Shown: one piece after another, positions 1-39,925 of the stretch | Numbering within the stretch: the stretch's first letter is position 1 | Layout of the letters: every line of letters starts with the position of its first letter | NCBI GenBank assembly: GCA_004292595.1 | Contig: RDXM01000105.1 | Location: forward strand, 1 to 39,925 | Direction: 5' to 3' | Source of the DNA: Candidatus Kapaibacterium sp. | GTDB lineage: Bacteria; Bacteroidota; Ignavibacteria; Kapaibacteriales; UBA4661 | DNA: 39,925 bases | Translations under genes and position numbers: made by a program | The notes under the pieces: model-generated | What the model saw: only the letters and a program-made list of their open reading frames with translations | The model's database searches: none | What the model was told of the DNA's origin: nothing

Positions 1-121
1 GACGACATAATCAAGGCTATTCATGGCTTTGAAAGGATTTTTATCCCAAGAGTATTGATTATTCTATGCAAAATAGTCAAAATACAATTAAATTGGTATA
101 AGATACTCTTGTCTGTGCCTT
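1..121. other. Left edge, no confident gene; possible end of a small inverted-repeat element
   Basis: No convincing gene is visible. One frame is open from the window edge to 129 but the peptide is not recognisable. Bases 88-99 (ttaaattggtat) are the exact reverse complement of the end of the 90-bp inverted-repeat element at 12900-12989, so this stretch may hold the end of a related element. The similarity beyond those 12 bases is weak. Confidence 0.3.
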
Positions 122-481
122 TTGTTTGAGAAGCGCATCAATGATGCAGCAGTGAAGAAATCGAATGTCAAACTCGTTCAATCCAGTACAACATTGCTCA
201 GTTTCAAACTTTCGCTTGGCAAAACTGCCCGCGCTGGCGTAGATTTGTACACAAATGAAGCCATCGTTGCTATTGAAGTTCTCGACTCTGCTATCGTTTC
301 TGATGAATTACATGAAAGCGGATGTTCTGAGAAAATATTTGTAATCCCTTTTTCATGCTTTTCATTACCCATTACCAATTATGATAACCCTCACACTCCC
401 CGATGGCTCGAAACGCGAGTACACAAGCGGCTCCACAGGCTTGCAAGTAGCTGTTTGGATTTTTCCGCCAAAGGACGGTGA
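122..481 (+). pseudogene. Fragment of an HsdS-like target-recognition domain, cut at the thrS repeat
   Basis: The frame from a TTG at 122 encodes 119 residues. Residues about 8-55 (AVKKSNVKLV, then LLSFKLSLGK and DLYTNEAIVAI) look like the end of a target-recognition half-domain of type I specificity subunits (HsdS) or the related domain fused to N6-adenine methylases. A complete HsdS is about 400 residues with two such domains, so this is a remnant without an N-terminus. From about residue 89 the frame reads out of phase through the 65-bp copy of the thrS 5' end (387-451), so the last 30 residues are junk made by the junction. The frame closes in a GTGA overlap with the nuclease ORF. The family call rests on motif resemblance; the truncation is visible directly. 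Confidence 0.55.
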
Positions 482-500
482 TTGTAATGGCTTGGTTTGA
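381..500 (+). pseudogene. thrS 5'-end remnant (first copy)
   Basis: An ATG at 381 opens a 39-residue frame whose first 24 residues ([10 protein letters not shown] and onward) match the start of intact ThrRS at 2819 apart from the second and third residues. After 451 identity stops at once and the frame runs into the nuclease gene, ending at 500. This is the decapitated or duplicated start of thrS, not a functional gene. The retained ATG and reading phase suggest this was once a true thrS start, with the R-M cassette placed behind it. Confidence 0.75.
387..451 (+). repeat. 65-bp direct repeat, left copy (thrS codons 4-24)
   Basis: This is identical base for base to 2828-2892 (offset 2441). 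Similarity ends abruptly at 452/2893. At the left it decays at 386/2827, although the preceding ATG is present in both copies with a small indel between. The two copies bracket the nuclease-methyltransferase pair exactly. Confidence 0.95.
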
Positions 501-1662
501 AAACATAGAAAACTTGGGATATGAATTAGCATCATTCCCAGAGTTTACAGCAATAACGAATTTGCTTGTACCGCAAGCAATAGACGAGGCTCGTGAATTG
601 AAGATTTCCACTGGCATTGTTTTCGCCGCGATATACGATTTACTTGTGTCGGCGGCATATTACCAAGAATCTATCGCCAATGTTGGTTGGATGTATTGTG
701 CAAAAGCCTCGCCTGACGCTCCATTGCTCACGTTTCCGTTTGTGAATGCTTGCCCCGTCTGCACAATAGCAAACGGTGAAATTGTGAAATGTACGGGCAA
801 CAAGCCGGAATCAGGGAAAATTGGTAAAATTACTTCTGAAACGCTTCTCCGCTTATTGGCAGAGATTTTTCAGCAACATGGTCAAAATCTTGTCATCAAA
901 ACAGGTCAAGAGCCGATAGATTTCGTCATAGCAGATACCGAAAGAAACGCATATTTGCTAGGCGAAATCAAGGCTGCGCCACTTGTTGTGTTGCCGCTTG
1001 CCGCAGATAGCGAGGTTTGGCAAGAATCCAAGCCGCAAGGCATTGTCCCAGTACAGCACAAAGACAAAGCAGCCGTTAATTCCTTAGCAACCACGCCACT
1101 TTCCATGCTTATACCAGTGCTGGGCAGCGAAAAATGTTCATATCGACGAGTATCATTAGGCACAAAGTCTGATAAAAACTGGGCTTTTGAAGGTTTAGCC
1201 AAAGTGCTGCGACACGACACAACAGTATTCCGCGATTACCTGCTTTTTTGGAATAATGCTGTGAAAGTGTACGAAACGAAAGACCGCACAAATCCTCTCT
1301 ATTGGCTTACCAATGGCTGCGGCAGCAAAGGCTCTATCAACGTTTCCGATAGCAAAACCAGCGTTGGAATGGACAGAACCGATGATATAAAAAAGGGCAT
1401 TTATCAGCTTTTGAAAATTGGCGCGGAATCTCGAAAAAATGACTTGCCGTCTTCGCTCGCTATCGCTCTCATCTCCAATATCCACGCCATTCGCCACTAC
1501 GACGACTATTTTCAGCCCGTTGAGGATGTCGTCTGGGGCTATGATTCGATGCGCGAGAAAGGCTTGTTTCATTTGTACGACGGCTTGTTTTCGTTTACGC
1601 GCAAGAGCATCAAAACTCATTGGTTATCAACAATTTTTGCTTTTACCGATGACCATTCATAA
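478..1662 (+). CDS. Type II restriction endonuclease (PD-(D/E)xK fold), partner of the permuted methyltransferase
   Basis: A protein of 394 residues from GTG 478, or 391 from ATG 487; the ATG is the more natural start. The catalytic core is visible as PID148 followed by GE163-I-K165, the D-x14-ExK spacing of PD-(D/E)xK nucleases. A Cys pair (CPVC, 92-95) with another Cys at 105 could hold a structural metal. I do not recognise the named restriction family or its target site. It ends 14 bp inside the methyltransferase gene (start 1649), the tight coupling expected of an R-M pair, and the pair sits between the two copies of the thrS 5' end. The nuclease call is an inference from the catalytic motif plus the adjacent cognate-type methylase. 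Confidence 0.75.
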   Translation: MIVMAWFENIENLGYELASFPEFTAITNLLVPQAIDEARELKISTGIVFAAIYDLLVSAAYYQESIANVGWMYCAKASPDAPLLTFPFVNACPVCTIANGEIVKCTGNKPESGKIGKITSETLLRLLAEIFQQHGQNLVIKTGQEPIDFVIADTERNAYLLGEIKAAPLVVLPLAADSEVWQESKPQGIVPVQHKDKAAVNSLATTPLSMLIPVLGSEKCSYRRVSLGTKSDKNWAFEGLAKVLRHDTTVFRDYLLFWNNAVKVYETKDRTNPLYWLTNGCGSKGSINVSDSKTSVGMDRTDDIKKGIYQLLKIGAESRKNDLPSSLAIALISNIHAIRHYDDYFQPVEDVVWGYDSMREKGLFHLYDGLFSFTRKSIKTHWLSTIFAFTDDHS

Positions 1663-2794
1663 CCACATCGCCCGCAGCGTTGGCGCAGAAGTGCAGCAAC
1701 GTATTGACGCGCTTAAAGTCGGGCAGAAAATGCAGGATTTACCCGAAGAACTCTGGCATCCGAGTTTTCGCTACTACGTCAAAGAAGACCCGAATCGCAA
1801 GGGTGGACCGAATCTCCGCATGATTCGCCTCGACCCCGAAAAGCCATCGCTGACCGTTACGGGCTATATTTTCAATAAGTTTGTGCATCCCGTTGAAGAC
1901 CGTTTTATCACTGTCCGCGAAGCCGCACGATTACAAGGATTTCCTGATGAAGTGCAGTTTTGCGGGACGCTCACAAGTTCGCAATTACAAGTTGGAAATG
2001 CTGTTCCGATTCCGCTTGCACAGGCGGTTTTAACGGCAGTAGCGGAAAAAGCACACACGCTGTCTCTGCGCAAAATTCGTGCGCTGAGTTTGTTTAGCGG
2101 CGCAGGCGGCTTCGATATTGGCGCGGAACAGGTAACAGTCGGGAAAACCCGCATTCATCCGCTTATGGCGGTAGAAAACTGGAACGATGCTTGCGAAACA
2201 TTGCGCAACTATGCGGCTTCGCGGATAAATGTTGCCGAGATGGACATTCGCACTATTGCTTCGCCGCTTGATTTTTGGCAAAAGCAAACAGGCTTGGGTA
2301 CCGCTCCAAATCTTGTGTATGGCGGACCTCCTTGTCAAGCATTCAGTCAGGCGGGCAAACAAAAAGCTGATGATGATGAGCGTGGTATGCTTATCTTTGA
2401 GTTTGTGCGATTTATCCGCGATTTGCAGCCGGAATTTTTCGTTATGGAAAATGTTGCGAATCTCAAAGGCGTAGCTGGCGGTACGCTCTTGAAGCGTGTT
2501 GTAGCGATGTTCGAGGAATGTGGTTACAATCTCGACATGAACGTTTTGGACGCAACGCACTATGGCGCGGCACAACGCAGAAACAGGCTTTTTATCATTG
2601 GTTGTCGCCAAAGTCTCGGTAAAATCTTGCTTCCTGAACCGACGCATGGCGACGTGGAAGGTTCGCTCTTTCCACTCAAGCCTGTACAAACCGTCGGACA
2701 AGCATTTGAGCGGCTTCCAAGCGCATCGTTTAGCAATCAACCGACGGTGAGCAATCACAAATTTTATCAAAAAGAATATTCAGAATTACTCTAA
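1649..2794 (+). CDS. Circularly permuted DNA (cytosine-5-)-methyltransferase
   Basis: A 381-residue SAM-dependent cytosine-C5 methylase with its conserved motifs in permuted order. Motif IX (FITVREAARLQGFPD, 86-100) and motif X (QVGNAVPIPLAQAV, 114-127) come first. Motif I follows (ALSLFSGAGGFDIG, 145-158), then motif IV with the catalytic Cys229 (GGPPCQAFSQ), the ENV of motif VI (267-269) and motif VIII (QRRNRLFIIG, 309-318). The usual order is I to VIII, target domain, IX, X. The C-terminus stops at SNHKFYQ and the N-terminus begins with IHNHIARS, so the SNH/HNH junction marks where the normal protein was opened. The start ATG 1649 overlaps the nuclease stop by 14 bp; the longer upstream frame is a shadow of the nuclease gene. 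M.BssHII is a described permuted enzyme of this kind. Confidence 0.93.
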   Translation: MTIHNHIARSVGAEVQQRIDALKVGQKMQDLPEELWHPSFRYYVKEDPNRKGGPNLRMIRLDPEKPSLTVTGYIFNKFVHPVEDRFITVREAARLQGFPDEVQFCGTLTSSQLQVGNAVPIPLAQAVLTAVAEKAHTLSLRKIRALSLFSGAGGFDIGAEQVTVGKTRIHPLMAVENWNDACETLRNYAASRINVAEMDIRTIASPLDFWQKQTGLGTAPNLVYGGPPCQAFSQAGKQKADDDERGMLIFEFVRFIRDLQPEFFVMENVANLKGVAGGTLLKRVVAMFEECGYNLDMNVLDATHYGAAQRRNRLFIIGCRQSLGKILLPEPTHGDVEGSLFPLKPVQTVGQAFERLPSASFSNQPTVSNHKFYQKEYSELL

Positions 2795-2818
2795 ACGTAC
2801 TATTCACTTACTAAATTT

Positions 2819-4753
2819 ATGAACATCACCCTCACACTCCCCGATGGCTCGAAACGCGAGTACACAAGCGGCTCCACAGGCTTGCAAGTAGCAGAATCCA
2901 TTTCTCAAGGGCTTGCTCGCAATGCCGTTGGTATTTTTCTGGGCGACAGCCCCAGAGACCTCTCCACGCCTATCACGGAGGATGCCAGCGTACGCATCGT
3001 TACCTTTGACCAAGACGAAGGCAAGCAGATTTTCTGGCACTCCACCGCGCACCTTATGGCGGAAGCGTTGGAAGCACTCTATCCAGGTGTGAAATTCGGC
3101 ATCGGACCAGCGATTGAGCAAGGTTTTTACTACGATGTAGATTTGCCAGATGGCATTAAACTTTCCAGCGAAGATTTGCCAAAAATTGAGGCAAAAATGG
3201 CGGAACTCGTCAAGCGCGATGTGCCGTTTCAGCGCGAAGACGTTGCGTGGGACGATGCCGTGAAATACTTCCAAGAAAAAGGCGACCAGTACAAATTGGA
3301 GCTTTTGGAAGGCTTCAAAGGGCAGTCTATCACGCTCTACAAGCAAGGCGCATTCACGGATTTGTGCCGTGGGACGCACGTTCCTTCCACGGGTTTTCTG
3401 AAATTCCCTAAACTCCTCTCCATCGCTGGTGCGTATTGGCGTGGCGACTCAAACCGTCAGGTTTTAACGCGCATCTACGGCATTGCGTTTCCGAAAAAGC
3501 AGATGCTAGAAGATTTTATCAAAATGCGCGAAGAAGCGGAAAAACGCGACCACCGCAAACTCGGCAGAGAATTGGAATTGTTTATGATTACCCCAACCAT
3601 TGGCGGAGGGCTTCCCGTCTGGCTTCCGAATGGTACGCTTGTGCGGCGCACACTCGAAGCGTTCTTGCGCGATGAGCAGGTAAAACGCGGTTATCAAGAA
3701 GTAATCACGCCACACATCGGCAATTTGGAAATGTACAAAACATCGGGACATTACCCATATTACGCCGATTCGCAGTTTCCGCCGATAAAATTCACCGACG
3801 AAACAGGGCGCGAAGAAGAGTATTTGCTAAAACCGATGAACTGCCCGCACCATCATCAAGTCTATTCCTCAAAGCCGCGCTCGTACAGGGATTTGCCCGT
3901 GCGCTTGGCGGAATTTGGAACGGTGTATCGCTATGAACAATCGGGCGAATTAAATGGACTAAGCCGTGTGCGCGGCTTCACTCAAGACGATGCGCATATT
4001 TACTGCACCGACGACCAGTTGAAAGATGAAATCAAAAGCACGATTGAACTCACGCAGCACGTGTTCAAAACCTTCGGCATGGACGTAACCACGCGCCTTT
4101 CCTTCCGCGACGACAATGCCGACAAGTACGGCGGCGACATCGCGCTTTGGGAACGCGCACAGCAGGAAATCAAGGAAGTTGCCGACGAAATGCAGCTTGA
4201 ATACTTCATCGGCTTGGGCGAAGCGGCGTTTTACGGTCCGAAAATTGACTTCATCGTCCGCGATGCCATTGGTCGCAAGTGGCAGCTTGGCACTGTGCAG
4301 GTGGATTACGTCATGCCAGAACGCTTCCAGCTTGAATACACGGGCAACGACAACGCCAAACACCGCCCTGTGATTATCCACCGTGCGCCCTTTGGCTCAA
4401 TGGAGCGGTTTTTGAGCATTTTGATTGAGCATTATGCAGGCAATTTCCCATTCTGGCTCGCGCCCGTGCAGGTGAGTGTTCTGCCGATTACCGATGACCA
4501 AATTCCCTACGCGCAAGAATTGACCAAGCGTTTGACCGATTTAGGCTACCGCGCAAAACTCGACGACCGTGCGGAAAAAGTGAATCGGAAAATTGCGGAA
4601 TCAGAGCAGAAGAAAGTACCGTTCGCGCTGGTAATTGGCAAAAAAGAGGTGGAATCGGGGCAGGTGGCTGTGCGTGAGCATGGTGTTGGGGATAAGGGTG
4701 CGATGAGTGTGGATGCGGTGTTGGAGGTATTTGCAGGATTGAAAAATGCCTGA
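2819..4753 (+). CDS. thrS: Threonine--tRNA ligase (ThrRS)
   Basis: A 644-residue class II synthetase of normal length that charges tRNA-Thr in the cytoplasm. The order is a TGS domain (1-62), an N2 editing domain with HSTAH (74-78) and the LCRGTH motif near 185, then the catalytic core. The core has the zinc-ligand Cys342 in [25 protein letters not shown] and a C-terminal anticodon-binding domain ([14 protein letters not shown] onward). The ATG at 2819 gives the typical ThrRS N-terminus. Codons 4-24 are duplicated at 387-451. thrS often neighbours infC-rpmI-rplT; here R-M genes lie on both sides, and the next methyltransferase frame begins inside its last codons. Its promoter may now come from the inserted R-M cassette, because only 24 bp separate it from the upstream gene. 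Confidence 0.98.
2828..2892 (+). repeat. 65-bp direct repeat, right copy (inside thrS)
   Basis: Partner of 387-451, with perfect identity over 65 bp. This copy is the functional one because it continues into the full ThrRS reading frame. Recombination between the two copies would remove 2441 bp, that is the nuclease-methyltransferase pair, and leave thrS intact. Confidence 0.95.
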
Positions 4754-5906
4754 GTTTAGCCATCATACCATCCAATCACTACCGTTTCAGATGAATCAAA
4801 ATATGCAACCACTTCAAGCTATATCGCTATTCTCAGGTGCTGGAGGTATAGATGTCGGTATTCAGCAAGCAGGATTCACCGTTCTTGCTTGTGTTGAATC
4901 CGACCACTATGCCTGCGAGACGCTACGAACCAATATCGCAAGAGAACATCATTCAACCGTAGTGTATGAGGAAGATATACGCTTACTCGACCCAAGCGAG
5001 ATGATGGAAAAACTTGGCATAGCAGAAGGTGAATTAGACCTGCTCTGTGGTGGTCCGCCATGTCAAGCGTTTTCTCAAATAGGTAAGCGTAAAAGTTTGG
5101 ACGATGAACGTGGCTTGTTACTATTTGAAATGGTACGCTTTGCAAAAGTATTAAAACCAAAAGCAATTATGATTGAACAGGTGAAAGGACTGCTGAATGC
5201 ACCAGATTCTAAGGGCAAAGTCGGTGGAGTCTTTGAATTGCTTGTTTCTGAATTAGAGGCTTTAGGGTATATTCCAAAGTGGAAAGTGGTGAATGCGGCT
5301 GAATATGGCGTTGCACAGATACGCCAACGGGTGTTTATTGTTGCAACATTAGGGCGAAATGGTTTCCAATTTCCCCCAGCAACACACGCCGCCGCAAGTA
5401 ACAACAGCGTCCTTTTTTCCTTGCCAGCCTTTGCTACGGTTGGTGATGTCTTGCAGGGAATCGGTACGCCTGAACGGAAAAACGGTCATGTTCCTCAGCA
5501 CAGCCATTTAGACGTAACACCCGATGGCGATAGATTCCGAATGAACGGCGTACCGGAAGGCTCACACCTCGCGGCACAACATCATTTGCCCGCAGAACAA
5601 CGCCGAAATCTGACCAAGAAAGACACGACCAAATTCAAGCGGCTTTCGCGGTACGAACCCTCAAACACGCTTCGTTGTGGTGAGATATTTTTTCATCCTT
5701 TAGAAAACCGCTACTTGACACCACGCGAGTATATGCGTATTCACGGCTACCCTGATGAATACCTCCTTTCAGGACCAATTCGTGGGCGCTCCGGGCGAGT
5801 GCGGCATCTCGACCAGCACCGACTTGTTGCGAATTCTGTCCCGCCACCGGTTGCAGCAGCACTGGCAAAAGAAATAGCATACACTCTGCGTTCTATCACC
5901 TCATAA
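4746..5906 (+). CDS. DNA (cytosine-5-)-methyltransferase, conventional motif order
   Basis: 386 residues from ATG 4746, which overlaps the thrS stop by 8 bp; ATG 4791 (MNQNMQPLQ) is an alternative start that puts motif I nearer the N-terminus. Motif I is AISLFSGAGGIDVG, motif IV GGPPCQAFSQ with the catalytic Cys, motif VIII QIRQRVFIV, motif IX YLTPREYMRIHGYPDEY and motif X ANSVPPPVAAALAKEI. Motif VI reads EQV instead of the usual ENV. The target-recognition segment lies around residues 220-310. It is followed after 11 bp by the NotI-like nuclease, so it is probably one of that enzyme's protecting methylases. Confidence 0.93.
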   Translation: MPEFSHHTIQSLPFQMNQNMQPLQAISLFSGAGGIDVGIQQAGFTVLACVESDHYACETLRTNIAREHHSTVVYEEDIRLLDPSEMMEKLGIAEGELDLLCGGPPCQAFSQIGKRKSLDDERGLLLFEMVRFAKVLKPKAIMIEQVKGLLNAPDSKGKVGGVFELLVSELEALGYIPKWKVVNAAEYGVAQIRQRVFIVATLGRNGFQFPPATHAAASNNSVLFSLPAFATVGDVLQGIGTPERKNGHVPQHSHLDVTPDGDRFRMNGVPEGSHLAAQHHLPAEQRRNLTKKDTTKFKRLSRYEPSNTLRCGEIFFHPLENRYLTPREYMRIHGYPDEYLLSGPIRGRSGRVRHLDQHRLVANSVPPPVAAALAKEIAYTLRSITS

Positions 5907-5917
5907 ACCATATAATC

Positions 5918-7018
5918 ATGCCCCAAATTTTTGAAATTTTCGGCTATCCAATTTCTCTCCATACTCCAGAGATAGAGCAGTCGCGCCGTCAGGCACGATG
6001 CCCATTTATGGGTGGCGAATGCGACGGTGGAGGCAATCGGTATTCTTCGCAGATAGAATTGAAGCACCACGCAGAGCTTCGGGAATATTTTGGTGAGTGT
6101 GAGGTTGTTGCTTCTGGAATATGCTCTATTCGCTTACTTGAAAATGATTCACCATGGGTTGTTTGTCCTCGCAGACTTCTTGTTTTGGGGCGTGAAAATG
6201 CAGTGGAACGAAATCATCAACAGAACTCTGAAGTGGCGATGCTGAAGTTGCTTGGTTACAAAAAGGGAACAAATCTTGGAATTTGGTCCGAGGTCAAACT
6301 CGAATACAAAGAAGTGATGAATGGCGTTGAAAAAACATTTGATTACACATTTGACTACCTTGTCATGCCGATAGGTTCAGTCGGTCAGGATAGTATTTGC
6401 GAGCAACTGCACGGGAAATGGTCGCTCCTGCGCCGAATATTGGAAAAGTCTGGATACACGATTGCGCGTAGAGATGGAATGGATTATGTCGAAAACTTTC
6501 CAATCGGTGTGCCAAGTATCATTGAAATTATGACCTCAAGTACGTCAGGCGGTAACAAGCGAAAACGCACCACAATAGCACAATCGTTTGAGGATGCAAT
6601 CTTTCAAAAGCCGCACGCCGCGCCGAGTATCAATAAACGTCAAGTTTGGGCAAGAATGGCAAGCCAACTCATTGTCAAATCAGAAGCCGCTCTGTCGTGG
6701 GGCGGTAAAACGCTATGGCTGATTCAGGACACGCTCGCAGACTACATCTCTGCCTCAACCGCATTGGATTTGAATAAATTTGTCGCTTCTCATACCGATG
6801 AAGTCAATATCCTCAGTTTTGCATATGCCAAGGAATCCTCGCCCAATGGCATTGTAGAATTGAAGACCGACAATCTCTTCGCGGGAAAAATCTCATCGGG
6901 CGGCATTGAGCCAAGTTTTCAGGATATTGTCAAATCTCCTGTATGTCCGCCGCTCTCTTCGCTATTATCTTTGCTTGTTTCAAAAGGTAAGCCAGTAAAT
7001 GTAGCTATTGCGCCATGA
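5918..7018 (+). CDS. NotI-like type II restriction endonuclease
   Basis: 366 residues. The N-terminus (IFEIFGYP, then CPF at 28, Cys35, GIC at 69 and VVCPRRLL at 83) matches the NotI/EagI family pattern, in which four cysteines hold a structural iron. IWSEVKLEY (122-130) and FDYTFDYLV (141-149) follow, and further on IEIMTSS, which I read as the position of the active-site ExQ in NotI with Met in place of Gln. NotI-family enzymes cut GC-rich palindromes. The gene lies between two C5 methyltransferases and its stop overlaps the start of the next gene (ATGA, 7015-7018). The target site cannot be read from the sequence. The family call is strong from the cysteine pattern; active-site details are from memory. 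Confidence 0.85.
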   Translation: MPQIFEIFGYPISLHTPEIEQSRRQARCPFMGGECDGGGNRYSSQIELKHHAELREYFGECEVVASGICSIRLLENDSPWVVCPRRLLVLGRENAVERNHQQNSEVAMLKLLGYKKGTNLGIWSEVKLEYKEVMNGVEKTFDYTFDYLVMPIGSVGQDSICEQLHGKWSLLRRILEKSGYTIARRDGMDYVENFPIGVPSIIEIMTSSTSGGNKRKRTTIAQSFEDAIFQKPHAAPSINKRQVWARMASQLIVKSEAALSWGGKTLWLIQDTLADYISASTALDLNKFVASHTDEVNILSFAYAKESSPNGIVELKTDNLFAGKISSGGIEPSFQDIVKSPVCPPLSSLLSLLVSKGKPVNVAIAP

Positions 7019-7983
7019 ACTTCATCATACTTCAAAAGAGAAAACCAAAGGTCATAGATTTATTCGCTGGCTGCGGCGGAATGTCGCTCGGCTTTGAAAA
7101 TGCAGGATATGAAATCGTTGCTGCCTTTGATAACTGGGATGCAGCTATCAATGTTTATCGTCAAAATTTCACGCACCCGATTTTCAAACAAGATTTAGCC
7201 ATAATCCAAGATTATACGACGTTTCAACACCTTCGCCCCGATGTTATTATTGGTGGTCCGCCTTGTCAAGATTTTTCCCATGCCGGAAAGCGGGATGAAA
7301 ACGGCGGTAGAGCCGATTTAACGATTTCTTTTGCAGAAATTGTTTGCGCCGTGCAGCCTCAATTTTTCGTTATGGAAAACGTTGAACGCGCTATTACCAC
7401 ACAGCGTTACAAAGCAGCAATGGCAATGTTCCATAAGGCTGGCTACGGGCTGACGCTACGAGTATTGGATGCGAGCTACTGCGGCGTTCCGCAAAAACGT
7501 AAACGCTCATTTTTAATTGGTGGGCTTGGCGAACGAGAGAGTTTTTTACAAGCATACTTGGATGCAGGATTATCACAGCAAGCAATGACTGTACGTCAAT
7601 ATTTTCAAGAGGAACTTGGTTTCTTACCTAATACAGAGTTTTATTACCGCCACCCGCGTAATTACTCGCGCCGCGCCGTGTACACTCTCGACGAACCCAG
7701 TGCGACGATTCGTGGCGTGAACCGTCCCATTCCGCCAAATTACGCCCAGCATTCGATTGATGCTGCATCTCTGAGCGAAGGTGTACGCCCACTGACCACG
7801 CATGAACGCGCTTGCATTCAGACATTTCCGCTCAATTTTCAATTTTCAGGAACAAAAAGCGATATGGAGCAAATGATTGGGAATGCAGTTCCTGTGCGGC
7901 TTGCGGAGTTTGTTGCTCATGCCCTGCAAATGTACAAAAACAATGTGCATTTATTAACGCAACAAACCGAACTATTTGCATGA
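7015..7983 (+). CDS. DNA (cytosine-5-)-methyltransferase, second of the NotI-like cluster
   Basis: 322 residues with all main motifs in normal order: I (VIDLFAGCGGMSLGF), IV (GGPPCQDFSHAGKR), VI (MENVERAI), VIII (PQKRKRSFLIG), IX (LTTHERACIQTFP) and X (MIGNAVPVRLAEFVAHAL). It belongs to a different subgroup from the 4746 methylase (LFAGCGG against LFSGAGG), so it is not a recent duplicate. It is coupled by 4-bp overlaps on both sides, to the nuclease at 7015 and to the amino-methyltransferase at 7980, so the block is probably translated as one operon. Confidence 0.95.
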   Translation: MNFIILQKRKPKVIDLFAGCGGMSLGFENAGYEIVAAFDNWDAAINVYRQNFTHPIFKQDLAIIQDYTTFQHLRPDVIIGGPPCQDFSHAGKRDENGGRADLTISFAEIVCAVQPQFFVMENVERAITTQRYKAAMAMFHKAGYGLTLRVLDASYCGVPQKRKRSFLIGGLGERESFLQAYLDAGLSQQAMTVRQYFQEELGFLPNTEFYYRHPRNYSRRAVYTLDEPSATIRGVNRPIPPNYAQHSIDAASLSEGVRPLTTHERACIQTFPLNFQFSGTKSDMEQMIGNAVPVRLAEFVAHALQMYKNNVHLLTQQTELFA

Positions 7984-8957
7984 CCAAATCCCCCAACAAC
8001 CGCACCCTCACGCTCTCCGAGGCGGAACGCCAGCATTTACGCGCTTGCCTCTGCTCGCTCTCCGCGCTGGCAACGGTGGATGAGGTGTTGGGAAAAATTA
8101 TTCATCAAAACTGCCAGAACGCGCTTCCATACTTGCCTTCAGGCTTTGTGGATGTTCTCATTCTCGACCCGCCGTATAACCTCACAAAATCCTTCAACGG
8201 CACAACCTTCCGCGCAAGGAATGACGAGGAGTACACAGCGTGGATGGAATCATGGTTCGAGCAAATGATGCGCCTTTTGAAACCGACAGCAAGCGTGTAT
8301 ATTTGCGGGGATTGGCAGTCGTCGGCGAGTATTGTTGCGGTGGCGGGGCGGTATCTGCATATTCGCAATCGCATTACATGGGAACGTGAGAAAGGACGCG
8401 GTGCAAAAGCAAATTGGAAGAATTGTTCAGAAGATATTTGGTTTTGTACGAAGTCCGATGAATACACCTTCAATCCAGATGCGGTGCGGCTTCGGCGGCG
8501 CGTCATTGCTCCGTACCGCGAGAACGGTGCGCCCAAAGATTGGCAGGAAACAGAAGATGGCAAATTCCGCGACACCGCGCCCTCGAACCTCTGGACGGAC
8601 ATAAGCGTCCCCTTTTGGTCAATGCCCGAAAATACGGAACACCCGACACAAAAGCCCGAAAAACTCATTGCAAAATTGCTTTTAGCCAGCAGCAATGCGG
8701 GCGACGTGATACTCGACCCCTTCGCGGGTTCTGGCACAACGGCAGTCGTGGCAAAAAAATTGGGGCGGCAGTTTGTAGCGATTGAACAAGAAGAAGAATA
8801 CTGTTTGTTCGCACTGCAACGCCTCGCAAATGCTGAGAGCGACGCACGTATTCAAGGTTTTTCGGATGGCGTTTTTTGGGAACGAAATTCCCTCGCGGCA
8901 CAGACCAAATCTCAGCGACCCGCAGCATCTGAGATGGATAATGGCAATACACCATAG
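7980..8957 (+). CDS. Site-specific DNA methyltransferase, N4-cytosine/N6-adenine type (class beta)
   Basis: 325 residues from ATG 7980, which overlaps the previous stop (ATGA); the frame is open further upstream but that part lies inside the preceding gene. DPPY (63-66) precedes the SAM-binding FAGSGTT (248-254), the motif order of beta-class amino-methyltransferases. HPTQKPEKLIAKLL just before motif I is typical of this family. Whether it makes m4C or m6A cannot be told from the motifs alone. It is the last gene of the block that starts at thrS and could protect a second strand or site, or be an independent orphan methylase. Confidence 0.93.
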   Translation: MTKSPNNRTLTLSEAERQHLRACLCSLSALATVDEVLGKIIHQNCQNALPYLPSGFVDVLILDPPYNLTKSFNGTTFRARNDEEYTAWMESWFEQMMRLLKPTASVYICGDWQSSASIVAVAGRYLHIRNRITWEREKGRGAKANWKNCSEDIWFCTKSDEYTFNPDAVRLRRRVIAPYRENGAPKDWQETEDGKFRDTAPSNLWTDISVPFWSMPENTEHPTQKPEKLIAKLLLASSNAGDVILDPFAGSGTTAVVAKKLGRQFVAIEQEEEYCLFALQRLANAESDARIQGFSDGVFWERNSLAAQTKSQRPAASEMDNGNTP

Positions 8958-9094
8958 AAACTTATTCTCCAAGCACAAGCATCTACTCACGCACAAGCAC
9001 CAAAACAAATTCTTAGCATACCGCCAAAATAATCACTATCTTCGCTGTTCTTCGTCGTTGTTTTTCCGATTTTGTCATGGCAATTTTTTAGCGT

Positions 9095-12000
9095 ATGAAA
9101 TTTTCTCGTACCCGCATTGTTTCACGTTTCGCTGCACTTTTTTGTGCATTCTCCCTTCCTCTGAACGCCCAACAAACCTTCCCTTCCAATGGCGAAGCGT
9201 CAAACCCCAAACCAGAATGCTACGCAATTACAAACGTCCGCATCGTTACATCGCCCGCAAGTAGTGTAGAAAAAGGAACGCTGCTTGTGCGGAACGGCAT
9301 TATTGAAGCTGTTGGCGCGAATGTGAGTATTCCTGCGGATGCCGTCGTGTACGACTTGAAAGGAAAATCGGTCTATCCCTCGTTTATCGAATCCGATAGC
9401 GACTACGGAATGCCCGTACAACCGCCTCCCGCGCCCTTTTCCTTCAATGCTCTTCCACAATACGAGACCAAAACACAAGGTGCGTACGCTTGGAATGAAG
9501 CGTTGAAGTCCGATAAAACCGCACATACAGCCTTTGTACCGAATCCAACAACGGCATTGGAATTGCGCCGCTTGGGGTTCGGTATCGCACACTCGTTTGT
9601 GCATGATGGTATCGCACGAGGCTCATCAACACTGGTTGCGCTGGGTGAAGGTGCTGCGCACACGTTGATTGTGAAAGACCGCGCCGCCGCACAGTATTCG
9701 TTCCAAAAAGGCTCATCGCGTCAGGTTTATCCTACCTCGCTCATGGGCGTGATTGCACTCCTTCGCCAAACCTACTTGGATGCGGATTGGTACAAAAAAA
9801 TTCGCCCGCAAGAATCTGTTTTACCAAAAGAAGTAAATATCGCGCTAGAGGCGTGGAGCGCTCTTCAGAGTTTGCCGCAAATCATTGAAATTAACGGAAA
9901 ATTGAATCTTTTCCGCGCCGACGCGCTTGGCGACGAGTTTGGTGTGCAATACATCATTCGCACAAGCGGCGATGAGTATCAGTACGTGGAAGAAGTAAAA
10001 AAAACAAAAGCCGCGCTCATTACCTCGCTTAATTTCCCACTCGCCTACAACCTCGACGACCCGCTTGATGCCTTGAACGTGAGCCTTGCCGAGATGAAAC
10101 ACTGGGAACTCGCACCCACTAATCCCGCCACGCTCGCAAAAAACGGCATTAGTTTCGCGCTCACAAGTTCTGGTTTGCGCAATCGAAACACTGATTTCAT
10201 GCCGAATCTGCGCACCGCCATCAAATACGGACTCACGAAAGAGCAAGCTCTCGCCGCGCTCACGACCGTTCCCGCCCAGCTTTTGCGCATTGCGGAGAAA
10301 GTCGGCACACTCGAAAAGGGCAAACTGGCGAACTTCCTCGTTACTTCCGGTGATATTTTCGATGCAGAAACAATCATCTTCCAAAACTGGATTTTAGGAA
10401 AGCCATATGAGCTTGTAAACCCGATAAATGCTGATGTTCGCGGCACATACTCGCTGAATGTTGCGGGAATTGGCGACTATACACTCACGCTGAAAGGCAG
10501 TGTCAATGCGCCTTCCACAGAATTGGTGAAAAATGGCGATTCTACAAAAATCACGCTTGCTTTTGAACGCTCTGGCGGTGGAAACCTCGTAACAATGCGC
10601 TTTCCGCGCGATGGCAAAGCAAAACAAGACATGACGCTGACGGGCTGGATTGACACGAAAGCAAGCGGCGAAAAAATGGGTGGAGACACGTGGTCTGGCA
10701 AAGGTCAGGACGAAACAGGCGCATGGCTCACGTGGTCTGCAAAGCGCGTGAAATCGTTTGAAGTAAGCAAAACCGCCGACACAAGCAGCGTTTTTGTTCC
10801 GCAAGGTTCGCGCAGCTACCCTTTTGGTGAATACGGCTTGAAATCGCCTTTGAAGCAAGAAACCGTGCTGCTGAAGAACGCAACCGTGTGGACAAGCGAT
10901 GCGGACGGCGTTGTGAAAAATGCAGATGTATTGCTGAAAAATGGCAAGATTGCTGCTGTTGGCAAGAATTTGTCGGATGCAAGCGCGAAAGTCATTGACG
11001 CAACAGGCAAGCACGTAACGCCCGGAATCATTGATGAACACTCACATATCGCCGTTCAAGCGATTAACGAAGCAAGCCAAAGCGTTACCTGCGAGGTGCG
11101 CGAGGCGGATGTGATTAACCCCGAAGACATCAACATTTATCGGCAGTTGGCGGGTGGTGTTACGTCGTCACATATTCTTCACGGCTCGGCGAATGCGATT
11201 GGTGGGCAGACAATTTTGCTAAAATTGCGTTGGGGCGCGAGCGCGAGCGAGATGAAGTTTGACGGTGCGCCGCCATTTGTTAAATTTGCGCTCGGCGAAA
11301 ACGTAAAGCAGTCGAATTGGGGCGATAATTTTAACGTCCGATTCCCGCAAACCCGCATGGGCGTTGAGCAGGTGATGGTAGATGCCTTCACCCGCGCCCG
11401 CGAGTACGAGGCTTCGCTGAAAGCTGCGGCAAATGATAAAAACGGCAGTCCCGTCCGCCGCGACCTAGAATTGGACGCGCTTGTGGAAATTTTGAACAGC
11501 AAACGTTTTATTACCTGCCATTCGTATGTGCAGTCAGAAATCACAATGCTGATGCGGGTTGCAGAGCAGTTTGGCTTCAAAGTAAACACCTTTACGCACA
11601 TTTTGGAAGGCTACAAAGTTGCTGACAAAATGAAGGCGCACGGCGCAAGTGCGTCGTCCTTCTCGGATTGGTGGTCGTACAAGGCGGAAGTGGCGGAAGC
11701 AATTCCGTACAACGGCGCAATTCTTCACGCAATGGGCGTAAACGTGGGCTTTAATTCAGACGATGCAGAAATGGCGCGGCGTTTGAACCAAGAAGCGGCG
11801 AAAGCCGTGAAATATGGCGGTGTTTCGGAAGAAGATGCGATGAAATTTGTAACACTGAATCCCGCGAAAATGCTACGTGTCGAAAACCGCGTTGGCAGCC
11901 TGAAAACAGGCAAAGATGGTGATGTTGTTGTGTGGTCGGACCATCCGCTTTCCATCTATGCCCGCGTCGAAACAACGTTTGTCGATGGCATTCCCTACTT

Positions 12001-12169
12001 CGACCGCTCACGCGACGCGCAATTACGTGAGGAAATCCGCCAAGAACGCGCCCGCATCACGCAACTGATGGTGCAAGCAAAAAAGGGCGGCTATCCGACG
12101 CAGCCTGTTCCGCCGAAGAAAAATTATGAGAAAATCCATTGTGATTTTATTGGCGAAACGGGACAGTAA
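9095..12169 (+). CDS. Secreted amidohydrolase with two tandem amidohydrolase-like halves
   Basis: 1024 residues beginning with a signal peptide (basic MKFSRTR, hydrophobic core, cleavage near LNAQQ). The C-terminal half carries the metal site of the imidazolonepropionase-like amidohydrolases: GIIDEHSH (His649 and His651), TCHSY, NTFTHI and the late Asp in NSDDAE, followed by the usual LNPAKMLR and GKDGDVVVW segment. The N-terminal half has the same layout (VRNGIIEAVG, then VYPSFIESDSD, ending in GKLANFLV), but the HxH is replaced by ESDSD, so it looks catalytically dead. A periplasmic metal hydrolase is likely; the substrate is not evident. It stands alone, 137 bp behind the R-M block. Confidence 0.9.
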   Translation: MKFSRTRIVSRFAALFCAFSLPLNAQQTFPSNGEASNPKPECYAITNVRIVTSPASSVEKGTLLVRNGIIEAVGANVSIPADAVVYDLKGKSVYPSFIESDSDYGMPVQPPPAPFSFNALPQYETKTQGAYAWNEALKSDKTAHTAFVPNPTTALELRRLGFGIAHSFVHDGIARGSSTLVALGEGAAHTLIVKDRAAAQYSFQKGSSRQVYPTSLMGVIALLRQTYLDADWYKKIRPQESVLPKEVNIALEAWSALQSLPQIIEINGKLNLFRADALGDEFGVQYIIRTSGDEYQYVEEVKKTKAALITSLNFPLAYNLDDPLDALNVSLAEMKHWELAPTNPATLAKNGISFALTSSGLRNRNTDFMPNLRTAIKYGLTKEQALAALTTVPAQLLRIAEKVGTLEKGKLANFLVTSGDIFDAETIIFQNWILGKPYELVNPINADVRGTYSLNVAGIGDYTLTLKGSVNAPSTELVKNGDSTKITLAFERSGGGNLVTMRFPRDGKAKQDMTLTGWIDTKASGEKMGGDTWSGKGQDETGAWLTWSAKRVKSFEVSKTADTSSVFVPQGSRSYPFGEYGLKSPLKQETVLLKNATVWTSDADGVVKNADVLLKNGKIAAVGKNLSDASAKVIDATGKHVTPGIIDEHSHIAVQAINEASQSVTCEVREADVINPEDINIYRQLAGGVTSSHILHGSANAIGGQTILLKLRWGASASEMKFDGAPPFVKFALGENVKQSNWGDNFNVRFPQTRMGVEQVMVDAFTRAREYEASLKAAANDKNGSPVRRDLELDALVEILNSKRFITCHSYVQSEITMLMRVAEQFGFKVNTFTHILEGYKVADKMKAHGASASSFSDWWSYKAEVAEAIPYNGAILHAMGVNVGFNSDDAEMARRLNQEAAKAVKYGGVSEEDAMKFVTLNPAKMLRVENRVGSLKTGKDGDVVVWSDHPLSIYARVETTFVDGIPYFDRSRDAQLREEIRQERARITQLMVQAKKGGYPTQPVPPKKNYEKIHCDFIGETGQ

Positions 12170-12177
12170 TTCTCTTT

Positions 12178-12253
12178 AGTGTTAAGTTTTGGGTGTAAGT
12201 TTTATCAGGCTTGCAGAAGTTTTCGCTCCAAAATCAACTCAAAACTTAACACT
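12178..12253. repeat. Intergenic inverted-repeat element, copy A (before 12281 gene)
   Basis: Arms 12178-12194 and 12237-12253 pair over 17 positions with one G-T pair, leaving a 42-nt loop. The right flank continues as actcaaaacgtagcatttt, nearly the same as the flank of a second element at 18121. Both elements end about 28 bp before the start codon of the next gene. Confidence 0.8.
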
Positions 12254-12280
12254 CAAAACGTAGCATTTTGTTTTTTGATT

Positions 12281-12604
12281 ATGAAACCTGAAAAAATTTT
12301 AGAAGACTTAAAAATCGTAGCAGAACAAATCGGCGTACACGTCATTATTGACAAAGGAAATTTCGTTGGTGGGCATTGTTTGGTGTATGAGCAGCGCAAA
12401 ATCGTGCTGAATCGCCATTTGCCGACCGACGTAAAAGCAGCGAAACTCGCACAAGGCTTGGGGCAATTTTCCCTTGAGGAAGTCCAATTAAAGCCGCCCG
12501 TGCGCGATTTTATCGAACGCGAGAAGCAACGCCTCCGCGAACGCGAACAAGCAAACGAGCAATCCATTCTGGCTCAACAGCTCGTTCAGGAAGCGAATAA
12601 CTAA
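12281..12604 (+). CDS. Small conserved-looking protein of unknown function
   Basis: 107 residues from ATG 12281 (MKPEKILEDLK); the longer frame upstream would read through an inverted repeat and is rejected. I do not recognise a named family. The first 70 residues look like a compact fold (amphipathic helix, then VHVIIDKGNF, GGHCLVYEQR and KIVLNRHLP), followed by a charged helix rich in Arg, Glu and Gln. No signal peptide or membrane segment is visible, so it should be cytoplasmic. It follows the amidohydrolase but the inverted repeat between them suggests separate transcription. Confidence 0.7.
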   Translation: MKPEKILEDLKIVAEQIGVHVIIDKGNFVGGHCLVYEQRKIVLNRHLPTDVKAAKLAQGLGQFSLEEVQLKPPVRDFIEREKQRLREREQANEQSILAQQLVQEANN

Positions 12605-12700
12605 GAGAAGAATGAGCTACTGTCGTTTATACGTTGCACAACATCAGGCTTCGGTGGCTTGAGAACTTCTAGTCTGTATTTTCTAGCCTGAAGTCTCTAC

Positions 12701-12734
12701 CAACACTCACAGACAGGAATGTCTGTGCCAGTGT
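12701..12734. repeat. Dispersed palindrome, 'acagacaggaatgtctgt' family, single copy
   Basis: An imperfect palindrome starting aacactcacagaca and ending tgtctgtgccagtgtt. The same core occurs as paired palindromes at 21860-21939, inside 33625-33749, inside 35656-35779, and at 38757-38834. Confidence 0.85.
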
Positions 12735-12775
12735 TTGATATTTTTGTGCAGTACAAAACCCAACAAAATAATCTC

Positions 12776-12888
12776 AGTACACGACAAAAACTCTGTCAGT
12801 CGCTTCAGTATTCACTTTTGCACACAAGGGGTTGCAAGCCCTTGTTATCAGGCTTTATGAGTATTTTGACAAAAAATTGTCGTGTACT
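12776..12888. repeat. Small inverted-repeat element with 'gtacacgacaa' ends
   Basis: The ends agtacacgacaa (12776-12787) and ttgtcgtgtact (12877-12888) are perfect 12-bp inverted repeats. Inside is another pair, acaaggg and cccttgt. The same ends flank an unrelated interior at 21816-21963. No coding capacity; a non-autonomous element is the simplest reading. Confidence 0.8.
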
Positions 12889-12899
12889 TAGCAAAATAA

Positions 12900-12989
12900 T
12901 ACCAATTTAAGTTGAGAATTGTGCATGGCAAATGAGTAAACAAGGGGCTGTAGCTCCTTATTATGCGCAATGATTAACTCAATTTGGTA
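12900..12989. repeat. 90-bp imperfect inverted-repeat element with 'taccaa' ends
   Basis: 27-base arms (12900-12926 and 12963-12989) match at 21 of 27 positions and enclose a GC-rich inner hairpin (ggggctgtagctcc). An identical 12-base end, in reverse orientation, lies at 88-99. Confidence 0.75.
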
Positions 12990-13124
12990 TACAATTCGTG
13001 CAACACAATAAAGGTTGTCCATACTAGGAATCATGAGGCATCCGCCGCAATGTGGCTTGGAAACACGTTCCTCAATCGCCTCCAACCTTTTTACTTTATC
13101 ATTTTCAGACGACTATTTTACACA

Positions 13125-15881
13125 ATGGCACGACCCGCAAAACCACGTAATCCCTCAGCCAACGCTGCTGGAAATAACGCACACCTCCCCGCACTTTCTC
13201 AAGAAATTTCTCAAGAAGAACGTGCGCTCAATCAGGGACAGGATGTTGAGCAAACACCCGTAGAAGATTCTTCAACACAAGATTCACCAGCGGAAATTCC
13301 GAAAGTAAAAACCAAAGCTGCGCCGAAAACAAGTGCGAAAAAAGCTACTGGCAAAAAACTGGATAAAGTTGCTGTTGCAATAGAAAAGACTATTGACATT
13401 GCAAGCGAAACGACAAGCCGCAAAGCCGCCCCAAAACAAGCTCCTGCGGCAAAAGAGATTTTTGTGAAAGAAATTCCCGCAAAGCAGCAGGAATCCTTGA
13501 AGCAAGTCAAGCAAACCCAGCAGAAACAAGAATTGCCCAAACAAATTCCACCAAAACAAGAAGCTCAAAAGCAAGATTCTACCACGCTTCCAAGCAAAGC
13601 ACCGCTAGTGCAGCAAACACCGCCGCCCCAGGCGAAACCTCAGAACGAGCCTCCCTTGACGCTTGCAGAGTTTTTGGTGCAGAAGCATGGCATTGTGAAT
13701 ACGGCAAATGTATTCGCCAATTTAGGAACGGCGCACTTGTACGAGCATATTCTCTTTTTGCGCGAAGGCACATTTTCGGCACAGGGTGCGATTGCAACGA
13801 GTGTTCATGCGGCTTCTGCGGGAACAGACCACCACATTTTTATTGTGGAAGAGCCAGTGAATCAAGAATACATTGCATGGAACGAGGCGCATCGCCGCTT
13901 CGACCAAGCAACATTTAATGCGCTCAAAACCCGCATCACTGCTTATTTACAGGGCAAAAGCATTTATGTACAAGATTGTTTTGTTGGCTCAGACACGCGC
14001 TTGCGTCTGCCGTTCCGCATTATTACCGACAACGCAGGAGAGTCGCTTGCGGCGCGAAATCTCTTCCCCGAAGCACAAGCGCATGAACTAAAGGGCTTCG
14101 ACCCGCGCATGACAATTCTCTGCGCCTCGAACTTCAAAGGCATTCCAGAGCTAGATTCTACGCCGTCGGAAGCATTTGCCATTATTGACTTTTCGCAGCG
14201 ATTGGCGATTATCGGCGGCTCGAAGCACATCCGCGACATTAAAAATATCGCCTTTACCGTAATGAGCTATGCAATGCCGCTCCGCAAGGTACTTCCTCTG
14301 CATAGCGCATCATTGCTGAGTTCTAACGGTGATACAACCTTACTTGTCGGTAATGCAGGTGTCGGCAAAACGACCCTTGCGCTGGACGCAAACCGCCAAA
14401 TGATTGGCGACGATGCCAATGCCTGGGGCGACGAAGGCGTATTTAATCTTGAAAGTGGCATTTTTACTTGTGTTCAGCCAAATGCCACAAGCGCAGCACA
14501 AGGCAATCCTGCACTTCAAGCCAATGACGCACAATCCTTGCTGCTTTCGGCAACAAAACTTTTTGGAACGGTGCTGGAAAATGCACAGATTGATGCGCAA
14601 AGCCGCACCGTGACATATGCTGAAGGTGGACAAAGCACAGCAACGATTTCTCGAATCGCGCTTGGAATGGAAGCAGCGTTGTCGTCAAAAAATCGCGGTG
14701 GGCATCCGAAACACGTGATTTTGCTTGTAAACGACGCACTAGGCATTCTCCCGCCCGTGGCGCGGCTTACACACGAGCAAGCGGTGTTTTTCTTTTTGTC
14801 GGGCTATCAATCACGCGCCGCCGAAGGCACGGAAAAAGAGCCGCAAACGAGCTTCAATCCTTGCTTTGGCGAGGTACAAATGCTCGAAGACCCGCTTGTC
14901 TATGCAAATATCTTTCGGGAAAAATTGCGCAGAAACCGCTCCAATACGTGGCTGGTGAATACGGGCATTCAGGGCGAAGCGGGCGCGAAAGCCTCGCGTA
15001 TGAAGGTGGAGCAAAGTCGCGCTATCATTCATGCCATTATGAACGGTGCGCTGCAAAGTGTGGAATATAGTATTGATGAGGTCTTGGGGCTGCAAATTCC
15101 CGCTGTTTGTCAAGGCTTGCCCGCGCCGATGCTGAATCCACGCAATGCCTGGCACGACCGCGCAAAGTATGACAAAGCCGCACAAAACCTTGTGAAACGC
15201 TTCAATGAGCATTTTACGCGCTTCGCTGCTAAACTTGAGCCAATATTTGCCGATGCACTGAACGCTACAGCACAACAGGCGTTGATGGCGCAAAATGCCC
15301 AGCCAAAACCAGAGCAAAAATCACCACAAGGCAAACCAAACGCTCAACAACCAAGCAACCAACAACCAAGCAACCAAGCCCCACAGAACCAACAACCAAG
15401 TAACCAAGCTCCAAGCAAGCAGAACGAGAAATTTGCACAGAAACATCAAGCCGTACCGATGGAAACCGAGACTTCGTCAGGCTTTGATGACTTTGATGCT
15501 GAAAATCTTGACGACAACACCAACGCCGAGCCCCTTCCAGCAGGGCTTTTCGCCAGCACAGACGCACCAGAATTTGCGCCAGAATTTCATCCAACACTTG
15601 AAAGCGCGATAGATGCTGCCTTTGAGGGCGAAGATGCTCTTGGAATACTTATTGGCGAAGAAAACCGCAATGATGCAAATGGCGATGATGGTAATGGCGA
15701 TGGTGATGGTGATGGTAATGGCGATGGTGATGGTAATGGCGAAGGCAGCGACAATTTCTCCGAAGATGGCGAATTTTCTCCTACCCAGCAAGGTCAAGGC
15801 AACCGCGAATGGCGTGGCGGCGGAAACAACCGCTATCGCGGCGGGCGCGGTGGACGCGGGCGCGGTGGACGAAGAAGGTAA
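13125..15881 (+). CDS. PEP carboxykinase (ATP)-like protein with disordered N-terminal extension and Gly/Asp-rich, RGG-type tail
   Basis: 918 residues from ATG 13125 (MARPAKP). Residues 1-178 are low complexity, rich in Lys, Gln, Pro and Ala. Residues about 180-720 follow the ATP-PEPCK fold: IIDFSQRLAIIGG, FTVMSYAMP, the P-loop GNAGVGKTTL (409-418), IGDDANAWGDEGVFN, RGGHPKHVI, LGILPPVARLT, WLVNTG and LNPRNAW. Several usual active-site positions differ: the TGRSPKDK loop is replaced by ASAGTDHH, the WYAGEMKK segment reads KHIRDIKN, and the MHCSAN segment reads LHSASL. A Gln/Asn/Pro tract follows, then (DG/NG)n repeats and a tail of GGRGGRGRGG type. ATP-PEPCK is normally about 530 residues. ATP binding is likely; PEPCK activity is doubtful. 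Confidence 0.88.
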   Translation: MARPAKPRNPSANAAGNNAHLPALSQEISQEERALNQGQDVEQTPVEDSSTQDSPAEIPKVKTKAAPKTSAKKATGKKLDKVAVAIEKTIDIASETTSRKAAPKQAPAAKEIFVKEIPAKQQESLKQVKQTQQKQELPKQIPPKQEAQKQDSTTLPSKAPLVQQTPPPQAKPQNEPPLTLAEFLVQKHGIVNTANVFANLGTAHLYEHILFLREGTFSAQGAIATSVHAASAGTDHHIFIVEEPVNQEYIAWNEAHRRFDQATFNALKTRITAYLQGKSIYVQDCFVGSDTRLRLPFRIITDNAGESLAARNLFPEAQAHELKGFDPRMTILCASNFKGIPELDSTPSEAFAIIDFSQRLAIIGGSKHIRDIKNIAFTVMSYAMPLRKVLPLHSASLLSSNGDTTLLVGNAGVGKTTLALDANRQMIGDDANAWGDEGVFNLESGIFTCVQPNATSAAQGNPALQANDAQSLLLSATKLFGTVLENAQIDAQSRTVTYAEGGQSTATISRIALGMEAALSSKNRGGHPKHVILLVNDALGILPPVARLTHEQAVFFFLSGYQSRAAEGTEKEPQTSFNPCFGEVQMLEDPLVYANIFREKLRRNRSNTWLVNTGIQGEAGAKASRMKVEQSRAIIHAIMNGALQSVEYSIDEVLGLQIPAVCQGLPAPMLNPRNAWHDRAKYDKAAQNLVKRFNEHFTRFAAKLEPIFADALNATAQQALMAQNAQPKPEQKSPQGKPNAQQPSNQQPSNQAPQNQQPSNQAPSKQNEKFAQKHQAVPMETETSSGFDDFDAENLDDNTNAEPLPAGLFASTDAPEFAPEFHPTLESAIDAAFEGEDALGILIGEENRNDANGDDGNGDGDGDGNGDGDGNGEGSDNFSEDGEFSPTQQGQGNREWRGGGNNRYRGGRGGRGRGGRRR
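15680..15743 (+). repeat. Hexamer tandem repeat (ggygatggtratg) inside the PEPCK-like gene
   Basis: About ten imperfect 6-bp units encode alternating Asp-Gly and Asn-Gly. The phase stays in frame, so gain or loss of a unit changes length by two residues without a frameshift. Confidence 0.85.
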
Positions 15882-15953
15882 AGGAAAGGATGAAACCTGA
15901 AAGATGAAGGTTTGATGCGGAGTTTGAGCATTTTTTCATTTTTGCAGAAGAGC

Positions 15954-16187
15954 ATGAAAACGTATCCCGTTATTTTGGAACGCGGCTTGGATGGCTGGAT
16001 TGTCGCAACGTGTCCAAGCATTCATGGCTGCATCAGTCAGGGACAAACGCGGGCGGAAGCCTTAGCAAATATCCGTGAGGCGATAGAGCTGATGCTGGAA
16101 ACCATTGAAGAAAAAGGCTGGGAAAAGCCACTGGAATTTTTGGAAGTAACGACGATTGACATTGAGGCTGAGGTCCTCCATGAGTGA
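15954..16187 (+). CDS. hicB: HicB-family antitoxin
   Basis: 77 residues from ATG 15954 (MKTYPVILERG). The HicB partial RNase H fold is recognisable: a V-I-L-E-R-G strand, DGWIVATCPSIHGCISQGQT and EALANIREAIELMLE. The C-terminus is short and shows no separate HTH or ribbon-helix-helix region. It should bind and neutralise the HicA toxin encoded next and may repress the operon. It overlaps hicA by 8 bp. The antitoxin-first order is common for HicBA pairs of this size. Confidence 0.92.
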   Translation: MKTYPVILERGLDGWIVATCPSIHGCISQGQTRAEALANIREAIELMLETIEEKGWEKPLEFLEVTTIDIEAEVLHE

Positions 16188-16404
16188 GCATTTGCCTTCG
16201 CTCTCGGGCAAAGAATGCGTGAAAGCATTGATGCTCCAAGGCTGGGTGGAACACAGGCAGCGCGGAAGTCATATTATTCTTCAAAAGCAAGGTTTTCCGC
16301 GAGGTTTGTGTATTCCCAATCATAAAACTCTTGACAAGGGTACGCTCGCCTCCATTATTCGGCAGGCAGGATTGACTCCCGAAGAATTTCGACAGCTTTT
16401 GTAA
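16180..16404 (+). CDS. hicA: HicA-family mRNA interferase toxin
   Basis: 74 residues from ATG 16180 (MSEHLPSLSGK), overlapping hicB by 8 bp. It has the small double-stranded-RNA-binding-like HicA fold: SGKECVKALMLQGW, then RQRGSHIILQK with the conserved catalytic His, PNHKTLDKGTLASIIRQAGLT and EEFRQLL. The toxin cleaves mRNA during translation when free of HicB. The catalytic GSH is intact and the frame is unbroken, so the pair looks functional. Confidence 0.94.
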   Translation: MSEHLPSLSGKECVKALMLQGWVEHRQRGSHIILQKQGFPRGLCIPNHKTLDKGTLASIIRQAGLTPEEFRQLL

Positions 16405-16582
16405 TGATGACCAAAACAACAGCAAACGTAAGTGGTGTGTAAAAAGGTTGTAAGCAAGATATGATGCGGTGTTGAGGATGATTCCTTCATCCCTCAGCCC
16501 TCATATTTCCCTCGTTCTTGTGTGTGTGTCCATTTTTTGTAAACCTTGTATTTCCAAACCTTTGGAACAGGAGATGTACGCT

Positions 16583-18013
16583 ATGATGCTCGACAACTAT
16601 ACAACAGATGGGTTCTATGATGAACTCTTTGAACGCGACGGCACACCTCGCGCTGGAGCCGTTCGCCTTGTTGATACCCTCAAAACAATGGGTTCGGACG
16701 ACCTCCGCTTGCGCCAACAAGCCGCCGAATCAACGCTGATGAATTTGGGAATTACCTTCAATGTCTATGGCAGCGATGCGGGCGTAGAGAAAATTTTTCC
16801 CTTCGACATCCTTCCGCGTATCGTCGAACACGTGGAATGGCACACGCTCCAAACGGGATTGTATCAGCGCATCAAGGCACTCAACCTCTTTTTGAACGAT
16901 ATTTACCATGAGCAAAAAATCGTTAAAGATGGCGTAATTCCTGAGTTTGTGATTAGTTCGAGCAAGGCGTATTTGCCCGCGTGTAAAGGCTTAGAGCCGC
17001 CAGACGGCATTTGGTGTCATATCACGGGAACGGACATTATCCGCGACAAAGACGGCACGTTCTACGTTTTGGAAGATAATTTGCGCTGTCCGTCGGGCGT
17101 TTCCTACGTCTTGGAAAATCGCCAAGTGATGAAACGGACGTTTCCCGAAGTCTTTGCTACGTCGAATGTTATCCCCGTTGATGATTATCCGTCGCGTCTG
17201 TTGGATGTGTTGCATCACATCGCTGGAAAGCCTTCGCCAACCTGCGTGGTGCTTACGCCGGGCATTTACAATTCTGCATACTTCGAGCATTCCTTCTTGG
17301 CGCGTCAGATGGGCATTGAGCTTGTCGAAGGGCGCGATTTGGCGGTGGTTGATGGCTACGTGCAGATGCGCACAACCAAGGGTTTCCGCCGCGTGGACGT
17401 GATTTATCGCCGCGTGGACGATACCTTCCTCGACCCAAAAGTCTTCGAGCCGTCGTCAATGCTGGGTGTTCCAGGAATTATGGATGTGTATCGCAATGGC
17501 AAAGTGGCTCTGGCAAACGCGCCTGGGACGGGCGTTGCGGACGACAAAGTCGTCTATGCCTACGTTCCGCAGATGATTCAGTATTATCTGGGCGAAGAGG
17601 CAATTTTGAAGAACGTCCCCACCTACGTTTGCTGGGAAGACGACCAACGGCAATACACGCTTGACAATATCGAACAACTCGTGGTGAAAGCGGCAAATGA
17701 ATCAGGCGGATACGGAATGCTCGTCGGACCACACGCAAGTACGGAAGACCACGCAAAATTCCGCACACTCGTCGCCGAAAACCCGCGTAATTACATCGCG
17801 CAGCCGACTATTTCTCTTTCGCGCGTTCCCACCATCATTGACAACCAAGCCTTCGAGGGGCGGCACGTGGACTTGCGTCCGTACATTCTCTACGGCAAGG
17901 ATATTTACGTGATGCCGGGCGGACTTACCCGCGTCGCACTGCGCAAAGGCTCGCTTGTGGTCAATTCCTCGCAAGGCGGCGGCAGCAAAGATACATGGGT
18001 GCTGGGCGCGTAG
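16583..18013 (+). CDS. Circularly permuted ATP-grasp type 2-like protein (DUF404/DUF407)
   Basis: 476 residues from ATG 16583 ([16 protein letters not shown]). The start is chosen because aggag at 16569-16573 lies 9 bases upstream; the ATG at 16574 would touch it, and the longer frame has no family support. [16 protein letters not shown]-like ([21 protein letters not shown]), [63 protein letters not shown] and DLRPYILYG are hallmarks of the family. Members often neighbour an alpha-E protein and a transglutaminase, and the family is thought to make or modify peptides; those partners are absent here, so this copy stands alone. Confidence 0.93.
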
Positions 18014-18045
18014 AATTTAAGAAGTGTTGAGTGATGAATGTTGAG

Positions 18046-18114
18046 TGTTGAGTTTTTCTACACTTATTCATGCACTGCAAGGCTGCATGGGAACTTGCTC
18101 TCAAAAACTCAACA
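18046..18114. repeat. Intergenic inverted-repeat element, copy B (before 18149 gene)
   Basis: The arms tgttgagttttt (18046-18057) and aaaaactcaaca (18103-18114) pair perfectly over 12 bp. The following sequence (actcaaaacgtaacattt) resembles that after the element at 12178-12253, and both elements end shortly before a start codon. They look like members of one dispersed family. Confidence 0.75.
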
Positions 18115-18148
18115 TTTAGCACTCAAAACGTAACATTTATTCTGAAGC

Positions 18149-18988
18149 ATGGAAACTTCTTCAACAGACATCACCACACCGTTTGTACGCACCTGGCAAC
18201 GGATGCGCGGATTTGTACACTCTCTCGAAGAGCGCATCACCAGAGGCGCGGAAACGGAGCTTGGCAAAGATTGGCGGCGCTATATTTTTCGCATTTTTGC
18301 CTTACTCTGCGGCATTGCTTTTGTTGTCGGTGCGTTTGACCTTGTTTTTATGCCGTGGTACGTCGGGCATGACCAAATAACGCGGATGCCCGACGTGCGC
18401 AATATGAGCTTCACGCAAGCCGCAAAAATGCTGGAAGAGCGCGGTTTTACTGTCAAAACGGCAAGTGAGTATTACAATAATTCTGTGCCAGCAGGGCATA
18501 TTGTCAGCCAGATGCCCTTTCCGCTGAGTATGGTGAAATCAAGCCGCACGGTGTATCTCACGCTCAGTCGCGGCAAGCAACTCTTGGAGATGCCGAACTT
18601 GGTCGGTTTGAGCGTCCGCGATGCGCGTATTGCACTGATTCGCTTGGGCTTGTCGCTCAATAATGCCGCATATGAATTTAATGAAAATGTTGCGGCAAAC
18701 GTCATTTTTGAGCAAAGCGTGAAAACAAAAGAACGTCTAAACTTTGGCGCGACGGTAGATGTGCGCGTGAGCTTAGGACCAGAAATTGTCTTGCTACTCG
18801 TGCCAGATGTGGAAGGAAAATCACTGGAAGACGCGAAAAATATGCTTGTTGGAGCTGGCTTGACCATCGGCGACATTACGCCGCAAGTTGATGAAACCTT
18901 TGTAACAAATACGGTTTTGAAACAAAATCCCGCTCCAAACGATTCAGTAAAAACGGGAACGGCTGTGAATTTGATTGTTGCGAAATAA
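18149..18988 (+). CDS. Membrane-anchored PASTA-domain protein
   Basis: 279 residues. A cytoplasmic N-terminus of about 45 residues is followed by one transmembrane helix (about 46-70, IFRIFALLCGIAFVVGAFDL) and three PASTA domains. These begin near MPDVRNMSFTQA (79), MPNLVGLSVRDA (148) and VPDVEGKSLEDA (216). Each ends in the usual short strand (VYLTLSRG, VRVSLGP, VNLIVAK). PASTA domains bind peptidoglycan fragments. There is no kinase or transpeptidase domain, so this may act as a cell-wall sensor or scaffold. It lies 60 bp before the receiver/cyclase gene in the same direction. Confidence 0.93.
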   Translation: METSSTDITTPFVRTWQRMRGFVHSLEERITRGAETELGKDWRRYIFRIFALLCGIAFVVGAFDLVFMPWYVGHDQITRMPDVRNMSFTQAAKMLEERGFTVKTASEYYNNSVPAGHIVSQMPFPLSMVKSSRTVYLTLSRGKQLLEMPNLVGLSVRDARIALIRLGLSLNNAAYEFNENVAANVIFEQSVKTKERLNFGATVDVRVSLGPEIVLLLVPDVEGKSLEDAKNMLVGAGLTIGDITPQVDETFVTNTVLKQNPAPNDSVKTGTAVNLIVAK

Positions 18989-19047
18989 TCTGAAAGATGG
19001 TTCAACAAATTTGATTCAACAAATTTTTCTTCTGAAGGGCAGTATGT

Positions 19048-20775
19048 ATGGCACTTACCGCATTTGTTGCTTCGACAAGTAAGCTCTTGTCGAAATTTGT
19101 TCAGGATGTGTGCGTAGCGGAGGACATTCAAGTCCGCCAGATGAAGCACCATTCCTCACTTTTGAATGAACTTTTGGCTGCGCCACCAGATTTGCTCTTC
19201 CTCCATGCTTCCATTATTGAAGAGTTTGATGAAAACATTGTTGCGCGAATCAAGAACGACGACACCCTCAGCCGTGCTTTTATCGTCGTCTTTGCTTCGC
19301 GCCCTGAAGGTGCGGAATTTGCCTACAAAATCGGTGGTGATGCTTTTCTGCCGATTCCCTTCAAAGACGAACAATTTGCCCAGATTTTACGCCTCATTCT
19401 GAACTTGCCCAAGCATATTTTGGTCGTGAGCAAGTCCGACGCACTGCCGAACACCGTACGCGAGGCGGGCGCAATGTTTGAGTATAACGTAGAGTGGGCG
19501 CATTCGGCAGAAGAAGCAAGTAAAATTGCGGGTGAGAAATTCCCCGACCTAATTTTGAGCGAGTACGCGCTCCCACAGCGCAACGGTGCGGCACTGGCGA
19601 AACTCGTGAAAAGCTCGCATTTGCTGGGGCATATTCCTGTTGTGGTGATGATGGAATCTAACGACGTGGAAATCGTCGAAGAGTGCTTCGAGGCTGGGTG
19701 CAACGATGTTTTTCTCTATCCTTTCGACCGCCATAAGCACATCAATCTTATCAGCGCGATTGTGAAACCGCCCAAGAAAGGGCGGAAATACTCGGCTCTC
19801 GTGGTGGACGATAGCATTACGATTCGCCACGTTATTTCCAAAATGTTCAAGCAAATGGGTTTTACTGTGATGACCGCCGCCGATGGTCAAGAAGGCATGA
19901 AACTTGCCACGCAGCACCAGCCCGACATTATCACGAGCGATTACGATATGCCCGTCATGGACGGGTGGGATTTTTGCGCCCGCTTGCGCGAAAGCGAATA
20001 CACATCGGAGATTCCTGTGGTGATGGTTTCGTCGCGCAGCACCATTACCGACAAGCGCAAAGCGCAATCGCTGGGCGTGGCGGCGTATTTGACCAAACCT
20101 TTTAGAAATGAAGATTTGGAGCGGATTGTAAAGGCATTGGTCGTGCAGACGCAACGTCGCAAAAAAGAAGAAGCGTTGGAAAAATACACCAGCAGCGATG
20201 CGGTGCAGGACTTAGAACGCGGCGGACCAACACCGCTTGAAACCCGCATTGTTACGATGATTTCGACTAATATCGTGGAATTTACTAAAAAATTCGATTG
20301 GCTGGGAACTGACCGCGCTTTGGAGATGCTCAACGACTATTTCACGCGCTTTGCTGAGATTATTGCCGAGCGCAAAGGTGTGATTGACAGCTTAGGCGGC
20401 GATGAAATCCTCGCCCGCTTCGATACCGCCGACCCCAAAAGCGATGCGATGAACGCTGCCGATGCTGTTGTAGCAATGCTAGAATATCTTGATGAGTACA
20501 ACGCACACAGTGATGATGAAGTAGAAGTGCGTATTGGTTTACATACCGCTCGCCTTCTTGTAGGCAATTACGGCAGCGCAGCGCACAGAATGGTCTATTC
20601 CATGCTCGGCGATGGCGTAGGAATTACCAAGCTGCTCCAACGCTCTACCGCGCCAAATTCTTGCCTCATTTCCTCCGATGCCTACGAGTACGTGAAAGCA
20701 AGCATTGGCGATTTACCGTCGTATTCCGTGCCGCGTCGCTCGGGCGAGCGCGATATTATTGCGTACAAATTGTGA
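19048..20775 (+). CDS. Triple-receiver protein with degenerate class III cyclase domain
   Basis: 575 residues. Receiver 1 (about 1-118) has His at the phospho-acceptor place (LLFLHAS). Receiver 2 (122-238) has Glu172 there (LILSEYALP). Receiver 3 (247-365) is complete: Asp254-Asp255, acceptor Asp298 in SDYDMPVMDG, Ser328 and Lys350 in TKPF. A class III nucleotidyl cyclase-like domain follows (about 398-575), but key residues differ: Asn408 stands for the first metal Asp, MVYSML replaces the DYT base-recognition segment, and GDGVGITKLL lacks the usual Asn and Arg of VNLAARL. The second metal Asp452 is kept. It is therefore probably a signalling protein with an inactive or altered cyclase output domain. 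The start is the only sensible ATG. Confidence 0.9.
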   Translation: MALTAFVASTSKLLSKFVQDVCVAEDIQVRQMKHHSSLLNELLAAPPDLLFLHASIIEEFDENIVARIKNDDTLSRAFIVVFASRPEGAEFAYKIGGDAFLPIPFKDEQFAQILRLILNLPKHILVVSKSDALPNTVREAGAMFEYNVEWAHSAEEASKIAGEKFPDLILSEYALPQRNGAALAKLVKSSHLLGHIPVVVMMESNDVEIVEECFEAGCNDVFLYPFDRHKHINLISAIVKPPKKGRKYSALVVDDSITIRHVISKMFKQMGFTVMTAADGQEGMKLATQHQPDIITSDYDMPVMDGWDFCARLRESEYTSEIPVVMVSSRSTITDKRKAQSLGVAAYLTKPFRNEDLERIVKALVVQTQRRKKEEALEKYTSSDAVQDLERGGPTPLETRIVTMISTNIVEFTKKFDWLGTDRALEMLNDYFTRFAEIIAERKGVIDSLGGDEILARFDTADPKSDAMNAADAVVAMLEYLDEYNAHSDDEVEVRIGLHTARLLVGNYGSAAHRMVYSMLGDGVGITKLLQRSTAPNSCLISSDAYEYVKASIGDLPSYSVPRRSGERDIIAYKL

Positions 20776-20784
20776 TTTATCCTT

Positions 20785-21771
20785 ATGCCATTTATCTTCA
20801 AAAACCCTGAATTCTTCTGGCTTTTCGCGCTCTTGCCCGTGCTGTTCTATCGCTACTGGCGCGTGGGCGCGGCGCAAGGCGAGGTGCGCTTTTCCACCCT
20901 GCAAGGCTTTCGTGCAATCAAACCGAATGCGCGGGTGTATTTGCGCCATGTTCCGTTTGTTTTGCGTGTGTGTGCCTTTTGCTTGCTGGTTGTAGCGATT
21001 GCGCGTCCGCAGTCCAGCGCGAAAGGGCAAAACGTGGAAACCGAAGGCATTGATATCGTGCTGGCAATGGATATTTCGGGTTCGATGCTTGCCGAAGATT
21101 TTAAGCCAAATCGCATAGAAGCCGCAAAAAAGCTGGCAGTGGAGTTTATCGAATCGCGCCCGAATGACCGCATCGGGCTGGTGGTTTTTAGCGGCGAGAG
21201 CTTTACGCAATGCCCGCTCACCACCGACCACGATGTACTGAAAAATCTCTTTGGAGCAATCAAAAGCGGTATGGTGCTCGACGGCACTGCTATTGGCTTG
21301 GGGCTGAGTACGGCGGTTAGTCGCTTGAAAGATTCGGAAGCAAAAAGTAAAGTGGTGATTCTCCTCACCGATGGCGTGAATAATTCTGGCTCGGTCGCGC
21401 CGCTTACCTCGGCGGAAATTGCTCGCACCTTTGGCATTCGCGTTTACACGATTGGCATTGGCACGTACGGTTTCGCGCCATATCCCGTGCAAACCCCGTT
21501 TGGCATTCAATACCAAAATCTCGAAGTGCAGATTGATGAAGACGTGATGAAGCAAATCGCGCACATGACCAACGGACGCTACTTCCGCGCCACCAGCAAC
21601 ACAAAACTGCAAGAAGTCTATAACGAAATTGACAAACTGGAACGCACCAAAATCTTTGTAACCGAATTCCGCCGCTATTCTGAGGAATTTTATCCCTTCG
21701 CGCTCGCAGCAGCCGCACTCTTGCTGTTGGAAATTTTACTGCGCTACACGGTGCTGCGCAGCATACCGTAG
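20785..21771 (+). CDS. batA: BatA-like von Willebrand factor type A membrane protein
   Basis: 328 residues. Two N-terminal hydrophobic helices (about 8-24 and 56-74), a VWA domain and a C-terminal helix (about 302-322) give the BatA layout. The MIDAS metal site is intact: DISGS (96-100), the later Thr in LDGTAIGLG and LLTDGVNNSG. BatA normally sits with MoxR, BatB, BatC, BatD and BatE; none of those is here, so this is a lone gene, or the rest lies elsewhere. It starts 10 bp after the receiver/cyclase gene and is probably co-transcribed with it. Confidence 0.9.
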   Translation: MPFIFKNPEFFWLFALLPVLFYRYWRVGAAQGEVRFSTLQGFRAIKPNARVYLRHVPFVLRVCAFCLLVVAIARPQSSAKGQNVETEGIDIVLAMDISGSMLAEDFKPNRIEAAKKLAVEFIESRPNDRIGLVVFSGESFTQCPLTTDHDVLKNLFGAIKSGMVLDGTAIGLGLSTAVSRLKDSEAKSKVVILLTDGVNNSGSVAPLTSAEIARTFGIRVYTIGIGTYGFAPYPVQTPFGIQYQNLEVQIDEDVMKQIAHMTNGRYFRATSNTKLQEVYNEIDKLERTKIFVTEFRRYSEEFYPFALAAAALLLLEILLRYTVLRSIP

Positions 21772-22043
21772 GGGAAAGGATGAAATCTGAAGTATGAAAT
21801 CTGAAGTATGAGGTATCTGTACACGACAAAACTTCTGAAAGGTGCGTAAAATCAGACTTCAGTGGCACAGGCATTCTTGCCTGTGTGCGTCGCTTGAACC
21901 TCGCGCCAACACTCACAGACAAGAATGTCTATGCCACTGTATAAAAAAATTGTTGTGTACAGAAGTATGAGGGATGAAGTCTGAAAGCCGCACAAATACA
22001 AGTGTTTGCGGTAAACGCCTACCGAAAATCATCAACAATCACC
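21772..22043. other. Intergenic stretch with direct repeats and an inverted-repeat element
   Basis: No gene is supported. A short unit (gaaatctgaagtatga) is repeated just before the inverted-repeat element at 21816-21963, and gaagtatgagg occurs on both sides of that element (21803-21813 and 21962-21972), which could be a target duplication or part of the repeat tract. Confidence 0.6.
21816..21963. repeat. Inverted-repeat element with 'gtacacgacaa' ends and nested palindromes
   Basis: The ends tctgtacacgacaa (21816-21829) and ttgttgtgtacaga (21950-21963) pair at 13 of 14 positions and share their sequence with the 12776-12888 element. Nested inside is a pair of palindromes of the acagacaagaatgtct family (21860-21885 and 21914-21939), which is a different interior from 12776-12888. 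Confidence 0.85.
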
Positions 22044-23132
22044 ATGAGCGCGAAACTCTCCGCAACGGAAATTATACGTCGTCATAATGCCGCAAAACGC
22101 CGCCGCTCCTTGCTTGCAGCGCGGTGCAGCGATGTTTTTTTTGGAATATATTTGCTGATTTTGCTCCAGAAAACCTTGTGGGAAGGCGTGTTCAATCCAA
22201 GCGGCGCACCGCAAACGCTGGATATGGCGTGGTACGCGCTTGTCTGCGGGCTTGGTAGCGCGTTTGGCGTGGCGATGGGCATTCTACGCGCTTCTCCTGC
22301 GAGTCTGATTTTCGGCTTACAAAATGACAGCGACAAAGGAACGTGGCGGGAAGCCGTCGCGCTGCACTGGTCGTGGACGCTCGGCATTTTGACGGTGGTT
22401 GCGGGTTGGATTATCACCAAAATTTCCCTCGTTGATTTCTTCTCCGATGAAGGCGTGGCGGGTGCGAAGCGGATTTTTGTCGCGCTCTTTACGCCAGAAT
22501 TTTCCATTTTTGGACAAGCCTTTTACGCCATTATCGAAACGATTTACCTCGCGCTCATGGCGACGTTGCTTGCTTTGCCATTCTCATTTTTGCTCAGTTT
22601 TTTCTGTGCGGAAAACTGCGCACGCGAGATTTTTGGCGGTCATCCAGCCGCGATGGCGATGTACTACGGCTTGCGCTTTTTGGCAAATCTCACGCGCTCG
22701 ATTGAGCCGCTTATTTGGGCGATTGTCTTTTCGGTCTGGGTGGGAATTGGTCCGTTTGCGGGAATGCTCGCGCTCGCCGTCCACACGATTGCATCGCTTA
22801 TGAAGCAGTATTCCGAGCAGATTGAGGAAATTGATAACGGCACGGTTGAAGCGATAGAATCCACAGGAGCCGCACCGTTACAGGTGGTCTGGTTCGCGGT
22901 TGTGCCGCAGATTGTGTTGCCGTTTTTGAGCTTTACGATTTATCGGTGGGACATCAACGTCCGCATGGCGACGGTGATTGGTCTTGTCGGCGGCGGCGGT
23001 ATCGGAACGCTTTTGGTGCAATATCAAGGCTTGGCAAAATGGCACGAAGTCGGCTTGATAATTTTTATGATAGCCGCCGTTGTGTGGGTGATGGACTATC
23101 TTTCCTCGAAAATTCGTGCAGCAATTCGGTAG
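22044..23132 (+). CDS. PhnE-like ABC transporter permease (phosphonate-type)
   Basis: 362 residues from ATG 22044 (MSAKLSATEIIRRHN); the longer frame adds 14 residues with no support. Several transmembrane helices are seen, with the membrane domain concentrated in the C-terminal 210 residues (FGQAFYAIIETIYLALMATLLALPFSFLLS onward in pieces). The cytoplasmic coupling loop EAIESTGAAPLQVVWFAVVPQ is the EAA motif of binding-protein-dependent importers, and WDINVRMATVIGLVGGGGIG is typical of PhnE. No ATPase or binding-protein gene is adjacent, so the substrate and partners are unknown. Confidence 0.9.
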   Translation: MSAKLSATEIIRRHNAAKRRRSLLAARCSDVFFGIYLLILLQKTLWEGVFNPSGAPQTLDMAWYALVCGLGSAFGVAMGILRASPASLIFGLQNDSDKGTWREAVALHWSWTLGILTVVAGWIITKISLVDFFSDEGVAGAKRIFVALFTPEFSIFGQAFYAIIETIYLALMATLLALPFSFLLSFFCAENCAREIFGGHPAAMAMYYGLRFLANLTRSIEPLIWAIVFSVWVGIGPFAGMLALAVHTIASLMKQYSEQIEEIDNGTVEAIESTGAAPLQVVWFAVVPQIVLPFLSFTIYRWDINVRMATVIGLVGGGGIGTLLVQYQGLAKWHEVGLIIFMIAAVVWVMDYLSSKIRAAIR

Positions 23133-23312
23133 AAAAATTGTTTGTTCAAGTAATAGAGCGGTTTTCAAGACTTCACTGCCCTTGAGAATCAAAACGCCCA
23201 AACACGAGATTGTATCTTGCCTCCAGAAGATTCTGCTTCAACGTGCAAACACCAAAAAACAGGCTTCAAGCCCTGATATATTCTTGCGTTCAGGCACTTC
23301 AAAGAGAAATTT

Positions 23313-24032
23313 TTAAAAGAAAAACCGTAGCGCAACATTCGCCGATGAAACAAAGGCATCGCTGGAGAAATCAGGATTGAAACGGCGCGGATAGTTGCTG
23401 GGAATAGGGCTGGACGTGTGGGGTTGTCCAGTGGTATAGCTTGTGCCGTGCAGTTCTGCGCCAATCGTGATATTTTTTGTAAGAATATACTCGAACCCAA
23501 GCACTCCCCCAAACCAAAAAGACCCAACGGATTCATTGTAAATGTAGAAAAACGTTTGGCGCGGCGGCGTAGAGAACCACTCCACCGACGACGACACCAA
23601 GCCAGAGCGCAGACCGCCATACGCTCGCATATTCTGCTCAATCGGATGCGTGTAATACGTGCCAACGCCAAAGCGGAAAAAGAGGTTGTTGCGCACATTT
23701 TGGATAGATTGCGTAGAATCAAGTTTTATAGGAAATTTATCCTGCGTTGAAGAAAGAGCAAACTCCGTCTCCACACGAAAATACTTGCCAATTTGCACGG
23801 GAATATACCACGACAACACACCTGCTGGCTGGATATTGTACGTGTCATTGCTGGGAAACGTGTAGGGAATAATGCTCACGCCAAACCCCAAATGAGCAAT
23901 TTCTGGTTCAGGCTTGATTGCTCCAAGTTTTGCCGTATTGCTGCCAGAAGATTGTGCGAAGGACGCAGACACAGCACACACAAGCGCGAAGAAGAACGAT
24001 AGCAGGCGCATCTGGAAGGTTTGTTGAGCCAT
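23313..24032 (-). CDS. Outer-membrane beta-barrel protein with signal peptide
   Basis: 239 residues from ATG 24032 (MAQQTFQMRLLSFFF); the Met seven residues later is also possible. A signal peptide ends near SASFAQ. The rest alternates polar and aromatic residues in short strands (FGVSIIPYTF, YFRVETEFAL, NNLFFRFGVGTYY, SFWFGGVLGFEYIL, ITIGAELHGTSY) and finishes in ANVALRFFF, with the terminal Phe that marks barrel insertion by the BAM machinery. The function is not known. It converges on the permease gene with 180 bp between them, where I see no gene. Confidence 0.8.
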   Translation of the reverse strand: MAQQTFQMRLLSFFFALVCAVSASFAQSSGSNTAKLGAIKPEPEIAHLGFGVSIIPYTFPSNDTYNIQPAGVLSWYIPVQIGKYFRVETEFALSSTQDKFPIKLDSTQSIQNVRNNLFFRFGVGTYYTHPIEQNMRAYGGLRSGLVSSSVEWFSTPPRQTFFYIYNESVGSFWFGGVLGFEYILTKNITIGAELHGTSYTTGQPHTSSPIPSNYPRRFNPDFSSDAFVSSANVALRFFF

Positions 24033-24365
24033 GATAAGGAATGAAGAAAATGATGAATGATGAAGGTCAGGGTGCATTTGAAAAGCACTATCTTCCAGCA
24101 ATTTACAAAATTTTCGCCTTTGTCAATCGCTCAATAACAGAGTTTATCTCGAATAAGGTTTTTAGGATTTTGGAGCAAGGCAGCATGCTGCCTTGTTTCG
24201 TAAAAAAGTCTATTCGGAATAAAGTCTAACGTACATCAAAAATATGCCTGACTGTCCGATACTCTTTGGTCAGACTCGTGATGGAAAAGCAAACATCAAA
24301 ATACAAAAATCAACTTTATTTTAATACTCCCGCGCTGAACGACACCACCATAATCCTCATTTTCC
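24033..24365. other. 333-bp divergent intergenic region holding a 91-bp repeat
   Basis: It separates the outer-membrane gene (minus) from the MmeI-like gene (plus), so promoters for both should lie here; I see no clear -35/-10 pair. The repeat at 24139-24229 fills the middle. Short frames inside are not supported. Confidence 0.6.
24139..24229 (+). repeat. 91-bp palindromic repeat, copy 1
   Basis: It matches 39833-39923 with a single visible mismatch, in the same orientation. The ends are imperfect inverted repeats of about 26 bases (agagtttatctcgaata against its counterpart in gaataaagtct), and the centre caaggcagcatgctgccttg is a perfect 20-bp palindrome. No coding capacity. The structure is that of a miniature inverted-repeat element. 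Confidence 0.92.
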
Positions 24366-27287
24366 ATGAATTCTCTTCACGAATTTGTTCAATGGACGCG
24401 CACCCACATTAAAGGCGATGAAAAGGGCGAAGCGCAAATTTTCCTTGACCGCTTTTTTCGGGCATTCGCCTGGGAAGGCACAAAAGAAGCAGGTGCGCAA
24501 TATGAAGAACGCATCCGCAAAAAAGAACATGGAAAGCGCACCACAACGTCCTTTGCAGATTTGGTATTGCGTCCAGATGCTGCGCAAAAACGCTCTGGTC
24601 TGCTTGTCGAAATGAAAAAGCGCGGCGAACATCTTGCCAATCATTATATGCAGGCGTTCGAGTATTGGCTGCACCTTGTTCCGCACCGCCCGCGTTACGT
24701 CATGCTCTGCAATTTCGATGAGTTTTGGATTTACGATTTTGACCGTCAGCTCGACGAACCGATGGACAAACTCACGCTGGACACCTTGCCGGAACGCGCT
24801 TCCGCACTGGGCTTTATGCTGAAAGAAGAAAAAACGCCGCAGTTCGGCAACAACCGCGAACAAGTTACCCGCGAAGCCGCCGAAGCCGTTGCTGCGATGT
24901 TTCGGCATCTTCTGAAATGGAAAATTCCTCGCCCCGAAGCCCAACGCTTCACGCTTCAATGCGTCTTTGCCATGTTTGCCGAAGATTTGGGCTTGCTGCC
25001 AAACGGCTTGTTTTCGGAGATTGTGAACGAATCCGAAAATAACCCTGCTCATTCCTACGATGCCATTGGTGGACTATTTCGTCAGATGAATTCCCCTGAA
25101 CCCGCACGGGGCGGTCGTTTCAAGGGGGTGCAGTATTTCAATGGCGGACTATTTGCCAAGATTGAACCTATCGAACTTCAGCACCCGCACATTTTTCACC
25201 TGCAATTTGCCGCAAAGCAGGATTGGAGCAAGGTTAATCCCGCTATTTTCGGTACGCTCTTCGAGCAGAGCATGGACGCAAGTGAGCGTCATGCCTTGGG
25301 CGCACACTACACGAGCGAGGCAGACATTCAGAAAGTTGTGCTGGCGACCATCACCCGTCCTTGGCGTGAGCGTATTGATGCGGCTTCCACGTCGGCGGCT
25401 CTCCGCGAAACCGCCCGCGACCTCGCCCAGTTCCGCGTTCTCGACCCCGCCTGCGGAAGCGGAAACTTCCTCTACGTCGCCTACCGTGAAATGAAACGCT
25501 TGGAGCGCGAACTCTGGGCGAAACACGCCGCCAATTTTTCCATTCAACACCGCGAAAGCATCGGGCAAACCTCCAACGTCAGCGTTCGGCAGTTTTTCGG
25601 AATGGACAAAAGCGCCTTTGCAACCGAACTTGCCAAAGTTACGCTGCTTTTGGCAAAAGAACTGACCATTGCCGAAGCCGAAACCCTCTCCCGAAGCGGC
25701 GAACAAGCCGCCTTCGCACCCGACGACGCGCTCCCGCTCGAAAACCTTGACGACAACATTCGCTGTGTCGATGCGCTCTTCACACCATGGGCGGCGGCAG
25801 ATGCGATTATCGGCAATCCGCCATTTCAAGCAAAAAATAACATGGCGCAGGAGTTCGGCGCGGACTACGTTGCCCGTCTCCGTGCGGCGTACCCGGACGT
25901 TCCCGGACGCGCTGATTATTGCGTTTTTTGGTTTCGCAAAGCGCATGAACACTTGCCTGCGGGCGGACGTGCTGGGCTTGTCGGCACGAACACTATTCGT
26001 CAAAATTTTTCCCGTGAAGGCGGTTTGGACTTCATCGTTGCCAACGACGGCGTGATTACCAATGCCATCGGAACGCAGGTCTGGAGCGGCGATGCGGCTG
26101 TTCATGTTTCGATTGTGAATTGGATAAAATCTCCGCACGACAAAGAACGCGCCGCACAAAAAATACTCATGCTCCAAACAGGCGACCACGCCACAAGCCC
26201 TTGGAAAACCTATCAACTTGACCGCATCTCCGCTTCGCTGTCGCCAGAAACCGATGTAACGACCGCAAAGCCACTCGCCGCAAACACCAATGCCCATGCC
26301 TGCTATCAAGGGCAGACGCATGGACACGAAGGTTTTTTGCTGAGTGTGGCGGAGGCAAAGGAGATGATGAAACGAGACACAAAATATTCGGATGTTCTAT
26401 TTCCCTACCTCACAGGCGATGAATTGGTTGGAAACGTCCACAGCCAACCAAAGCGTTTTGTCATTGATTTTTCACCACGCGACGTTCTGGAATCGCATCA
26501 GTATAAACACCTCTTTGAGCGCATCAAATCTACCGTTTTACCCGCAAGAGAAGAAGCCGCTTTTAAAGAACAAGAGCGCAATGCAAATGTTCTGGCGGAA
26601 AACCCCAAAGCCCGCATCAACAGGCATCATCATAACTTTTTGCAAAAATGGTGGCAGCTTTCCTACGTCCGTGCCGATATGCTCTCCCGCATCGCCCCGC
26701 TCAAGTGCTATATTGCGTGCGCCCGCGTTACCAAACGTCCTATTTTTGAGTTTATCGGCACGGATATTCGACCCAGTGATGCAATGTCTGTTTTCGCCTT
26801 TGACGATGACTACTCGTTCAGTGTTTTGCAGAGCAGTATTCACTGGGCATGGTTTGTGGCAAAATGTTCAACTTTAGAGGCAAGATTCCGCTACACGTCG
26901 GAAACAGTGTTCGACACCTTCCCTTGGGCGCAAGCCCCCACACTAAAGCAAGTACAGGCAGTAGCAGCAGAGGCAGTAGAACTGCGGCGTTTGCGGCGAG
27001 AACTGTGCGACAAGCACGGGTGGAGCTTGCGGGAACTCTACCGCAGCCTCGAAACGCCCGGCAAACACCCCTTGCGCGACGCACAAGAGTCACTGGACGC
27101 GAGTGTTCGTGCGGCATACGGCATGAAAGCAAACAATGATGTGTTGGAGTTTTTGCTGGAATTAAACCGTGATTGCGTAGCACGGGAAGCACGCGGCGAG
27201 AGCATCACCGCACCGGGACTGCCGCCTTCTGTCAAGGACAGGAGCGCGTTTGTGAGTGGGGATTGTGTACGGATGATTACGGGATGA
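24366..27287 (+). CDS. MmeI-like type IIL restriction-modification enzyme (single-chain)
   Basis: 973 residues, close to MmeI (919). The N-terminal nuclease shows Asp65 in SFADLVLRP and Glu82-Met-Lys84 in LLVEMKKRG, the D-x(n)-ExK site. A helical linker follows, then a gamma-class N6-adenine methylase with motif I DPACGSGNFL (360-369) and NPPF (484-487). The target-recognition domain spans about 620-870 (IGTDIRPSDAMSVFAFDDDY and SIHWAWFV are family landmarks), with a helical C-terminal part. Such enzymes cut about 20 bases from an asymmetric site and modify one strand, so they need no separate methylase. The frame is complete. It converges on the MNT gene with one base between stops. Confidence 0.95.
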   Translation: MNSLHEFVQWTRTHIKGDEKGEAQIFLDRFFRAFAWEGTKEAGAQYEERIRKKEHGKRTTTSFADLVLRPDAAQKRSGLLVEMKKRGEHLANHYMQAFEYWLHLVPHRPRYVMLCNFDEFWIYDFDRQLDEPMDKLTLDTLPERASALGFMLKEEKTPQFGNNREQVTREAAEAVAAMFRHLLKWKIPRPEAQRFTLQCVFAMFAEDLGLLPNGLFSEIVNESENNPAHSYDAIGGLFRQMNSPEPARGGRFKGVQYFNGGLFAKIEPIELQHPHIFHLQFAAKQDWSKVNPAIFGTLFEQSMDASERHALGAHYTSEADIQKVVLATITRPWRERIDAASTSAALRETARDLAQFRVLDPACGSGNFLYVAYREMKRLERELWAKHAANFSIQHRESIGQTSNVSVRQFFGMDKSAFATELAKVTLLLAKELTIAEAETLSRSGEQAAFAPDDALPLENLDDNIRCVDALFTPWAAADAIIGNPPFQAKNNMAQEFGADYVARLRAAYPDVPGRADYCVFWFRKAHEHLPAGGRAGLVGTNTIRQNFSREGGLDFIVANDGVITNAIGTQVWSGDAAVHVSIVNWIKSPHDKERAAQKILMLQTGDHATSPWKTYQLDRISASLSPETDVTTAKPLAANTNAHACYQGQTHGHEGFLLSVAEAKEMMKRDTKYSDVLFPYLTGDELVGNVHSQPKRFVIDFSPRDVLESHQYKHLFERIKSTVLPAREEAAFKEQERNANVLAENPKARINRHHHNFLQKWWQLSYVRADMLSRIAPLKCYIACARVTKRPIFEFIGTDIRPSDAMSVFAFDDDYSFSVLQSSIHWAWFVAKCSTLEARFRYTSETVFDTFPWAQAPTLKQVQAVAAEAVELRRLRRELCDKHGWSLRELYRSLETPGKHPLRDAQESLDASVRAAYGMKANNDVLEFLLELNRDCVAREARGESITAPGLPPSVKDRSAFVSGDCVRMITG

Positions 27288-27288
27288 A

Positions 27289-27612
27289 TCACAAAAACAG
27301 CACTCCAACCCGCATAAGATGGTCTTTCACAGCATTATCGGTAAGCGTGGCAAAAGGCAGAATATCCACCATATACGGCAATGAACTATCCTCGCAATTA
27401 GTTTTGATGCGGCGAATGGTCACATCGGAAACGTCAGGATTCATTACAGCAAGGTCTATGTCGCTGCCGTGCTTAAACGTCCCTTTTGCGCGGCTCCCAA
27501 AGATGCAAACCTGCTGCACATCGGGATAACGGCGCAGTATGTTGTGCAAGGTCGTCATGTCGCGCTCAGTAAGACCGAATTGGTTGCGAGGCAGTATTTG
27601 TGCGGTACTCAT
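27289..27612 (-). CDS. MNT-domain nucleotidyltransferase (MntA-like), orphan
   Basis: 107 residues with the minimal nucleotidyltransferase motif IFGSRAKGTFKHGSDIDLAV (37-56: Gly39-Ser40, Asp51, Asp53) and a third Asp in MVDILPF (83). Such proteins usually pair with a HEPN partner as a toxin-antitoxin module in which MntA adds AMP to the HEPN toxin. No HEPN gene is next to it: downstream is the MmeI-like gene's end and upstream are a small repeat and an IS element, so a partner may have been lost. The catalytic residues are intact. Confidence 0.9.
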   Translation of the reverse strand: MSTAQILPRNQFGLTERDMTTLHNILRRYPDVQQVCIFGSRAKGTFKHGSDIDLAVMNPDVSDVTIRRIKTNCEDSSLPYMVDILPFATLTDNAVKDHLMRVGVLFL

Positions 27613-27644
27613 AGATTTTCTGGTCGTGTCCTAAAAGTGTTGCT

Positions 27645-27747
27645 ATACTAAAAATGGGTAAAAATTGCATATCAAAAAGTGAAAAAAATGAGATGTAGTC
27701 CACCTTCAAGGTGGACTACATCTGAAGCAACAAACCTTTATCAGTAT
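27645..27747 (+). repeat. 103-bp element with perfect hairpin, copy 1
   Basis: It is nearly identical to 31052-31154. It contains a palindrome at 27691-27723, agatgtagtccacctt, one base, then its exact complement. The ends tatact and cagtata are inverted. This copy is cut on the right by the IS at 27748. Confidence 0.9.
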
Positions 27748-28679
27748 GAAGTTGTTTAGGATTTTTTTCAAAAAACACAGGAGCTTCCATTTCATCGTCT
27801 GTGAAGGATATTTCTCACATACTCTTCACCAACATACCATGTCATGGAAGTCCTGTCATCATCAAGTATTGCAACGTACATACTCCCTGCCGTAAGCACT
27901 GGCTCACGGGGTAAAACTGAGGGAGTGCCAACGACGGAAATTGTCCAGGCAATTCTCTATCGCGTGAAAACTGGTTGCTAATGGCGTTTTTTGCCTCTCA
28001 AACAGTTCTTTCCCACCACGTCCTATACGTGGCAAGGTGTTTACTACCACTTCCAGCAATGGATTGCCGATGGTTCGTGGCAGAATGCCTTTGTCGCATT
28101 GCTGCGGGCGCACCCCCGCATTATTGATCTGAGCTCTGCACAGTTGGATGCCTCGCATACCCCTGCCAAGCGTGGTGGAGAAGCGGTCGGCTATCAAGGA
28201 CGAAAACGGTGCAAAACTACGAACATTGCTGTTGTGAGCGATAAGAATGGTACACCCTTGACCTACGCAACACCCAGAAGCGGTGAGCATCACGACACCT
28301 TCGAGATTGAGGAGGTTCTGCGTGAAATGATTGCCGTACTGCGTGAGGCAAACATTGACGTTCAGGGCATTTTTCTCAATGCCGATGCCGCATTTGATAC
28401 CGCAGTGGTGCGCTCGCTATGCGCCGAATTTGGCATCGAAGCCAACATCCCTATCAACCCACGCAATGGGAATGCGGACGACCGTGATGAGTATTTTGAT
28501 GACGAACTCTACCAGCAGCGGAGCGGTGTTGAACATACCTTCGCATGGCTTGATGGCTTCAAAGGATTGCTTGTTCGCTACGAAACAACACTCAAACACT
28601 GGACGGCAATGAATCTCATCGGCTGTATCATCATTTTTATCCGCAGAATTCTCAAACTTCCAAAATCCTAAACAACTTC
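27748..28679 (+). mobile_element. IS5-family insertion sequence, 932 bp
   Basis: Perfect 18-bp terminal inverted repeats are present: gaagttgtttaggatttt at 27748-27765 and its reverse complement at 28662-28679. The flanking triplets are both TAT (27745-27747 and 28680-28682), a 3-bp target duplication as expected in part of the IS5 family. The encoded DDE transposase matches the IS5 group. It lies between a 103-bp hairpin element and a truncated R-M gene. Both ends are intact, so it could still be moved in trans. Confidence 0.93.
27844..28671 (+). pseudogene. IS5-family transposase with in-frame stop
   Basis: ATG 27844 opens MEVLSSSSIATYILPAVS and runs to a TAA at 27979-27981 after codon 45; the same frame continues at once with WRFLPLKQFFPTTSYTW. 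In this family the interrupted codon is usually Gln (GCQWR), so a CAA to TAA change is the likely event. Downstream the catalytic Asp (LDASHTPAK), second Asp (LNADAAFD) and Glu (VEHTFAWLDGFKG) are all present. A protein starting after the stop (TTG 27991) would lack the N-terminal DNA-binding region. Inactive unless read through. Confidence 0.92.
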
Positions 28680-29498
28680 TATCATGATAGTTCTGTAATT
28701 TCACGCCTACGGGAAAAAGTAATGAGGCATCTGCTCATTGATTCGGTCACTCCAGAAAATCTTGGTATAATTGTTTCGCGTCAAACCGTACAGCATTTTC
28801 AGCATATTTTTGTTACACAGCTTATTACCGATCGTAACTTCTTGGATACGGCTGGGAGATTTGGAAATGGTTCCCTCTTCCCCCTCTACCGCTATCCAAG
28901 CGGCGAGGGCAGTATGTTTGCGGCAACGGAACGGACGGCAAACTTTTCGGAGAAGTTCGTAGCGGCATTGGAGGAACGTCTTGGGAAGCCCATGAATGAA
29001 GGCTTTACGCCCGAGGAGGTGTTGTATTGGTGGTATGCGGTGCTGCACAGCCGCGAGTACCGTTTGCGCTACGGGGAATTTTTGAAGATAGATTTTCCGC
29101 GTGTGCCGCTTCCATCCTCGCTTGTAGCGTGGAACGTCCTCACGCCACTCGGAAAGCAGCTTGTAGAAACGCACCTCATGGAACGGAGCGACCTTACAGA
29201 AACGGTAACGTTCCCAGAGCGTGGCACGAACATCATTCAGAGCGTGAAATGGGAAGATGAACGAGTGTATATCAATGGAACGCAATATGTTGGCGGTGTT
29301 CGGCAGGAAGTCTGGAAGATGCAGATAGGCGGCTACCAGCCTGCTGAAAAGTGGCTGAAAGACCGCAAAGGACGGGAACTAAGCTATGATGACGTTGAGC
29401 ATTACCGCCGTGTCATTGCTTCGTTGGAAGAGACGCTGCGCCTTCAGGACGCACTCGATAGAGCGATTGAGGAATTAGGGGGCATGAGCAACGTGTAG
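28680..29498 (+). pseudogene. C-terminal fragment of a type ISP/IIG restriction-modification enzyme
   Basis: The frame is open from the IS boundary and reads VISRLREKVMRHLL, NLGIIVSRQT and HIFVTQLITD, the start of the C-terminal specificity domain of LlaBIII/type ISP-like enzymes. NGSLFPLYRYP, EEVLYWWYAVLHS, FPRVPLPSSLVAW, WEDERVYINGTQYVGG and LSYDDVEHYRRVIASL are further landmarks. The motor, nuclease and methylase parts (over 600 residues in the family) are missing. The first ATG is at 28722, but homology begins before it, so 28680 marks the break. The IS sits exactly at the break, but its left side is a repeat, not the missing half, so a deletion took the rest. No function is expected. Confidence 0.85.
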
Positions 29499-29546
29499 TA
29501 TTCGCTGCAAAGAAATTTGCATGAATATTTGGTACTGTCTTTTCTC

Positions 29547-30374
29547 TTAGGCTAATTCTTCTTTTTGGTGTGGTGCCTCGTCCAAGCGCAAGAGTTGATA
29601 GCGGTACAGGCTCGGTGGTGTGCGGTTTCTACGCTTTTTCTGTGTGCGTTCTTCTTGTAATTGAAGCTCGGTTTTGCGCAACGGAATCAGAAAAACTTGC
29701 CCGTGCTTTTTGCGTAGTTTTTTCCATGTTTTGAGTGTTTCGGTTAGATTATCATTTTCGTGAATGACGCGAAACGTTCCTTGCTCCACTACAAGCGGTT
29801 CGAGATTGCTATGCGAAAATGCTGTTGCCGAGAGAAGGTCTTTCATAGCAACAAATTCGTACGCGTCGCTGAGAAAGTTCGAGAGTTTTGTCGTGTCGCT
29901 TAATCGAATCCCCTCAATGATTTCGATAGTAACATCGCTGGTGCCAAGCTGCACAATATCCAGTGTTTTTGCGGCATTGAAGGACAAATCAATGATGCGC
30001 CCGTCAATGTAGGGACCGCGATCGTTGATACGGACGAGCGCACTTTTGCCGTTCACTTCATTGGTAACGCGCACGACCGTTCCCAGAGGCAATGTTTGAT
30101 GCGCTGCGGTGTAGTCATTCATATCGTATATTTCGCCACTGGCGGTCATCCGTCCGTGAAAGCCAGGACCATACCATGAGCCAACACCGCGCTGTAAAAG
30201 GCTGTTTGCCGCAATAGTGCTGGGTTCTTTGGTCAGCGATGCCGCCCAAAAGGGCAGGACGCGCCATTCTGCTTGTACGCCGATACTATACAACGTTCCT
30301 GTTGCCAAGAGCACTAAGGCAACAATATAGCGCGAGGAAGAAAGCACTCGTTTTACCATAGATACATCAATCAT
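29547..30374 (-). CDS. rlpA: RlpA-like septal ring/peptidoglycan lytic protein (DPBB domain)
   Basis: 275 residues from ATG 30374 (MIDVSMVKRVLSS); a longer frame begins at 30413. An N-terminal hydrophobic segment (SRYIVALVLLATGTLYSIGV) exports or anchors it. The double-psi beta-barrel domain is intact: GVGSWYGPGFHGRMTASGEIY, HQTLPLGTVVRVTN, ALVRINDRGPYIDGRIIDLS and AAKTLDI, with the Trp-Tyr and Asp-Arg-Gly-Pro signature. RlpA cleaves naked glycan strands. The C-terminus (about 95 residues, rich in Lys, Arg and Glu) has no SPOR domain, unlike E. coli RlpA. Confidence 0.92.
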   Translation of the reverse strand: MIDVSMVKRVLSSSRYIVALVLLATGTLYSIGVQAEWRVLPFWAASLTKEPSTIAANSLLQRGVGSWYGPGFHGRMTASGEIYDMNDYTAAHQTLPLGTVVRVTNEVNGKSALVRINDRGPYIDGRIIDLSFNAAKTLDIVQLGTSDVTIEIIEGIRLSDTTKLSNFLSDAYEFVAMKDLLSATAFSHSNLEPLVVEQGTFRVIHENDNLTETLKTWKKLRKKHGQVFLIPLRKTELQLQEERTQKKRRNRTPPSLYRYQLLRLDEAPHQKEELA

Positions 30375-30548
30375 TCTAGCAATTCTACATAATGATACAA
30401 AATCGTGATGCAAACTTACAAGAACAAAAACGACTTTTCAATGAACACAAAATGAAAAGAAATTCATTAAAAATTTGTAACTTCGCTCCATTGACAATAA
30501 TTCAGACAATAATTCATCAAGGTTGTACTTTTTTTGTGCGAGAGAACT

Positions 30549-31058
30549 ATGGCTATGGCTCAAAATGACACGTTTGACGATGACGACCTCGACCTCGACG
30601 AGGACACGCAGAAAGACCGCTATTTGACGTTTCGCATTCAAGCAGAAGAATATGGCATTGAAATTCTTCATGTTACGGAGATTATTGGTGTGCAGAAAAT
30701 TACTGAAGTGCCCGACACGCCAGACTATCTGAAAGGTGTTATCAATTTGCGCGGCAAAATTATTCCCGTGATGGATGTGCGCAATCGGTTTGGTATGGAA
30801 GAAATTCCATATGGCGACCGCACCTGTACGATTGTTGTGGATGTTGGTGGTACTTCTATCGGCTTGATTGTTGATGAGGTGTTGGAAGTGGCAAACATCC
30901 CCGCAGAGAACGTTTCTACCCCGCCAAGAACGAACAAAGGTTCGAGCGGACGCTACATTCAAGGAATGGGAAAGATTGGCGACAGCGTAAAAATTTTACT
31001 CAATATCGAATACTTGCTGAACGATGCAGAATTGGCAGCAGCACAAGAACTACACTAA
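30549..31058 (+). CDS. cheW: CheW-like chemotaxis coupling protein
   Basis: 169 residues from ATG 30549 (MAMAQNDTFDDDDLDL). The CheW fold is clear: YLTFRIQAEEYGIEILHVTEI in parts, VPDTPDYLKGVINLRGKIIPVMDVR (the conserved NLRG and DVR segment), TIVVDVGGTSIGLIVDEVLEV and GMGKIGDSVKILLNIEYLL. It couples receptors to CheA at the membrane. No receptor or cheA is adjacent. The N-terminus has an acidic run of about 15 residues. The stop codon TAA (31056-31058) is the first part of the 103-bp hairpin element, so the original C-terminus may have been a little longer. Confidence 0.95.
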   Translation: MAMAQNDTFDDDDLDLDEDTQKDRYLTFRIQAEEYGIEILHVTEIIGVQKITEVPDTPDYLKGVINLRGKIIPVMDVRNRFGMEEIPYGDRTCTIVVDVGGTSIGLIVDEVLEVANIPAENVSTPPRTNKGSSGRYIQGMGKIGDSVKILLNIEYLLNDAELAAAQELH

Positions 31059-31154
31059 AAATGGGTAAAAATTGCATATCAAAAAGTAGAGGAGTTGAGA
31101 TGTAGTCCACCTTGAAGGTGGACTACATCTGAAGCAACGAATCTTTTTCAGTAT
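31052..31154 (+). repeat. 103-bp element with perfect hairpin, copy 2
   Basis: Same orientation as 27645-27747. The palindrome is at 31098-31130 with identical 16-bp arms; only the central base differs (G here, C in copy 1). The end gives the cheW stop codon. Transcribed from cheW, the arms would form a very stable hairpin, so the element may act as a transcript end without a T-tract. Confidence 0.92.
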
Positions 31155-31233
31155 AGCATAAAAATAGAGCGTGGGAATGCTCAAACGTACGCTGGTACGG
31201 GTATGGTTTGCGCTGCCGATATGTTCTTCTGTG

Positions 31234-31929
31234 TTATTCTTTCCAGACAAAATCAAAGAGCATCACCGACACTGCAATCACAACGACCGTGTAGGACGCA
31301 ATAATTTGAAAATTATTCCGCGCCTCAGCAAATGCCACGCCAGAGAGAGCTTGGTACGTGGTTTCTACGCCAGCAAGGATGAGCGGCAAAAGCGCAGGAA
31401 ACGACAAGACAGGAAATAACGCTGCTTTGGTATTTGCTTTGGCAATGATCGCCGAGATAAGCGTTGTTGCGGCGGCGGTGGCGCAGCTTCCCAAGAAAAA
31501 ACCCCCCGCAAAAAGGAGCGGCGAGCGAATTTCGACATCATTGATAAACACAAAAAATGCCAGCGTTGCCAAGCCATAGAGCAGCATCGTAAGCAAAATA
31601 TTAAACAGCAATTTCCCGCAATAGACCGCGAGCGACGGCGCGTGCAAACTCAGCAAGAGAGACGTGCCACGCTCTTCCTCGCTCACAAATGCTTTCTGCA
31701 AACCCGTCATTGCGCTGAAAAACAGCACTATCCAGAGCAGCGAAGCCGCAATGCCGTTGGTGATTTTCTCCCCTGCCGACGAGAATGCAATCACGGAAAC
31801 GGTCGTGAGAACGAACATCCCGACGGCATTCATGGTGTAGCGCGTTTTTAGCTCGCTGCGGAGGTCTTTTCGCACCACCGCAAGTGTGCTGCGATAGAAT
31901 CGTTGGAATGCTTGAGAGCGAGTATTCAT
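31234..31929 (-). CDS. ccmB: Heme exporter protein B (CcmB)
   Basis: 231 residues with about six transmembrane helices. Landmarks are VVRKDLRSELKTRYTMNAVGMF near the start, LLWIVLFFSAMTGLQKAFVSEEERGT and the small-residue helix near FAGGFFLGSCATAAATTLI. CcmB is the membrane part of the CcmAB transporter of cytochrome c maturation system I. ccmA, C and others are not next to it. It lies 25 bp downstream of the ABC-F gene on the same strand, but ABC-F proteins are not membrane transporters, so the neighbourhood does not imply that the two form a complex. Confidence 0.93.
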   Translation of the reverse strand: MNTRSQAFQRFYRSTLAVVRKDLRSELKTRYTMNAVGMFVLTTVSVIAFSSAGEKITNGIAASLLWIVLFFSAMTGLQKAFVSEEERGTSLLLSLHAPSLAVYCGKLLFNILLTMLLYGLATLAFFVFINDVEIRSPLLFAGGFFLGSCATAAATTLISAIIAKANTKAALFPVLSFPALLPLILAGVETTYQALSGVAFAEARNNFQIIASYTVVVIAVSVMLFDFVWKE

Positions 31930-31953
31930 GATGCCTTGTGGTTGATAAACCTA

Positions 31954-33564
31954 TTACTTTGCAGCACCATTGCGCTGTTTCCATTCAACAAATTCATCGA
32001 ATGTTCCTGTATAATCCAAAATTTCGCCGCCGTGCCGAATCTCAATCACGCGCGTAGCGAAGCGGCTGACAAGGTCGCGGTCGTGGCTCACAACAAGTGC
32101 CGTTCCCTGAAATTTTTCCAGTGATTCCGCCAGTGCGCTCACGGACTCCAAATCAAGGTGGTTTGTGGGTTCGTCGAGGATAAGGACGTTGTTTTGCTGC
32201 AACATGAGTTTGGCGATAATCAGTCGCGCCGATTCCCCACCCGAAAGGTTATCCGTCATTTTCAGGCGCGATTCCCCGCTAAAAAGCATTCGACCCAGCA
32301 AGCCGCTCAAAACCTCCGCGCCTTCGTCGGTGGAGAAGCTCTCAAGCCATTGGTACGCCGTTTTGCCTCGCGCAATGCCGTCTTTGTAGTCTTGTGGGAA
32401 ATAGCCGATACTCGCCTCGTGTCCGAGCGTAACCGTGCCACTATCAGGCTGAATATCTTCTGCAAGCATTCTGAGAAGCGTGGTTTTGCCCACACCGTTA
32501 TTGCCAATGACCGCAATACGCTCGCCACGCCCAACGGAAATGGAATAATCTTTGAAAACCTGTATAACTTTGCCGTCAGGCTGCGTGTAGGATTTGCTCA
32601 GTTTCGCTGCCGTTATGGTCTCGCGCCCTGATTGTTTCTTGGTGTCGAAGCGAATGTAGGGACGCTGAATGTTCGATTTTTTCAAGTCCGTTGCTTCAAG
32701 GCGTTCAATTTCCTTCTTGCGCGACTGCACTTGGCTTGCCCGCGTACCTGCGCCGAACTTGGCAACGAAGTCTTGCAACTGCGATACTTTCTTTGCTTTT
32801 TCGCGGTTTTCCGTTTCAATTTTCGAGCGGGCTTGTATTTTCATTGCCACCATGTCGTCGTAGTTGCCTGGATAGGTGATGACGGTTTCGTAGTCAATAT
32901 CGGCAATGTGCGTACAAACGGTGTTCAAGAAGTGGCGGTCGTGGGAAATCACAATCAAGGTGCCGCGATATTCCAAGAGTTTTTCTTCGAGCCACTGCAC
33001 CGAAGCCAAGTCCAAGTAGTTCGTTGGCTCATCTAGCAGCAATGCCTCTGGCGTACCGAACAAGGCTTGTGCAAGCAGAACGCGGAATTTCAAGTCCGTT
33101 GGCAGGGATTTCATAAGGTCGGTGTGTTTTTCCTGCGGAATGCCGATGCCTTCCAAAAGCTGCTCTGCTTCTTGCTCTGCTTCGTAGCCGTTTTCATCGG
33201 CAACAACGCCTTCGAGTTCCGCAAGGCGAATGCCCATTTCATTGGTGAAATCGGTTTCTGCCCAGAGTTTTTCGCGCTCTTGCATTGCTTCCCAGAGAAC
33301 GGCATTGCCCATAAGCACGGTGTCCAAGATGCGGAATTCGTTGTAGGCGAATTGGTCTTGCTTCAAGATGCCAACACGTTTGGGCAGCGATACGGTGCCG
33401 TGCGTGGATTCTTCTTCGCCTTGAACAATTTTCAAAAACGTTGATTTTCCTGCGCCGTTTGGTCCCGTCAAGCCGTAGCGATTGCCGGGCGCGAACTGCA
33501 CGGTTACATCTTCAAAGAGGAGTTTTCCGCCGAATGATTTTGTCAAGTTGGCAACAGTTATCAT
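31954..33564 (-). CDS. ABC-F family ATPase, YbiT-like
   Basis: 536 residues with two ATP-binding domains and no membrane segment, the size of E. coli YbiT (530). The first P-loop is GPNGAGKST (about 35-43), with the first domain signature poorly conserved (LPTDLKFRVLLAQAL) and LLLDEPTNYLD. A linker of Lys/Glu/Arg-rich helix follows, then the second P-loop GNNGVGKTT, NLSGGESARLI and LILDEPTNHLD. These proteins act on the ribosomal E site. The N-terminus (KLLFEDVTVQFAPGNRYGL and LKQDQFAYNEF) matches the YbiT branch rather than EttA or Uup. Confidence 0.95.
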   Translation of the reverse strand: MITVANLTKSFGGKLLFEDVTVQFAPGNRYGLTGPNGAGKSTFLKIVQGEEESTHGTVSLPKRVGILKQDQFAYNEFRILDTVLMGNAVLWEAMQEREKLWAETDFTNEMGIRLAELEGVVADENGYEAEQEAEQLLEGIGIPQEKHTDLMKSLPTDLKFRVLLAQALFGTPEALLLDEPTNYLDLASVQWLEEKLLEYRGTLIVISHDRHFLNTVCTHIADIDYETVITYPGNYDDMVAMKIQARSKIETENREKAKKVSQLQDFVAKFGAGTRASQVQSRKKEIERLEATDLKKSNIQRPYIRFDTKKQSGRETITAAKLSKSYTQPDGKVIQVFKDYSISVGRGERIAVIGNNGVGKTTLLRMLAEDIQPDSGTVTLGHEASIGYFPQDYKDGIARGKTAYQWLESFSTDEGAEVLSGLLGRMLFSGESRLKMTDNLSGGESARLIIAKLMLQQNNVLILDEPTNHLDLESVSALAESLEKFQGTALVVSHDRDLVSRFATRVIEIRHGGEILDYTGTFDEFVEWKQRNGAAK

Positions 33565-33624
33565 GCACGTTGTGATTTTGGTGAAAAAGAGAAATATATC
33601 TTGTTTGGTGTCTATTTGATAGTG

Positions 33625-33749
33625 TTAGGACTTTCGCACAATGTGCTTTTGAAGCTCACAGACAGGAATGTCTGTGCCACCAAAGCCAGTATCTATAAGT
33701 TTTGTAGTGGCACAGGCATTCTTGCCTGTGAGGTTTGCGAAAGTCCTAA
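33625..33749 (-). repeat. 125-bp element with 'ttaggactttcgca' ends, copy 1
   Basis: The ends 33625-33638 and 33736-33749 are perfect 14-bp inverted repeats. The interior has two palindromes of the acagacaggaatgtctgt family around ccaaagccagtatcta. It is the near-exact reverse complement of 35656-35779. Confidence 0.93.
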
Positions 33750-33817
33750 GTGTGTTTGAGAGTGCGAAGCGCAAAAATACGCAGAAATGCGCTTGTGTAA
33801 AAATGAAGAATCCATAA

Positions 33818-33898
33818 AAAAACAGTAACGACAAGAACGGTGTGCTACAAAGCCTGATTTCATGCGGTAGCAAGGCTGTTCTTGTCGTTGCTGTTTTT
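33818..33898 (-). terminator. Long hairpin, likely terminator of the LRR gene
   Basis: The 21-base arms 33818-33838 and 33878-33898 pair at 20 of 21 positions, with an inner agcct/aggct pair in the 39-base loop. Read on the minus strand it starts 15 bp after the LRR stop and is followed by a run of seven T. The arms are longer than in usual terminators, so it may also be a mobile element remnant. Confidence 0.65.
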
Positions 33899-33912
33899 CT
33901 CTTTCTCTGTGG

Positions 33913-35436
33913 TTATTGGTCCGAGTATTTTACTTCGGTCGTTTGTGGCAGGAGCTTCAAAAGAATGTCAATATCGGGCTTAGAGACTTTCGTATCAAGC
34001 AAATCGAGCTTGCGAAGGCGCGTCATACGAATCAGGTCGGGCAATTTAGAAAGCTCTTTATTTTTGGAAACATTAATCTCTTGCAAGTCCGTCAAGCCAG
34101 AAATGCTGGACGGAAGCGATGTGAGTTTGTTATCGCCCAAGTACAATTTTTGCAAGTTGGAGAGTTTACTTACGTCTGGCGGCAAGGCAGCAAGCTGGTT
34201 GCGCGTGAGAATAAGCGTTTGCAAATTGACAAATTTCCCAATTTCTGCCGGAACGGCTGTCAGGCGATTATTACTGAGGTTCAGATTTGTGAGCTTGGTC
34301 AAATTGCCAATTTCATTTGGTAGTGCCGTCAGTACATTACCGTTCAGCGTCAGGCTTTGCAGATTCACGAGTTTACCAATGTCTGTTGGTAATTTTGTCA
34401 GCTGATTACCCGTGAGCTGGAGCTTTTCCAAGCGTGCTAAATTGCCGATTCCTGACGGAAGCTCAGTAATTTTACAGCTTCCCAAGTTGAGAATTTGCAA
34501 TGCCGTTAGGTTGCTGATTTCGTTGGGCAGCGCAGTAATTGGATTGCCGTTCAAGTCCAGAACCGTTAAGTTTATCAGTTTGCCAATGTCGCTCGGCAAG
34601 GAAGGAAGCGCGTTTCCGAAGATACGGAGCGATTGCAGCTCGGTAAGTTTGCCAAGTTCCGCAGGAAGCTCTTCCATTTGGTTTGTACCGAGTTCCAAGC
34701 GTTTGAGCTTGACTAATTTTGCTAATTCTGGTGGCAGTTTTTTGAGCTGATTTCCTTCGAGCATCAGAGCTTGCAACGCAGACCACGAGCCGAGTTCCGC
34801 GCCGAGAATGCTAATGCGATTGCGGCTTGCGTCTAGGTATTCCAGCATGGTTGCTTGTCCAAGCTCGGTGGGCAGCGAAGAAAGCTGATTGTTGCTTACA
34901 TCGAGGTGAATAAGTTTGGTACATTTGCCAAGTTCGGTTGGAATACTCGTTAGCACATTACTTTGCAAATTCAAAAACTTAAGTTCGATAAGCGAGCCAA
35001 TATCGCTGGGCAGCGCGGGAATAGTATTCCTGCCAAGTTGAAGGATTTGCAGCTGCGTGAGCTTGGTGATATCGCGTGGGAAAGACTCAAGCAGATTTGC
35101 ATTCGCGCTCAAGAGCTGCAAATATTTGAGCTTGGCGATAGTGGGGGGAATAGCTTTGATGCGGTTTGCATCAAGTATTAACACAATCAGATTATTGAGT
35201 TTTAGAATACTTGCTGGAAATTCCTCCATCTGCAAGCCACTTAAATCCAGCTTCTGCACTTTATCTGCATTTTTTACGGCTTCATCAAGCGAGGTATAGG
35301 TCTGCAACGCGCTCATCTGCGCGGTATCAAGCAGAGTTTGCGCTTGTAAGCGTATTTGTGCTGCACTTCCAAGAAAGAGCATACCCATTAAAAATGCACA
35401 CAAGATAAAAGTATGAATATGTCGCGTAGTCCGCAT
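33913..35436 (-). CDS. Exported leucine-rich-repeat protein
   Basis: 507 residues. A signal peptide (FILCAFLMGMLFLGSAAQ, about 10-27, cleavage near 33) is followed by a short helical stretch and about 18 LRR units of 23 residues (LxxLxxLxLxxNxLxxLPxxIG), from about 60 to 480. The repeats are of the bacterial/plant-like type, nearly unbroken, and the last ends as TRLRKLDLLDTK before a short cap. There is no kinase, Roc-COR or catalytic domain. The role is probably binding of a protein outside the inner membrane. The gene lies between two copies of an inverted 125-bp repeat. Confidence 0.93.
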   Translation of the reverse strand: MRTTRHIHTFILCAFLMGMLFLGSAAQIRLQAQTLLDTAQMSALQTYTSLDEAVKNADKVQKLDLSGLQMEEFPASILKLNNLIVLILDANRIKAIPPTIAKLKYLQLLSANANLLESFPRDITKLTQLQILQLGRNTIPALPSDIGSLIELKFLNLQSNVLTSIPTELGKCTKLIHLDVSNNQLSSLPTELGQATMLEYLDASRNRISILGAELGSWSALQALMLEGNQLKKLPPELAKLVKLKRLELGTNQMEELPAELGKLTELQSLRIFGNALPSLPSDIGKLINLTVLDLNGNPITALPNEISNLTALQILNLGSCKITELPSGIGNLARLEKLQLTGNQLTKLPTDIGKLVNLQSLTLNGNVLTALPNEIGNLTKLTNLNLSNNRLTAVPAEIGKFVNLQTLILTRNQLAALPPDVSKLSNLQKLYLGDNKLTSLPSSISGLTDLQEINVSKNKELSKLPDLIRMTRLRKLDLLDTKVSKPDIDILLKLLPQTTEVKYSDQ

Positions 35437-35802
35437 ATGTGTCTGTAAGGTCAGTAAAATCCGAAAAGTTTGAGGTTATTGTAGAGAAAAAATTGCCCGC
35501 AAGAGCGCGTTATTACGCCGTTCCAGAGCAAATAAACTACTACCTAGTGCAGCATAAACACGTAAAGATAGCAAAATGCTGGAAAATCTGAGAGAGTTTT
35601 TCGTAAAATTTTCACAAGCGATGGTTCTTCTTCACGCCTTGTGAAAAGTATAAAGTTAGGACTTTCGCAAACCTCACAGGCAAGAATGCCTGTGCCACGA
35701 CAAAACTGATAGATACTGGCTTTGGTGGCACAGACATTCCTGTCTGTGAGCCTCAAAAGCACATTTTGCGAAAGTCCTATACATCATTACATCATTACAT
35801 CA
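35437..35802. other. 366-bp intergenic stretch upstream of the LRR gene
   Basis: It holds a short inverted repeat (ttttcacaag at 35609-35618 and cttgtgaaaa at 35638-35647) and the 124-bp element at 35656-35779. No gene is supported. The LRR promoter should be in 35437-35600, but no clear motif is seen. Confidence 0.65.
35656..35779 (+). repeat. 124-bp element with 'ttaggactttcgca' ends, copy 2
   Basis: It is inverted relative to 33625-33749, with the same ends (ttaggactttcgca at 35656-35669, tgcgaaagtccta at 35767-35779) and the same paired inner palindromes. The pair places the LRR gene in a segment of about 2.15 kb between inverted repeats. Confidence 0.93.
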
Positions 35803-37575
35803 TCACATCTCAGAATCCTCGCCAATGCTTCCCAGCAAGCCTTCTGGGACGTGCGGGCGCACCATGACTACTTCCTCGCGCTCCATCACCACCGCCCCAA
35901 CAGCAGCACCTTTCGGCTTGCGAACATACTTTTTCTGTGTGTAGGCAACGGGCGCAAGTTTTGCATTGCGAGCTTTGGAAAAATATGCAGCAATGGCGGC
36001 GGCTTGTTCCAGCACGATTTTGGGCAGCTTTTGCTTCTGGCTGTTGCCGTTTATCCGCAAAACAGCGTGTGAGCCGGGAACGCCTCGCGCATGAAACCAG
36101 TAATCCTGAGGCTTTGCAAAGCGCACCGTGAGTTCATCATTATCGGAGGCTGTTTTTCCGACGTAGAGCGTGTGCGATTCATCAAGAGGAAACTCACGGA
36201 AGCGCGTTGTTTTCTGGTGCGAAGGTGTGTTTGGACTATTTTTTTGTCCGTTTTTTTGTACGTCGCTCATAATACGTTCGCAGTCCTGCTCGGTTGTGGC
36301 ATGGGAAAGTTGCTGATATAATTGCTCTAAACGTTTGATTTCGCTAGCATACCAACCCTCTCGCTGTGTGCGGCGTTTGCGGGAATCCTTCGCGCGAGCG
36401 GCTTTAGCAAAAAAGTCTTCGGCGTTCTCGCGGAGGCTTAGTGCGGCTTGCAGGGGAATATGGACTATTTCACCATCCCAATTCGGCACATCCAGTGCAG
36501 ACACGCCTTTGTGGTTGATATTTGCTTGCGAAAGCAGCAGTTCCGCCCAAAGTTGCCGTTCCATTGCTCGTGCGCCGCCGTCGGTGTCGTGCTTGATGTG
36601 CGCGTGGGCGCGTTCTGCTTTCTCTTTCAAAAAACGAACACGCTCCTCGGTTGCGGCATACATCTCATGGAATCGCGCTTCGCGGGCATTCATCCGAATA
36701 CATTCCTGAATTGCCTCGCTTACGGACGTAAACCGCGCTTCTACCCGACATTGCGTGAGATGAAGCACCGATACAAAAGGTTTATTCGGGCGCGAAGCCT
36801 TGCTGGGAGTGATTTCTTTGCGAAGAATTGCATACTCGGAGGCAGACAAACACTCGTTGCGCACATCTTCTGCCACAAGAGAAATATCCTCAATCGCATC
36901 CTGAATATCGCTTGCGCCGAGCATTTCTGCGCCCGCCACACCAAGTCGCGCCAGCACTTCTTCGGCGTATAGTTTGCCTAATCCATACTCTGCTTGCGCC
37001 AATGCCGCATGAATACTGGTCTCTGGAGCAAAAAGAGCAAGCTGACGTAGCGGACTTGTGCGCACCTGAAAGGGTGTATCGGCAAGGGCAGATGAGGCTC
37101 GAAAGCTCGTAATAATGCGCTGTTCAGGCTGTTTGTCTGTTTTTTTATCTATTGATAATGTTGCAGCTGAATCGTGCTTGAAAAGATGAGTACAAATTGC
37201 ATTTGCTGAAGAATGTTCTTCGAGCGCGTTCCAGCCCGCAAAGACGATACAATGCAGGGTATAGGGCGGCAAATGCAGCAGCATAATTCGCTCATGCGCA
37301 AGCATTTCTGCGCTCTCTAGGGTGCGTCCAATAAGTTCGGGGAAGCAATTCAGCGTGTTTTTGCGGGCGCGGGAGAAATTGTCTTTGCAGAAAACAGCAC
37401 CGTTACGGCTATCGAAATGGCATTCTACGACGCATGATTGCTTGCGTTGCGCTTGCTCAAAGACTAAATGCAGCGTGTTTTTTTCTTGTGTAAAACATTC
37501 CGTGAGAAATGCACCCCCAGCACGAGCCGTAATTTCACGGGCAATATGATGCAGAGTGTAGTAGTGAAGCTGCAT
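35803..37575 (-). CDS. rqcH: NFACT protein, RqcH/Rqc2 homologue
   Basis: 590 residues, normal length. The N-terminal NFACT-N domain starts MQLHYYTLHHIAREI; a helix-hairpin-helix and coiled-coil middle (about 200-440, including EARFHEMYAATEERVRFLKE in pieces) and an NFACT-R domain follow. The last contains LYVGKTASDNDELT and DYWFHARGVPGSH (about 491-503), the strongest family signature. In other bacteria RqcH binds stalled 50S subunits with peptidyl-tRNA and adds C-terminal alanine tails. The old name, fibronectin-binding protein, refers to the same family. It stands alone with 125 bp to the next gene. Confidence 0.95.
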   Translation of the reverse strand: MQLHYYTLHHIAREITARAGGAFLTECFTQEKNTLHLVFEQAQRKQSCVVECHFDSRNGAVFCKDNFSRARKNTLNCFPELIGRTLESAEMLAHERIMLLHLPPYTLHCIVFAGWNALEEHSSANAICTHLFKHDSAATLSIDKKTDKQPEQRIITSFRASSALADTPFQVRTSPLRQLALFAPETSIHAALAQAEYGLGKLYAEEVLARLGVAGAEMLGASDIQDAIEDISLVAEDVRNECLSASEYAILRKEITPSKASRPNKPFVSVLHLTQCRVEARFTSVSEAIQECIRMNAREARFHEMYAATEERVRFLKEKAERAHAHIKHDTDGGARAMERQLWAELLLSQANINHKGVSALDVPNWDGEIVHIPLQAALSLRENAEDFFAKAARAKDSRKRRTQREGWYASEIKRLEQLYQQLSHATTEQDCERIMSDVQKNGQKNSPNTPSHQKTTRFREFPLDESHTLYVGKTASDNDELTVRFAKPQDYWFHARGVPGSHAVLRINGNSQKQKLPKIVLEQAAAIAAYFSKARNAKLAPVAYTQKKYVRKPKGAAVGAVVMEREEVVMVRPHVPEGLLGSIGEDSEM

Positions 37576-37622
37576 AGCGAAGGTTTTTGCTCAGTAGTTA
37601 CGATAAAATATTTGGTGATACA

Positions 37623-37690
37623 GCAAGGTCGTGAAGCGAAGTACGGAATGATTGTGGCTGCATCCAAACTCTCTGTCTCCACGACCTTGC
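37623..37690. repeat. Inverted repeat between the kinase and NFACT genes
   Basis: The arms gcaaggtcgtg (37623-37633) and cacgaccttgc (37680-37690) are perfect over 11 bp with a 46-base loop. No T-tract follows on the minus strand, so a classic terminator is not supported. It may be a weak attenuator or an element remnant. Confidence 0.5.
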
Positions 37691-37700
37691 AAGCAATCAC

Positions 37701-38690
37701 CTACGATACAACCTCACGCTTTGCCGCATCAATATCGCTCTGTGCCAAGCGTGCGCCAAGCTGAGAAATCACCCGCGAAGCTGCCACTGCGCCTAAGCGT
37801 CCTGCGGCTTCGGGGCTGTGTCCGTGCGTGAGACCGTAGAGAACGCCCGCCGCGTACATATCGCCCGCGCCAGTGGTGTCAATCGGATTCGCCGATGCTG
37901 GCGGAATGCTGTATGCCGCGCCGTCCCAATACAAGCGCGAACCCTGTGCGCCCAGCGTTAATGTGACGTGGCGAGCTTCTTTACGCAAGGCTTCAAATGC
38001 TTCTTCGGCATTATCAATGCCTGTAAATGCTTCAGCTTCGGCTTGATTGCAAAAAATGAGATCGCTTTGCAAAATGGATTTGCGCAAGTGCGAACCAAAA
38101 ACATTCACAACAAACGAATCGGAAAAGCTCATGGCTACGCGGGTGTCGTGCTTTTTTGCATAAAATAATGCTTCCTCAATCGCTGCCACACCGGCTTCTT
38201 CGGTGAACTTAAATCCTTCAAAATATATCCACTCTGAGCGCTTAATTCCTTCTTCAGCAACGTGTTCTTTGTTGTAAAAGGCATTGGAAGCCAACGCGGT
38301 ATTCATTGTGCGCTCGCTGTCGGGCGTAATGACAATCAGCGACGTGCCAGTAGAATGATTGTCCAGCACGGGCGCGTGGAGTTCGATGCCTAATTCTTTG
38401 AATTCATTTGCGTAAAATTCCCCCATTGCATCCTTGCCCAGCATTGAGCCAAAGCCCGCCCGCCCGCCGAGCTGCGCGAAACCGATGATGGTATTTGCTG
38501 CCGAGCCACCGCTACACCAATTCGGTTCGTAGTGCGAGAAACGGCGTAAAAGCTCAATTTGGCGATGCTCGTCTACCAAATTCATCGTGCCTTTGGTGAG
38601 TTCAAGCGGCGTAAATTCATGCTCTTGGATTTGTAATTGAATATCCACGATTGCTGCGCCAATGCCGAATAAATGAAGGTTTTTGCTCAT
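37701..38690 (-). CDS. PfkB-family carbohydrate/adenosine kinase
   Basis: 329 residues with the ribokinase fold. The N-terminal part contains SGGSAANTIIGFAQLGG (the first PfkB signature) and GKDAMGEFY; the C-terminal part has DTTGAGDMYAAGVLYGL with the catalytic Asp277 in GAGD (274-277). The N-terminus (FGIGAAIVDIQLQI) and the AANT segment resemble the bacterial adenosine kinase group, so an adenosine or related nucleoside is a likely substrate, phosphorylated by ATP. The exact substrate is an inference. Confidence 0.93.
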   Translation of the reverse strand: MSKNLHLFGIGAAIVDIQLQIQEHEFTPLELTKGTMNLVDEHRQIELLRRFSHYEPNWCSGGSAANTIIGFAQLGGRAGFGSMLGKDAMGEFYANEFKELGIELHAPVLDNHSTGTSLIVITPDSERTMNTALASNAFYNKEHVAEEGIKRSEWIYFEGFKFTEEAGVAAIEEALFYAKKHDTRVAMSFSDSFVVNVFGSHLRKSILQSDLIFCNQAEAEAFTGIDNAEEAFEALRKEARHVTLTLGAQGSRLYWDGAAYSIPPASANPIDTTGAGDMYAAGVLYGLTHGHSPEAAGRLGAVAASRVISQLGARLAQSDIDAAKREVVS

Positions 38691-39037
38691 GGTCGAAGGG
38701 AAAGAAAGTGAGAGAAAATCAAGAGTGAAAAGGAATCAAGGAAGGCTCAAATATTTAGTGGCACAGACATTCTTGTCTGTGAGTTTTTGTGCGGGTTTCA
38801 AGCGATAAACACAGACAAGAATGTCTGTGCCACTATTGACGTTTACCATGTTTTTTTCATTCCTTATGATGTGCTGCGGCGCGTACGCTACATTTCCGAA
38901 GCGCAAATTTACGCAAGTCTGGGAAATACACGAGCGAATTTTACGTTGGGCAAAGATTGCAGTAAGTTTTGTATTTTTACGCAAACGCTTTCACAACCAT
39001 ACAACAATCATCCACAACAATCATCATTGTAATCGCT
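38691..39037. other. 347-bp divergent intergenic region with a perfect inverted repeat
   Basis: It lies between the kinase (minus) and the Yip1-like gene (plus). It holds the inverted repeat 38757-38834; the rest carries no gene I can support. A frame that runs through the area and joins the Yip1-like gene upstream of its ATG is not counted. Confidence 0.65.
38757..38834. repeat. 78-bp element with 25-bp perfect inverted arms
   Basis: The arms 38757-38781 and 38810-38834 are perfect inverted repeats, and each arm is itself a near-palindrome (cacagaca, 4 bases, tgtctgtg). It belongs to the same family as the interiors of 21816-21963, 33625-33749 and 35656-35779, but here without outer ends. 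Confidence 0.93.
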
Positions 39038-39811
39038 ATGAACGACATGGAACATTCTTCTCCCGAAGCAGAATCCTCTGCAAACGAGCAAATAAGCTGG
39101 CTTCAAGGCTTTGCGGATATTATCACACAGCCCGAAGAACTTGCCACGCGCCTTGTTCATTATCCTGGACGCATTATCGCTTTTGCCTCGTTGTTACTCA
39201 CGTTTATCAGTGTTGGTGCGTCGTATTTGTATTCCGTCAATGATGGTATTAGCGGGCAGATGTACAAGATGCAAGCGCAAACTGTTGAACGAATTATGCG
39301 AAAACAAGGCGTGGCAGAAGGGCAGATTGAACAAGAATTGGACAAAGTGCGCGAGCGCTTAGAGTTTTCTTTTGTGCGCACGCTTGGCATTTCTATTATT
39401 TTTGTGATGATTAGTATGTTTCTTTTTGGTCTGCTGTTTTGGATGTTGCAACGCCTTTTCAACAGCGAATCGCCTCCAGTTCTGGCAATTATCGGTCTTG
39501 CCAATTATGGAGCGAGTATAGCTGCTATCGGTATTCTGGTTGGGTGTATGATTCAATTTGCAGGAAATTCCATGTTTCTGTCACTTTCGCCCGCCGCGTT
39601 TATGGATTTGAGCGAAAACCCAGCTATGCTACAATTCTACGGGCGCATTAATCCATTTACCATTTGGGAATATCTCGTTGTCGGCATAGTAACGGCACGC
39701 CACGTGGGAATGTCGCGCGCACAAGGTATTGGTATTGGTGCGACGGCACTCGTGATTGTTCTCATGTTTACAGGCGCGTTTGCTTGGGCAAGCAGCGCAC
39801 TGGTGGGATAG
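39038..39811 (+). CDS. Yip1-family membrane protein
   Basis: 257 residues from ATG 39038 (MNDMEHSSPEAES). About five transmembrane helices are seen: near 40-60 (IIAFASLLLTFISVGASYLY), after the coiled charged segment (about 115-145, TLGISIIFVMISMFLFGLLF), and three in the C-terminal half (LAIIGLANYGASIAAIGILV, EYLVVGIVTARHVG region, ATALVIVLMFTGAFAWASSA). The C-terminal helices with NPFTIWEYLVVGI are typical of the Yip1/YIF1 domain. The cellular role of bacterial members is not known. The upstream frame extension is rejected as it overlaps low-complexity A/C-rich sequence. Confidence 0.85.
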   Translation: MNDMEHSSPEAESSANEQISWLQGFADIITQPEELATRLVHYPGRIIAFASLLLTFISVGASYLYSVNDGISGQMYKMQAQTVERIMRKQGVAEGQIEQELDKVRERLEFSFVRTLGISIIFVMISMFLFGLLFWMLQRLFNSESPPVLAIIGLANYGASIAAIGILVGCMIQFAGNSMFLSLSPAAFMDLSENPAMLQFYGRINPFTIWEYLVVGIVTARHVGMSRAQGIGIGATALVIVLMFTGAFAWASSALVG

Positions 39812-39832
39812 AAGCAGAGAAGGTGGAACAAT

Positions 39833-39923
39833 AGAGTTTATCTCGAATAAGGTTTTTAGGGTTTTGGAGCAAGGCAGCATGCTGCCTTGTTTCGTAAAAA
39901 AGTCTATTCGGAATAAAGTCTAA
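39833..39923 (+). repeat. 91-bp palindromic repeat, copy 2
   Basis: Same orientation as 24139-24229, with one mismatch. It begins 21 bp after the stop of the Yip1-like gene, so it may serve as its transcript end. It reaches the window edge, so longer shared sequence beyond cannot be excluded. Confidence 0.92.
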
Positions 39924-39925
39924 TG

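Follow-up and report, generated by a model that had tools for sequence, protein, structure and literature searches.

A PEPCK-like protein of Kapaibacteriales with replaced substrate-side residues and two disordered arms: a candidate pseudoenzyme in genomes that encode GTP-PEPCK

PEPCK is a textbook housekeeping enzyme of gluconeogenesis. ATP-dependent PEPCK, PckA (PF01293, TIGR00224; solved from Thermus thermophilus, 1j3b, and E. coli, 1aq2), is homologous over the whole core to the protein described here, which is encoded on a 39,925-nucleotide stretch of Candidatus Kapaibacterium sp. DNA (the window). The two share the P-loop Lys/Thr, the GDD motif and Arg449, but the window protein has seven replaced residues and disordered extensions of about 180 (N-terminal) and 205 (C-terminal) residues. 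GTP-PEPCK (PF00821, NF003253), also encoded in this genome, catalyzes the same reaction as the ancestral ATP-PEPCK and has no useful sequence similarity to the window protein. RG-rich tips of disordered linkers often make nucleic-acid or condensate contacts in other proteins; RG-rich tails may also serve protein contacts or condensation. RG/RGG-tailed RNA-binding proteins have a disordered acidic linker tipped with Arg-Gly in common with the window protein, which, unlike them, carries no helicase or other RNA-binding domain and for which RNA binding is a prediction. A role of the PEPCK fold outside gluconeogenesis, as proposed here, has a parallel in mammalian PCK1, which is reported to act as a protein kinase on INSIG1/2; PCK1 is of the GTP type, keeps PEPCK activity and lacks an RGG tail, so the parallel is one of analogy. 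Searches of the open-access literature turned up neither a description of a PEPCK pseudoenzyme or RGG-tailed PEPCK nor the combination of GTP-PEPCK displacement, substrate-site loss, two disordered arms, an RG tip and living intermediates. The homology and the fold family are already known, and the combination of features appears to be new.

The features of the locus are collected in Table 1. The start codon of the PEPCK-like gene is supported by relatives that open with the same MAR motif. The window protein matched PF01293 with 394 bits (E 9e-118, residues 195-666; Pfam gathering score 26.5), and the solved ATP-PEPCKs 1j3b, 1ii2 and 1ygg aligned with it, 1j3b with 337 bits over residues 189-709. 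PF01293 was the sole match in the Pfam scan, in which PF07475 (HPr kinase, a fold relative) gave none. The C-terminal region comprises about 205 low-complexity residues and ends with RGGRGGRGRGGRRR. The layout described by a sequence-only reading of this DNA (Lys/Gln-rich N terminus, Gln/Asn tract, Asp-Gly run, RGG tail) was found in full, and frame translation and alignment confirmed its claim that the core keeps the P-loop (GNAGVGKTT) and IGDD. AlphaFold2 modeling of the core from an alignment with a single relative (L053) gave a pLDDT of 28 and a pTM of 0.18.

Table 1. Features of the window, in order of position
Feature	Position	Strand	Remarks
Two neighbouring C5 DNA methylase genes	4746-5906, 7015-7983	+	One unidentified gene between
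Amidohydrolase	9095..12169	+	Conserved upstream neighbour
Small gene	12179..12604	+	Conserved upstream neighbour; no family match
PEPCK-like gene	13125..15881	+	Complete, 918 aa; ATG at 13125, stop ends at 15881; orthologues share MAR start
N-terminal low-complexity extension	13125..13661	+	About 179 residues; Ala/Lys/Gln/Pro-rich
Degraded ATP-PEPCK core	13662..15263	+	About residues 180-713; PF01293 195-666; NCBIfam models 183-706, under cut-offs
P-loop GNAGVGKTT	14349..14375	+	Residues 409-417; Lys/Thr kept, Ser250 to Ala
IGDD	14403..14414	+	Residues 427-430; both Asp kept, next Glu to Ala
C-terminal disordered linker	15264..15764	+	Gln/Asn tract, short conserved motif LPAGLFAS, Asp-Gly run
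Arginine-glycine tail	15792..15878	+	GQGNREWRGGGNNRYRGGRGGRGRGGRRR
HicB-HicA toxin-antitoxin pair	15912-16187, 16180-16404	+	PF15919, PF07927; directly 3' of PEPCK-like gene
Circularly permuted ATP-grasp	16469..18013	+	Conserved downstream neighbour
PASTA-domain gene	18149..18988	+	Directly after tailed PEPCK in G009
MmeI-like restriction-methylation gene, then Type ISP specificity-domain piece	24366-29498

The 4.6-Mb assembly contains no other match to PF01293. The closest orthologue lies on JAAFIV010000022.1, from a MAG named 'Ignavibacteria bacterium' (76% identity in the best segment). One degraded gene was present in each of the eight genomes of the window's genus (g1; G000-G007), and none of the eight contained a second, canonical ATP-PEPCK. 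Complete frames encode 811-975 residues, and the gene of G003 consists of two contig-end pieces. In a sister genus, G008 carries a more degraded copy of 828 aa (PF01293 match 101-571, 182 bits). G009, from another sister genus, encodes two ATP-PEPCKs, one canonical (L042) and one of 720 aa (L041) with an intact active site and a basic tail at the C terminus only. The canonical comparison set consisted of 30 proteins, 29 from other families of the order plus the canonical copy of G009 (L002). Their C-terminal extensions past the core measure 0-12 residues, compared with 179-219 in the tailed proteins; the N-terminal arm is present in the window's genus and G008 and absent from the tailed copy of G009. 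ATP-PEPCKs with long frames in G014, G134 and G169 were rejected as tailed proteins, their extra length being upstream open frame. Weak PF01293 matches in three families of the same class (f11, f17, f28) belong to a distant PEPCK type of ~600 aa with its own motifs and a separate lineage. At 69-92 bits, this type is the sole PF01293 match at L089, L094 and L087, and the genomes of these loci yielded no GTP-PEPCK.

The seven complete proteins of the genus share a tail plan of basic N-arm, acidic linker and basic RG tip, with low sequence identity. The last 30 residues, preceded by an acidic stretch, carry a net charge of +7 to +9 in all seven. A linker motif, IPPSLFAS or LPAGLFAS, is common to both subgroups of the genus. 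RG-rich C termini are found in all seven complete proteins, are sparse in G003 and absent in G008, where the C terminus is Lys-rich rather than RGG. The genomes covered by DNA-pattern and tail-peptide searches, both insensitive, yielded no further clear case of a protein with an RGG tail.

The active site was compared at 21 positions taken from an alignment (E. coli numbering), with residue roles as in ATP-PEPCK. All 21 are invariant in 31 proteins, the 30 canonical PEPCKs and the tailed copy of G009. In the window copy R65, Y207, K213, S250, K288, E297 and R333 are replaced, the calls for E297 and R333 hinging on the alignment in regions with insertions; still in place are the Lys/Thr of the P-loop (kinase-1a), the two Asp of GDD (kinase-2) and Arg449. 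The sequence-only reading had listed the RSPKDK, YAGE-KK and HCSAN segments as replaced. All three are indeed altered, but the metal-ligand His within the last persists (LHSAS), so that among the residues on the oxaloacetate/metal side (R65, Y207, K213, H232, R333) H232 alone is retained. Substitutions at R65, Y207, S250 and E270 are common to all seven complete proteins of the genus. Beyond these, two patterns occur: G001, G002, G004, G006 and G007 have Arg for H232 and retain K212, K213, K254, T255, D268, D269, K288, R333 and R449, whereas the window copy and G005 retain H232 and have substituted K213, K288, E297 and R333. In G008 the P-loop Lys (K254) and the first Asp of GDD (D268) are gone. 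The same gradation is evident from the 147 columns invariant in the canonical proteins: the G001 group keeps 97 of them, the window pair 81 and G008 49. Scores against the pckA equivalog model TIGR00224 were 370 (window), 496 (G006) and 174 (G008) bits, all below the curated cut-off of 590, which the tailed copy of G009 passes with 679, and the window protein lies under every NCBIfam PEPCK cut-off. It is a PF01293 homologue, yet by its scores it would not count as a functional pckA equivalog, and in all likelihood it is no longer a working PEPCK.

Within-group pairs were analyzed for selection by the Nei-Gojobori method. Core dN/dS was 0.095 for window/G005, 0.033 for G002/G004, 0.049 for G001/G006 and up to 0.117 for other pairs. 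The tails are under looser constraint than the core (0.10-0.41 where synonymous change is unsaturated). The protein is maintained by selection after its catalytic residues were lost, as would be expected of a pseudoenzyme lineage. Shared substitutions and tails are seen in one genome of the genus after another, and selection on the gene is purifying; the layout is thus beyond chance. This recurrence also excludes, for the genus, that the tails are absent in all relatives. The old protein is strictly preserved and so very probably has a new task.

The proposal that a second, canonical pckA be looked for in the window's genome was followed; none was found, and instead there was a full GTP-PEPCK gene on contig C176, apart from the window contig. 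Its product scored 1012 bits against NF003253 (cut-off 504), aligned almost over its full length with solved GTP-PEPCKs (9e32, 946 bits) and kept YGGN-GKK, SACGKTN and GDD. Among 123 genomes of the order, GTP-PEPCK was found in all nine with a degraded ATP-PEPCK compared with 2 of the 114 others. The two exceptions, G049 and G057, have a canonical ATP-PEPCK and a more distant GTP-PEPCK (336 and 333 bits versus 489-553). Pairwise identities of 68-87% among six GTP-PEPCKs of the genus and G008 suit a single acquisition; the nine genomes are thus not nine independent data points, and the co-occurrence represents one or two evolutionary events at most. We propose that GTP-PEPCK took over the metabolic role of the old ATP-PEPCK. 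A search for the PEP-utilizer domain in the window's genome gave one match, in a 680-aa frame of the size expected for PTS enzyme I; there was no sign of PPDK, of PEP synthase or of any alternative enzyme that forms PEP. PEP carboxylase is present. G009 lacks GTP-PEPCK, but its second ATP-PEPCK is an acquired, canonical copy that groups with family f7 (support 100/100), so that another enzyme can bear the metabolic load there too.

The gene order amidohydrolase, small gene, PEPCK-like gene, ATP-grasp is conserved in the genus and supports orthology of the PEPCK-like genes. In the window the PASTA gene comes after the ATP-grasp gene, and in G009 immediately after the tailed PEPCK; from this shared neighbour, the window locus is probably the ancestral place of pckA. 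Elsewhere in the window, the region of the C5 methylase pair looks like a restriction-modification cluster, and the 520 non-coding bases that precede the PEPCK-like gene contain an inverted repeat (12773-12891, 15-nt arms 89 nt apart), possibly a small mobile element or a regulatory hairpin. In a maximum-likelihood tree of the core, a branch supported at 100/98 separates the 30 canonical proteins from the rest, the tailed copy of G009 comes next, and the degraded proteins lie beyond a branch supported at 100/96; the branch of G008 is very long and its exact position unsure. The G009 copy thus resembles the window protein in its PASTA-side locus, its proximity in the tree and its basic low-complexity C-terminal tail, and differs in its 21 of 21 intact active-site positions, its lack of an N-terminal arm and its score above the pckA cut-off. 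Its place at the base of the degraded group indicates that the tail probably preceded the loss of catalysis. The most economical order of events would be the C-terminal tail, a spare enzyme and then loss of catalytic residues together with gain of the N-terminal arm and RG tip.

These observations lend good support to the earlier idea of a rebuilt metabolic fold: substrate-side residues are lost, GTP-PEPCK accompanies each degraded copy in its genome, and selection is purifying. A vertically inherited ATP-PEPCK would first have acquired a basic, disordered C-terminal tail with its active site intact, as in G009 now. In the ancestral lineages of genera g1 and g2, GTP-PEPCK would next have taken over PEP supply. 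No longer needed for catalysis, the old protein would have shed oxaloacetate- and metal-side residues and gained the N-terminal disordered arm and, in g1, the RG-rich tip. The g1 protein can probably still hold a nucleotide, most likely ATP or another NTP bound via the kept P-loop, GDD and Arg449, and its tails may contact nucleic acid, with RNA as first choice, or a partner. The outcome would be an NTP-responsive binding or scaffold protein rather than a gluconeogenic enzyme. As a whole, a displaced ATP-PEPCK turned NTP-responsive pseudoenzyme with nucleic-acid- or partner-contacting tails is our best explanation, held tentatively; binding of nucleic acid by the tail in vivo is likewise plausible at somewhat less than even chance. 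The RNA-handling or kinase-like role suggested by the sequence-only reading may apply, but its sharpest form, in which tail gain, displacement and loss of catalysis, in that order and each represented by a living intermediate, made the enzyme an ATP-gated RNA-binding post-transcriptional regulator, is doubtful. In G008 the P-loop has no Lys, GDD is short of one Asp and the C-terminal tail is Lys-rich, so neither NTP binding nor the RGG tip can be a requirement for the family as a whole. Among functions we rank an NTP-responsive binding protein first, a GTP-PEPCK regulator second and a new phosphotransferase third.

The second of these would be a regulatory pseudoenzyme, a partner or sensor for GTP-PEPCK or the PEP/oxaloacetate node whose tails serve protein contacts and not RNA. 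At locus L038 of G008, the degraded gene (47-2539) lies directly upstream of the GTP-PEPCK gene (2631-4634) on the same strand, with about 100 bases between them. This adjacency may, however, just mark the landing site of the newcomer gene, and members of the window's genus have the two genes on separate contigs. Homology over the length of the fold persists in G008 despite loss of the P-loop, and IPPSLFAS/LPAGLFAS is kept amid diverged tails, as a partner-docking site would be. On balance we consider such a regulator unlikely.

A kinase or other phosphotransferase, in which the kept ATP site acts on a new substrate, would account for the five g1 genomes that lack R65, Y207 and H232 and keep the nine residues from K212 to R449 listed above, and it has a precedent in the protein kinase activity reported for PCK1 on INSIG1/2 (PMC8033018). 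K213, K288 and R333 are nevertheless also lost in the window copy and K254 and D268 in G008, and the window's genome has a gene of its own for HPr kinase, the obvious relative by fold, which makes this reading quite unlikely. Replacement of HPr kinase by the window protein was rejected, its gene being present on contig C64.

A PEPCK that has diverged in sequence and still works, its tails affecting only location or turnover, is improbable. The whole core aligns, the P-loop Lys/Thr, GDD and R449 are kept, as is H232 in the window copy, and the tailed copy of G009 looks fully active, so a tail alone does not imply loss of function. KK, P-loop and GDD are PCK-specific elements, and single canonical residues are missing in some natural PCKs (PMC2684135). 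Here, however, R65, R333, K213, K288 and S250 are lost together, every NCBIfam PEPCK cut-off is missed, and GTP-PEPCK is present. A decaying pseudogene, to which the loss of catalytic residues by degrees, most advanced in G008, and the long branches might point, is hardly credible and for the genus is refuted by purifying selection (core dN/dS 0.03-0.12, tails 0.10-0.41 where measurable), by the retained locus order and by a frame intact in eight genomes and across two contig ends in G003.

Annotation pipelines that rely on PF01293 would name these degraded genes pckA. One bacterial family preserves the apparent steps of a conversion: an intact enzyme with a tail (G009), a protein with the ATP site kept and the substrate site lost (G001, G002, G004, G006, G007), further loss (window, G005) and loss of the P-loop (G008), and with them the GTP enzyme that plausibly permitted it. 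The conversion of an enzyme to a non-enzyme following gene displacement thereby becomes directly testable in these genera.
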